Part shown: piece after piece, positions 1 to 45,196 of the stretch | Layout of the letters: each line of letters opens with the position of its first letter | Numbering within the stretch: position 1 is the stretch's first letter | Origin: Sedimentimonas flavescens | GTDB taxonomy: Bacteria > Pseudomonadota > Alphaproteobacteria > Rhodobacterales > Rhodobacteraceae | Assembly (NCBI RefSeq): GCF_019264375.1 | Contig: NZ_JAHVAI010000017.1 | Location: 1 to 45,196 of the forward strand | Direction: 5' to 3' | Length of the DNA: 45,196 bases | The notes under the pieces: model-generated | Database searches by the model: none | Seen by the model: the letters and a program-made list of their open reading frames with translations, nothing else | What the model was told of the DNA's origin: nothing | Program-made: the position numbers and the translations under genes

Positions 1-137
1 GCTCCCGCGGCGCAACCGCGCCAAACTCAACCGCGGACTCCGGCATCAGCTGGATGAATGTCGGGGGTCACAGCACCGGCGCCTTGGCTTGCTCGATCGC
101 GCACCGAGAGGCGACTACCGTAAACTTTGCGAAATTC

Positions 138-2006
138 TTACTTTGGCTGGATCAGGCCGGTGATCCGACGCACCGCAACCCGGCGATTGAGGCGCTCGGC
201 TTCCAGTGTCGGAACGATTGGAAAGCGTTCGCCGTAACCCTGGACGACAATGTTCTCGGGTCGCACGCCGAAATACTCGGACAGGGCCAGCGCAACGGTT
301 TCCGCGCGGCGGTCCGAAAGAAGCAAGTTGTAGCTTTCGTCACCGACAGCATCGGTATAGCCCTCAATCAGGAAAAGTTCCCGCGGATTTTCGTTAATCA
401 ACTCCACCATCAGCGAACCGATTTCCAGAAGCTGTTCCGCCTCGGAAGGCTCTATAGCAGCGGAGGCGGTTCTGAAGGTAATGTTTGACAGATTGATTTC
501 GGGCGCCAGGTCGCGAACTTCGCGGTACTCCCTGACCTGGCTCAAACTGAAGGCGCGTCCGAGGTCGCGACGTTCGGCAGCCCGAAGCGCCTCGCGCAGG
601 GTGTCCTTGTCGGTAGCGTCACGATAAGAGAGATCGGAGACAGTCGGTTTCGGCAACGCCTGAATTTCAACCGGCTCGAAACGTCTTGTGTCGTCAATAA
701 GCATTACTTCGGTGCCATTGCTATCAATCCTGGTGCGGCGCAAAACCCGACCCATGACGTCGCGGATCGTTACAATCTGGACACCATCCTGGCGCGTGAC
801 GAATGTGCGTGTCGAGCCATCATTGAAGGTTTCCGTGCGAACGTCGGACCCGGCCTCGCGGACGAGGATATCGTCGTCCTTCAGAACACTGAAATTGCCA
901 TATTGGTCCTGCACGACGACCCGGTCGCCCGTCTTTGCGGTAACTTTCTGGCCATTGGAAAGAACAGACCCGACAACAAGTGCGCCAAGCGCGAGCAGGC
1001 CGGCCTTTTCAAGAGTGCTCAGGCCACCATCCTTGGACTTGACCTTCGGCTCGACAAACTCTTCGCTGCTGGAACGCGTGGCCTCCTCGGTGACGGTTTG
1101 GGTTGTCACTTCAATGTCGGCACCATCTGTTGCTTCGGCTGTCACGACGGCAATCTCCGCCTGACTCATATCATCGGCACAGAGTGTTTCGCCTTTGGCG
1201 TCGAGCAGTTCGACAACACATTCCTTGGCTTGGGCGGCGGCGCGGGCTTCGTTTTCGGCGATTGCGGTTTCTTCGGCTTTCTTGACTTGTGCCAAGGCTT
1301 TGGCATCCGCGATCGCAGTTGTTTCCGCTTCCGACTTCGTTTTGGCGTCGGCTCTTGCCTCTGCTTCCGCAGCCTTCGCGGCTTTGGCTTCTGCTTTCGC
1401 GGCTTTGTCTGCGGCCTCGGCCTCAGCCTTTGCGGCAGCCAAAGCAGCCGCATCGGCATCTTCTTGCGCTTTTGCGTCAGTTTGATCTTTTGCTTTAAGT
1501 TCAGCGTCTGCTGCTTCCTGGGCTTTCAGGTCGGCGGCAGCCTCGGCGTCGGTAACCTTTTCCGTTTCGGCTGACGCAAGCGCTTCGGCGTCGGTCTTCG
1601 CCTTCGCATCGGCCGCGACCTGCGCGTCTTCCGTCGCTTTCACAGCGTCGACAGCAGCCTGTTCAATTGAACAGGCCTCGGCATTGGCTGCGCGCACGAT
1701 CCGCTCCGCCATAATTTCGTTGGATTCGCCCCTGTTTTTCTTGTCCTTCTTGTCCGCTGCATCATCGACTTCAAGTAGGCTTGGATCGCAGACAACCCCA
1801 GTGAATTTCAACTCCTCAAGACATGCCTCTTCGGCCGCCTTGGGTTTGCCGCTGAAATTCTCAAGACAGGCGAGAGTCGAGGCCAGCATCGCTTCGGGAA
1901 TAGCTCCCGGCGTCTCGGCTTTGGACTGCGCCAGCGCGGGCAGCGGCTGAAGAAACGACAGCACAAGAACCAGTGCGGTTGTGGAGTCCAATTTGTTCTT
2001 GATCAT
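138..2006 (-). CDS. OmpA-family outer-membrane/peptidoglycan-binding protein with long Ala-rich coiled coil
   Basis: A 622-aa protein that probably links the outer envelope to peptidoglycan. It opens with a Sec signal peptide (basic start, hydrophobic stretch, cleavage after ALA at about residue 26). Residues ~100-260 are a low-complexity Ala/Lys/Glu/Asp stretch typical of a coiled coil. A short hydrophobic Gly/Ala/Leu segment follows near residue 335, then a beta-rich linker, and an OmpA C-terminal domain from ~505 to 615 carrying the motif GYTDA...NLLLSDRRAETV, which in the family binds diaminopimelate. Upstream of the ATG, AGGAAGCGGAC provides a ribosome site. It is much longer than a plain OmpA domain protein because of the coiled coil. 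The OmpA domain is certain; the exact role is inferred. Confidence 0.9.
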   Translation of the reverse strand: MIKNKLDSTTALVLVLSFLQPLPALAQSKAETPGAIPEAMLASTLACLENFSGKPKAAEEACLEELKFTGVVCDPSLLEVDDAADKKDKKNRGESNEIMAERIVRAANAEACSIEQAAVDAVKATEDAQVAADAKAKTDAEALASAETEKVTDAEAAADLKAQEAADAELKAKDQTDAKAQEDADAAALAAAKAEAEAADKAAKAEAKAAKAAEAEARADAKTKSEAETTAIADAKALAQVKKAEETAIAENEARAAAQAKECVVELLDAKGETLCADDMSQAEIAVVTAEATDGADIEVTTQTVTEEATRSSSEEFVEPKVKSKDGGLSTLEKAGLLALGALVVGSVLSNGQKVTAKTGDRVVVQDQYGNFSVLKDDDILVREAGSDVRTETFNDGSTRTFVTRQDGVQIVTIRDVMGRVLRRTRIDSNGTEVMLIDDTRRFEPVEIQALPKPTVSDLSYRDATDKDTLREALRAAERRDLGRAFSLSQVREYREVRDLAPEINLSNITFRTASAAIEPSEAEQLLEIGSLMVELINENPRELFLIEGYTDAVGDESYNLLLSDRRAETVALALSEYFGVRPENIVVQGYGERFPIVPTLEAERLNRRVAVRRITGLIQPK

Positions 2007-2447
2007 GTCCGCTTCCTATTGATTGATCATTCTCCGCCAATTTAACCCAAGAGATGCGCAAAAAGGCAGAGCAATGAATAATTAAAGACCCCAGTTACAG
2101 ACGAACGGTGAGGACCAGAACGACGATAACGATAAAGATCACACAGAGAGCGCCGAGGCCGCCATGTTCGAAACCACAGCTATATTCCCTAAATCGACCG
2201 AGCACCCCTCATCCCGACTGCATTAAATTCTGTAATGCAGAGCGCCGCACTAACTTGCGTCAACATACCAAAGGATTTTGCGCTTCCTCAGGTCGCAAGA
2301 TCCGCCCCGCGGTGAGTTCTGAAACGTCCTTGTAAGCAAATGTGCACTCTCCTGCCGGCGCTGTCCTACCCAGACGCCATCCGTCTCTCGGCGTCCGGCG
2401 GCCCGAAAATCAGCCGGCTGCGTCGGATAACGTCCAACGGCTAATAC
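2007..2447. other. Gene-poor stretch upstream of the OmpA gene
   Basis: This holds the divergent upstream region of the OmpA gene, one possible 36-codon membrane peptide on the minus strand (listed separately), and otherwise no coding frame that looks real. Several short frames exist but lack recognisable composition or ribosome sites. Confidence 0.5.
2095..2205 (-). CDS. Possible 36-aa single-span membrane peptide
   Basis: From a GTG at 2205 the minus strand reads a short polar, aromatic and glycine-containing head followed by an unbroken hydrophobic run (VIFIVIVVLVL) and a basic end before TAA. It resembles the other very small membrane proteins in this region (7964, 8180, 12834). The start is weak: the purine-rich GAGGG lies directly against the GTG. 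I do not recognise a family, and the reading frame could be fortuitous. Confidence 0.25.
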   Translation of the reverse strand: MLGRFREYSCGFEHGGLGALCVIFIVIVVLVLTVRL

Positions 2448-2552
2448 ATGTCAGGCGAAACGAGAGCAGAGGCCAAGCGCCAAGCCGAAAAGGTCGAGAG
2501 CAAGGTCCGCAATGCCGCGTGCGGCATCAAGAACACTATCCGCGACACCTAG
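2448..2552 (+). pseudogene. Relic of a CsbD-family stress gene (3' part only)
   Basis: From ATG 2448 a 34-codon frame ends in QAEKVESKVRNAACGIKNT-IRDT, which matches residue for residue most of the C-terminal half of the intact CsbD protein at 7673-7846 (QADKVEGKVQNAVGGIKDT-IRDA). The N-terminal half of the family, including the region corresponding to the first 30 residues, is absent and no ribosome site precedes the ATG. I read this as the 3' remnant of a duplicated csbD gene. It could still be translated as a short peptide. Confidence 0.7.
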
Positions 2553-2698
2553 GAATCCGGGCGTTACGCGCGTGGTTCGACACAATGAGGAAGAACCCAG
2601 CAGTGTCCCCGCCCGACTGAGTGGCGGAGCGCTCGCGCGGCACAAGTGGCCGGGACCTCGTACTCGGAGAGACAAGTTCGAATTCGTCTGCCAGCGCC

Positions 2699-3736
2699 TC
2701 ACGCTTTGGTCTTGGCCAGAAATGTCGTCCAGACCGCGATAAACATGGCCGCTATAACCGGGCCCGTGATGAAACCCTGTATGCCAAACGTCGCGATCCC
2801 GCCGATGGTCGAAATCAGGACGACATAGTGGGGCATCCGCGTTGCTTGCCCCACAAGCCATGGCCGGGCGATGTTGTCGATCAGGCCGATGACCATGACG
2901 CCATAGACCATCAGGGCAATTCCTTTCCAGATCACTCCATTGGCAAGGAAATATATTGCCATTGGCCCCCAGACCAGTGCCGCCCCGAACACGGGAACCA
3001 GCGACATCAGCGACATCAGCACCGTCCACAGAGTCACCGCATGGACCCCCAGGAACCAGAACCCCAGTCCGCCAAGGCTGCCCTGCAAAAGGGATACCAG
3101 GATGTCCCCACGTACCGTGGCGCGAACGACGACGCCGAGTGTGTGAAACAAGTCCTCCATGAGATCGGTCTCCATCGGAATGGCCGACTTGATGCGCTCC
3201 AAAATCGCATCACCATCGCGAAACAGAAAGAACATCAGATACAGCATGACGCCCAGCCCGACGAACAATCCGACTGTGTTCTGCCCGAAGTACAGGATCG
3301 TCGGCGTATTGGTCCCGAACCAACTGGTGGACGAGTCAGCGATCGAGCGCAGCGCCGCCGTAAGATTGCCAAGCCCCAGCCGTTGCAGAGCGGCTTTTGA
3401 CCACGCAGGCAAACTATCCAGAACGGACTGGAACATCTGATACAGATTGATCTCGCCTGACTCCACGGAGGCAATCAGGCTGTTCGCCTCCCTGACCACG
3501 GCAGTCAGGATCAGAAGTGTTGGCAGGATGATCAAGAGCAGGAAGCCCGTGATCATTATCAATGCCGCCAGATTGCGACGCTGGCCCAGATGCTGCGACA
3601 GACGGCTGGCCATGGGGTCAAGCACGATCACGAAAGCAACCGCCCAGAAGACGGCACCGAACAGCGGCCAGAGAACCCAGCCAAAGGCAAGGGTGACAAG
3701 GGCAATCAAGACGACAAACGTCCGGTTCCGTGCCAT
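2699..3736 (-). CDS. AI-2E family transporter (PerM/YdiK-like permease)
   Basis: A 345-aa integral membrane protein with the layout of the AI-2E transporter family: two N-terminal hydrophobic spans, a soluble middle (about residues 90-200) and a cluster of spans in the C-terminal half, including the family-typical VPVFGAALVWGP and the glycine-rich GGIATFGIQGFITGP. Members export small molecules or act as Na+/H+ exchangers; the substrate here is unknown. I start at ATG 3736 because GGGAGGG lies 7 nt upstream; an upstream in-frame ATG at 3811 lacks a site and adds a non-membrane tail. It is transcribed away from the SH3 gene's end, alone. Confidence 0.88.
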   Translation of the reverse strand: MARNRTFVVLIALVTLAFGWVLWPLFGAVFWAVAFVIVLDPMASRLSQHLGQRRNLAALIMITGFLLLIILPTLLILTAVVREANSLIASVESGEINLYQMFQSVLDSLPAWSKAALQRLGLGNLTAALRSIADSSTSWFGTNTPTILYFGQNTVGLFVGLGVMLYLMFFLFRDGDAILERIKSAIPMETDLMEDLFHTLGVVVRATVRGDILVSLLQGSLGGLGFWFLGVHAVTLWTVLMSLMSLVPVFGAALVWGPMAIYFLANGVIWKGIALMVYGVMVIGLIDNIARPWLVGQATRMPHYVVLISTIGGIATFGIQGFITGPVIAAMFIAVWTTFLAKTKA

Positions 3737-4075
3737 GTACCCTCCCGTTTTACCCTTCTCTTCGTGCGAACATTGATAGCTTAAACTGACATTCCCCAAG
3801 TGGAACGCCAACTCATTGATGGGTGTCGACGTTTTACGCAGCGCTCAAGCCGCTTGGCGGGGCGGTGCCTTGGTTCCGGCACGGCTTGGGCGCACAGAGC
3901 AGGTCGCGCGGCTCATGGAAACGATCCCGCCGGCGGAAGGGTAACGCTTCTTCATAAGCCAGAATTGCAGATTATTCGACATCCAAACGGACGTAATGTC
4001 ATGAAACCAAGCTGTCGGTCGGCCCATTGTGCACGGGCCGACCAATCTGCAGAACGTCGTGCGTCCGCTCGGATA
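3737..4075. other. Intergenic stretch between SH3-protein and AI-2E genes
   Basis: Apart from the likely terminator hairpin at 4017-4043 and the AI-2E gene's upstream sequence, I see no credible gene in these 339 bases. Confidence 0.5.
4017..4043 (-). terminator. Hairpin downstream of the SH3/glycine-zipper gene
   Basis: GGTCGGCCC (4017-4025) pairs perfectly with GGGCCGACC (4035-4043) around a 9-nt loop, about 30 bases beyond the stop codon of the minus-strand gene at 4076. No long U tract follows, so it may be a weak terminator or a 3' stabilising hairpin. Confidence 0.45.
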
Positions 4076-4729
4076 TTACCGGACGATGTGGACGACCTTG
4101 CGGTCTTTCGTCTCCACCAGAACCAACACACCGTTGATGTATGCATATTCATAGGTGCTTTCGGGAACCGGAGCCAACATAACCGTATCCGGAATCCCAG
4201 CACCGACGACAACTTCGCCGTCCAGATAGATCGGGTCGACGGGGTTGCTCTTGACATAAGTGACAACGGTCGGATCGGGTTCAACCGAAGCGCCAACGGC
4301 ACCTCCGACGATTGCGCCAACGACCGCACCAACCGGGCCGGCTACAAGCGCACCGGCAATGGCTCCCGTGGCGAGCCCACCAGCGGTTGCCGCTTGCTCA
4401 TTGTCATACGTGACTGTTTTGAGGACTACCCGCTTGTCGCCGGAGGCAAGTGCGACCGGTGCGTTCTCGATCGTTGTTGCCAGATAATTGCCCGCGGCCC
4501 ATCCTGACGTCTCGCCGTGGGTGACTCGGCACCAGCTCGCGTCGGTAAGGCATCCTTGCACCATAACTGTGTCATTCGCCGGGATCACATCGACGATCGA
4601 ATGCATCGGACCGGGTCCGTCGCGCATGTTGAGATCGGTCCAGGCCGTAGCCTGGGTTTCAGCGGTCGCGGCGCCAGCAATCAGACCGGCAACAACCGAC
4701 ATACCTAAAATTGTCTTGATAAACATCAT
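4076..4729 (-). CDS. Secreted SH3b-domain protein with glycine zipper and DUF1236-like tail
   Basis: A 217-aa exported protein. Residues 1-24 form a signal peptide (cleavage after ATA). Residues ~28-85 are a bacterial SH3 domain (LNMRDGPGPMHSIVDVIPAN and WCRVTHGETSGWAAGNYL are the typical RxGPG and GWVxxxYL blocks). Residues ~112-150 form a glycine zipper (GAIAGALVAGPVGAVVGAIV), and the last ~60 residues match the DUF1236 pattern of SH3 proteins in alphaproteobacteria. It probably acts in the periplasm or envelope. AAGGAAA lies just upstream of the first of two adjacent ATGs. An FNR-like box lies 176 bp upstream. Confidence 0.82.
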   Translation of the reverse strand: MMFIKTILGMSVVAGLIAGAATAETQATAWTDLNMRDGPGPMHSIVDVIPANDTVMVQGCLTDASWCRVTHGETSGWAAGNYLATTIENAPVALASGDKRVVLKTVTYDNEQAATAGGLATGAIAGALVAGPVGAVVGAIVGGAVGASVEPDPTVVTYVKSNPVDPIYLDGEVVVGAGIPDTVMLAPVPESTYEYAYINGVLVLVETKDRKVVHIVR

Positions 4730-4904
4730 GTTTCCTTTTCAACGGAGACGCAAAGCGTGGTTCTTTGGACCGCCCCTTTCAAAAGGGCGTTCCGGACATG
4801 CCATCGCAATGCTGTAGAGGTTGGCCTGCAGCAAGCTTTCGCTGCTGTGTCCCGACGGAGTCGTCGGATGAACCAACATTACGCAGATTGTCCGGGCCGG
4901 CTGA

Positions 4905-4918
4905 CTGATATGCATCAG
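4905..4918. promoter_or_regulatory. Crp/Fnr-type box CTGATATGCATCAG
   Basis: A perfect 14-bp palindrome of the form CTGAT-N4-ATCAG, one base per arm away from the FNR/FnrL consensus TTGAT-N4-ATCAA. It lies upstream of the minus-strand SH3 gene and 70 bases from the IS end. Similar boxes occur at 9150, 13429 and 19164. Confidence 0.5.
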
Positions 4919-4988
4919 CCCGACACCCCATTTCAGTAAATTCCGTGACTACGGACGAATGAAACATGTTGCGCTACCTGTACCGGCA

Positions 4989-6029
4989 GGCTCTGTTGCA
5001 CAAATCGGGTGATGGCGGGGGTTCCCCTTTCCCCGGACAGACTCATCCCACAGCTTCTGTGATGGGTATACCGAGGGCGGTGAAGCCGTTGAGGACGGCA
5101 ACCCGGATCTGGAACTCGGCAACCTGACGGTCGAACTCGCGCGCGGAGAGCCGCTGGCCCAGCAGCTTGACGCAGTGCATCTTGGTTTCTGCGCGGCTTC
5201 GGCGGTGATACCCGCTCCATCGTCGCCAGATCGTCCGGCCGAGACATTTCGATGTGCGCAGGATCTCGTTTCGCGCGATTGCCCCGGCTGTGTCGGGCTT
5301 CCAGGGTTTGGCGTTCTTGCGGGCTGGAATGATGGCGGCAGCACCACGGGCGGCGATGGCGTCGTGACACTTGCGGGTGTCGAAGGCGCCGTCGGCGGTG
5401 ACACTGCCGATCTCCTGATCGGGCGGGATTTGGTCGAGCTGCATCGGCGCATCGCCTACATCGCTGGTGGTGAACTCGGCGGCTCGGATTTCCAGTGTTT
5501 TCTCGTCGATCCCGATGTGGAGCTTGCGCCAGACCCGCCGTTTCGGGCCGCCGTGCTTGCGCGCGTTCCACTCCCCCTCGCCCTCGACCTTGATGCCCGT
5601 GCTGTCGACCAGCAGGTGAAGTGGACCCTCTGACCCGCGGTAGGGAATGTTGACCTTCAAGGTCTTCTGGCGACGGCTGAGCGTGCTGAAGTCCGGCACC
5701 GTCCAGTCCAGACCGATCAGCCGCAGCAGGCTCTCGACAAACCCGGTCGTCTGCCTGAGCGCCATGCCGAAAAGAACTTTCATCGTCAGGCAAGTCTGGA
5801 TCGCCGCATCGCTGTAGTCGGGCTGTCGACCGCGTTTGCCGGTCGGCACAGCCTCCCATGTCATGGCGGGATCAAACCAGATCGTCAGCGAGCCACGGCG
5901 CTTGAGCGCTTCGTTATAGGCCGGCCAGTTCCTGGTCTTGTAGGCGGGGGGGATGGGTCTGCTCATGCACACCAGCTACCACACTGGATTCACGAGATGA
6001 ATCCCTCACGGGATTTGTGCAACAGAGCC
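4989..6029 (-). mobile_element. IS5-family (IS903-group) insertion sequence
   Basis: A 1041-bp element bounded by perfect 18-bp inverted repeats: GGCTCTGTTGCACAAATC at 4989-5006 and its complement at 6012-6029. The termini resemble those of IS903, and the single transposase frame (5043-5972) fills the element. IS903-group elements make 9-bp target duplications; here the flanking 9-mers (GTACCGGCA and GTATCCGCC) agree at only 6 of 9 positions, so either the duplication has decayed or one flank was exchanged by recombination. Confidence 0.92.
5043..5972 (-). CDS. IS5-family transposase (IS903 group)
   Basis: A 309-aa DDE transposase that cuts and joins the IS ends. The catalytic triad is visible: D in LLVDSTGIKVEG, D in TADGAFDT, and E in RRSRAETKM near the C-terminus, followed by the Y/K-type C-terminal helix. 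The N-terminal block NWPAYNEALKRRGSLTIWFD is characteristic of this group in Rhodobacteraceae. The frame is intact and full length, so the element may still be active. An alternative start two codons on (MSRP, 5966) is equally possible. Confidence 0.95.
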   Translation of the reverse strand: MCMSRPIPPAYKTRNWPAYNEALKRRGSLTIWFDPAMTWEAVPTGKRGRQPDYSDAAIQTCLTMKVLFGMALRQTTGFVESLLRLIGLDWTVPDFSTLSRRQKTLKVNIPYRGSEGPLHLLVDSTGIKVEGEGEWNARKHGGPKRRVWRKLHIGIDEKTLEIRAAEFTTSDVGDAPMQLDQIPPDQEIGSVTADGAFDTRKCHDAIAARGAAAIIPARKNAKPWKPDTAGAIARNEILRTSKCLGRTIWRRWSGYHRRSRAETKMHCVKLLGQRLSAREFDRQVAEFQIRVAVLNGFTALGIPITEAVG

Positions 6030-6354
6030 GTATCCGCCATTTCTGTGCCTGTTTCCAAGTCGTCGGCTGCCAAGCGCGAAACACTGGGTGGAGCGGCGCG
6101 GAAAATCGTCAGGCTGACCTCGGCCAAACTCCACCGTTTCGTTAACGTTCCTCCAGAAACAGCGGAAATTGCGGCTCCAGACCAACCTACATCAGTATGA
6201 GAGAACGAGGGTGGTGCCATAGTCTGATCGTCCGCCGAACATCGCTGGGCATGTACCAGTCCGAGTGAGCCTGAAACACGTGGGGCAAGCTGTTCCCTCG
6301 TCCCCATGTCCCGCGTGTTTCTCGTTTCCGGACCGTCCAGGAAAGGACAATCCA
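6030..6354. other. Intergenic stretch right of the IS
   Basis: No credible gene is visible between the IS right end and the 65-aa gene. It presumably carries that gene's promoter; I could not pick out a convincing -35/-10 pair. Confidence 0.4.
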
Positions 6355-6552
6355 ATGACACCCGAAACCAACAAATCCACGAACGTCGCCGACAAGATGA
6401 AGACCGTGAAGGCCGCGTGGGACAACGCGCCCGCAGGCCCCAAGAAAGATGCGGCGCTGAAGCATTACCAGGCGGCCGAGAAGGCCCATACGGCCAACAA
6501 CGACGCCGAAACACACAAGTCCCTCGACGCTGCGACTCACGCTCTCGCGTAA
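6355..6552 (+). CDS. Small charged hypothetical protein (65 aa)
   Basis: A 65-aa soluble, Ala/Lys-rich, probably helical protein with the repeat-like pattern KAAWDNAPAGPKKDAALKHY followed by QAAEKAHTANNDAE. Start chosen at ATG 6355 because AGGAAAGGA lies 8 nt upstream. I do not recognise a named family, but similar small helical proteins accompany CsbD and other stress genes in alphaproteobacteria. A short imperfect hairpin (CCCGG/CCGGG at 6569-6587) follows the stop. Confidence 0.65.
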   Translation: MTPETNKSTNVADKMKTVKAAWDNAPAGPKKDAALKHYQAAEKAHTANNDAETHKSLDAATHALA

Positions 6553-6944
6553 CAAGTCGGCAAGTCTGCCCGGTAATACATGCCGGGTAGGCGGACGCGG
6601 AAGACCGACTAAGGAATTCCCGCCCAGATCCCTACAACCATTTCATGAAGACCTGATTTCAAAAGTATCACGGGTGGCGAGTCCTTTTTGCCTCGCCACC
6701 CGTTATTCTATTTGACGATGCGCGTGGGCAATCAGCGCCGCCGAACATCCCTCTACCACCGCCGCGCATCGGGATGGCAGTGTGATCCGGTGGAGTCGTT
6801 TTTCGACACAACAGTATTCTTTTCCTTGGGCTGATTAGGGTTAGTGCGGCCCTTGAGAAAACAGGCGAAAAGACTCCATCGCCTGGTTCGGAACATGGCA
6901 CCACGTCATCTTCTGGAAAGCCGCGCTTTAAAAGGACAAGTTCC
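6553..6944. other. Intergenic stretch with a strong hairpin
   Basis: The 392 bases between the 65-aa gene and the OmpA lipoprotein gene hold the hairpin at 6670-6703 and the upstream region of the lipoprotein; no gene is seen. Confidence 0.5.
6670..6710 (+). terminator. Intrinsic terminator-like hairpin
   Basis: ACGGGTGGCGAG (6670-6681) pairs perfectly with CTCGCCACCCGT (6692-6703) across a 10-nt loop and is followed by TATTCTA-TTT. It lies about 120 bases after the 65-aa gene and insulates the OmpA lipoprotein gene. Confidence 0.7.
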
Positions 6945-7580
6945 ATGATCAAGATTGCTGGAATTCTCTCTGCCGCAACCGGCCTCGCTCTGGCGGGCTG
7001 CACCTACAACGATGGCACGGCCAACCAGCCGGCCACCGGCGCTATCATCGGAGGCGTGACAGGGGCGGCCATTGGCAACGCAATCGGCGATGACACGCGC
7101 TCGACCATTATCGGCGGTGCCATCGGCGCTGCTGTGGGCGGCGCCATCGGGGCGAACATGGCCCAACAGGAACGCGAGTTGAATCAACAACTGGCGGGCA
7201 GCGGCGCGGTCGTCACCAATACCGGCAGCCAGTTGCGTGTTATCCTACCCGAAGGCGTGACCTTCCCGACGGGATCCGCCACTGTAGCCTCTAGTTTCCT
7301 GCCAGCCCTGCGCGAGGTCGCCCGTTCGCTGAACGCGCACCCAAACTCGACGGTCCGTGTCGTGGGTCATACCGACACCGTTGGCTCTGCCGCTTACAAT
7401 CAACAGCTGAGCGAAGATCGGGCGTTGGCCGTGGCACGCATCCTGATCAGGTACGGCGTATCCACTTCGCGGATTTCCTATTCCGGTCGCGGCTACAACG
7501 AGCCGATCACGACCAACGCCACGGCCGCCGGCAGGGCGCAAAACCGTCGCGTCGAAATCGTGATCACGCCCACGCGCTGA
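6945..7580 (+). CDS. OmpA-family lipoprotein with glycine zipper (YiaD-like)
   Basis: A 211-aa envelope lipoprotein. The signal peptide ends in a lipobox LALAGC, with Cys ~18 as the lipidated residue. Residues ~28-70 contain two glycine-zipper blocks (GAIIGGVTGAAIGNAIGDD and TIIGGAIGAAVGGAIGAN), which suggest oligomeric membrane insertion. Residues ~100-208 form an OmpA C-terminal domain with VVGHTDTVGS and NQQLSEDRALAVARIL, the peptidoglycan-binding signature. AAAAGGACAAG precedes the ATG. Homologues such as YiaD are stress-induced. It is followed 92 bases later by csbD in the same direction. Confidence 0.92.
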   Translation: MIKIAGILSAATGLALAGCTYNDGTANQPATGAIIGGVTGAAIGNAIGDDTRSTIIGGAIGAAVGGAIGANMAQQERELNQQLAGSGAVVTNTGSQLRVILPEGVTFPTGSATVASSFLPALREVARSLNAHPNSTVRVVGHTDTVGSAAYNQQLSEDRALAVARILIRYGVSTSRISYSGRGYNEPITTNATAAGRAQNRRVEIVITPTR

Positions 7581-7672
7581 CCGGCATCAATGCGCAAGCA
7601 ACGCATCGCCGGCAGCATAACTTCTGGTCGCACCGGATTTGGCGATCACCTACCTTCGGAAAGGAATACGCA

Positions 7673-7846
7673 ATGGACAAGGATCGGGTTATCGGCTCGG
7701 CCAAGGTCGTGAAGGGTAAGATCAAGGTTGCCGTCGGCAAGGCGGTCGGCGACGCCAAGCTCGAAGCGGAGGGCCAGGCCGACAAGGTCGAGGGCAAAGT
7801 CCAGAACGCTGTCGGCGGCATCAAGGATACGATCCGTGACGCCTAG
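7673..7846 (+). CDS. CsbD family stress-response protein
   Basis: A 57-aa small hydrophilic protein. The pattern MDKDRVIGSAKVVKGKIK, then EAEGQADKVEGKVQ and the ending GGIKDTIRDA is that of the CsbD-like family, which is induced by general stress in many bacteria although its biochemical role is not known. Start at ATG 7673 with GGAAAGGA about 8 nt upstream. It is the intact relative of the fragment at 2448-2552. Confidence 0.88.
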   Translation: MDKDRVIGSAKVVKGKIKVAVGKAVGDAKLEAEGQADKVEGKVQNAVGGIKDTIRDA

Positions 7847-7963
7847 AGCCCCAGTGCTCCGAGCATCCGCTCATTCGCAGGCAATGGTCCCGGCGGCGTG
7901 CTCTCATTGCGGCCACGGTTCCGCTTTGCAAGAGAGTTCCACGTACCAGCGAGGACAATTTCG

Positions 7964-8104
7964 ATGAGCCGGAACTTGCTTCTCATCCTGACCGGTGTGC
8001 TCGCCGTCTGCCTCATTGGCGCAGGCTATCTCTACTATCAGGAACGCCAAAGCGGCATCGACATCGAGATCAACGAGCATGGCGTGACCATCGAAGGGAA
8101 CTGA
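7964..8104 (+). CDS. 46-aa single-span membrane protein
   Basis: One hydrophobic span at about residues 4-23 (LLLILTGVLAVCLIGAGYLY) followed by a short acidic tail ending in INEHGVTIEGN. The ATG at 7964 follows GCGAGGACAATTTCG. Small proteins of this shape are common beside DUF3309 genes in Rhodobacterales and rhizobia; I know of no assigned function. Confidence 0.65.
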   Translation: MSRNLLLILTGVLAVCLIGAGYLYYQERQSGIDIEINEHGVTIEGN

Positions 8105-8179
8105 AACGGCCTTGTGCCGAAAATACCACCATCGGAGCGTCTCGCATGACGAGCGCGCCCCAACATAGGAGAAAGCGCC

Positions 8180-8344
8180 ATGTCACTTGGTACGATCCTG
8201 ATCATTATTCTTGTGATTTTTCTGCTCGGCGGGTTCAGCGGGCGCTTCGGTGGCTATGGCTACGGCTTCGGTCATGCCGGAACCGGCGTTATTGGTACTG
8301 TGTTGATCATCGTGGTCATCCTGATGCTGCTGGGTCGCATCTGA
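8180..8344 (+). CDS. DUF3309 family small membrane protein
   Basis: A 54-aa protein with two hydrophobic segments (MSLGTILIIILVIFLLGG and VIGTVLIIVVILMLLGRI) separated by a Gly/Tyr-rich loop; this is the DUF3309 pattern, including the conserved start MSLGTIL and end LLGRI. The ribosome site is TAGGAGAAAG. Function is unknown; the family is often found with stress and envelope genes, as here. It ends 23 bases before the convergent Crp/Fnr gene. Confidence 0.85.
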   Translation: MSLGTILIIILVIFLLGGFSGRFGGYGYGFGHAGTGVIGTVLIIVVILMLLGRI

Positions 8345-8367
8345 AGGCAGGCCAATGCGCAGCGACG

Positions 8368-9096
8368 TCAGCGGAGAAGCGGCCCTTTCTGATCCATGTA
8401 GGACGGATCAAACTGGGCGAACCTGACCAGTTGGTCATAGTCGTCGAACGCGACAAACCCGTCCCGAAACGTGATCATTCCCGCTTCGCGCAACTGCCGC
8501 AGAACCCGGTTGACGTGGACGGCGCTCAGCCCAAGCGCATCGGCCAGGTGGTATTGCGTCAGCGGACAGGCAAAGCCTTCCCGGCTGGCCAGGCCGATCA
8601 GGGAAAGCCTCGCGCCAAACTCCAGCAGGAAATGCGCCATGCGCTCGGCAGCATCGCGACGCCCCACATCCACCAGATGCTCGACCACCATGGCCTCATC
8701 GCGGGACGCTGCCCACAAAACCGCGGTGGCCAACCGGGGCGTTTGCGCAAATGCATCCAAAAGGTCGGCAACGTGGATTTCCGTCACCTCGATCTCCGTC
8801 ACCGGCTCAATGCTGTGATCCGAGACGTGCAAAAGAACACTGCGCAGCCCCAGGAAGTCGCCGGGGATCTGGAAATCCACGATCTGCCGCTGACCATCCT
8901 CAAGAAGCTTGTAGGAACAGGCCCAGCCGGAGGCGAGGATATAAGCGGCCTGATCCGATTGCCCCTGATGGACAAGATCCCGCCCGGCCACAAAGGTGCG
9001 GCGGCGCTTGTGCAAGGACGCAAGCACCGACAGTTCAGGGTCCGACAAGGCGACGAATGCGCCGAGCTTTCGGACAAGCGGAGTGTTTTCGATCAT
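8368..9096 (-). CDS. Crp/Fnr-family transcriptional regulator
   Basis: A 242-aa regulator. Residues ~10-125 form a cyclic-nucleotide-binding-like beta barrel (HQGQSDQAAYILASGWACSY, QIPGDFLGLRS), then a long dimerisation helix, and a C-terminal winged helix (~150-225; LTQYHLADALGLSAVHVNRV as the HTH). Only two cysteines are present, so it cannot hold an FNR-type [4Fe-4S] cluster. The recognition helix has VHVNR rather than FNR's ETISR, so its exact site cannot be predicted. Start at 9096 because AGGA is correctly spaced; an in-frame ATG 12 codons earlier has no site. A CTGAT-N4-ATCAG box lies 54 bp upstream, which suggests autoregulation or control by another family member. Confidence 0.9.
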   Translation of the reverse strand: MIENTPLVRKLGAFVALSDPELSVLASLHKRRRTFVAGRDLVHQGQSDQAAYILASGWACSYKLLEDGQRQIVDFQIPGDFLGLRSVLLHVSDHSIEPVTEIEVTEIHVADLLDAFAQTPRLATAVLWAASRDEAMVVEHLVDVGRRDAAERMAHFLLEFGARLSLIGLASREGFACPLTQYHLADALGLSAVHVNRVLRQLREAGMITFRDGFVAFDDYDQLVRFAQFDPSYMDQKGPLLR

Positions 9097-9149
9097 TTGT
9101 TCCTGTCCAGCGCCTGACACAGTCTTAGCCAAAACAACCGCAGCGACGA

Positions 9150-9163
9150 CTGATGTGGATCAG
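9150..9163. promoter_or_regulatory. Crp/Fnr-type box CTGATGTGGATCAG
   Basis: Perfect CTGAT/ATCAG arms with a 4-bp spacer, between the divergent Crp/Fnr gene (54 bp away) and the 78-aa gene (about 85 bp away). It is positioned to regulate either or both. Confidence 0.55.
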
Positions 9164-9248
9164 CGCAGCATAGCAGATTTCTTGCCAGTCTGCTCTGCAA
9201 GCAGCGGGCGCCTTTCGGCGTCGCACATGCCGGAAAGGCCAAGACCCC

Positions 9249-9485
9249 ATGACGGACGATCATACGTATTCAGGCATGGCAGCCCTCTCAGTTTGCGAAG
9301 CCCTGCTCCTCGCACTGAACGACGCCGGGATTTTGCCCGAGAAAGAGATCATGGGCGTTCTGACGGATGCCGCTGCCACCCATGAGAACGCCGTTGGTTC
9401 CGCGGCCGATGTCGAAAGGCACCAGGCTGCGGCAGCATTGCTCCGACGGATCATTGCTGGGGGGAATTCTGTGCGCAGGGGGTGA
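9249..9485 (+). CDS. Conserved hypothetical protein (78 aa)
   Basis: A 78-aa mostly helical protein with the sequence ALSVCEALLLALNDAGILPE in its N-terminal third, which looks like a small alpha-helical regulatory or scaffold fold. The ATG lies soon after a purine-rich stretch. I know no function. It is divergent from the Crp/Fnr gene and may be its target. Confidence 0.65.
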   Translation: MTDDHTYSGMAALSVCEALLLALNDAGILPEKEIMGVLTDAAATHENAVGSAADVERHQAAAALLRRIIAGGNSVRRG

Positions 9486-9575
9486 CTCTACAGATGGCGC
9501 GCCTGGTTCAGACCAACATGGCGCCCGCACCAAGTTCGGAGGGCAGGCCCCATTATCTACAAAAGGAGGAAAACC

Positions 9576-9908
9576 ATGAAACATCACGAAAAACCTAAGT
9601 CCAGGTCCCCGGAGGTCTCGGACGAAACCGGCCGACACAAGCGCGGGAAGGCCGCAGAAGACGAACCGCGCAGACCAGACGAAGGCGCTCAAAAGATCGA
9701 CCGACCCGGTTTTGATTTGAGTGGCTCATCTAACGACACACATGCCGGAACGGGTTTGGGGCTAGGTGCTGATGCGTCCGATACAGCCGGTGACAGACGG
9801 CTTCCGGGGCGCCGGCCTGACAACAAGCTGACCATTCCGCGTTGGAGTGGGCCCGAGCCAGATGGCAGGACCGAACCTGACAGGAAACCGTCGGGTAGCA
9901 AAACGTAG
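9576..9908 (+). CDS. Disordered, highly charged hypothetical protein (110 aa)
   Basis: A 110-aa protein rich in Lys, Arg, Asp, Glu, Pro and Gly, predicted by eye to be unstructured throughout. It has a strong ribosome site (AAAGGAGGAAAACC before ATG 9576), which argues that it is translated. It ends 6 bases before the antiporter gene, so the two are probably co-transcribed and translationally coupled. No family recognised. Confidence 0.6.
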   Translation: MKHHEKPKSRSPEVSDETGRHKRGKAAEDEPRRPDEGAQKIDRPGFDLSGSSNDTHAGTGLGLGADASDTAGDRRLPGRRPDNKLTIPRWSGPEPDGRTEPDRKPSGSKT

Positions 9909-9914
9909 GTCCCG

Positions 9915-11171
9915 ATGAACGCCTTGCAGATCGGCACGCTTCTGATTGTGTTCGCCGGCGTGTTCGGAGCGGTAAATCACATCGTCTTCCGCCTGCCATC
10001 TGCTATCGGCATCCTGATCGTCGCCCTTGCCGCATCCTTCTGCGTCCTAGGCCTGGATGCGCTGCGCCCCGATCTCGGTGTCGCCATGGAAATGCGGCAG
10101 TTCGTGACCGAAGCCGAGTTCTCACGGACCCTGCTCGAAGGAATGCTCGGCCTTCTGCTGTTCGCTGGGGCCCTCCACGTCCGCCTCGAGGATCTGCGGG
10201 AACAGGCCTGGACAATAGCAGTCATGGCTACGCTCGGGGTGGCGCTCTCGGTCACGGTCGTCGGCTTTGGCTTCTATTGGGTCACCGGCATGCCGTTGCT
10301 GGCGGCACTTGTCTTTGGCGCGCTGATCTCGCCAACCGATCCGGTGGCCGTGCTCGGTGTCATGGCCGAAGCCAACCTGCCGAAGTCACTTGAAGCCAAG
10401 ATCGTCGGCGAATCCCTGTTCAACGACGGCGTCGGCTATGTCGTCTTCCTGGTGCTGGTCGGTCTGGCTTTCCAGCCGGTCGGCGGGCATGCCGCTGCCG
10501 ATACCGTCGGCATCATCATGTTCTTCCTGAAGGAGGTTGGCGGCGGCGCGCTGCTCGGGGGCGTCCTGGGATTCCTGACATACAGGGTCATGCGCCGGAT
10601 CGACGACTATCCGCTGGAGATCCTGCTCTCGCTCGGGCTGGCCCTGGGAGGGTACCAGCTCGCTGTCGCACTCGGCCTCTCAGGTCCGATCATGGCCGTG
10701 GTTGCCGGGCTCTTCATGGGGGATATCGGCATCAAACATGCGATGTCAGAACAGACCCAAGCGTATCTGAGCGGATTCTGGACCGTTATCGACGAGATTC
10801 TCAATGCGGTTCTGTTCCTTCTTATCGGCGTCGAAGTCTTCGTCGTTACTCTGAACTTAAATACGATCTCCGCTGGAGTCGCAGCGATTGGCCTGTCTCT
10901 GGTCGGACGCCTTTTCGCCGTTGCGGTTCCGGTTGTTCTGATCCGGCCGTTCCGAGAGTATTCGCGCGGGGTTGTGCCCATCATGACGTGGGGCGGGCTC
11001 AAGGGGGGCATCTCGGTTGCCCTCGCGCTCAGCCTGCCGGACAGCGAATGGAAGCCGCTTATCCTCACCGCGACCTTTATCGTCGTCGTGTTCTCGATCA
11101 TCGTTCAAGGGCTCACCATCGCGCCTTTGGCCCGATTTATGAGCCGAAAACCGGCGTCACGTCAGGCATAG
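9915..11171 (+). CDS. CPA1-family Na+/H+ antiporter (NhaP-like)
   Basis: A 418-aa inner-membrane protein of about 12 spans. It carries the CPA1 signatures: SPTDPVAVLGVM, the following GESLFNDGVGYVVF with the conserved Asp of the ion-binding site, and the C-terminal TWGGLKGGISVALALSLP. It exchanges H+ for Na+ or K+, supporting pH and salt homeostasis. There is no long cytoplasmic tail, unlike NhaP with a CNB-type extension. Its stop codon lies 4 bases from the end of the convergent DUF2254 gene. Confidence 0.93.
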   Translation: MNALQIGTLLIVFAGVFGAVNHIVFRLPSAIGILIVALAASFCVLGLDALRPDLGVAMEMRQFVTEAEFSRTLLEGMLGLLLFAGALHVRLEDLREQAWTIAVMATLGVALSVTVVGFGFYWVTGMPLLAALVFGALISPTDPVAVLGVMAEANLPKSLEAKIVGESLFNDGVGYVVFLVLVGLAFQPVGGHAAADTVGIIMFFLKEVGGGALLGGVLGFLTYRVMRRIDDYPLEILLSLGLALGGYQLAVALGLSGPIMAVVAGLFMGDIGIKHAMSEQTQAYLSGFWTVIDEILNAVLFLLIGVEVFVVTLNLNTISAGVAAIGLSLVGRLFAVAVPVVLIRPFREYSRGVVPIMTWGGLKGGISVALALSLPDSEWKPLILTATFIVVVFSIIVQGLTIAPLARFMSRKPASRQA

Positions 11172-11175
11172 CTAC

Positions 11176-12525
11176 TCACGAACGGGCCGGTTGCGTCGCC
11201 CTGGTTACGTCTTCGAAATCCGAAGCAGCGCTTCCTACCCTGATCGTATCATGGAGTTGCATGATCTTCTCACGATCCGATGCGGGCGCGCGGCGGCTGC
11301 ATCTCTCCATGACTTCAAGCAGTCGTCCGACCAGGTCGGCGTCCCTGATCCCGTACCGGGCAATGGCCGCAAACGCCGAACAGGCCAATTCCGCGAATGT
11401 CACCGGATCGAAAACGACCCGCAGCTTCATGTCCTGATCCAGGACCCGACCCGAGGGAAAATGCCGACCCGCCAAGATCCCAAGCACCTCACCCAGGCGA
11501 TCCAGGCAATAAAGTGCGGTTGTCGGGTCGTTGACCCCCGGCGACAAGGCACGTTGCGCGATTTCCACAATCCGCCTGAGCGAGAACTCGATATCGTGGT
11601 CGGGCGTGCGCTCGGGGCCAAACGAGAACGCATCGGACAGCTCGTCGGCAACGGCATCCGAGACCCGGCCATAGGGGAAGGCAACGACAAGGGAACCCGC
11701 TCCAGGTACAAAATTGCCAATCCGACCCTCTACCCGGACAACAAGATCGTTGTCGCTGGCGACCTGCCGAAGCCTGTCAATATCAATCGACTGAATATAG
11801 CCGCCGCCCGACGCGACCACGGAGCGGCTGTCTGAGTCAAAGTCGGGTGGCAAAGCCACCTCGAGCGATTTCTCTGGTAATGATGCGGAGGGCGTGCGGC
11901 CGTTCTCCGGGAAGACCCGCGCAACGGTCTTGCGGGCCTCCACCGCGAGTTTCTCCAGAATGGTCTCGATGCGGATCGAAGTCGCGATGTGGTGGATGAA
12001 GTAGATGAGCGTCGCGAGGCTTGCGACGGCCAGGATCATACCGAAGCTCACGGCGATCACCGGCACGAAGTAGGAGTCGCCGCTTCCCCGAACGGAGGCA
12101 AGGACCAACAGGCAATATACGAAGGTGGACAGGAATGTGCCCAGCACGATCTGATTGCCTCGGTCGCGCATGAAATTGCGCAGCATTCGGGGGCCGAACT
12201 GTGAAGATGCCAATTGCAGGGTCAGCATCGTCATCGAGAATGTGACGCCAGCGACGGTGATCATTGATCCCGCAATAGCCGACAGGATCGCCCGCGCGCT
12301 TTCTGGCCCGAAGGCATAAGTCCATTCGTCGATCCATCCGAGCCATGCTGCCTCAAGAGCGTCCAGCATGACCAACAAGATAGCCGTTGCCATGGCCGAG
12401 AGTGCCATGACCGACGGCAGAAACCAGAAACTGCTGTGCAGTCGGTCCCATGTCCTTGATATGAGTTTGAAGTGGCCGCGCATCGTTCTCCGCACCCCGG
12501 TAGGGATACTGTCATGGTCCTTCAT
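11176..12525 (-). CDS. DUF2254 family membrane protein
   Basis: A 449-aa inner-membrane protein. Two N-terminal spans (~32-90) and two more around 120-180 flank the family-typical ITVAGVTFSMTMLTLQLASS and QFGPRMLRNFMRDRGNQIVLG. The rest (about 200-449) is soluble with QSIDIDRL and the signature SPGVNDPTTALYCLDRLGE. DUF2254 proteins are widespread but uncharacterised. GAGG precedes the ATG closely. It probably belongs to the same ion/membrane stress group as its neighbours. Confidence 0.9.
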   Translation of the reverse strand: MKDHDSIPTGVRRTMRGHFKLISRTWDRLHSSFWFLPSVMALSAMATAILLVMLDALEAAWLGWIDEWTYAFGPESARAILSAIAGSMITVAGVTFSMTMLTLQLASSQFGPRMLRNFMRDRGNQIVLGTFLSTFVYCLLVLASVRGSGDSYFVPVIAVSFGMILAVASLATLIYFIHHIATSIRIETILEKLAVEARKTVARVFPENGRTPSASLPEKSLEVALPPDFDSDSRSVVASGGGYIQSIDIDRLRQVASDNDLVVRVEGRIGNFVPGAGSLVVAFPYGRVSDAVADELSDAFSFGPERTPDHDIEFSLRRIVEIAQRALSPGVNDPTTALYCLDRLGEVLGILAGRHFPSGRVLDQDMKLRVVFDPVTFAELACSAFAAIARYGIRDADLVGRLLEVMERCSRRAPASDREKIMQLHDTIRVGSAASDFEDVTRATQPARS

Positions 12526-12601
12526 GACCTCGTCGCGCGAACGACATGTCAGCTTCGAACGCGGTGATCAGACGATCCGTGAGGCCTCAAATACATTCCG
12601 G

Positions 12602-12793
12602 CTACCCGTCTTTTTCGTCGGATTTGGTGACGCGGGTCTTGCCGGCGGGGCGTTCGTTTGCCCGCTTCAACTCATCCTGTGTGCCGATGTCACGCGGCAA
12701 ACGTCCACCGGAACGCCCGGCTTGAGAGATGGTGCCCTTGGCACCAAGCCCGTGGTCGGCAGTGTCGGGTTTCGGGGTTTTACCTTTAGTCAT
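12602..12793 (-). CDS. Small conserved basic protein (63 aa)
   Basis: A hydrophilic 63-aa protein starting MTKGKTPKPDTADHGLG and containing GTISQAGRSGGRLPRDIGTQ. This pattern recurs as a conserved, unnamed small protein in proteobacterial stress regions. I begin at 12793, where GGAGGCAAAGCG precedes the ATG; the longer upstream frame has unlikely composition. It lies 40 bases from a 24-aa membrane peptide in the same direction, so both may share a transcript. Confidence 0.7.
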   Translation of the reverse strand: MTKGKTPKPDTADHGLGAKGTISQAGRSGGRLPRDIGTQDELKRANERPAGKTRVTKSDEKDG

Positions 12794-12833
12794 CGCTTTG
12801 CCTCCAATTGTTCCGCTACGAAGATATCCGCAC

Positions 12834-12908
12834 TCAGCGAAGGCCGAAAAAGCCGAGGATGAACAAGACAATGACCACGAGGCCGACGATGTATATGATC
12901 CGGTTCAT
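12834..12908 (-). CDS. 24-aa single-span membrane peptide
   Basis: Starting MNRIIYIVGLVVIVL and ending GFFGLR, this is one hydrophobic helix with a basic N-terminal residue and a C-terminal Arg. A good ribosome site (ATAGGAATACA) is spaced correctly. The same start-and-end pattern is widely seen as a tiny conserved membrane protein in alphaproteobacteria, so despite its length I consider it real. Function unknown. Confidence 0.7.
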   Translation of the reverse strand: MNRIIYIVGLVVIVLFILGFFGLR

Positions 12909-12994
12909 TGTATTCCTATCCGTTCTGAGAAGGACCATTGCCCATCTGCATCGCCAAGTTTGGCACATCGAAATTTGTGCCAGATTGATATCAG

Positions 12995-13357
12995 TCAGTG
13001 CGCCAGCAGTTTCTTGCGCTCTTCAAATTCCTGAGTGTCGATTTCACCCTTTGCGTAGCGCTCCTTGAGCAACATCAGCGCTCGATCAGGTGCAGGCCCG
13101 CCACTACCGGCCACACCGAACAGCCGTAGGAGGTAGATTGCACCAACGACGATCCCGACCAGGATCAGGATCATGAAGATCGGACCAAGTACCATTCCGA
13201 ACCCTCCCCATTGATCACCGCCCCACATCATATCGTGCCCGTGATAGAAGGGTGCATCGCGGTTGGGCATTTCGTCGGCTTGCGCCAAGGCCATGTTGGC
13301 CGTCAGGGCCGCTGCGATGGCCAAGGTCGCCGAGCGTGCCGCAATCCAGAGTCTCAT
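12995..13357 (-). CDS. SHOCT-domain membrane protein
   Basis: A 120-aa protein with a signal sequence (~1-26, cleavage after ALA), a His/Met/Trp-rich segment (HGHDMMWGGDQW), one membrane span (~55-80) and a C-terminal SHOCT domain (ALMLLKERYAKGEIDTQEFE). SHOCT domains are short oligomerisation or membrane-associated modules. The His/Met cluster could bind metal, which would fit the copper ATPase nearby, but this is inference. Start at 13357 with AAGGAG about 8 nt upstream. A Crp/Fnr-type box lies 72 bp upstream. Confidence 0.85.
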   Translation of the reverse strand: MRLWIAARSATLAIAAALTANMALAQADEMPNRDAPFYHGHDMMWGGDQWGGFGMVLGPIFMILILVGIVVGAIYLLRLFGVAGSGGPAPDRALMLLKERYAKGEIDTQEFEERKKLLAH

Positions 13358-13428
13358 CGGGCATCTCCTTGAAAGTGACGGCAAAGGCCGCTCTGCCGTT
13401 ATCAAATCGGAAATGACCGGAACGCGCA

Positions 13429-13442
13429 CTGATCTGCATCAC
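13429..13442. promoter_or_regulatory. Crp/Fnr-type box CTGATCTGCATCAC
   Basis: TGAT-N4-ATCA core intact, with one outer mismatch against CTGAT-N4-ATCAG. It sits between the divergent SHOCT gene (72 bp) and the DUF302/copper ATPase genes (145 bp). Confidence 0.5.
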
Positions 13443-13586
13443 CCTGCGCGCTGCTTTCACGGGATATCATAACGAAGAGATAAAGACCTTCGAAGCGTGG
13501 GCCTTGAGCCCGATGCGGCAGCGCGGACACGCGCCTCGGAAAGGCCGGACCACGCGGTCGATGGTTTCGACTGAAAGGATGCTGCC

Positions 13587-13973
13587 ATGAACTACACGAT
13601 CAACCGCTTCTTCGAGGGGGTATCCTTCGAGGATATTGACGCCCGGACGCGCGCCGCGCTGGCCGACAATGGCTTTGGCATTCTGACTGAGATCGACGTC
13701 AAGGCGACGATGAAGAAGAAGCTGGATGTCGAGATGCCGCCCTACAGAATCCTCGGCGCCTGCAACCCGAAGATGGCCTATCAAGCCATTGGGATCGAAC
13801 CACGCGTCGGCGCAATGTTGCCCTGCAACGTGATCCTGCGCGAGGTTGAGGGCGGGGTCGAGGTCAGCTCGGTCGACCCGGTGGCCTCAATGCAAGCGAT
13901 CGACAACACCGAGTTGACAGCCGTCGCAGGCCAGGTGCGCGACCTGCTGGCCAAGGCCGTCGCGGCGATCTGA
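13587..13973 (+). CDS. DUF302 domain protein
   Basis: A 128-aa protein that is nearly all DUF302 domain: the LGACNPKMAYQAIGIEPRVG and LPCNVILRE blocks are the family signature. DUF302 proteins are small, often stress- or sulfur/metal-linked, and of unknown activity. AAAGGATGCTGCC precedes the ATG. It lies 117 bases upstream of the copper ATPase gene in the same direction, so co-transcription is likely. Confidence 0.88.
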   Translation: MNYTINRFFEGVSFEDIDARTRAALADNGFGILTEIDVKATMKKKLDVEMPPYRILGACNPKMAYQAIGIEPRVGAMLPCNVILREVEGGVEVSSVDPVASMQAIDNTELTAVAGQVRDLLAKAVAAI

Positions 13974-14090
13974 GCTACTGAAGACCGGCGTCACATGGCC
14001 CTGCCCCCTCAAACGAAAGGCGGGCGCGGGCAATTCGTGAAACCGCATCAGGCTGCTGGTGCGGGCTCAAGCAAACTCAAGGAGCTTTGC

Positions 14091-16460
14091 ATGTCCCCCA
14101 CCCATCCGCAAACAGACCATCGGGACCCAACCGACGACGATCTTTCTGAGCTGGAGCGCGACCCGGACACCGGGTCTGCTGACGTCGACCCAGTCTGCGG
14201 GATGACCGTTGCGCTGAAGCCTGACACTCGGTCCGAGACGTTTGACGGCAAAACATATCATTTCTGCTCAGAAAAATGTCAGGCGACCTTCAAGGCCGAT
14301 CCGCCATCGCATATCACTTGCCGGCTTGACCAGCCCGTTAACACCGCCCCGGCCGAGGTCCAGTACACCTGCCCGATGCACCCCGAGATCCTTCGGGACG
14401 CACCCGGTGCCTGCCCGCTCTGCGGTATGGCGCTGGAACCGATGGAGCCGACGGACGGGCCAAACCACGAGCTGGTGGACTTCACCCGCCGCATGTGGAT
14501 CTCGGTGGCGGCGGCTGCCCCGCTGATCGTGCTGACGATGGGGCCAATGGTGGGTTTGCCCGTGCGCGACTGGCTTGGGGCTAAGACCGCGGGCTATCTT
14601 GAGTTTGCGCTCGCGACGCCAGTCGTCCTTTGGGCCGCACTGCCGTTTTTCCAACGTGGATGTGCGTCAATCGTCAACCGTGCGTCGAACATGTGGACGT
14701 TGATCTCGCTGGGCGTGGCGGCGGCCTATATTTACTCGCTTTTTGCGGTTTTCCTGCCGGGCCTGTTCCCCGAACAATACCGAACGGGCGATGGCGTCGG
14801 TACCTATTTCGAGGCATCCGTCGTGATCGTAGCGCTGGTCTTTTTCGGTCAGGTGCTGGAACTGCGGGCGCGCGAACGCACGGGCGATGCGATCCGAGCG
14901 CTTCTTGACCTCGCGCCAAAGACCGCGCGGCGCATCGAGGCAGATGGCTCCGAAAGCGACGTTCCGTTGGACTCCATCGTGGAGGGCGATCGCCTGCGTG
15001 TGCGACCCGGCGATGCGATCCCGGTCGATGGCGTGGTGATCGAGGGGCGGTCCTCTTTGGATGAAAGCATGCTGACGGGCGAGTCGATGCCGTTGGAAAA
15101 GGGTCCGGGCGATGCGGTGACCGGGGCCACGATCAACAGGAACGGCAGCCTCGTGATCGAAGCGAGCAAGGTCGGTGCGGATACAGTGCTGGCGCAGATC
15201 GTGGCGATGGTGTCGAACGCGAAGCGGTCGCGCGCCCCGATCCAGGGGTTGGCAGACCGGGTCTCGGCAGTCTTTGTGCCGACCGTGGTCGGGGTGGCGA
15301 TCCTCGCCTTTGCCCTCTGGATGATCTTCGGCCCGGAACCCGTGCTGGTCTTTGCAATGGCGGCCGCCGTGTCGGTGCTGATCGTCGCATGCCCCTGCGC
15401 GCTTGGGCTGGCGACCCCGATCTCGATCACCACGGCGGCGGGGCGCGGAGCGCAGGCGGGCGTGCTCATAAAGGATGCCGAGGCGCTGGAACGCATGGCG
15501 GGCGTCGACACACTGATCGTCGACAAGACCGGCACGCTGACCATGGGCAAGCCGAAACTGACCGATATGGTGGCGCTTGCCGTTATCACAGAGGCCGAGC
15601 TACTGTCGCTGGCCGCGGCGCTGGAACGCGGCTCGGAACACCCGCTGGCCGAAGCGATCGTGGAGGGGGCCGAGGCGGCGGGCGCCGCCCGGCAAGAGGC
15701 CGCCGAGTTTGCGGCTGTCACCGGCAAAGGCGTGCGCGGACAGATCGGCGGGCGCGCAGTTGTCCTCGGCAATGCGGCGATGATGAAGGACATGGGGCTC
15801 GACACGGGCGTTGCCGAAGATAGGGCCGACACCCTTCGCACCGAGGGCAAGACGGCGATGTTCATCGCGGTCGACGAGGCGCTGGCGGGCATCGTTGCGG
15901 TAGCCGATCCAATCAAGGAAAGCACCGCGCAGGCGATCAAGGAACTTCATGCTCTGGGCCTGCGTGTTATCATGGCTACCGGTGATAACGAACGCACGGC
16001 AGAGGCAGTGGCGGGCGAACTCGGCATCGATGACGTGCGCGCGGGTGTCCTGCCGGAAGACAAGAAGACGCTGATCGACCAGTTGCGCAAGGGCGGTCAC
16101 AAGATCGCGATGGCGGGCGATGGGGTGAACGACGCCCCCGCCCTGGCGGCAGCCGACGTTGGCATCGCCATGGGCACCGGCGCAGACGTGGCGATGGAAA
16201 GCGCGGGGATCACCCTACTCGGCGGCGATCTGATGGGCATCGTTCGGGCGCGCAAGCTGGCCCACGCCACCCTGCGCAACATCAAGCAAAACCTGTTCTT
16301 CGCCTTCGCCTATAATGCGCTTGGCGTGCCGATCGCAGCAGGATTGCTCTATCCGCTCACCGGCCTGCTCCTGTCTCCCATGATTGCCGCGGCGGCGATG
16401 AGCCTCTCCTCGGTCTCAGTCATCACCAACGCACTGCGGCTGCGACGGGTCGAACTCTAG
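14091..16460 (+). CDS. Copper-type P1B ATPase with YHS and HMBD domains
   Basis: A 789-aa heavy-metal-exporting ATPase. In order: YHS/TRASH domain (~31-70; DPVCGM and FCSEKC), heavy-metal-binding HMBD (~90-115; YTCPMHPEI and ACPLCGMAL), eight membrane spans with the transport motif CPC at ~434-436, the A-domain TGES, the phosphorylated Asp 478 in DKTGTLT, HP within [10 protein letters not shown], and [10 protein letters not shown]. This is the layout of CopA/CopB-like Cu+ exporters with N-terminal YHS-HMBD rather than HMA domains. Start at 14091 because AAGGAG lies 6 nt upstream; the frame upstream to 13995 looks non-coding. Confidence 0.93.
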
Positions 16461-16513
16461 CGGCAATGGGAACAGACCGCAGAGCAGCTCGCCCTGCACT
16501 GCCATCAAGCCGG

Positions 16514-19096
16514 TTAGGATTTTACCCCTGGTCGTTCGGCCTGTTCACGCGCGCTCAGAACCATGCGCCAAAGCGGCTTCAGCGCTTTCAGCGCCAGCAG
16601 AACCCCGACCCCGGCCAAGGGCGGCACGGCCAGCCAGATGCCTCCGAGGACGCCAAAACCGAACAGATCCCGGGCCGGAGCCCAAAGGAATGTCACCGCA
16701 AGCAGCGACGCCACAATCGGCAGCACGACGGCTAGCGCCTTGTTCGGCCGCAGCAGTGCCGACAAGATCGAATTGGAGTTGGACCGATCGATCAGGATCA
16801 ACGCGACAACGCCGAAAACCAGCGTGGTAAACGCCAGTCCGCGCACCTGATCGGGATCAAGGCCGTAGCCTGGCGCAAACCAAGCAGCAGAGCCTGAAAT
16901 CCCCAGCACCATCAGGCCCTGCAACAGGCTCCAGACCACTGTGGGCCAGGAAAACAGCGGCTCATCCGCAGGGCGCGGCGGGCGTTGCATCACGCCGTCC
17001 TCTTCGCGCTCGGCCTCGAAGACCAGCGCACAGACAGGGTCGATCACCATCTCCAGAAAGGCGATATGCACTGGGCCAAACAAAAGCGGCATGCCAAAAA
17101 GCAGCGGCATCAGCGCAAGACCCGCAATCGGCACATGCACGGCGATGATAAAGCTCATTGCCTTGCGCAGGTTGTCATAGATCCGTCGGCCCAGCCGTAC
17201 CGTTGTGACGATGGAGCCGAAATCATCGTCCAACAAGACAATCGACGCCGCCTCGCGCGCAACATCCGTGCCACGTTCGCCCATCGCCACGCCGATATCG
17301 GCGGCCTTGAGGCTGGGCGCATCGTTCACCCCGTCGCCGGTCATCGCCACTACGGCGCCTTTGGCCTTTAGCGCATTGACGATACGCAGTTTCTGTTCGG
17401 GCAGGATGCGGGCGAAGATCGTTACGGTCGTGACCGCTGTGGCAAGGTCATCCTCCGACATCGCCGACAGATCATCCCCCGTCAGCACGATATCGCCGGG
17501 TAACCCCGCTTCGGCCGCAATCGCGCGCGCCGTGACCGGATGGTCCCCGGTGATCATGATAACCTGAATTCCTGCCGTCCGACATTCAGCCACGGCAGCG
17601 GGGACCGAGGTACGCAAGGGGTCAGCCAGACCGACGAGGCCCAGCAGTCGAAAGGCAAACCCGGTCTGCGTTTCGGGCAGGTCCTGCCCGGCTGGCCATG
17701 ACGCCTCGGCCACAGCCAGCACGCGCAGACCCTTGGCGGCCATCGCGTCCAGTTGTGCCGAGATGACGACTCGCTGATCTGCTTCCAGCTTGCACAGATC
17801 GGCAATCGCCTCGGGTGCGCCCTTGGCAGCTATGGCAAAGGCATCCTCGGCCTGCCAGACCTGCGACATGGCCAGAAGATCGGGCGACAGCGGATAACTG
17901 CGGATCAGAGTCCGCCCAGCCCCCGGCAAGGTCTCACCTTCCCTTAGGTCATCGGCTGCCAGCGCGTGAAACGCCACTTCCATCGGGTCGAACGGCTTGG
18001 GTGCCGAGGCCATGACACCCGCCGCGGCCAGCTCGCGAAAGGCGGGGGGCAAGGGCACTTTCCCTGCAATCTGGTGGGCTGAGCCATCGACCAGTTGCAA
18101 GGCGACAATTGTCATGCGGTTCTCGGTAAGAGTCCCGGTCTTGTCGGTGCACAGCACGCTTGCCGACCCCAAAGCTTCAATGGCGGAGGCGCGGCGCGTC
18201 AGCACCCGGGCCTTGGAAATGCGCCAGGCCCCCATTGCCATGAAAACCGCAAGGACCATCGGAAACTCTTCGGGCAGCATCGCCATGCCGACCGCGATCC
18301 CGGCCAGCAGGGCATCCAGCCAGCCGCCGCGCAAGAAACCGTAGAGCGCTACCACGACTGCGCTTATGCCTATGCCTATTCCAGCCATGGCAATCACAAG
18401 GCGCCGCATCTGGCTTTGCAAATGAGGCGTCTCGGGCTCGATCTGGCTCAGGCTCTTGCCGATCTTGCCGATCTCGCTTTCAGCGCCGATCGCTGTGACC
18501 TCAGCCAGCGCCGATCCGCGCACGATCAGCGTGCCGGCAAACACTTGCGGCAAGTCGTGGCCGCCCGGACGCACATCGGCCCCTCCCGCTCCCACCGTCT
18601 TGCGCACGGCCTCAGCCTCGCCCGTCAAGAGGGACTCGTCCGCCGACAGGTCCGCGGACTCGATCAGCATCGCGTCGGCGGGCACCCTGTCGCCCTCGGA
18701 CAGAACGATCAGGTCACCGCGCACCACCTCACGCCCCGCGATACGCAGGCGCGCACCGTCCCGGATCACCAGTGCGCGGGGGCTGGACAGATCACGCAAC
18801 GCCTCCAGAACTCGACCGGTGCGAGCCTCCTGCACCGCTGTGATACCGATGGACATGCAGGCGAAGGCCAGCAGGATCAGCGCTTCGGCCCTGCTTCCAA
18901 GCAGCAGATAAACCACGCCCCCGACCAGGAGCAGAACCAGCATCGGCTCTTTCAGTACATCCAATACGATGCGAAAGGGAGACCTTCGCTTTGCCGTCGC
19001 CAACACATTGGGTCCGTCAGCGGCCAACCGCGCCTTCGCCTCGGCTGCAGTTAGCCCAGATTGGGCCAGTTCCGGAGCGAGCATCGTTGCGTTCAT
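16514..19096 (-). CDS. Cation-translocating P-type ATPase (SERCA/PMA-like)
   Basis: An 860-aa P2/P3-type ATPase. Features: the N-terminal cation ATPase domain (~10-50), TGE at 158-160 (A domain), PEEFP at ~275-279 in M4, phosphorylated Asp 318 in [27 protein letters not shown], and the M6 region FLEMVIDPVCALVFEAE. PEEFP-type pumps without a heavy-metal CPx motif are assigned to Ca2+ or a similar cation; the ion here is not established. It has no N-terminal metal-binding domain. It converges with the copper ATPase, the stop codons being 53 bases apart. A Crp/Fnr-like box lies 68 bp upstream of the start. Confidence 0.9.
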   Translation of the reverse strand: MNATMLAPELAQSGLTAAEAKARLAADGPNVLATAKRRSPFRIVLDVLKEPMLVLLLVGGVVYLLLGSRAEALILLAFACMSIGITAVQEARTGRVLEALRDLSSPRALVIRDGARLRIAGREVVRGDLIVLSEGDRVPADAMLIESADLSADESLLTGEAEAVRKTVGAGGADVRPGGHDLPQVFAGTLIVRGSALAEVTAIGAESEIGKIGKSLSQIEPETPHLQSQMRRLVIAMAGIGIGISAVVVALYGFLRGGWLDALLAGIAVGMAMLPEEFPMVLAVFMAMGAWRISKARVLTRRASAIEALGSASVLCTDKTGTLTENRMTIVALQLVDGSAHQIAGKVPLPPAFRELAAAGVMASAPKPFDPMEVAFHALAADDLREGETLPGAGRTLIRSYPLSPDLLAMSQVWQAEDAFAIAAKGAPEAIADLCKLEADQRVVISAQLDAMAAKGLRVLAVAEASWPAGQDLPETQTGFAFRLLGLVGLADPLRTSVPAAVAECRTAGIQVIMITGDHPVTARAIAAEAGLPGDIVLTGDDLSAMSEDDLATAVTTVTIFARILPEQKLRIVNALKAKGAVVAMTGDGVNDAPSLKAADIGVAMGERGTDVAREAASIVLLDDDFGSIVTTVRLGRRIYDNLRKAMSFIIAVHVPIAGLALMPLLFGMPLLFGPVHIAFLEMVIDPVCALVFEAEREEDGVMQRPPRPADEPLFSWPTVVWSLLQGLMVLGISGSAAWFAPGYGLDPDQVRGLAFTTLVFGVVALILIDRSNSNSILSALLRPNKALAVVLPIVASLLAVTFLWAPARDLFGFGVLGGIWLAVPPLAGVGVLLALKALKPLWRMVLSAREQAERPGVKS

Positions 19097-19163
19097 ACCT
19101 GTGATCCATCATGCGTCGATTCTGGCGTTGCAGCGATGGTGGTTCAAAAGGCCCGCGGATACC

Positions 19164-19177
19164 CTGATCTCGGTCAG
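19164..19177. promoter_or_regulatory. Crp/Fnr-type box CTGATCTCGGTCAG
   Basis: One mismatch from the CTGAT-N4-ATCAG arms, 68 bp upstream of the minus-strand ATPase gene at 19096. The spacing is similar to the boxes upstream of the Crp/Fnr and SHOCT genes. Confidence 0.4.
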
Positions 19178-19341
19178 TGCTGAGTTTAGGTGCGACGAGA
19201 GTCAAAATCGCAAGGTGAACCGCGGCTGTGATTGGGAACGTCGTATCGCCGCTTTCAATACCGCGAGCTACTCGATGACGGGCTTTAAAGAAAAAATGAA
19301 TTCATAGGTTCAATCAGACTTCAAATAGACCAGACCGACGC

Positions 19342-19375
19342 AATCGCCAATCGCCAATCGCCAATCGCCAATCGC
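19342..19375. repeat. Short tandem repeat, AATCGCC x 4 plus a partial copy
   Basis: Four perfect copies of the 7-mer AATCGCC followed by AATCGC. The 7-bp unit would give slippage-prone DNA; it is intergenic, so changes would not disrupt a protein. It could alternatively be an iteron-like site. Confidence 0.9.
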
Positions 19376-19486
19376 TGAGCGAAGCGCGCCATAGCGCGAT
19401 TTCAAGTTGCATATACAGCGCACACGACATCCATTAAGATTTTGTATTTAACTACAAAAATTTCGAATCCATCACTGGACGATCCG

Positions 19487-20554
19487 TCAGACTGTCGCTT
19501 TCCACATTCGATACCGCCCCTGCCCTGTCACTTCGCGGATCAAACCGTTTTCTTCCATCCACGCCAGATTGCGCTGAACGGCGGCGCGACTGGCTCCGGT
19601 CATGGCCTCAGCCATTGGGGCGGAGACCAAGGGCCACTGAGAGAAAGTTCTTCGCAAGGCAAGCGGCGTGCGGCCAGACAATTGCGCCATGACGTTTTCT
19701 GCCCGACCCGTCCACGCTTCAATATCGTCAAGTGTTCGCATCGCCGTCAGAATTGCGCTGTTCATGCCATCCAACCAGCGGGCCAAGCGTTCGGTAGGCG
19801 TGCCCGAGCCACGCAGCCCCCCTGCCCCGCCCATAGCCAGCGGCGCGAAGACGGCGCCGCTTCCGTCGCAGGCCGCGACCCTGGACGCGGTGACGGCGGC
19901 TTCGATCTGGTCTCCGTGCTGTCCGAGGCCCGCCAGACTCCAGAGATGAAAGCCCATGCAAGCCCGGGTGATTGGGTGGAGCTCGGCTGCGGCTGTCATT
20001 ACATCCAGCCATCCGCCCGCGCGATCTTCGAAACGCTCAGCGCTGTCTTCAATGTTCTCGGGATCGCGGCGATCCAGGAAGGCGGCCAAATCAGCTTTTG
20101 GTCCGGGACCGCCTGCCAGGCGCCGAACAGCCCATCCAACTCTTGCAAGGGCATTTTGGTCATCCTGTGCGCCCGAGAGCCGCATCGATATCCAGAGCGC
20201 CAGGCGGTCAGCACTGACCCGATCCCCTGCGAACCAGCTAAGGTCCGCTGCCTCGATCAGAGCAAGCCGATGCCGCCAGCCTTCCGGGCCGCGCAGCAGC
20301 CGGTCATCCAGAGCACCCAGGCGTCCAGCGACCCGTGCCAGTCGCGCAGCGTGAATGCCTTCTGCCTTTGCCCAGTCTTCGATGACAGCAGTGTCTGGCG
20401 GTTCCGCCCGTGGCCCAGGAGGCAAATCATCCAGTTCTTCCTCGAGTGGCCCAGGCAGAAACCAGAGATCCTCGTCGTGAGCCTCTTCATCCTCCTCGAT
20501 TGTGATGAGGGGGTCATCAAAATCATTAGTCAATGCAGATGGTTGGGTCTTCAT
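19487..20554 (-). CDS. DUF1612 / helix-turn-helix family protein (RHE_PE00001-like)
   Basis: A 355-aa protein with an acidic N-terminus (~1-55), a helical middle with an early WAKAEGIHAARLARVAGRLG segment (DUF1612 pattern: Fic-like DOC-associated region), and a C-terminal winged helix (SGRTPLALRRTFSQWPLVSA, then AMTGASRAAVQRNLAWMEEN). The family is typical of rhizobial and rhodobacterial plasmids, where it is often near recombinase or replication genes; its function is unknown and DNA binding is inferred. It is divergent from the serine recombinase, with 226 bases between. Confidence 0.8.
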   Translation of the reverse strand: MKTQPSALTNDFDDPLITIEEDEEAHDEDLWFLPGPLEEELDDLPPGPRAEPPDTAVIEDWAKAEGIHAARLARVAGRLGALDDRLLRGPEGWRHRLALIEAADLSWFAGDRVSADRLALWISMRLSGAQDDQNALARVGWAVRRLAGGPGPKADLAAFLDRRDPENIEDSAERFEDRAGGWLDVMTAAAELHPITRACMGFHLWSLAGLGQHGDQIEAAVTASRVAACDGSGAVFAPLAMGGAGGLRGSGTPTERLARWLDGMNSAILTAMRTLDDIEAWTGRAENVMAQLSGRTPLALRRTFSQWPLVSAPMAEAMTGASRAAVQRNLAWMEENGLIREVTGQGRYRMWKATV

Positions 20555-20725
20555 ATATGCAAAATACCGTTCTTTTGCACATTACCCAAGCATTTTTGTG
20601 GCCGCTGCATGTACCCTTTATATAGTATGCGCACGCGACTGCCGGCGGAACCTCTCAGATCGCGCTCAGCGCAAGGAAACCAAGGCATTGTACGCCAGCA
20701 CGACGAGAGAACACTTGCTTGCATT

Positions 20726-20773
20726 CGTTTGCAAACGGTCGTTTATTGACGATATATTAAATTGCAAACGGCC
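20726..20773 (+). promoter_or_regulatory. Promoter/operator (or res-like site) of the serine recombinase
   Basis: CGTTTGCAAACG (20726-20737) is a perfect 12-bp palindrome, and TTGCAAACGGYC occurs twice in direct orientation (20729-20740 and 20762-20773), 33 bp apart. Between them TATATT (20753-20758) is a good -10, with TTGCAA (20729-20734) as a possible -35 (18-bp spacer). The second repeat ends 8 bases before the ATG, so protein bound there would block expression. It could be an autoregulatory operator or a recombination site. Confidence 0.55.
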
Positions 20774-20780
20774 CAGTTTC

Positions 20781-21662
20781 ATGCCCCTGATTGGCTATGC
20801 GCGCGTCTCCACCGAGGATCAGACCCCCCTGCCCCAGTCTGAGGCACTGCAGTCTGCGGGATGCGCCGAGATCTTTGAAGAGCACGCCTCGGGCGGCAAT
20901 CGCGCGCGGCCCGTGCTTGCACGTGTGCTGGAGCGGATTGGCAAGGGCGACACGCTGGTCGTCGTGCGGATCGACCGGCTTGCGCGGTCTTTGTCGCACC
21001 TACTTGAGGTGATCGAAAAACTGGAGGGCAAGGGGGCGTTCTTCCGCTCGCTCCAGGACCCGATCGACACTGCCTCGCCCCAGGGCAAGTTCACGTTGCA
21101 GGTTCTGGGCGCTGCGGCTGAGTTCGAACGCGCTCTGATCCGCGAGCGTACCAAAGCCGGACTTGCCTCGGCACGCTCAAAGGGCCGCGTCGGCGGCAAC
21201 CCAGGTCTTCGCGCCAAGGACCCTGAAGCGCTGCGCAAGGTGCGGCTGGCGCGACAGGACGGCTACATGGAGCGCTTGAACGAAACTGCGCAGGATTGGG
21301 TGCCCCATGTGCGCCGTTTGCGCCCCGATATGGCTTGGGAAGACGTCCTGCGGATCATCAATGGCCCCCTGCCCCATGATCGGCGCTGGACGCAAAGCCG
21401 CCTGCTCCGCGCCGTGAAGGCATACGTGGCGGACGGATTCCTGCCCGCTGAAGTGCTTGGACGCGCTGGACGTCGCGAAACCGACGATCGCCTGCCCGCG
21501 ATTGTCGCCGCAATCAAAGGTGCTGACCCCGAGATCACCTTGCAGGCAATCTGCGACCGACTGGAATCCATGCGTGAGCGCACCCCTCGCGGTCGCACCA
21601 GCTGGCAGCCTTCCTCAGTCAGAATGCTGCTGGAGCGGGCAGAGCGTCTCGGCCTTTTGTAG
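20781..21662 (+). CDS. Serine recombinase / resolvase family protein
   Basis: A 293-aa protein. Residues 1-140 are the resolvase catalytic domain: nucleophile Ser 10 in YARVSTEDQ, VRIDRLARSL, and the end-helix GAAAEFERALIRERTKAG. The remainder (~150-293) is a longer C-terminal part with a helix-turn-helix near the end (ITLQAICDRL ... SSVRMLLERAERL). It is longer than Tn3 resolvases (about 185 aa) and shorter than large serine integrases, so it probably acts as a plasmid multimer resolvase or inversion enzyme. The upstream frame before ATG 20781 is non-coding in composition. Confidence 0.88.
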   Translation: MPLIGYARVSTEDQTPLPQSEALQSAGCAEIFEEHASGGNRARPVLARVLERIGKGDTLVVVRIDRLARSLSHLLEVIEKLEGKGAFFRSLQDPIDTASPQGKFTLQVLGAAAEFERALIRERTKAGLASARSKGRVGGNPGLRAKDPEALRKVRLARQDGYMERLNETAQDWVPHVRRLRPDMAWEDVLRIINGPLPHDRRWTQSRLLRAVKAYVADGFLPAEVLGRAGRRETDDRLPAIVAAIKGADPEITLQAICDRLESMRERTPRGRTSWQPSSVRMLLERAERLGLL

Positions 21663-22027
21663 GCCCAATGGTCGGCAAACTACTCTTGTCGCTCAGCCAA
21701 AATCTTCCAGAATCATCGCCTCAATTGGACTAAGATTACCTAAATATCCAACAAAGCCTTGGGGTTAGTTGGCGCGAGCAGAAAATATCTCGAAGGATAC
21801 CAACCTCGCCAGATTCGGTCTTTATCGTTATTAATCAATGCGTTATACAGCACAGGCCCCACGCGGCCAAATTGGTGCTGTGGATAACTTTTCCACTACA
21901 TTTAGATTCTTCTTGCCGGACTCAGATGTTCGTGGCATCTCCATACTGACGGCAAAACGCGTCAGACGCGGCTTCGACCGTCAGAACGACAAAGAGCCTT
22001 AGCAAAGGCCATGAGAGGCGGCAGAAC
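21663..22027. other. Upstream region of repABC with a DnaA box
   Basis: 365 bases with no gene. It contains a perfect DnaA box on the minus strand (TTATCCACA; plus-strand TGTGGATAA at 21879-21887) and must hold the repABC promoter. I could not identify a convincing -35/-10 pair. Confidence 0.5.
21879..21887 (-). promoter_or_regulatory. DnaA box TTATCCACA
   Basis: Exact match to the DnaA consensus, 140 bp upstream of repA. A single copy, so its role in replication is uncertain; repABC origins usually lie inside repC. Confidence 0.45.
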
Positions 22028-23227
22028 ATGGATGATCGAAATACGGGCTACGCGCAAGGAATAGGCTCTTCCGACATCGGAGCATTCGCAGACAGTCTTG
22101 CTGAGTCGCTTGACCGGCAGATGAAAGTTGCGTTCGAGCCAGAAGAACGCAAGTCCTTGCGCCGCTTCAGCTCGACCGAGGTCGCCGAGTTGCTGCGCGT
22201 TAGTACGTCGAACCTGCGCAACCGCCACAAAGAGGGCAGCTTCCCAGAAGTTCACACTGACGGTCGTGGTCATAGGTTCTACACAGCCGAAGAAGTTGAC
22301 GACCTCCGCAACATTTTGGCGCGGACAGGCAAAAATGCTGACGCGTACAGACCTGGCCGCCGAGACGGCGACCGTCTTCAGGTCATTTCGGTCGTGAATT
22401 TCAAAGGCGGCAGCTCGAAGACAACAGCGACGATCCATTTGGCACACAGGTATGCCCTTCGTGGCTACCGCGTGCTTGTGCTGGACCTCGACCCACAAGC
22501 CAGTTTGACGACATTTTTCGGCTTCCGGCCTGAGCTCGAATTTGCCGAAGGCGGCACAATCTACGACGCATTGAGATACGATGATCAAGTTCCGCTCTCG
22601 GAGGTCATCCAGAAAACATACTTCCACAAGCTCGACATGGTCCCGGCCGGCTTGATGTTGTCCGAGTACGAAACCGAAACAGCGAATGCCCTTGCGCGCA
22701 GGGTTCAGCCGATTTTCGCAGAGCGTCTTGCTCTGGCGCTAGAGGAAGTCGACTCAGACTATGACATCGTGCTGATCGATTGCCCTCCGCAGTTGGGCTT
22801 CCTGACATTGACAGCATTGGCAGCGTCCACGGGCTTACTCGTGACGGTCGTCCCCGGCATGCTCGACATCGCTTCGATGAGCCAGTTCCTCAAACTCGCT
22901 TCGGAAACGGTCAAAGCCGTCGAAGAGGCGATTGGACGACATGTCACTTGGGACTTCGTAAAGTTCCTGATCACACGCTACGAGCCGTCGGACGGACCAC
23001 AAACGCAAATGGCCGGGTACCTGCGCTCAATCCTCGCGGGCCAAGTCATGACTGAACCGATGCTGAAGTCGACAGCCATTTCTGACGCCGGCATGACTCA
23101 GCAAACCATCTACGAGGTAGACCCGAGCCAGCTCATTCGGAAGACCATTGATCGGGCTTTGACCAGCGTGAACAGCGTTGCCGATGAGCTGGAGCAGACA
23201 ATCCAAATGGCATGGGGGCGTCGCTGA
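22028..23227 (+). CDS. repA: RepA, ParA-type partition ATPase of the repABC replicon
   Basis: A 399-aa ParA-family ATPase. An N-terminal MerR-like HTH (~45-95; FSSTEVAELLRVSTSNLRNR) binds the operon promoter. The ATPase core follows, with the deviant Walker A KGGSSKTT at 126-133, LDLDPQAS near 155 and LIDCPPQLG near 250. RepA with RepB segregates plasmid copies and represses the operon. GAGAGGCGG precedes the ATG. The gene ends in TGATG, overlapping repB by one base, so translation is coupled. Confidence 0.95.
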   Translation: MDDRNTGYAQGIGSSDIGAFADSLAESLDRQMKVAFEPEERKSLRRFSSTEVAELLRVSTSNLRNRHKEGSFPEVHTDGRGHRFYTAEEVDDLRNILARTGKNADAYRPGRRDGDRLQVISVVNFKGGSSKTTATIHLAHRYALRGYRVLVLDLDPQASLTTFFGFRPELEFAEGGTIYDALRYDDQVPLSEVIQKTYFHKLDMVPAGLMLSEYETETANALARRVQPIFAERLALALEEVDSDYDIVLIDCPPQLGFLTLTALAASTGLLVTVVPGMLDIASMSQFLKLASETVKAVEEAIGRHVTWDFVKFLITRYEPSDGPQTQMAGYLRSILAGQVMTEPMLKSTAISDAGMTQQTIYEVDPSQLIRKTIDRALTSVNSVADELEQTIQMAWGRR

Positions 23228-24195
23228 TGGCTCGAAATATCTTCAACCAGCCACCGAAAGACGAGAAAGAGTCGGCAGCCCCCTCCCCTGCCCCGGTCAA
23301 ATCCTCGAAGCTACCTGGCTCGGTTGGCGGATTGCGGGATTCTCTCCGGGAAATCACTGCCAACTCAATCCGAGATATCGAACCCGACCGGATCGATATG
23401 GATGGTCTCCGGGATCGCCTGATCCTGGAAGATAGTAGCATTGAAGACCTCGCCGAAAGCATTCGCAAGCATGGTCAGCAAGTGCCGATCATGGTTCGCC
23501 CCTCTGACCAACCGGATCGATACCGCATCATCTACGGGCGTCGCAGACTTGCAGCCATTCGAAGAGTTGGTGGAACCGTCAAAGCGATCGTTCGAACGCT
23601 CGATGATGATGCTTCTCTGATCGCGCAGGGTCAGGAAAACAACCTGCGGCTGGATCCGTCCTTCATTGAAAAATCTCTTTTTATCAAAGAGATGCAGGAG
23701 GCCGGTTACAAGCCTGGCGTCATTCAGGATGCCCTAGGCCTCACCCGGCAAGGTGTGTCGAACCATCGTGTAGTCATTGAGCAGCTGCCTGACGAACTTG
23801 TCCGGCTTATCGGACCGGCTCATGGCGTAGGTCGACGGCAATGGGGTGATCTTGCTGCACTTTCAGAGAAGGCTCCGCTTGTCGACATTGCGCGTGAGAC
23901 ACTTGCCTCTCTGCCTGACACCACTCCAAGCTCGGACAAGTTTCAAGCCGTCTATGTTGCGTGCTCCAGCAAGGCGCGTAGCGCAGCCAACCAAAGCGCC
24001 CGTGGCCAAACGACCGTGGTAAAGGACAATAGTGGTAGCCCTGTCGGCACACTTTCAGTCGATGGCAAGTCGATCGCTATCAAGATCACCCGCAAGGACA
24101 ACCCGGAATTCGGCCAATGGCTCGAAGAGCGCGCGGAAACCACGCTGCGAGAGCTTTTTGAACAATGGCAGAATGAGAGAGGCTCGGGGAGCTGA
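23227..24195 (+). CDS. repB: RepB, ParB-type centromere-binding protein
   Basis: A 322-aa protein. Residues ~55-115 form the ParB N-terminal nuclease-like domain (SIEDLAESIRKHGQQVPIMV, YRIIYGRRRLAAIR) and ~160-185 the HTH (GVIQDALGLTRQGVSNHRVV). It binds the parS palindromes and pairs with RepA. I begin at ATG 23227 (MARNIF) because it shares the TGATG junction with repA; an ATG 15 bases earlier is inside repA and less likely. Base use here is less G+C-rich than in the ion-transport region. Confidence 0.93.
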   Translation: MARNIFNQPPKDEKESAAPSPAPVKSSKLPGSVGGLRDSLREITANSIRDIEPDRIDMDGLRDRLILEDSSIEDLAESIRKHGQQVPIMVRPSDQPDRYRIIYGRRRLAAIRRVGGTVKAIVRTLDDDASLIAQGQENNLRLDPSFIEKSLFIKEMQEAGYKPGVIQDALGLTRQGVSNHRVVIEQLPDELVRLIGPAHGVGRRQWGDLAALSEKAPLVDIARETLASLPDTTPSSDKFQAVYVACSSKARSAANQSARGQTTVVKDNSGSPVGTLSVDGKSIAIKITRKDNPEFGQWLEERAETTLRELFEQWQNERGSGS

Positions 24196-24241
24196 TCCCC
24201 GGTCATAACCAAAAACACGAGCAGAGGAGAAAGGCGAAGAC

Positions 24242-24283
24242 CAAAAAGAAAAGAGCCCCCCAAGGTTTCCCCCGGAGAGCCCT
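24242..24283 (-). terminator. Rho-independent terminator of the antisense ctRNA
   Basis: Read on the minus strand, AGGGCUCUCC (from 24283-24274) pairs with GGGGGGCUCU (24261-24252) using both Watson-Crick and G-U pairs over 10 positions, followed by UUUUCUUUUUG. The G-U pairs are lost in the plus-strand sense, which shows that the active strand is the minus one. Confidence 0.75.
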
Positions 24284-24298
24284 CATCATCTGATTAGC
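24243..24298 (-). ncRNA. incA: Antisense counter-transcribed RNA (ctRNA/IncA) of repABC
   Basis: The repB-repC gap of every repABC plasmid encodes a small antisense RNA that blocks repC expression and determines incompatibility. Here the minus strand carries a promoter (24305-24333) and a terminator ending at about 24242, predicting a transcript of roughly 55 nt. The transcript ends are inferred, not measured. Confidence 0.75.
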
Positions 24299-24304
24299 AC
24301 CTGT

Positions 24305-24333
24305 GATGTAGCAATCTCCGACATACCGGTCAA
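24305..24333 (-). promoter_or_regulatory. ctRNA promoter
   Basis: On the minus strand TTGACC (24333-24328) and TACATC (24310-24305) are separated by exactly 17 bp, giving a strong -35 and moderate -10, with transcription starting near 24298. Confidence 0.6.
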
Positions 24334-24405
24334 GAGTCACCGATTCGGTGGACGTCTTTTTGTTGCCTTTTCTCGCCAAACACAGCGGGAAGAGCCGGGG
24401 AAGTT

Positions 24406-25491
24406 GTGGGCCGCAACGGTCGTCGTTCAACAAACATGGCATTCACAAAGCTTTCCGTTCAGACCTTTGGCGTCGGCAAGGGCACTCCCGCCACGTCAAC
24501 ACCTGAAACCGACATCTGGGCAGTCTTCCGCGCGCTCAGAGATACTCGCAGCCTGTTCGGTCTCCGTCCAGGACATGTTCAAACGCTCCAAGCGATGCTG
24601 AGCTTTCTCAAGCCTGGGCATGGAGACACAGTCTTCGCTTCCAACGACGAGATCTGCCGTCGAGTTGGCGGGATCGATGAACGAACCCTCCGTAGGCACA
24701 TCGATCGCTTTGTTGAACTCGGTTTCATGAAGCGCCACGACAGCCCAAATCGCAAGAGATACCGAGTGAAGTCCTCCGAAGGTCAGTCCATTAGCTATGG
24801 CTTGTCGCTGGCTCCGTTGCTCGCGCGTGCCGGCGAACTACTTGCGACAGCCCAAGCGATGGAAAACGCTCGTCGGGATCGCGTGTTTTTGCGAAAGCAA
24901 ATCCTAACCAAACTTGCTCAGATCGACGAAGCTGACCCCGAGAACGAACTCACTCATCAGGTACGCCGAGTTCTTCGGAGGAAGCTCTCGATCGCGGAGT
25001 ATCGTGCTTTGCTCGGCGAACTGGAGGCTCAATGCAAACAGATGTCCACCGCGGTGGACGCACCAGAAACAATGAAACTGCCCGCCAATGACGGGCAAAC
25101 TGTCCGCCACCATTCTAAGTCTAAAAAAGAACAAAAAGATTTAGAAAGCGGGACCAACAGCGAAACACTTCCCCTGCAAACGCTCACAAGCGTTTGTGAC
25201 CAGGCTACATCGTTCGCAACCAACACACTTAGGAACTGGCACGATGTCGAAAGCCACGCGAGAACGCTCGCTCCAATGATGGGAATCCACGAAAGCACCT
25301 TCGAAAAGGCTGCTAGGAAGATAGGCTCTCAAAAAGCATCATGCGCCATCTTCATAATTCTCCAGATGAGCAATCGCATCCGAGACTTTGGAGCGTATTT
25401 CCACAGCATCACGCTCGGTCGCAGAGAAACTGACTTCAACCCATCACTGTTGTTGGAGAGGCTTTCTCATTCTGGGGCAGCAACTGCGTGA
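24406..25491 (+). CDS. repC: RepC, replication initiator
   Basis: A 361-aa initiator of the RepC family. N-terminal winged-helix part (~20-120; TVFASNDEICRRVGGIDERT, LRRHIDRFVELGFM) is well conserved, then a less ordered middle encoding the A+T-rich origin, and a C-terminal helical domain (SQKASCAIFIILQMSNRI). The GTG at 24406 has a purine-rich GGGGAAG before it; ATG 24436 (MAFTKL) is an alternative without a clear site. The ctRNA region lies directly upstream. Contains one candidate parS and ends on another. Confidence 0.92.
   Translation: MGRNGRRSTNMAFTKLSVQTFGVGKGTPATSTPETDIWAVFRALRDTRSLFGLRPGHVQTLQAMLSFLKPGHGDTVFASNDEICRRVGGIDERTLRRHIDRFVELGFMKRHDSPNRKRYRVKSSEGQSISYGLSLAPLLARAGELLATAQAMENARRDRVFLRKQILTKLAQIDEADPENELTHQVRRVLRRKLSIAEYRALLGELEAQCKQMSTAVDAPETMKLPANDGQTVRHHSKSKKEQKDLESGTNSETLPLQTLTSVCDQATSFATNTLRNWHDVESHARTLAPMMGIHESTFEKAARKIGSQKASCAIFIILQMSNRIRDFGAYFHSITLGRRETDFNPSLLLERLSHSGAATA
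25044..25059. promoter_or_regulatory. Candidate parS palindrome, copy 1
   Basis: GTCCACCGCGGTGGAC, a perfect 16-bp palindrome inside repC (encoding STAVD). repABC replicons carry short 16-bp palindromes bound by RepB; an identical copy lies 433 bases downstream. Confidence 0.75.
25079..25196. other. Predicted oriV region within repC
   Basis: An A+T-rich stretch (about 25112-25147, with CTAAAAAAGAACAAAAAG) is flanked by two perfect hairpins: TGCCCG/CGGGCA (25079-25097) and CAAACGCT/AGCGTTTG with a CACA loop (25177-25196). In characterised repABC plasmids oriV lies in an A+T-rich segment of repC, which fits. Confidence 0.6.
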
Positions 25492-25510
25492 TGTCCACCG
25501 CGGTGGACAT
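25491..25510. promoter_or_regulatory. Candidate parS palindrome, copy 2
   Basis: The same 16-bp palindrome as inside repC, extended here to a 20-bp perfect palindrome (ATGTCCACC-GC-GGTGGACAT) beginning at the last base of the repC stop codon. Confidence 0.8.
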
Positions 25511-25541
25511 GTTGAGAGGGAGAGATGGGCTGTGAAAGGGG

Positions 25542-25597
25542 TGACGGGAAGTGAGAACGGAAGAGTGGCTTCCGGCGCCCGTCGTGGAGAAGATCTG
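25542..25597 (+). promoter_or_regulatory. Shared 5' leader, type 1 (copy A)
   Basis: A ~56-nt leader running TGACGGGAAGTGAG, then AGAGTGGCTTCCGGCGCC and GTCGTGGAGAA directly before the ATG. It matches the leaders at 31759-31813 and 33653-33703 with few changes. It includes the ribosome site, so it may be a regulated translation-initiation region. Confidence 0.6.
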
Positions 25598-27766
25598 ATG
25601 GCGAAATCTGCCCAGAAAGTCACCCTGTCCCCGTCCCGGGACATTCCCTTCGACAAGCTCGTGCTGAGCCAGTCCAACGTCCGGCGCATCAAGGCCGGCA
25701 TCTCGGTCGAGGAACTGGCCGAAGACATCGCCCGCCGCGGGTTGCTGCAGAGCCTGAGCGTTCGGCCCATTCTGGCGGATGACGGGTCCGAGACCGGCAA
25801 GTTCGAAATCCCCGCTGGCGGCCGGCGCTTCCAAGCACTCTCGCTCCTGGTGAAGCAGAAGCGTCTGGCCAAGACGACACCCATCCCCTGCATCGTGCGG
25901 GATGCCAATTCCACCATCCTCGCCGAAGACGACTCACTCGCTGAGAACATGCAGCGCGCTGCCCTGCATCCGCTCGATCAGTTCCGCGCCTTCGCGGCGC
26001 TGCGGGAGAAGGGTCAGGGCGATGAGGAGATCGCAGCCGCTTTCTTCGTCACGCCGCAGGTGGTCAAACAGCGCCTGAAACTCGCAGCCGTGGCCCCTGC
26101 CCTGCTCGAGCTTTATGCCGAGGACGAGATGACGCTGGAGCAGCTGATGGCCTTCACGGTCAATCCGGATCACGAGCGCCAGGTTCAGGTCTGGGATGCG
26201 ATCAAGTCATCATGGAACAAGGAGCCCTATCAGATCCGGCGGATGCTGACGGAAACCTCGGTACGCGCCTCTGACCGTCGGGCCGTCTTTGTCGGCGTCG
26301 AGGCGTACGAGACGGCTGGTGGCACCATGTTGCATGACCTCTTCCAGGGCGATGACGGCGGCTGGCTGGAAGACCCGGCCCTGCTGGATCGTCAGGTCAG
26401 CGAGAAGCTTCAGGCTGAAGCCGAAGCGATCGCGACCGAAGGTTGGAAATGGATCGAGGTCTCGCTCGACCTGCCCTATGGCTACAGCCACGGTTTGCGG
26501 CGGCTGAGCGGAGACCCGGCGCCGATGACGGATGACGAAGGCGCGGCCCATGACAAACTGCTTGCCGAATACCGAGCGCTCGAAGAGGAATACGAGGGCC
26601 AGGATGAATTCCCCGAAGAGATCGACGCGCGTCTTGGCGAGTTGGAAGTCGCGATGGAGAAGCTCGAGGCCAGGCCGCTGATCTTCGACGCGGAGGAGAT
26701 CGCGAGGGCAGGGGCCTTCGTGACGCTTGATCGCTATGGCGAGCTTGCAGTTTATCGGGGCTTTGTCCGGCCCGAGGATGAACCTCGGGCAGACGTAGAC
26801 GTCCACAGCGGTGAACAGGCGGCAGACGGGCAGGGCGTTGAGCTTTCAACGGGGAGCAAAGTAGATGGTATCGGCCATGGCACGGTGATCACCTCTGCCG
26901 GTCAAATGCTTGGCGCGAACATGCCCGACGACGAGGACGATGGTGCGTTGAAGCCCTTGCCCGAGCGGCTGATCATGGAGTTGACGGCGCACCGGACATT
27001 GGCACTGCGGGAAGCTGTCGGGCGTTCTCCTGACGTCGCCCTGACGCTGCTGCTCCTGAAGCTCGTCAATGACACCTTCCGGACGTCCAGTTCGGCCGGC
27101 AGCTGCCTTGAGGCCTCGGTGCGTCACGTCTACATGTCCGCGCAGGCGAGCGATCTGAAGGATAGCGTGGTGGCAAAGCTGGTGGATGATCGCCACGCCG
27201 AGTGGGAGGCCGACTTGCCGCTCGGCGACGATGCCGTTCTTTGGGACTACCTGGCTTCCCTCGATCAGGCGAGCCGGCTGTCGCTACTCGCGCATTGCCT
27301 CAGCTTCGGGATCAACGCGCTCCATGAGAAGGTGAACCCTTATGGTGCCGGTATCTCCGCCAGCGGTTTGACCAAGCGGATGACACAGTCCGACTTGGTC
27401 GCACAGGCGGTCGAACTCGACATGGTCGAGGCGGGCTGGGAGCCGACGGTCGATACTTATCTGAACCGTGTGCCCAAGGCCCGGATCCTCGAGGCCGTGC
27501 GCGAGGCGAAAGGGGAGGGGACGGCGCAACTCCTCGATCATTTGAAGAAGGGCGAGATGGCGACCGAAGCCGAGCGTCTGCTGAAAGGCAGCGGCTGGTT
27601 GCCGGAGGTTCTTCGCCGTCACGACCTGGCGGCGCTCGATGCCGAAGACGGGCAGGGGGTGTCTGAGCCCGTTCCCGGCTCCGAGCAGGCCGAAGATGTC
27701 GACCTTCCCGCCTTCCTCACCGCTGAGCTGCCGAGCAATGAAGCATCGATGATGGCCGCGGAGTGA
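25598..27766 (+). CDS. Large ParB/RepB/Spo0J-family protein
   Basis: A 722-aa protein. Residues ~12-120 are a ParB N-terminal domain (SNVRRIKAGISVEELAED, PAGGRRFQALSLL, SLAENMQRAALHP) and ~125-180 a KorB-like HTH (FFVTPQVVKQRLKLAAVAP). The remaining 540 residues are acidic and helical, rich in Leu and Glu, and unlike RepB. Such long ParB-like proteins are common in plasmid maintenance or DNA-modification islands of alphaproteobacteria, where they may regulate transcription or DNA metabolism rather than partition. Start at 25598, preceded by GTGGAGAA; the upstream frame is the leader. Confidence 0.85.
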   Translation: MAKSAQKVTLSPSRDIPFDKLVLSQSNVRRIKAGISVEELAEDIARRGLLQSLSVRPILADDGSETGKFEIPAGGRRFQALSLLVKQKRLAKTTPIPCIVRDANSTILAEDDSLAENMQRAALHPLDQFRAFAALREKGQGDEEIAAAFFVTPQVVKQRLKLAAVAPALLELYAEDEMTLEQLMAFTVNPDHERQVQVWDAIKSSWNKEPYQIRRMLTETSVRASDRRAVFVGVEAYETAGGTMLHDLFQGDDGGWLEDPALLDRQVSEKLQAEAEAIATEGWKWIEVSLDLPYGYSHGLRRLSGDPAPMTDDEGAAHDKLLAEYRALEEEYEGQDEFPEEIDARLGELEVAMEKLEARPLIFDAEEIARAGAFVTLDRYGELAVYRGFVRPEDEPRADVDVHSGEQAADGQGVELSTGSKVDGIGHGTVITSAGQMLGANMPDDEDDGALKPLPERLIMELTAHRTLALREAVGRSPDVALTLLLLKLVNDTFRTSSSAGSCLEASVRHVYMSAQASDLKDSVVAKLVDDRHAEWEADLPLGDDAVLWDYLASLDQASRLSLLAHCLSFGINALHEKVNPYGAGISASGLTKRMTQSDLVAQAVELDMVEAGWEPTVDTYLNRVPKARILEAVREAKGEGTAQLLDHLKKGEMATEAERLLKGSGWLPEVLRRHDLAALDAEDGQGVSEPVPGSEQAEDVDLPAFLTAELPSNEASMMAAE

Positions 27767-27778
27767 TCTGGACCATCC

Positions 27779-27800
27779 GAGGGCGGGGAAACCCGCCCTC
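27779..27800 (+). terminator. Hairpin after the large ParB-like gene
   Basis: GAGGGCGGG pairs perfectly with CCCGCCCTC around a GAAA tetraloop, 13 bases after the stop codon. No U tract follows, so termination may be Rho-dependent, or the hairpin may protect the mRNA end. Confidence 0.6.
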
Positions 27801-27831
27801 AATCACATAAAATACAACAATATCAATATGA

Positions 27832-27853
27832 TGAATGCAAAGTGACGCATTCA
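27832..27853. promoter_or_regulatory. Inverted repeat before the 157-aa gene
   Basis: TGAATGC and GCATTCA, 8 bp apart, end 13 bases before ATG 27866 in an A+T-rich stretch. This is a plausible operator. Confidence 0.35.
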
Positions 27854-27865
27854 GGATGAGGAATC

Positions 27866-28339
27866 ATGTCTGCAACCACCATTCTCGACACCGCGCCCCT
27901 GGGCGCGCTCATTCGCTACACCGACAACAGTCCGAAACCACCTGCGCGGTTCACGAAGAAGCTCGCGGCCTGGGAACGCTCGAACGGCGTCGGCCGTCTC
28001 GTCAAAAAGGAGCCGCCGCGAGCCTATCCAACCTGGACGGCGCCGGCGTCGTTCACGCTGCACGAGGGGAACTTCTCCTCGGACGGGGTCATACTCGTGA
28101 CCATCATGCGAACGCATTTGGCTGACAGTGCGTTGACCTTCAAGGTAGCAGAGGAACCGAAGCCCGGACAGGTGCGCGTCCTGGTGGATTTTGGCGGCTG
28201 CACGGAGCTGCTCCACCTGGCCGAGTCTGTCACGGCTGCGGAACTCTGGATCGCCAGAGAAGGCTATCGCAACGCGCGGCTCGAGATCGTCGGCAGCGAG
28301 GGCGGCGATAGGGCAGGGGATGCGGAACTTGCCGCCTAA
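27866..28339 (+). CDS. Plasmid-type conserved hypothetical protein (157 aa)
   Basis: A soluble alpha/beta-looking protein containing GALIRYTDNSPKPPARFTKK near the start and FTLHEGNFSSDGVILVTIM in the middle. No domain recognised. AGGATGAGGAATC precedes the ATG. It follows the large ParB-like gene in the same direction, after a hairpin, and may have its own promoter. Confidence 0.7.
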   Translation: MSATTILDTAPLGALIRYTDNSPKPPARFTKKLAAWERSNGVGRLVKKEPPRAYPTWTAPASFTLHEGNFSSDGVILVTIMRTHLADSALTFKVAEEPKPGQVRVLVDFGGCTELLHLAESVTAAELWIAREGYRNARLEIVGSEGGDRAGDAELAA

Positions 28340-28724
28340 GCATGTAGAATCCAAGGGGTCCGCCAAAGCGCGGGCCTCTCACCCATCACGACTCTTTCCC
28401 GCGAGATCGCGGGGCACCATAGGGTCCAATCCAACACGAAACTAGCTCTGGTACCAAATGTCTGCCGGGAGGCTGGCAGCGATAGCATCAGCGGGACACC
28501 CGGCTCCAGTCAGCCGTCGCACCATCCCCCGCTCGCCATTCCCTTCCTTGCCCCGAATCCCGTCTTCGAGATCAACCCGCGAGGGGTCGGACTACGGGCG
28601 AGCCCGTGCCGCCGGGTGGATTCGGACGAGCCGAACGCACCCGGTGATGTCAGCCAGTCTTCGGGCCTGCGGGGTCCTGTCGCGCGGGGGATGGTCCTCC
28701 GCCTCCAAGACAGGAGCCAAACAG
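28340..28724. other. Gene-poor stretch before the 54-aa gene
   Basis: 385 bases without a credible gene. It includes a CCCGCG/CGCGGG hairpin near 28399-28414 and, at its end, the type 3 leader (28672-28724). Confidence 0.5.
28672..28724 (+). promoter_or_regulatory. Shared hairpin leader, type 3 (copy F)
   Basis: GGGTCCTGTCGCG ... GGTCC ... AAGACAGGAGCC before ATG 28725. CCTGTC (28676-28681) pairs with GACAGG (28709-28714). The layout matches the ssb leader at 30900-30949. The closing strand of the stem overlaps the purine-rich ribosome site. Confidence 0.5.
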
Positions 28725-28889
28725 ATGTCCCGCAAAGATGCTCACGCCTTCGCCGCTTCCCTCGCCGCCACGCTCATGGTCTCGATCGTCGTCTTCCAGG
28801 CAGGAGATGGAACCTTTGGCGCCGTCCCCGCCGATGAAATCGACGGAGACGAGGTACAGGTGGTGGGTGAGATCGACCCGTGGGCGTAA
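28725..28889 (+). CDS. 54-aa membrane or secreted peptide
   Basis: Starts MSRKDAHAFAASLAATLMVS with a hydrophobic core (~9-26) resembling a signal anchor, then an acidic tail (PADEIDGDEVQVVGEIDPWA). ACAGGAGCC is the ribosome site. It ends inside a hairpin. I do not recognise a family. The shared leader with ssb suggests co-regulation with the plasmid's DNA-processing genes. Confidence 0.55.
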   Translation: MSRKDAHAFAASLAATLMVSIVVFQAGDGTFGAVPADEIDGDEVQVVGEIDPWA

Positions 28890-28902
28890 AGCCCACGGGG
28901 TC
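28875..28902 (+). terminator. Hairpin overlapping the stop of the 54-aa gene
   Basis: GACCCGTGGGC pairs with GCCCACGGGGTC (one bulged base) around GTAAA, which contains the stop codon. No U tract. Confidence 0.5.
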
Positions 28903-29143
28903 GAAGACAGCTCGGGCTCGGGGCAAAGCTCCGATCCGGGCCTTTCGCTTGTCCACCGTTCCGGCCGACCGGCAGACTGAGCCGACGATGGTCGGCATGC
29001 CTTTGCATTAAGAAAACAAGCTCGAGCGTCAGCCAATCTGGCTTTGCACAGACATCAGCGGTCAATTGCAGTGCAATGAATGCAGCTTGAACATCGTCAG
29101 GGTTCGTCGGAAGCTGCGTTATATTTGGTTCAGGTCACGTCGC

Positions 29144-30196
29144 ATGCTCTACAAATCATTGATTTCCTTATACGGTTCATCGCTTGCGGGTAAATCGGCT
29201 CCTGCTGACGACCTGGTTTGGCACTTTGCGCCGTCCGAGGATCTGAGGCTTTTTCGCGAGTATGCGCTCGATGCCCTGCAGCAGGCGAAAGTGTACCTGC
29301 TCGACCATATGGCTGCAGCCTATGCCGATACGCTTCATGACGCAGTCGCCAAACAGGCTTCGGAAACCGGTCTTCCCGCAATGGCCATTCTGGGTGAGGT
29401 AAAGCTCCCCGCCGACGTTGTTTGGGTCGAATTCGACGATCGAGAGCTGGGTGTCGCGCGCTTTGAACGGGCTTCACCTGTAACGAGACATGACGACAAA
29501 CCCGTAGGCACTGGTCTACGCGGCTATCTCATCGATGATCGAAACAAGGGCCACTTGCGGATCACGATGTTCCATCGCCGCGAGAATTCGCGGGTCGTCG
29601 ATCCAATCTGCGCTTTGCTCGTGAAGCGAATTCCGACAGGCGAGTTGAATTACGACAACGTCGAAGTCGAGTTGAGCCGTTCCATGGTCGAATTCCGTGT
29701 GCGGAGCGGTGATACGATGGAAATGATCAACGGTCGGCGCACGGTGCACCAAGTTGAAACAGGCTACGACCTGTTCATCCCTTACGCGCTCTTTGCGATG
29801 CTGGTTTCCCCGGACTTGGGTGGCATCATTCCCACGGAAAACGAGACGTTCACAGCCAAGGATGCAAAGACCGCTCGAAAGTTCGGGAAGTCCTGGATTC
29901 TAGGCGCGCAGAAATCCCATCTTACAATCCGCATTGGTCCGCAGGCCGCGGCTCACATGCAGGAGCGGCAGGCTCGCCTTGAGTTCGAGCGTCAGGTCCA
30001 GGACGGGCGAAGCGGCCCTGTTCGCCATTGGGTGAGCGAACATGAGCGGCGCTATCGCAGCGGTAAAGTTGTGTTGGTGAAGGGGCACCACAGAGGGCAA
30101 TTGCCTGCGCCTAATCTGCCAACGCGTGTGATGGGACCAAAACCCGAGGCAACGATTTTCGAGTTGGACACAATTGATCCGCCCAACCTAGACTGA
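29144..30196 (+). CDS. Hypothetical protein, plasmid/phage type (350 aa)
   Basis: A mixed alpha/beta protein. The N-terminal half contains HFAPSEDLRLFREYALDALQ, the middle VELSRSMVEFRVRSGDTMEM, and the basic C-terminal region GPVRHWVSEHERRYRSG then KVVLVKGHHRGQLP. This last block recurs in phage- and plasmid-encoded proteins, where its role is unknown. Base use is visibly less G+C-rich than in the neighbours, suggesting separate acquisition. I prefer ATG 29144 (MLYKSL) over the earlier 29066, but neither has a strong ribosome site. Confidence 0.6.
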   Translation: MLYKSLISLYGSSLAGKSAPADDLVWHFAPSEDLRLFREYALDALQQAKVYLLDHMAAAYADTLHDAVAKQASETGLPAMAILGEVKLPADVVWVEFDDRELGVARFERASPVTRHDDKPVGTGLRGYLIDDRNKGHLRITMFHRRENSRVVDPICALLVKRIPTGELNYDNVEVELSRSMVEFRVRSGDTMEMINGRRTVHQVETGYDLFIPYALFAMLVSPDLGGIIPTENETFTAKDAKTARKFGKSWILGAQKSHLTIRIGPQAAAHMQERQARLEFERQVQDGRSGPVRHWVSEHERRYRSGKVVLVKGHHRGQLPAPNLPTRVMGPKPEATIFELDTIDPPNLD

Positions 30197-30949
30197 ACCC
30201 GGAGTTTTCCATGCAGTCATCTCGTCTGTCGTCAATCTATCGTCGTCACATTGACGAACAGCCGTAGTTTTCGGCCTTGATCGGACCAGGTCGGTGCCAA
30301 AAGCTCAGGGTGCCGGAAACCCTGCGATACCGGCGCACAAGCGGATTCCATTCTCCCCGATCAGTTCGGCCAGGAAGTGGTCCATCCCTTGGCGATGGCT
30401 TCCGCATTGGTGCAACCTTTCGCCATCTGCCAATCCGAGACCGTGGAGATTGACCTGGCGACTTTCTTCCGCATTTTCTGCAGAGCGTTGGGCGACAATG
30501 TCCCGAGATCGAAATCAGTTATTTGGTGCGGTCGGTGTCCGGAATATTCCGGTATCGATAGCCCGTCGCGGTAGGGCCCTGCATTTCCCGGCAGGCAAGG
30601 GCAGGGGTGAGAGCTGGTGATAGCCACTTAGGCCGCTAGCGGTGTGCTGGGCTTTGGTTCAAACAGTCCCGATTGGCAAGGGGACATGGTCTGGCATGGG
30701 CTCCCCGCATCTCTCTGTCTCCTGGGCCATCCCTTCGACTGACAATCCCCTAATCCCGTTCGGTCTCCTGCGCGCAACCCCGCGTCAGTCCGGGCCGTGT
30801 TGGCCGCCTTTGGCGTCCTGCCCGCTCCACCCCGGTCCTCTGGGGGTGTCCGGTGTCCATGTTGTCCACCGTGCACGCGTCACCCGATGGGCTTTTTCAG
30901 GGTCTTGTCGAAGGGACGGTCCCGAAGACAGGAAACACAGGAGCTTATC
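30197..30949. other. 753-base stretch without a convincing gene
   Basis: Several overlapping short frames exist on both strands (for example a minus-strand frame over 30361-30627), but none has a clear start signal or recognisable motif. CCGGAGTTTTCC directly before an 18-codon frame at 30211 resembles the start of the type 2 leader. The region may be decayed remains of former genes. The ssb leader lies at its right end. Confidence 0.4.
30900..30949 (+). promoter_or_regulatory. Shared hairpin leader, type 3 (copy G), upstream of ssb
   Basis: GGGTCTTGTCGAAGGGACGG then TCCCGAAGACAGGAAACACA before the ATG. CTTGTC (30904-30909) pairs with GACAGG (30927-30932) with one G-U pair, and GGGA/TCCC forms an inner stem. 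The same pattern precedes the gene at 28725. Confidence 0.5.
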
Positions 30950-31354
30950 ATGCAGAACATCGTCATCCTCGCCGGCAACACCGGTCAGACCCCCGAAGTC
31001 CGCACCACCCAGAGCGGCACCAAGATCACCAACTTCAGCCTCGCCACCTCGCGTCCCCGCCTCTCGGAAGGCCGTGTGATGCGCGACGAGAACGGCTACC
31101 GGGTCATGGACACCGAATGGCACCGCATCACCTGCTTCAACGGTCTCGGCAAGACGGTCGCTGAGCATTGCGAAAAGGGCATGAAGGTCCTCGTCCACGG
31201 CCGCATCCACTACACCAAGTGGATCGATAGCATGGGGAACGACCGCTACGGCTGCGAGATCATCGCCGAAAAGGTCGACTTCCTGAGCCGCCCGAAGTCG
31301 GCCGAGAACGAAAACCCCGAGCTGGTAGACCGTGACGATGAGATCCCGTTCTGA
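30950..31354 (+). CDS. ssb: Single-stranded DNA-binding protein
   Basis: A 134-aa SSB. The OB fold runs over residues 1-~115 (QNIVILAGNTGQTPEVRTTQ, TEWHRITCFNGLGKTVAEHC, KGMKVLVHGRIHYTKW), and the protein ends DDEIPF, the acidic tip that binds replication and repair proteins. The linker is very short, as in many plasmid-encoded SSBs, which assist plasmid replication and establishment. CACAGGAGC precedes the ATG. The GNTGQ sequence replaces the usual GNLGR of chromosomal SSB. Confidence 0.93.
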   Translation: MQNIVILAGNTGQTPEVRTTQSGTKITNFSLATSRPRLSEGRVMRDENGYRVMDTEWHRITCFNGLGKTVAEHCEKGMKVLVHGRIHYTKWIDSMGNDRYGCEIIAEKVDFLSRPKSAENENPELVDRDDEIPF

Positions 31355-31373
31355 GGAACGGGCTCTCCCCCTT

Positions 31374-31412
31374 GGACCCGGTGGGGCAACCCGCCGGGTC
31401 CTATGTTGTTTT
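31374..31412 (+). terminator. Terminator after ssb
   Basis: GGACCCGG (31374-31381) pairs with CCGGGTCC (31394-31401), with a further GGG/CCC inner stem and a GCAA loop, followed by TATGTTGTTTT. Confidence 0.7.
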
Positions 31413-31418
31413 AGGAAA

Positions 31419-31712
31419 CTATCGGTCCGATTTCGCCTTCACGGCGCTCCGCACCAGCTTGCCGAAGGCGCGGTCCTTTTCGCGGCGCTCGGCAAGGCTG
31501 GCGGAGTTGAAGGCATCCTCGGCCTGTAGTTTATGCCAGCGGGCGAGCCGCGCAGGGTCGAGGCTGCAGTCTTCGACGGCAGCGAGGATGGCGCAGCCGG
31601 GCTCAGTCTCATGCTCGCAGTCGGTGAACCGGCATCTTGCAGCTAGCGCCCCGATATCCTCGAACACGTCGGCGATGCCTGCGGCAGCATCGGTCAGCCG
31701 CAATTCGCGCAT
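31419..31712 (-). pseudogene. rsgA: Orphan C-terminal fragment of RsgA (ribosome-small-subunit GTPase A)
   Basis: 97 residues match the end of RsgA: the start GMREL is the residue block after the GTPase DTPG motif, then the zinc-binding set C-x4-C-x-H-x5-C (CRFTDCEHETEPGC), and the closing EDAFNSASLAERREKDRAFG. The OB fold and all GTPase motifs are missing, and the sequence before the ATG does not match RsgA. As a GTPase it cannot work; a retained zinc-finger peptide is possible because the frame is open. Confidence 0.8.
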
Positions 31713-31758
31713 GCCTCTCCCGCCTCTTTCGAGAGTTACAGGAGTGCCGGTTTCCCGG

Positions 31759-31813
31759 TGACGGGTTGAGGGCTGGGAGAGTGGCTCCCGGCGCCTGTCG
31801 CGGAGGAATGCCG
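31759..31813 (+). promoter_or_regulatory. Shared 5' leader, type 1 (copy B)
   Basis: TGACGGGTTGAGGGCTGG, then GAGAGTGGCTCCCGGCGCC, then TGTCGCGGAGGAATGCCG before ATG 31814. Closest to copy A; the GGAGG ribosome site is in the conserved part. Confidence 0.65.
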
Positions 31814-33013
31814 ATGGGCGTTTTGGAAGTTCTGGATGCGGTACAGCCGACGCGGGCTGGTGGCTGGAAAGTGGATGTGAGCCGGGGTGACCGGAATGGG
31901 CGGGTGTCGTCCGAATGGTTCAACAGGCCGGATGACGAGCGGTACCTGTCGCTCGACGATCTCTGGGCCAATGTGAAGGGTCGCTCTGAGCGCAGCCGCA
32001 GCCGGGTGGTGCAAACCGCCGACATCCGTGTCGAGGCAGCGCGCGACAGTGCAGAGCGGCTGCACTTGGTCCTGCCGAAAGCGCATGAGCCGATCGCACC
32101 CACGCACTGGGCCTTCGGCCAGCTTGCCAGCATCGTCGGTGCCCCGGCATCCTACCTGCGGCAGCTTCCCGCGCCTCTGGCGGGGATCAACCTGCAATAC
32201 GGTTTGACCAACCACCGCGCCGAGCAGGTGAAGACCTTCGAGACCGAGGATGGCCGCACGGAACTGCGCGCCGTGACCGGTCCCGACTACGGCCGCATCC
32301 ATGACTTCGAGCTTGTCGAGGCGGTTCAGCGCATCGCGGGCAATGGCACGGGCGATACGCGCTGGAAGGTACCGGGTGTGCTGGATTGGTCGACCGGGGT
32401 CTACAACCCCGATGTCGAAATAAGTCGCGACACGACCACGCTCTACGCCTCAGACCGCGATGTCTTCCTGTTCCTGGTCGACGATCGCAATCCGATCGAA
32501 GCAGGCAAGTTACCCGACGGCTCCCCCGATCTCTATTTCCGGGGCTTCTATTGCTGGAATTCCGAGGTGGGCGCGAAGACCCTTGGCATGGCGAGCTTCT
32601 ATCTGCGGGCGGTGTGCCAGAACCGCAACCTCTGGGGTGTCGAGGACTTCCAAGAGATCAAGATCCGTCACTCGAAATACGCCGCGTCGCGCTTCGCACA
32701 TGAGGCGGCGCCGGCGCTGACGCGGTTTGCCAATTCCTCGCCGCAGGGGTTCGTGAACGGGATCCGGGCAGCTCGACAGCAGGTCGTGGCGCGCAGCGAT
32801 GAGGACCGTGCCGATTTCCTGCGCAAACGGGGTTTCTCGAAGGCCGAATCCGGCAAGATCATCGAGAAGGTGCTGGTGGAGGAAGGTCGCCCGCCCGAGA
32901 GCATCTTCGACTTCGTACAGGGCATTACCCGGCTTGCGCGCGACAAGACTCAGCAGGATGCCCGCCTTGATATGGAAGGGCGCGCCAAGAAGCTTCTCGA
33001 CCGCGTTGGTTGA
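31814..33013 (+). CDS. DUF932 family protein
   Basis: A 399-aa plasmid/phage-type protein. The DUF932 domain (~75-330) is recognised by HWAFGQLASIVGAPASYLRQ, VTGPDYGRIHDFELVEAVQR, DRDVFLFLVDDRNPIEAG and RGFYCWNSEVGAKTLGMASF. Members are abundant on mobile elements, and some are thought to act in DNA recombination or regulation, without direct proof. I take the second ATG (31814) because GGAGGA is too close to the first (31808). A strong palindrome follows the gene. Confidence 0.85.
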   Translation: MGVLEVLDAVQPTRAGGWKVDVSRGDRNGRVSSEWFNRPDDERYLSLDDLWANVKGRSERSRSRVVQTADIRVEAARDSAERLHLVLPKAHEPIAPTHWAFGQLASIVGAPASYLRQLPAPLAGINLQYGLTNHRAEQVKTFETEDGRTELRAVTGPDYGRIHDFELVEAVQRIAGNGTGDTRWKVPGVLDWSTGVYNPDVEISRDTTTLYASDRDVFLFLVDDRNPIEAGKLPDGSPDLYFRGFYCWNSEVGAKTLGMASFYLRAVCQNRNLWGVEDFQEIKIRHSKYAASRFAHEAAPALTRFANSSPQGFVNGIRAARQQVVARSDEDRADFLRKRGFSKAESGKIIEKVLVEEGRPPESIFDFVQGITRLARDKTQQDARLDMEGRAKKLLDRVG

Positions 33014-33020
33014 GGTGGCG

Positions 33021-33044
33021 ACCGGAGGCGATATCGCCTCCGGT
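33021..33044 (+). terminator. Palindromic hairpin after the DUF932 gene
   Basis: ACCGGAGGCGAT (33021-33032) and ATCGCCTCCGGT (33033-33044) form a perfect 24-bp palindrome, 7 bases after the stop, followed by CTCGTCCCTGTTT. As RNA it folds with a 4-base loop. Confidence 0.65.
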
Positions 33045-33106
33045 CTCGTCCCTGTTTCATCGATCTGCTACCGTGCCCGACATGTTTAGGTATTGGAAGT
33101 ACGCGC

Positions 33107-33607
33107 ATGGAAGAAATCGATTGGTCAGATCGTGCATTTTATGATGACGGCGAATGGGTTACCTGGTCGGAAATCGACGAGCAGCTTCGCTACAAGGAGT
33201 GGGGCGCTAAATACCCGAACGCGATCCGGTCTATGATCCCATATTTTGAGGATCTCCTGTCCCTCGCGGAAAGCTACCACCTCGAGACCGGCCTTCACCT
33301 CTCTGTCTACGGCGATATCGGTGAGCTGTTCGGTGCTATCACGTACGGTATCAAGCTGAACAAGACCTACGCCCAGGGTGCTGACGGAAGACTTGGCAAT
33401 GATCATGTCGAGGTCAAAACCATTACGCCATTCAAGACAAAGGATGTGGTTGTGGTCGATACCAATGGGCATTTCAACAAGCTCTTGGTTGTAAAGATCA
33501 ACGAGGATTTTCAGGTCTCGGGTCGGATGATCGACCGAAAAGATCTTCCAAAGCGCGAAGGGCGCTACTTGCGGGTTCGATGGGGCGATTTACCAACGCC
33601 GAAATGA
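33107..33607 (+). CDS. Probable PD-(D/E)XK-fold protein (DUF6998-like)
   Basis: A 166-aa protein with an acidic N-terminus. Residues ~66-130 contain the arrangement of a PD-(D/E)XK nuclease core: helix Glu in GDIGELFGAIT, an Asp before the strand in GADGRLGNDHVEVKTI, and the paired E-V-K of the catalytic strand, followed by KDVVVVDTNGHFNKLLVVKI. This fits orphan endonuclease-like proteins (DUF6998 pattern). No methylase lies beside it. Base use is less G+C-rich than in the flanking genes. The nuclease assignment is inference from motif order. Confidence 0.55.
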   Translation: MEEIDWSDRAFYDDGEWVTWSEIDEQLRYKEWGAKYPNAIRSMIPYFEDLLSLAESYHLETGLHLSVYGDIGELFGAITYGIKLNKTYAQGADGRLGNDHVEVKTITPFKTKDVVVVDTNGHFNKLLVVKINEDFQVSGRMIDRKDLPKREGRYLRVRWGDLPTPK

Positions 33608-33652
33608 TCGGCCCGATCAGCGACAGAGAGTCCGAGGGGGCGGTTTGGTCTT

Positions 33653-33703
33653 TGACGGTTTGAAGCGGGGAGAGAGGCTCTACGCACCGTCGGAGATATG
33701 CCC
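33653..33703 (+). promoter_or_regulatory. Shared 5' leader, type 1 (copy C)
   Basis: TGACGGTTTGAAGCGGG, then GAGAGAGGCTCTACGCACC and GTCGGAGATATGCCC before ATG 33704. Same order of blocks as copies A and B, but shorter by a few bases and more diverged. Confidence 0.55.
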
Positions 33704-34222
33704 ATGTTCGATCTTACTCTCCAAACTCAGCCGGAAATACAGAAAACAGGTTTGCCGCCGAGCTTCCTGACCGTTCTTGCAGATCAAGACTTGCCGTTTG
33801 CGCTCACGACGGCTTGCCATGCTCCCGCGGCGCTCATGTCCGGGCATGCACACCCCAAGGTACTGGAGCGGTTTGCCACGCTGGCCGAAGCCATGCAGGG
33901 GGCAATCGTTCACGCCGAAAATGTCACCCCTGAAGACGCGCCGCGCATCCTGGCGATCCTCGATCGGGAGGGCCGCCTCGTTCTGGCCGGGGCTACCTAT
34001 GATGGCGGGGTCGCATGGTGCCACCCGGTCTCGGATGCCGCCGAAGCCCGCGCCGTCGTGTCCGAGGCCAGCCAGACCCGCGCGCAGGCCATGCGGGCGG
34101 CCGAGTGGCATGCACATGGCCTCGCGCGACGGCTGCGGCACCACGCCGACGTTCTCGATGCCCGTCTTGTCGATCCGCTCTGGCGTGTCTTCGCGTCTCG
34201 CGCACTGCAGATCGCGGCGTGA
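33704..34222 (+). CDS. Plasmid-type hypothetical protein (172 aa)
   Basis: A soluble, Ala-rich protein with ALTTACHAPAALMSGHAHPK in the first third and a helical C-terminus (AEWHAHGLARRLRHHADVLD). No domain recognised. ATG 33704 is chosen over 33698 for spacing to CGGAG. Its leader links it to the parB-like and DUF932 genes. Confidence 0.65.
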   Translation: MFDLTLQTQPEIQKTGLPPSFLTVLADQDLPFALTTACHAPAALMSGHAHPKVLERFATLAEAMQGAIVHAENVTPEDAPRILAILDREGRLVLAGATYDGGVAWCHPVSDAAEARAVVSEASQTRAQAMRAAEWHAHGLARRLRHHADVLDARLVDPLWRVFASRALQIAA

Positions 34223-34269
34223 CGCCCCAGAGTCAGAGAAGGGCAGGGGAGGATGTGAGCCTAGGAGGA

Positions 34270-34317
34270 CGAGAGAGCCTCGGGGTTCAGATCCTTTCCC
34301 TCATTTCGGAGTTTCCA
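34270..34317 (+). promoter_or_regulatory. Shared 5' leader, type 2 (copy D)
   Basis: CGAGAGAG, then GGGG, ATCCTTTCCCTCATTTCGGA and GTTTCCA directly before ATG 34318. It matches the helicase leader at 40499-40548. Confidence 0.6.
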
Positions 34318-34809
34318 ATGTCCAAGATCGAACCCACCTTGGCCGCGCCGATGGCGCCGTCCAGGATTGATTTCGCCGCCGTGCTGGCTCGGCAGTCCGA
34401 GCGTGACGCGCGGATCGCAGCTTTGCGTCCGGCCAACAAGGAGCGCCTCTTCGATGGCCTGACTGCCGCGGGCATCACCCATGTGACCGTGAGCTTTGAC
34501 GGCTATGGCGATAGCGGCCAGGTTGAAAGCATCGAAGCCTACGCTGGCGACGCCGAAGTCACTTTCCCCAAGACCCAGATCGCCTATGCCGCATTGACCT
34601 GGGACGACCCGGAGGTCGAGATGCGGGCGCTTTCGCTCGAAGATGTCGTCGAGCAACTGGCCTACGACTTCCTCTCCGACACCCATTGCGGCTGGGAGAA
34701 CAACGACGGGGCTTACGGCGAATTCTGCTTCGACGCGAGCGCTCGCACCATCCACCTTGAGTTCAACGAGCGCTTCAGCTCGTCCGAACTCTACACGCAC
34801 GATTTCTGA
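34318..34809 (+). CDS. DUF6878-like protein
   Basis: A 163-aa protein with a helical N-terminus, VTVSFDGYGDSGQVESIEA in the middle and the block DFLSDTHCGWENNDGAYGEF then IHLEFNERFSSSELYTHDF. This order is that of DUF6878, a family carried by plasmids and integrative elements with unknown function. CGGAG precedes the ATG. Followed 10 bases later by the DUF6915-like gene. Confidence 0.75.
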   Translation: MSKIEPTLAAPMAPSRIDFAAVLARQSERDARIAALRPANKERLFDGLTAAGITHVTVSFDGYGDSGQVESIEAYAGDAEVTFPKTQIAYAALTWDDPEVEMRALSLEDVVEQLAYDFLSDTHCGWENNDGAYGEFCFDASARTIHLEFNERFSSSELYTHDF

Positions 34810-34819
34810 GGGGGCGGCG

Positions 34820-35197
34820 ATGGCACATCCCTACCACCACGCCCTGTCCTCGGTGCAGAAATGGGGCGGCACGGTCGACGACTACCTCGCCGTGCATTCC
34901 TGGTTCGACCAGAGCAAGGAGATCACAGCCGATTTTCGGCACCGGGCGCTGCGCCACCATGCCGAGGGCATCTTCATGGCCGAGACGATCTTCGGCCAGA
35001 CCCTCACGCTCTCGACCGGACGCATCATCCCGACTCGGTGGGTCGGCGAGCAGCATGTAAGGGAAGACCTTGGCTTCATCCCGAGCTTCGCCGATTGGGT
35101 GAAGGCCATTCGGCCCGAGCCTTGGATGGGTCGAACCGAACGGATCGAGGCACGGGTCGATCCGCATCTCGTTTCGCCCGTGGTTGAGGTCACGTGA
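34820..35197 (+). CDS. DUF6915-like protein
   Basis: A 125-aa protein beginning MAHPYHHALSSVQKWGGTVD and containing WFDQSKEITADFRHRALRHH and GRIIPTRWVGEQHVREDLG; this pattern is DUF6915. It often stands beside DUF6878 on plasmids, as here. GGGGGCGGCG is the ribosome site. Function unknown. The J-domain-like gene starts 1 base after its stop codon. Confidence 0.75.
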   Translation: MAHPYHHALSSVQKWGGTVDDYLAVHSWFDQSKEITADFRHRALRHHAEGIFMAETIFGQTLTLSTGRIIPTRWVGEQHVREDLGFIPSFADWVKAIRPEPWMGRTERIEARVDPHLVSPVVEVT

Positions 35198-35198
35198 A

Positions 35199-35396
35199 AT
35201 GACCGATCCCACTTATCGACGTCTTGGCTTGCCGCCGACCGCTTCGCGACTGGCAGTGGTTCGCGCGGCGGTCCGGTCGCTACACCCCGACACGCGCGCT
35301 GTTTGCGGTCTCCGGCTGGCGCGGAAGCGCTTCTACCGGCAGATGCTCTGCGCGCATGCCGCGCGTCAGGCGTCAGGCGACCAGCCCACCGGCTGA
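35199..35396 (+). CDS. Miniature J-domain-like protein (65 aa)
   Basis: The 65-aa sequence reads as a shortened J domain: TYRRLGLPPTASRLAVVRAA is the usual helix I-II pattern, LHPDTR carries the HPD tripeptide at 29-31 that stimulates DnaK ATPase, and ARKRFYRQMLCAHAAR may be helix III. There is nothing else in the protein, no Gly/Phe region or zinc part. It may recruit DnaK to a plasmid protein, but this is inference. The ATG is 1 base after the preceding stop, so translation is coupled. Confidence 0.6.
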   Translation: MTDPTYRRLGLPPTASRLAVVRAAVRSLHPDTRAVCGLRLARKRFYRQMLCAHAARQASGDQPTG

Positions 35397-35430
35397 TCGC
35401 CCCACCCATCCCTTCATCCAAATCCAGTAA

Positions 35431-35450
35431 CCGGCCGCCCGGCCGGGTTT
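35431..35450 (+). terminator. Hairpin after the J-domain-like gene
   Basis: CCGGCCG and CGGCCGG pair around a CC loop, followed by GTTTTCCCC; it lies 34 bases beyond the stop and 20 bases before the next ATG. Confidence 0.6.
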
Positions 35451-35470
35451 TCCCCATTCAGGAGGTCCCC

Positions 35471-35890
35471 ATGGCGGATTACTTCACCCATTTCTCATGC
35501 CTGATCGACGTCGGTAGCCCCGACAAGGCCGCCCGCGCGCTCGCGCTGTTCCAAGAACTTCGCGCCGCAGATGAGGACGCCGATGACCCGGAGGTCGCAG
35601 GCTTCGACCTCGTGCGCCAGGACGCGCCCGATGGCAGCACCCTCTGGATCCATGATGACGAACACGGCGATGTCGAAGCCGTCATCCGCTTCGTCTTGCG
35701 CCTCGCCGAAGACCTCAACCTCACCGGCCTTTGGGGGTTCCAGTATTCTCTGACCTGCTCTCGGCCACGACTCGAAGCCTTTGGTGGCGGCGCGCATGCC
35801 ATCGATCTCGGCGCGCGCAAATCCATCGGCTGGTCCAGCACGCAAGAATGGCTGGCCGCCGCATTGAACGGGGAGGACATCGATGCCTGA
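35471..35890 (+). CDS. Plasmid-type hypothetical protein (139 aa)
   Basis: A 139-aa acidic protein starting MADYFTHFSCLIDVGSPDKA and containing LWIHDDEHGDVEAVIRFVLR and LWGFQYSLTCSRPRLEAFGG. No named domain recognised, but it looks like a complete alpha/beta domain. CAGGAGGTCCCC is a strong ribosome site. Its last 8 bases overlap the next gene. Confidence 0.7.
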   Translation: MADYFTHFSCLIDVGSPDKAARALALFQELRAADEDADDPEVAGFDLVRQDAPDGSTLWIHDDEHGDVEAVIRFVLRLAEDLNLTGLWGFQYSLTCSRPRLEAFGGGAHAIDLGARKSIGWSSTQEWLAAALNGEDIDA

Positions 35891-36527
35891 GGTGATCTGC
35901 ACCACCGTCTACCAGTTCCCCGAACTCTCGGATGCCACCAAGGAGAAGGCGCGCAGCTGGTATCGCGAACTCGGCCCCCACGACGACTGGTGGGACGCGG
36001 TCTATGAGGATTTCGAAAGGGTCTGCGAGATCCTCGGCATCCGCCTGAAGACCACGCCCGTGCGGCTGATGGGCGGCGGGACGCGGGCCAAGCCCTGTAT
36101 CTGGTTCTCCGGGTTCTGGAGCCAGGGCGACGGGGCTTGCTTCGAAGGCTACTGGTCCCACGCCAAGGGCGGGGCCACACGCATCCGCGACTACGCGCCC
36201 CAAGACGCGGCTTTGCAAGGCATCGCCGACCGGCTGCAGGCCATCCAGCGGCGGAACTTTTACCAACTCGCCGCCGAGGTCAGCCATCGCGGGCGCTACT
36301 ACCACGAATACACCATGGCCGTTGATGTCACGCGGGACAGCCCGACCTGGCAGCCGCCGACAGAGGACGCCGAAGACATCGTGACCGAGGCGCTGCGTGA
36401 TCTGGCCCGCTGGCTCTACCGCCAGCTTGAAGCCGAATACGACCACCTGACCTCGGACGAGGCCATCGAGGAGGGGATCATCGTGAACGAGTACACCTTC
36501 ACGGAAGCCGGGCGCCGCTTCGGGTGA
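35883..36527 (+). CDS. Plasmid-type conserved hypothetical protein (214 aa)
   Basis: A 214-aa protein with FPELSDATKEKARSWYRELG and DDWWDAVYEDFERVCEILGI near the start and CIWFSGFWSQGDGACFEG in the middle. Similar proteins are sometimes labelled antitoxins of plasmid stability systems, but I see no toxin partner or DNA-binding motif here. It overlaps the preceding gene by 8 bases, indicating co-translation. Confidence 0.65.
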   Translation: MPEVICTTVYQFPELSDATKEKARSWYRELGPHDDWWDAVYEDFERVCEILGIRLKTTPVRLMGGGTRAKPCIWFSGFWSQGDGACFEGYWSHAKGGATRIRDYAPQDAALQGIADRLQAIQRRNFYQLAAEVSHRGRYYHEYTMAVDVTRDSPTWQPPTEDAEDIVTEALRDLARWLYRQLEAEYDHLTSDEAIEEGIIVNEYTFTEAGRRFG

Positions 36528-36540
36528 GAGCGCAGGCAGT

Positions 36541-36578
36541 TCATTTGATCTTTACAAGGAGGTCATATGATCTATATT
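36541..36578 (+). promoter_or_regulatory. Autoregulated promoter of the Xre/RES operon
   Basis: TCATTTGATCTTTA (36541-36554) and TCATATGATCTATA (36563-36576) are direct repeats matching at 12 of 14 positions, 22 bp (two helical turns) apart. They overlap a promoter, TTTACA (36551-36556) and TATATT (36573-36578) with a 16-bp spacer, so bound antitoxin would block RNA polymerase. Confidence 0.65.
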
Positions 36579-36597
36579 CGGGCCAATGGAGGACGCC

Positions 36598-36987
36598 ATG
36601 TACGTTGCTGAGAAAATCCGGGAACCCGCACAGATCAACGCCGTCGCGTTGAAAGCTTATGCACGCGTGGCCGATGCTTGGGGTCTCAGTCTCAAGGAAG
36701 CGGCTGGCCTTGCCGACATGTCAGAGAGCACGTGGAAGCGCGCCAAGAAGCCGGATTTCGCCGGAGAGCTCACCAAGGACCAACTGCTGCGGCTCAGCGC
36801 TGTAATTGGCATCTTCAAGTCGCTCGAACTCTACTTCTCGGAGCCTCTGGCAAAAAGCTGGTTTACCCGACCGAACACCGGTCCGCTCTTTGGTGGAAGC
36901 CGACCAGTCGACACCGCCATCGACGGGGGGTTGCCGCAGATCCTCGCGGTGCGGACCTATCTCGATGCGTTGCGTGGTGGGGCATGA
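36598..36987 (+). CDS. Xre/MbcA/ParS-type antitoxin
   Basis: A 129-aa antitoxin. The N-terminal Xre-like region (~15-60; WGLSLKEAAGLADMSESTWK) would bind DNA, and the C-terminal MbcA/ParS/Xre toxin-binding domain (~60-129; LFGGSRPVDTAIDGGLPQIL, VRTYLDALRGGA) inserts into the RES active site. Start at 36598 with GGAGG 5 nt upstream; the ATG at 36586 overlaps that site. The stop codon overlaps the toxin start (ATGA), the usual arrangement. Confidence 0.9.
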   Translation: MYVAEKIREPAQINAVALKAYARVADAWGLSLKEAAGLADMSESTWKRAKKPDFAGELTKDQLLRLSAVIGIFKSLELYFSEPLAKSWFTRPNTGPLFGGSRPVDTAIDGGLPQILAVRTYLDALRGGA

Positions 36988-37685
36988 AGCAGACCGAGGT
37001 TTCAGATCGCGGTCTCGTTCGTCTCCTGACTGCCACCTACCACAAGCCGCCATCCCTGCGCGGTCTCGTCGATACCGATGACGAGATGGAGATCTTGGCA
37101 GAGATCGAGGGCCTGACCAGTGGACGTCTACAGGCCGAACGCGGGCGCAACCCACATCTGGACCCGCGCGAACTCGCTTGGCAACGCCGTAGCCGCGATC
37201 TGCGCATCTATGGGGACAGTCACGTCAACGCAGCCTTCACTTACACCCGCGCCGGCGGAAACCGCTTCAACGCCGAGGAGCGCGGCGCTTGGTACTGCGC
37301 ATGGGATGTGATGGTTTCTGTCAGCGAAGTGGCCTGGCACCGCACACGCGAACTCGGCTTTACCGGCAGCTTCCACGACAGCGCCCGCTATGTGGAATTG
37401 CTGGCCGACTTCATCGGCGTCTTCAACGACATGACCGATGAGGCAGGTCATCCGGCGCTGCATCCGGATCCGGCTGTCGGGTATCCCGAGGGCCAAAGCC
37501 TGGCACAGCATCTGCGTCGGGGCGGATCCAAGGGCCTGATTTACCCTTCGGTCCGGGCTCCTGCACCGGGCGGGAATTGCCTGGTCTGCTTCGAGCCCCA
37601 CGCAATTCAGAACGTTCGTCCGGGCGCGTCTTGGGATCTTGTTTGGGATGGGACACCGCACTACTCGATTGCGGCTGTCAGCTAA
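36984..37685 (+). CDS. RES-domain toxin
   Basis: A 233-aa RES-family toxin. Family members break down NAD+ (or ADP-ribosylate targets) and stop growth when freed from the Xre antitoxin. Visible conserved positions: Arg 94 in GNRFNAEE, Trp103-Tyr104, Glu 115 in VSEVAWHRT, and the late Ser block GGSKGLIYPSVRA then GGNCLVCFEP. It is somewhat longer than the ~150-aa minimal RES domain because of an N-terminal ~75 residues. The operon keeps the plasmid or resists phage. Confidence 0.9.
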   Translation: MKQTEVSDRGLVRLLTATYHKPPSLRGLVDTDDEMEILAEIEGLTSGRLQAERGRNPHLDPRELAWQRRSRDLRIYGDSHVNAAFTYTRAGGNRFNAEERGAWYCAWDVMVSVSEVAWHRTRELGFTGSFHDSARYVELLADFIGVFNDMTDEAGHPALHPDPAVGYPEGQSLAQHLRRGGSKGLIYPSVRAPAPGGNCLVCFEPHAIQNVRPGASWDLVWDGTPHYSIAAVS

Positions 37686-37721
37686 TCCGCAAAACCGTAA
37701 TTGCCCCGGAGGCCTATAAGG

Positions 37722-37898
37722 ATGGCAACGCCTGATATTGAAAGCCCTGACCGCACCGATCTCAAGCAGATCGACCATGCGCACTTCTTTGAAGCGATGG
37801 ACTCGCCGCCTTTGCCGACCGAAGCACTGCGCTCTGCCTTTCGTCGGGCGAAAACGCGGTCATTTCAGCGAAACACAGGGCTTGGAAGCGCCGACTGA
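37722..37898 (+). CDS. 58-aa hypothetical, possibly an antitoxin remnant
   Basis: A 58-aa frame whose HFFEAMDSPPLPTEALRSAF resembles the C-terminal ALDAPPxPNxALxxLL end of DUF1778 (TacA-like) antitoxins. No ribbon-helix-helix N-terminus and no GNAT toxin follow. GGAGGCCTATAAGG precedes the ATG, so it may still be translated. It could be a remnant or an unrelated small protein. Confidence 0.45.
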   Translation: MATPDIESPDRTDLKQIDHAHFFEAMDSPPLPTEALRSAFRRAKTRSFQRNTGLGSAD

Positions 37899-37980
37899 GT
37901 TCACCCGTCTTCGGCGCCTCCCATCGACGCGATGAGGACGGCCAACGCAAAGCGCCCCTCACGACGGTGATGGCCGTGGC

Positions 37981-38898
37981 TCAACCCAGGAGCTTCAACA
38001 AGGCGTCGCGATGCGTGGCATGTTTTTCGGGGTTGTCGCGCTTCAGTTTGTTCAGGTTGAGGACTTTCCACTTCACGGCCGGTAGCTCAGCGGCTTGCGA
38101 GCGGTTGATCGCCGCAAAGTCAGGCTCGCCGTCCTGAAGCGTCAGGAGGAACTGCCTCGCCTTGTCATCGAGCCTCGATTGCAGATCGGCGACCAACTTC
38201 AGGCGTGTCGCCAAAAGTGTAGTGAGAGGGACGGGTGTTCTGGTCATGCCCTCGAATTCCCGTGCGTAGGGTTGCTCGAGATCGATCAGGTTCGGATCGA
38301 GAAGCTCATGCGCCGGTCGTGGCGAACTGGCGACATAGATCAGGAAGGTGTGGAAGAGGTCGTGCGTCACACCCTCGTTTTCGTAAAGGAGCGTGACGTC
38401 GTAGAGATCCCGGGGATGCTGCCTGTCCAGGGCGGCGTGCAGCTTGCCAGCGAACAGGTCCTCGAACGAGACGATCTGCATTTCGGCATAGCCATAGGCA
38501 TCCTCCACGGCGGCAGAGACGGTCCGGACTTCCGGGTCGTGGACCACGCCCCGGGTCACGGGCGAGGTTTCGATCTTGATCTCGGCATTGTCCAGGCGCG
38601 CCAGGAGCCGGGTGGCTCCGCCGCCGCCCCCTTGGATGCGCTGCGATTTCGCGCCGTGGATTCCGGTCTCGATGGAAGCCGCGATGCGATCCATCGCGGC
38701 GTTGATCTCGTCCAGGCTCTCGGCGCGTTCCTTGATTGGCAGGTAGGTCAGGTCGATGTCGACCGACAGCCGAGGCAGGTCGCGGTAGAAGAGGTTGATG
38801 GCCGTCCCGCCCTTGAGTGCGAAGACGCTTTCGCCCGCGACATGGGGCAGGACGCGCACCAGGAGCGCAACCTGGGCTTCATAGGTCTCACGCGCCAT
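37981..38898 (-). CDS. abiEii: AbiEii-family nucleotidyltransferase toxin
   Basis: A 305-aa type IV TA/abortive-infection toxin of the DNA polymerase beta-like nucleotidyltransferase fold. The first motif is LKGGTAIN (29-36), followed by the metal-binding DID at 47-49, and the later FEDLFAGKLHAALDRQHPRD with conserved Lys and Asp. Homologues add nucleotides to tRNA acceptor stems, halting growth on phage attack. It overlaps abiEi by 11 bases, indicating translational coupling. No catalytic residue is missing. Confidence 0.9.
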   Translation of the reverse strand: MARETYEAQVALLVRVLPHVAGESVFALKGGTAINLFYRDLPRLSVDIDLTYLPIKERAESLDEINAAMDRIAASIETGIHGAKSQRIQGGGGGATRLLARLDNAEIKIETSPVTRGVVHDPEVRTVSAAVEDAYGYAEMQIVSFEDLFAGKLHAALDRQHPRDLYDVTLLYENEGVTHDLFHTFLIYVASSPRPAHELLDPNLIDLEQPYAREFEGMTRTPVPLTTLLATRLKLVADLQSRLDDKARQFLLTLQDGEPDFAAINRSQAAELPAVKWKVLNLNKLKRDNPEKHATHRDALLKLLG

Positions 38899-39700
38899 GT
38901 TCGGCCTCCGGTTTCACGAATTCTTCCGGCACCATGATCCGATAGCGCGGGTGGATCTTGCCGCCCTGGACCAGAGCCCGGTCGCCGCTTCCGAGGTCGA
39001 ATACCTGCGGGTCGATCCGTTTGCGCCACGGATGATCGTGGCGGTCCGCGAAGACGAAGAACAGGCGCTTGACCTTGATCTTCTGGCACGCTTGCAGGAG
39101 GTCGGAAATCAGCCTTGGGCGCAGGGTTGTCAGGCTCTCGAAGACCATGTCGAGCGTGTGGAAACTCTCATGGTGGGGCAACTCGTCCATGGCTTCCAGG
39201 ATTGCGCGCTCCGGCGTCGACATCGTCAGACCCCAGTCCCATGGTAGGCCTGTCGTTTTGCCCTCGATCACACCCAGCTTCGGATCGGTGAACAAGGAAC
39301 GGGTGCGAATATTGATCGGGGCATCCGTCGGCAGTTTGATCAGCCAGTTCGGGACCTTGTCCCCATAGACCCAGACTGGAGCGCTTTCGCCAAGGCGAAG
39401 GTAGTGGGCATGTCCTTGTTCACCGAGTGCCGTTGTGCTGCCGACATGCAAATCATGACCCATGATATGTTGCATCGAAAGGATGCAGGTCTTCCAGTCG
39501 ATGCTGTTGGACGCCTGCATATTCGGGACTGGCCGGCGGAAGACACCGCGTGCGATGCGGTCCAGCCAGCCGCGCTTCACATAGTCACGGAAGCTCTCAT
39601 AGGCGATGCCTTGCGAGACGAGCCATGCCGCATCGACCAGATAGCCGGCGGGTACGGCATCGAGCAGTTTCTTCAGATTCTGTGACCTTGCGGTGTTCAT
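38888..39700 (-). CDS. abiEi: AbiEi-family antitoxin
   Basis: A 270-aa antitoxin/autorepressor. Residues ~15-60 form the N-terminal winged helix (AAWLVSQGIAYESFRDYVKR, then GWLDRIARGVFRRP) that binds inverted repeats in its own promoter; the rest is the AbiEi C-terminal antitoxin domain (HVGSTTALGEQGHAHYLRLG, TMSTPERAILEAMDELP). It precedes the toxin in the same operon. TCAAAGA repeats lie 22-101 bp upstream of the start. Confidence 0.88.
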   Translation of the reverse strand: MNTARSQNLKKLLDAVPAGYLVDAAWLVSQGIAYESFRDYVKRGWLDRIARGVFRRPVPNMQASNSIDWKTCILSMQHIMGHDLHVGSTTALGEQGHAHYLRLGESAPVWVYGDKVPNWLIKLPTDAPINIRTRSLFTDPKLGVIEGKTTGLPWDWGLTMSTPERAILEAMDELPHHESFHTLDMVFESLTTLRPRLISDLLQACQKIKVKRLFFVFADRHDHPWRKRIDPQVFDLGSGDRALVQGGKIHPRYRIMVPEEFVKPEAEHGA

Positions 39701-40073
39701 GATGCCTAAAGTGACAGATTTTCAAAGAGACATCCACAGTTTTCTTTGATAAAAATACTTTTACAGCGTTATGGACGCTCCTATCTCACTATTTTCAAAG
39801 AACTGAGGGACTAGCCCCAAGGGGAGGGAGATCTGAAGACGCTGGGTTGAGAGACGGCTACGACTTGCGGTGGTTACCGAAGGTCGCAGCGGTGCACCTC
39901 CCGGCGTGCCGCCGGGACCAGGCCTTGGTCCTTCGGACAGGAGTTTGACCGAGGCTGATGTCCCGAAGGGCCTATCTGCCAACCTACAGGTTGGCAGCTG
40001 CGCTCGGTTTGCCAAACTATGATGTGGCAAAAAGCTGGACGACCGCACAGAGCGTCACTAGCCTGTGCTGTGC
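39701..40073. other. Intergenic stretch with operator and hairpin array
   Basis: No gene is visible in these 373 bases. The left part holds the abiE operator region; the right part (39900-39997) holds a series of hairpins, the largest being CTGCCAACCT/AGGTTGGCAG with a 2-base loop (39976-39997). Confidence 0.6.
39722..39801 (-). promoter_or_regulatory. Candidate AbiEi operator
   Basis: TCAAAGA occurs at 39722-39728, inverted (TCTTTGA) at 39743-39749, and again at 39795-39801, in an otherwise A+T-rich stretch just upstream of abiEi. AbiEi-type antitoxins bind inverted repeats in this position. Confidence 0.5.
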
Positions 40074-40370
40074 TCACTTATTCCCGTCGATCCACTTCGA
40101 CATGAGTCCCTTGTCGCGGAAGCATTCGTCCGGAACGGCGCGCTGTTTGATCCGGGCGAGTTTCTCAGCGAAGGCCACCTGCCTGGACGTGGGCAGCCGG
40201 TCCATGTCCGATACCGGCTTCAGCTGGGCCTGAGCCTCGATCCAAGCGCTCAAAGATCGCCGGTCTTGCTGAACCTCCCAGGGCAGGAGCGTCCGGTTGC
40301 GCAGGGCGAGCGACCGCGCATAGGCAATCTGCTTGGGTGTTACGGGCATGGCGTTCTTGGTGCTTTCCAT
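40074..40370 (-). CDS. Small protein with two copies of a topoisomerase-tail-like motif
   Basis: A 98-aa protein made of two related ~38-residue units: TPKQIAYARSLALRNRTLLP ... SLSAWIEAQ and TSRQVAFAEKLARIKQRAVP ... LMSKWIDGNK. A similar unit is seen at the C-terminus of plasmid-borne type I/III topoisomerases and in stand-alone plasmid proteins, where it probably binds DNA or protein. AAGGGGG lies 9 nt before the ATG. It is divergent from the large helicase gene. Confidence 0.65.
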   Translation of the reverse strand: MESTKNAMPVTPKQIAYARSLALRNRTLLPWEVQQDRRSLSAWIEAQAQLKPVSDMDRLPTSRQVAFAEKLARIKQRAVPDECFRDKGLMSKWIDGNK

Positions 40371-40498
40371 GGTGGAACCCCCTTTCTGGCTTGGCTCAGA
40401 ATATAGAACAGAACAAGAACAAAATCAAGCCGAGCTTCCGGGACGCGTCGGATTCGAGAGGGAGAGAGGGGCCGGGAAAGATCAGGTCCGAGGCTGCC

Positions 40499-40548
40499 CG
40501 AGAGAGGGTGTACGGGCCTTATCCTGTCCTTCATTCCGGAGTTTCCCG
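40499..40548 (+). promoter_or_regulatory. Shared 5' leader, type 2 (copy E)
   Basis: CGAGAGAG, then GGG, ATCCTGTCCTTCATTCCGGA and GTTTCCCG before ATG 40549. Nearly the same as copy D at 34270, although the two genes are 6.2 kb apart and unrelated in sequence. Confidence 0.65.
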
Positions 40549-43500
40549 ATGACCCATCTTGCCCCTGTTGCGCAGGCGTCCTTGCCTGCGCCCATTGTCC
40601 CGTTGGCAGCAAATCCTGCCCCTGCGATCGTTGCTGTTGCCGAAGCGCTGCAGCCCGATCTGGCGCAAGGGCTTCAGATCGACGCGCTGCGCCTCCGCCG
40701 CGAGATGGAACATGCCTTTGGCGGTTCCGATGCGACCGGTGCCTGGGACTGGAAGTTCGCCTATGAGGCGGGCGAGGTGGCGCTGATCCTCTTTCTGCGG
40801 AAATTCGGTCGGGCGTTGCTTGCGCGTGCCGGCTCGCCTGCGGCGCTCTTGCCGATCCTCGCCAAGGTGGCAGGCCTCTTGCCCACGCACACCCGGCGGT
40901 CGGAAGAGATGGAGCGCTTTCAGCAATTCTCGACGCCGCTGCCCATGGGGCTCGCGGCTGTGGCGGCAGCACAGATCACGCCCCGTGATCTTGTCCTAGA
41001 GCCGTCTGCCGGGACCGGGCTTCTGGCGATCCTCGCCGAGATCGCCGGCGGCACTCTGGCTCTGAACGAGTTGGCGGGCACCCGCGCCGATCTTCTGCGC
41101 CTGCTGTTCCCGGCCCGACCGGTCACGGGGTTCGATGCCGCGCAGATCGACGATCATCTCGATGCCTGCTCAAGCCCGAGCGTCATTCTGATGAACCCGC
41201 CCTTCTCGGCCCAAGCCAATGTCGATGGTCGGTCGACCGAGGCGACGGCCCGACATCTGCGCTCGGCCCTTGCGCGCTTGGTTCCCGGCGGACGGCTCGT
41301 GGCCATCACAGGGGCCGGTTTCGCGCCGGATGCGCCGGCCTGGGCCGAGACCTTCGGCCGTCTGACCGAGACGGCCCATCTCATCTTCACCGGCGCGGTG
41401 TCGGGCGCAGCTTTCGCCAAGCACGGCACCAGCTTCGAGACGCGGATTTCTGTCTTCGATAAATGCCGCGGCGGTGAGCCGGGCGGCATCACCGCTGACC
41501 TGCACCAGCCCACGTCCCCGGACGTAGCGCATCTGATGTCCAGGGTCACTGCAGAGGTTCCGCCGCGCCTGGAGCTTGATCCGGCAGTTACTGTGAGTCT
41601 GGGCCACACTTCCCTCTTCCCGGGAAGTCCTGCCCCGACCACCCGCAAACCCGTCAGCCGATCCCGCGCGACCTCCGCAGCTCAACCGGCGAAACCAGAC
41701 ACACCGATTGAGGCCGAGGAACTGGACTACGCTCTCCGCGACGCCGCCGAGGACGAAGATGCGACACGCCTGTCCGACGCGATCTACGAGACCTTCCGTT
41801 TGCAGGCGATCGAGATCCCGGGCGCGGCCCAACACCCGACCAAGCTTGTGCAATCCGCGGCCATGGCCTCGGTCGCACCGCCGAAACCCAGCTACCGCCC
41901 CAAGCTTCCCGCGACCATCCTGCGCGACGGCCTGCTGTCCGACGCGCAGCTTGAGACCGTCATCTACGCGGGCGAAGCCCACTGCGCATACCTCGCCGGG
42001 TCGTGGGCCGTCGATGAGACCGGAGACGTGGTCGCCGCTGCACCGGAGGACGCCGCTGACGCCGTCCGCTTCCGCCGCGGCTTTTTCCTCGGCGATGGCA
42101 CCGGTGCGGGCAAGGGCCGCCAGTCGGCTGGGATCCTGCTCGACAACTGGTGCCAAGGCCGCCGCAAGGCGCTCTGGATCTCGAAAAGCGACAAGCTCCT
42201 CGAGGACGCGCAGCGCGACTGGTCGGCGCTCGGGCAGGAGCGCCTGCTGGTGACGCCGCTGTCGCGTTTCGCACAAGGCCGCGACATCCCGCTGACCGAG
42301 GGCATCCTCTTCACCACCTATGCGACGCTGCGCTCGGAAGAACGGGGTGCCAAGAAATCCCGCGTCGACCAGATCGTCGACTGGCTCGGGGCAGATTTCG
42401 ACGGGGTGATCCTGTTTGACGAAAGCCATGCCATGGCGAATGCCGCCGGGGGCAAAGGCGAACGCGGCGAAACACAAGCCTCGCAACAGGGCAGGGCGGG
42501 TCTGCGCCTGCAGCACAAACTTCCGAATGCCCGCGTGGTCTATGTCTCGGCCACGGGCGCGACGACCGTCCACAACCTCGCCTATGCGCAGCGGCTCGGG
42601 CTTTGGGGCGGGGAGGATTTTCCCTTTGCGTCCCGCGCCGAGTTTGTCGAAGCCATCGAGGCTGGCGGTGTCGCGGCGATGGAGGTTCTGGCCCGCGACC
42701 TTCGGGCGCTCGGCCTCTACACGGCGCGGTCGCTGTCCTATGATGGTGTCGAATACGAGATGCTGGAGCATGCGCTCAGCCCCGAGCAGCGCAGCATGTA
42801 CGATGCCTATGCCGGGGCCTTCGCCATCATCCACAACAACCTGACCGCGGCGTTGGAGGCCGCGAACGTCATGGGCGACAGCGGTACGCTGAACCGGCAG
42901 GCCAAGTCTGCTGCCCGGTCAGCTTTCGAGTCCGCCAAGCAGCGTTTCTTCGGCCATTTGCTCACCTCGATGAAGACCCCCACGCTGATCGCATCCATCG
43001 ATGCCGATCTGGCAGCGGGTCATGCGGCGGTCATCCAGATCGTCTCGACGGGTGAGGCGCTGATGGAGCGCCGCCTGTCCGAAATCCCGACAGACGAATG
43101 GAACGACATCCGCTGTGACATCACGCCCAGGGAATATGTCCTGGACTACCTCGCCCATTCCTTCCCGGTGCAGCTCTACGAGCCCTTCACCGACAGCGAG
43201 GGCAACCTCTCGTCGCGGCCCGTGACACGGGACGGCCAGCCCGTCGAATGTCGCGATGCCGTTCGCCGTCGTGACGCGCTGATCGAAAAGCTGGCCTCGC
43301 TGCCGCCGGTGCCGGGGGCGCTCGACCAGATCGTCCAGCGCTTCGGCACCGATCTCGTGGCCGAGGTCACGGGGCGTTCACGGCGCATCGTGCGCAAGGG
43401 CGAAGGGCATTCGGCACGGCTCGTGGTGGAGAGCCGGGCCGGAGCCGCGAACCTCGCGGAAACCCAAGCCTTCATGGATGACGAAAAGCGTATCCTGATC

Positions 43501-44925
43501 TTTTCGGATGCCGGCGGCACCGGGCGCAGCTATCACGCCGATCTCGGGGCGAAGAACCAGCGCCTGCGGGTCCACTACCTCTTGGAACCCGGCTGGAAGG
43601 CAGACGCGGCGATTCAGGGCCTCGGACGCACCAACCGGACCAACCAGGCGCAGCCGCCGCTGTTCCGGCCGGTGGCCACCGATGTGAAGGCGGAGAAGCG
43701 GTTCCTGTCGACCATCGCGCGTCGTCTTGACACGCTTGGCGCGATCACGCGCGGCCAGCGCCAGACCGGCGGGCAGGGGTTGTTCCGCCCGGAGGATAAC
43801 CTCGAGTCTCGTTACGCCCGCGACGCCCTGCGCCAGCTTTACCGCCGCATCTATCGCGGCGATCTGGCCGGATGTTCGCTCGGGGCTTTCGAGGATGCGA
43901 CCGGGCTCAGCCTGACCGATGATAACGGGCTGAAGGATGACCTGCCGCCGATCACGACCTTCCTCAATCGCCTGCTGGCGCTGACGATCGACATGCAGGC
44001 CGTGCTGTTCGCGGGTTTCGAGGAGCTGCTCGATCAGCGAATTGAGGGCGCCATCGCCGCCGGGGTCTATGATCTCGGGCTCGAGACACTCCGTGCTGAG
44101 AGCTTCCGGGTGACCGACGTACAGGTCATCTACACCCATCCGGGCTCCGGCGCGGAAACCCAGCTGCTGACCATCGCGGAAAAGCGCCGCAACACGCCTA
44201 CCTCGCTGGCCGATGCGCTCGAATGGCTGGATGACCCGCAGGCGCGGCTTCTGGTCAACAGCCGCTCGGGCCGGGCTGCCGTGCAGGTTCCCGCCACCAG
44301 TCACATGCTGGACGATGGGACCATCGAGCCGCGCCTGCGCCTGATCCGCCCGCTTGATGCCAGCACGGTCCCGGCCAAGGTCATGGAGGACACCCACTGG
44401 CTCGAGGCCGACCGCGCGGCCTTCACAGCGGCGTGGATTGCGGAACTGGCCGAGGTGCCGGAGTTTTCGGTCTCCACACTGCACATCGTGGCAGGTCTTC
44501 TGCTGCCGATCTGGAAGCAGCTTCCCCAGGATGAAACCCGCGTCTACCGCCTGCAGACCGATGACGGGCAGCGCATCATCGGCCGCCGCGTCTCGCCTGC
44601 CTGGGTCGTGACCACGCTGGCCGCCGATGCGCCCAAGCTCTCGGCCGCGCAGGTCCATGCCCTCGTTCTGGAGGGCAAGACTGTGGTGCGCCTGGCCGAA
44701 GGGATGGAATTGCACCGCTCGCGCGTCATGGGCGCGAACCGGATCGAACTCTCGGGCTTCTCGGAGGCAGCCAAGGATCGGCTCAAGGCCGATGGCTTCT
44801 TCTCGGAGATTATTAGTTGGAAGCTTCGGCTGTTCTGCCCGACCGACGCCGATGGCGTCGCGATACTGGATCGCCTGCTTGCACGTTGTCCTGTCGCAAG
44901 GCTACATGATCGCGGAGGTTGTTGA
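40549..44925 (+). CDS. Fused methyltransferase-like and strawberry-notch helicase protein
   Basis: A 1458-aa protein. Residues ~120-330 are an adenine-type methyltransferase domain (motif I LEPSAGTG near 149, motif IV NPPF at 216-219). Then a ~180-residue linker and a superfamily 2 helicase: Walker A GDGTGAGKGR at 515-524, DESH at 624-627, VSATGAT, and the strawberry-notch C-terminal part with FSDAGGTGRSYHADL near 985 and QGLGRTNRT near 1023. Such proteins are carried by plasmids, integrative elements and phages; roles in DNA transfer, replication or anti-defence are suspected but unproven. The stop lies 3 bases before the next gene. Confidence 0.9.
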   Translation: MTHLAPVAQASLPAPIVPLAANPAPAIVAVAEALQPDLAQGLQIDALRLRREMEHAFGGSDATGAWDWKFAYEAGEVALILFLRKFGRALLARAGSPAALLPILAKVAGLLPTHTRRSEEMERFQQFSTPLPMGLAAVAAAQITPRDLVLEPSAGTGLLAILAEIAGGTLALNELAGTRADLLRLLFPARPVTGFDAAQIDDHLDACSSPSVILMNPPFSAQANVDGRSTEATARHLRSALARLVPGGRLVAITGAGFAPDAPAWAETFGRLTETAHLIFTGAVSGAAFAKHGTSFETRISVFDKCRGGEPGGITADLHQPTSPDVAHLMSRVTAEVPPRLELDPAVTVSLGHTSLFPGSPAPTTRKPVSRSRATSAAQPAKPDTPIEAEELDYALRDAAEDEDATRLSDAIYETFRLQAIEIPGAAQHPTKLVQSAAMASVAPPKPSYRPKLPATILRDGLLSDAQLETVIYAGEAHCAYLAGSWAVDETGDVVAAAPEDAADAVRFRRGFFLGDGTGAGKGRQSAGILLDNWCQGRRKALWISKSDKLLEDAQRDWSALGQERLLVTPLSRFAQGRDIPLTEGILFTTYATLRSEERGAKKSRVDQIVDWLGADFDGVILFDESHAMANAAGGKGERGETQASQQGRAGLRLQHKLPNARVVYVSATGATTVHNLAYAQRLGLWGGEDFPFASRAEFVEAIEAGGVAAMEVLARDLRALGLYTARSLSYDGVEYEMLEHALSPEQRSMYDAYAGAFAIIHNNLTAALEAANVMGDSGTLNRQAKSAARSAFESAKQRFFGHLLTSMKTPTLIASIDADLAAGHAAVIQIVSTGEALMERRLSEIPTDEWNDIRCDITPREYVLDYLAHSFPVQLYEPFTDSEGNLSSRPVTRDGQPVECRDAVRRRDALIEKLASLPPVPGALDQIVQRFGTDLVAEVTGRSRRIVRKGEGHSARLVVESRAGAANLAETQAFMDDEKRILIFSDAGGTGRSYHADLGAKNQRLRVHYLLEPGWKADAAIQGLGRTNRTNQAQPPLFRPVATDVKAEKRFLSTIARRLDTLGAITRGQRQTGGQGLFRPEDNLESRYARDALRQLYRRIYRGDLAGCSLGAFEDATGLSLTDDNGLKDDLPPITTFLNRLLALTIDMQAVLFAGFEELLDQRIEGAIAAGVYDLGLETLRAESFRVTDVQVIYTHPGSGAETQLLTIAEKRRNTPTSLADALEWLDDPQARLLVNSRSGRAAVQVPATSHMLDDGTIEPRLRLIRPLDASTVPAKVMEDTHWLEADRAAFTAAWIAELAEVPEFSVSTLHIVAGLLLPIWKQLPQDETRVYRLQTDDGQRIIGRRVSPAWVVTTLAADAPKLSAAQVHALVLEGKTVVRLAEGMELHRSRVMGANRIELSGFSEAAKDRLKADGFFSEIISWKLRLFCPTDADGVAILDRLLARCPVARLHDRGGC

Positions 44926-44928
44926 CCC

Positions 44929-45196
44929 ATGTATTCCGAGACCGAAGACCTCGTGCGCGAGCTGGCAGAAAATGCCGAAGGCGTCTGTCGTGCCTACCTT
45001 CCCGCCGGACGGCGGGAAGGATCCTACTGGATCGTGGGTGACCTGCAAAACAACCCCGGCCGCTCGCTCTTCGTGCGTTTGACGGGCCCTGCGTCGGGAC
45101 CAGGGGCAGCGGGCAAGTTTACGGAACATGTTGCGGTGCGGATTATGTTGCGGTTGCGGTTCTGGTCCCTGTTTTGCTGTGGATTTCGCGGGGCTG
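44929..45196 (+). CDS. N-terminus of a plasmid primase/Toprim-like protein (DUF7146-like), apparently interrupted
   Basis: 89 codons to the window edge with no stop. It starts MYSETEDLVRELAENAEGVC and contains YWIVGDLQNNPGRSLFVRL and GPGAAGKFT, as in the N-terminal part of zinc-finger-less primase/Toprim proteins that follow strawberry-notch helicases on plasmids. The family normally continues with a DAATGEHGDLLDLI-like block; here from about 45124 the frame reads a basic, aromatic sequence unlike it. This suggests an insertion junction or a rearrangement rather than a divergent protein. Confidence 0.6.
   Translation, partial: MYSETEDLVRELAENAEGVCRAYLPAGRREGSYWIVGDLQNNPGRSLFVRLTGPASGPGAAGKFTEHVAVRIMLRLRFWSLFCCGFRGA
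45128..45159. repeat. Short direct repeats at the window edge
   Basis: ATGTTGCGG occurs at 45128-45136 and 45145-45153, followed by a further TTGCGG (45154-45159). Multiple short repeats like this are found at IS21-type ends, but the element itself lies outside the window, so the identity is not established. Confidence 0.4.

Follow-up and report, generated by a model that had tools for sequence, protein, structure and literature searches.

A bulged-hairpin leader shared by unrelated plasmid genes of Alphaproteobacteria, a candidate translational control element

The window analysed here is a stretch of 45,196 nucleotides from Sedimentimonas flavescens. A gene for a ParB-like protein of 722 aa (25598..27766, + strand; Pfam ParB_N, E 6.6e-7) is preceded on the same strand by a GA-box (GAGAGGGAGAG, 25514..25524) and by a type 1 bulged hairpin with its Shine-Dalgarno sequence (SD) (25537..25589). 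In this leader, positions 25543-25548 pair with 25578-25583 (P1) and 25558-25563 with 25569-25574 (P2), the loop AGTGG lies at 25564-25568 and the SD at 25586-25589. The next copy, also on the + strand, consists of a degenerate GA-box (GAGTTACAG, 31733..31741) and a type 1 hairpin with SD (31754..31805; P1, 31760-31765 with 31794-31799; P2, 31772-31779 with 31785-31792; loop AGTGG, 31780-31784; SD, 31802-31805). It precedes a DUF932-like gene of 399 aa (31814..33013, +), which scores 21.1 bits with Pfam DUF932, slightly below the cut-off of 23; many homologues of the protein carry the DUF932 annotation. The third copy has a degenerate GA-box (GAGTCCGAG, 33628..33636, +) that was read by eye and missed by the GA-box pattern, and a type 1 hairpin (33648..33697, +) whose P1 strands, TCTTTGACGG and CCGTCGGAGA, pair so as to enclose the SD (33692-33695). 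It stands before a 172-aa gene (33704..34222, +) whose homologues are often annotated 'DNA repair protein RadC'.

The 172-aa protein matched no Pfam or NCBIfam family and its PDB matches were at chance level (best E 0.044). No solved relative of the DUF932 protein was found, and a structure predicted for it from 15 sequences that were nearly identical had a mean pLDDT of 34.4 and could not be used. In PADLOC, the ParB-like protein matched PD-Lambda-5_A (E 0.0045).

The first-pass annotation of this DNA had reported a common 5′ leader of about 50 nt at these three genes. A search of both strands of the window with the regular expression TGACGG..GAG..GGCT gave exactly three matches, at 25542, 31759 and 33653, all on the + strand and each adjoining one of the ParB-like, DUF932 and 172-aa genes, which bears this observation out. 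The blocks TGACGG, GAG and GGCT are present in all three leaders, but the longer block 'GAGAG' of the original alignment is inexact in the ParB copy, which reads GGAAGAGTGGCT. The block of about 50 nt is likewise present, but the conserved unit extends about 25 nt further 5′ to take in the GA-box, which has a degenerate sequence in two of the window's three copies. The set of three genes was confirmed as well, but the regulon exceeds it: leaders built alike are found at a DUF6878 gene (34318..34809, +; Pfam DUF6878, E 5.8e-53) and at a strawberry-notch-type helicase gene (40549..44925, +; Pfam AAA_34, E 1.3e-123, and Helicase_C_4, E 1.1e-97, in the frame from 40363). These two leaders, at 34230..34311 (+; GA-box 34230-34238, SD 34308-34311, ATG 34318) and 40456..40541 (+; GA-box 40456-40466, SD 40538-40541, ATG 40549), are likely the 'type 2' of the first-pass annotation. 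The strawberry-notch protein matched mad2 in PADLOC (E 2.2e-7).

A covariance model of type 1, R1, was built from nine seeds, two of which are the ParB and DUF932 copies of the window; the RadC-annotated copy was excluded. The window copies score 74.5 (DUF932), 56.5 (ParB) and 30.8 bits (172-aa gene). At E <= 1, with 150 of the 973 first-look candidates scored, R1 matched the host genome (3.38 Mb) three times, always inside the window, and gave no fourth copy.

In the type 1 fold, a hairpin carries a bulge of the UUGAG type on its 5′ side and ends in a purine loop (AGNGG); aligning four gene families separately led to the same fold. At its base, the hairpin either pairs with the SD or lies directly beside it; the lower stem often covers the SD, which usually lies 6-9 nt 5′ of the AUG. 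The GA-box (GAGNNAGAG), located about 20 nt 5′ of the hairpin, stays single-stranded in the consensus folds of three of the four families. Type 2 leaders follow the same plan in a longer form, with a long bulged hairpin and a GAGAGA loop; their alignments were trimmed to the GA-box end, and rows were dropped for length in 3 of 51 cases for DUF6878 and 0 of 29 for strawberry-notch.

Comparison across other plasmids supports the earlier suggestion that the genes of a dispersed plasmid regulon share one control element. Conservation extends beyond the ribosome site: in an alignment of 70 distinct upstream regions of DUF932 genes, identity per column is 0.82-0.95 at -75..-1, 0.50-0.63 at -120..-76 and 0.21-0.41 beyond, falling off past about -120. 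Paired cells amount to 91.8-98.3% over seven alignments, four of which include copies found by the RNA model. Double-change cells exceed all 300 shuffles in 7/7 alignments; when pairs rather than cells are counted, double changes are unexceptional in two of the seven, 198 and 56 of 300 shuffles reaching the observed number of pairs. The leaders therefore present a covariation-supported fold 5′ of the start codons of homologous genes, by which they qualify as a predicted cis-regulatory structured RNA.

The fold most likely forms in RNA, on the mRNA strand, rather than in the transferred DNA strand, as judged from the alignments, because G-U pairs are kept and A-C combinations avoided on the mRNA strand. 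G-U makes up 16-31% of pairs vs 11-19% in slid controls (higher in 7/7 alignments), and A-C cells 0.5-2.3% vs 5.2-8.5% (lower in 7/7), in a comparison biased towards G-U over A-C, RNA folding rules having been applied to the sense strand for each of the seven predicted structures. This test is fairer for the antisense folds and for the three sets that were collected by searching with the protein, DUF932, strawberry-notch and DUF6878. From sense to antisense, the consensus fold weakens from -24.0 to -3.8 in the protein-selected DUF932 set, and from -8.3 to -1.7 and from -11.8 to 0.0 in the other two sets tested.

Several unrelated plasmid genes share this leader, including relatives of genes that shield incoming plasmid DNA from bacterial defences. 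Among 165 distinct copies, 156 precede a ParB-like, DUF932, ArdC or 172-aa RadC-annotated gene, and an ORF begins 0-10 nt 3′ of the element in 160 of the 165. The GA-box is present in 139 of the 156 copies of these four families vs 14/156 control windows; in a relaxed form, it was detected in 67/70 ParB leaders vs 7/70 control windows. It also precedes the genes of 56/59 distinct DUF6878 leaders and of 34/35 distinct strawberry-notch ones. When 80 DUF932 loci were picked by protein alone, the leader was found upstream of all 77 genes having upstream DNA. Where a DUF932 gene follows a ParB gene, the second gene lacked a leader in the cases observed, so that some genes of the set can do without a copy of their own. 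The element is present in many families of the class and belongs to alphaproteobacterial plasmids; copies on chromosomal contigs probably lie in integrated elements. S. meliloti pSymA carries a DUF932 gene and gave no match to the covariance model, and viral_contigs gave none to two exact patterns.

The predicted accessibility of the SD was lower than in shuffles over 140 copies: 0.10 vs 0.45 for ArdC, 0.21 vs 0.46 for ParB, 0.15 vs 0.31 for RadC172 and 0.28 vs 0.45 for DUF932. Occlusion is not universal among copies. In the window, the probability that the SD is unpaired is 0.00 for the 172-aa gene, 0.37 for ParB and 0.50 for DUF932. Folded as a single sequence, the window ParB copy departs from the consensus, and its outer P1 (GGGG vs GGAG) is unable to close over the SD; among 70 ParB leaders, the outer pairs of P1 fail in 16-23.

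No credible Rfam family was found, either at gathering threshold in the window and L002-L005 or at E <= 5 in 25400-34500. The radC RNA motif (RF01754), the nearest known candidate, stands before genes whose products handle DNA, among them integrases, methylases, antirestriction proteins and RadC. It is a cis-regulatory RNA (Rfam type Cis-reg), but has 149 positions and several hairpins, whereas the leader described here is a single bulged hairpin. It occurred in 4/299 genomes of the phylum, all from one genus outside Alphaproteobacteria. Its best match in the host genome scored 20.6 bits (contig C56) against a gathering cut-off of 40; none was found in the window at gathering threshold, and none on the window's contig among the 12 matches listed. 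Seven radC loci gave no R1 match. We rejected the radC RNA as the family of the leader on the grounds of this low score, the narrow occurrence, the different architecture and the lack of R1 matches at the seven radC loci. The motif appears in a table of PMC2864571; in the same paper, STAXI (RF01728) is placed near SSB, topoisomerase, antirestriction and integrase genes, and its authors too considered RNA versus single-stranded DNA. STAXI resembles the leader in its gene neighbours and in the RNA-or-ssDNA question, but consists of tandem pseudoknots in Enterobacteriales, and the leader gave no match to the RF01728 model. Polyvalent and ArdC-type early genes, as presented in the available text of PMC5512222, offer a likeness on the protein side (ArdC-N with MPTase-PolyVal domains, ParB-like proteins, large helicases), but that paper concerns proteins, and the words 'leader' and 'untranslated' are absent from that text.

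These sequence data are best explained by a leader that controls translation, is often closed and is shared by the genes of a plasmid-establishment/anti-restriction regulon in Alphaproteobacteria. We consider it probable that a single cis-acting RNA element has been copied, and that a common trans-acting factor sets the translation of the marked genes jointly. The closed hairpin would keep default translation low; the factor, either an RNA-binding protein or a small RNA, would read the GA-box and the loop and set the translation of all marked genes together. A burst of translation after plasmid entry, ahead of the build-up of the factor, may be one example.

The leader could also be a passive RNA device, in which the GA-box gives ribosomes a standby site and the hairpin fixes the level of translation or protects the 5′ part of the mRNA, with no regulator. 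We regard this as somewhat unlikely, though deserving of some weight: the GA-box and loop look like an SD sequence, the hairpin is located at the ribosome site, and no regulator was found in this analysis. However, four unrelated genes have retained the sequences of loop, bulge and GA-box, which seems more than a set-point would call for. An unlikely explanation is that the GA-box and loop are targets of host small RNAs that block or open translation. CU-rich small RNAs of the CcsR, AbcR and alpha-r14 kind are widespread over the class, and such a class-wide host factor would suit an element seen in many families, but the complement of a GA-box carries little information.

It appears very unlikely that the hairpin acts instead in entering single-stranded DNA, as a Frpo-like single-strand promoter or primer site. 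On one plasmid, L005, oriented by a nick motif of the pTiC58 type, the genes lie on the side that such a nick would send first, the transferred strand being the template. This motif gave a match in only 1/13 plasmid records at one mismatch, and 47 matches in 36 genomes at two mismatches vs 68 for the reversed control. The gene types do match those of plasmid leading regions in PMC11541004, where Frpo and ssi single-strand promoters are likewise folded elements before early anti-defence genes of incoming plasmids; these, however, take their fold in the transferred DNA and function as promoters, whereas the leader most likely adopts its fold in the mRNA, in contact with the ribosome site. On the transferred strand, G-U pairs would turn into C-A mismatches, against the scarcity of A-C and enrichment of G-U noted above with their sense-strand prediction bias. 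Frpo-type folding on the transferred (template) strand is disfavoured, the wobble asymmetry favouring the mRNA strand in 7/7 alignments (with structures predicted on that strand) and antisense folds collapsing in the 3/3 sets tested; the transferred strand itself was deduced on L005 only. The type 1 hairpin, which touches the SD, also seems too short for -35 and -10 boxes. Finally, recent copying of one upstream segment without function, which would agree with copies travelling with their genes, is disfavoured by the compensatory changes, by identity that peaks at -75..-1 and declines further out and by the spread over many families, and can be considered negligible.

Returning to joint control by a trans-acting factor, a bolder version can be put forward tentatively. 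The ArdC, ParB-like, DUF932, RadC-annotated, strawberry-notch and DUF6878 genes of alphaproteobacterial plasmids and integrative elements might form a class-wide RNA regulon in which a single hairpin family answers to one RNA-binding repressor encoded on the plasmid; they would be silent in the donor and give a burst of translation on entry, as an RNA-level counterpart of Frpo. The leader itself offers a sequence-and-structure tag for plasmid genes of one putative early or establishment programme across Alphaproteobacteria, several of which are of unknown function (DUF932, DUF6878 and the 172-aa gene). The tagged genes are predicted to be translated together, and in laboratory rhizobia and rhodobacters the control of plasmid entry can be put to the test at the level of RNA.

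The first-pass annotation had proposed a leader of about 50 nt common to the ParB-like gene (25598), the DUF932 gene (31814) and the 172-aa gene (33704-34222), and a pattern scan of both strands found it at exactly these three places, on what is a repABC plasmid contig (RepA, 22028; RepB, 23212; RepC, 24406). Nine leaders, including two window copies but not the window's RadC-annotated one, served as seeds for a covariance model of this type 1 leader, R1. In the 3.38 Mb host genome, R1 detected three places at E ≤ 1, all within the window (150 of 973 first-look candidates scored), and the leader of the 172-aa gene, which was not a seed, was recovered at 30.8 bits. On many plasmids the annotation of the 172-aa protein is 'DNA repair protein RadC' (its family is called RadC172 here); the protein matched none of the Pfam, NCBIfam or PHROG families. 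A literature search, mostly without subscription papers, returned no earlier description of the leader, and Rfam 15 gave no match; a list published in 2017 reportedly comprises 224 RNA motifs.

Alignment of the window copies with homologues from named plasmids showed that the leader is a hairpin. Its lower stem, P1 (GACGGG/CCCGTC, with variants GACAGG/CCTGTC and GGCGGG/CCCGCC), often extends into GGAG, the Shine-Dalgarno sequence (SD); a bulge of about 5-7 nt of the TTGAG type lies on the 5' side, the upper stem, P2, is GGGAG/CTCCC or CGAGAG/CTCTCG, and the apical loop is AGNGG. About 20 nt 5' of the hairpin is a GA-box, GAGNNAGAG. Among the 156 type 1 leaders whose gene was identified, 139 have a relaxed form of this box, versus 14 of 156 control windows taken farther 5' (ParB 67/70 versus 7/70, DUF932 37/47 versus 7/47, ArdC 23/23 versus 0/23, RadC172 12/16 versus 0/16). 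Counts were lower with a stricter pattern (ParB 34/70, DUF932 22/45, ArdC 15/23, RadC172 4/19; controls 3/140, 3/90, 4/46 and 0/38). The GA-box is unpaired in the consensus folds of the ParB, DUF932 and ArdC leaders, and is flanked by a short weak stem in that of RadC172.

The perfect palindrome GTCCACCGCGGTGGAC occurs at 25044-25059 in repC and at 25493-25508 after repC, just before the GA-box of the ParB leader, with a two-mismatch copy at 26801-26816 within the ParB-like gene; four matches were found at up to three mismatches, versus 0.46 expected. It is like the repABC parS consensus GTTNNNNGCNNNNAAC (PMC9040568), with two changes, and judging from sequence its copies are likely a parS array. 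Between the SSB gene and the DUF932 leader sits a minus-strand ORF of 97 aa (31419-31712); it looks like a gene fragment, with a match to the C-terminal region of the GTPase RsgA far below family cut-offs.

In searches of whole genomes, R1 hits were obtained in 39 of 198 members of the host's family (E ≤ 0.01), 25 of 385 of its class (E ≤ 0.001) and 22 of 299 of its phylum, every one of the latter in the host's class; another class of the phylum had a hit in one of 274 genomes (L241). The flank of the L241 copy is similar by eye to ArdC leaders of the host's class and no ORF longer than 50 aa starts within 26 nt downstream; this copy is therefore likely due to transfer or contamination. A search of 98 sources, made up of the window, six plasmid loci and the loci that account for most genome hits, gave 169 matches at E ≤ 0.001, of which 165 were distinct; an ORF of at least 60 aa begins 0-10 nt past the element in 160 of them. 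By tblastn, the gene behind the copy was identified in 156 cases (ParB-like 70, DUF932 47, ArdC 23, 172-aa family 16) and the other nine copies matched none of these families. Blastp gave 69 ParB, 45 DUF932 and 19 RadC172 copies, three of the last falling among the nine; a further 23 proteins formed a cluster designated ArdC-like from one Pfam-checked member (ArdcN, E 5e-43; MPTase-PolyVal, E 2.6e-49). A second conserved block seen by eye 5' of ArdC leaders (GGGGAAAGCCTTCCCC ... GCGGGG ... CCCCGCAACGCCCC; L050, L051, L053, L083, L091, L132 and others) may contain the promoter or another RNA.

The 80 top-ranking DUF932 loci in GTDB contigs, most from Rhodobacterales, were picked by protein alone. 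The protein (31814-33013) is unusually conserved, these loci being 92-99% identical to that of the window, and a sequence search gave no solved relative. Three loci begin at a contig edge, and the leader was seen by eye before all 77 genes with upstream DNA (65 distinct sequences). Column identity, computed over 70 distinct upstream regions of 300 nt, is 0.82-0.95 at -75..-1, 0.50-0.63 at -120..-76 and 0.21-0.41 beyond. Identity thus peaks near the start and drops further out, so that the leaders are conserved and more distant DNA is not, as the initial proposal anticipated.

Ten further plasmid DUF932 regions yielded an R1 leader in six (E ≤ 0.001): L230 and L237 carry it immediately before DUF932; L235, L236 and L239 carry it before ParB; and L238 has a ParB-type remnant about 100 nt upstream of DUF932. 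R1 matches lie elsewhere in the record, outside the DUF932 stretch compared, in L231, L232 and L234, and S. meliloti pSymA has none. In R. leguminosarum L007, and likewise in L235 and L236, ParB is followed by DUF932; the leader is on ParB, and DUF932 is preceded by a different hairpin, terminator-like in most. Whole-record searches covered 15 of 17 plasmid records chosen for DUF932, and 14 of these contained R1 at E ≤ 0.01. R1 had no match at the DUF932 or ParB starts of Novosphingobium (L008), its only match there at E ≤ 1 being at 8333-8436 (minus strand, 104 nt, E 0.006). By eye, the ParB leader of L008 (5535-5644) has a GA-rich segment and what may be a bulged hairpin of different sequence, perhaps a Sphingomonadales version. 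Another recurrent leader, intergenic, at 35430-35470, combines by eye a CCGGC..GCCGG-type hairpin, a T-rich stretch, (C)AGGAG or a variant, and ATG; this terminator-like element adjoining the ribosome site also precedes DUF932 in L007, L231-L236 and L238.

A longer form, the type 2 leader, precedes the DUF6878 (34318) and strawberry-notch helicase (40549) genes. From 70 and 42 places respectively, after removal of duplicates and of places without recognisable start and SD, the GA-box was found in 56/59 and 34/35 distinct leaders, with a longer bulged hairpin and a purine loop, mostly GAGAGA. GAGNNAGAG was found at 431 sites in 87 loci, all near DUF932 (the 80 protein-selected loci, six plasmid loci and the window); 251 sites lie 35-110 nt upstream of an SD-bearing start. 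These include 244 before DUF6878 (87), DUF932 (61), RadC172 (46), strawberry-notch (39) and ParB (11), with double counting possible within one leader. With five other patterns, between 9 and 82 sites preceded an SD-bearing start; the highest count, 82, was for AGGNNGAGA, whose sites may partly lie in the very leaders found with GAGNNAGAG.

Four separate MAFFT alignments (ParB 70, DUF932 45, ArdC 22, and RadC172 19, three of these unconfirmed by tblastn) gave the same bulged hairpin with RNAalifold. With the protein-selected DUF932, strawberry-notch and DUF6878 sets added, paired cells amount to 91.8-98.3% in the seven alignments, from which the structures were themselves derived. In each of the seven there are more double-change cells than in any of 300 shuffles. 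Pairs with double change beat nearly all shuffles in four alignments (≤ 2/300 reach the count), moderately so in RadC172 (15/300), and are unexceptional in the protein-selected DUF932 (198/300) and DUF6878 (56/300) sets; because shuffles leave relatedness in place, these counts are not probabilities. The seed alignment has 89.3% paired cells and 9 double-change cells versus 2.9 in shuffles.

On average, the SD is predicted to be unpaired with a probability of 0.10 for ArdC (n=22), 0.21 for ParB (n=62), 0.15 for RadC172 (n=17) and 0.28 for DUF932 (n=39), versus 0.45, 0.46, 0.31 and 0.45 after upstream shuffling (25 of 165 copies, with no clear SD, start or family, left out). The window copies have predicted values of 0.37 (ParB), 0.50 (DUF932) and 0.00 (172-aa gene), so that default SD occlusion would be a family-level trend that is evident for the 172-aa gene but weak for the other two copies. 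We infer that the ribosome site is probably often closed under a common factor. That the leader is a passive device appears rather unlikely, and action of host small RNAs upon it is improbable.

The strand that folds matters because the genes resemble those of plasmid leading regions, where folding of the incoming DNA has been described for Frpo elements (PMC11541004). Of 1140 cells in the protein-selected DUF932 set, 186 are G-U and 26 A-C, columns 13/47 being GC 24, GU 21, AU 15 and AC 0. What pairs as G-U in the mRNA becomes C-A, a mismatch, on the opposite strand, and vice versa. In all seven alignments A-C is below a slid-column control (0.5-2.3% versus 5.2-8.5%) and G-U above it (16-31% versus 11-19%), in a test biased towards mRNA on two counts: four alignments contain copies found by the RNA model, and RNA pairing rules for the sense strand were used to predict the pairs. 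The first bias, selection by the RNA model, does not affect the protein-selected sets or the antisense folds; sense versus antisense consensus energies are -24.0 versus -3.8 (protein-selected DUF932), -8.3 versus -1.7 (strawberry-notch) and -11.8 versus 0.0 (DUF6878). The leader thus most likely folds, in these predictions, as mRNA, unlike Frpo, and a single-stranded DNA element is very improbable.

In Aminobacter pSR7 (L005) the gene set adjoins traG-traD-traC, and between traC and traA lies a GGGCGCAATTATACGTC motif. If pSR7 is nicked as in pTiC58, the gene set of this plasmid would enter first, with the transferred strand as template. We hold with high confidence that a conserved RNA leader is common to a set of plasmid-entry-type genes; its hairpin would often close the ribosome site, and a common factor would control the genes behind it.
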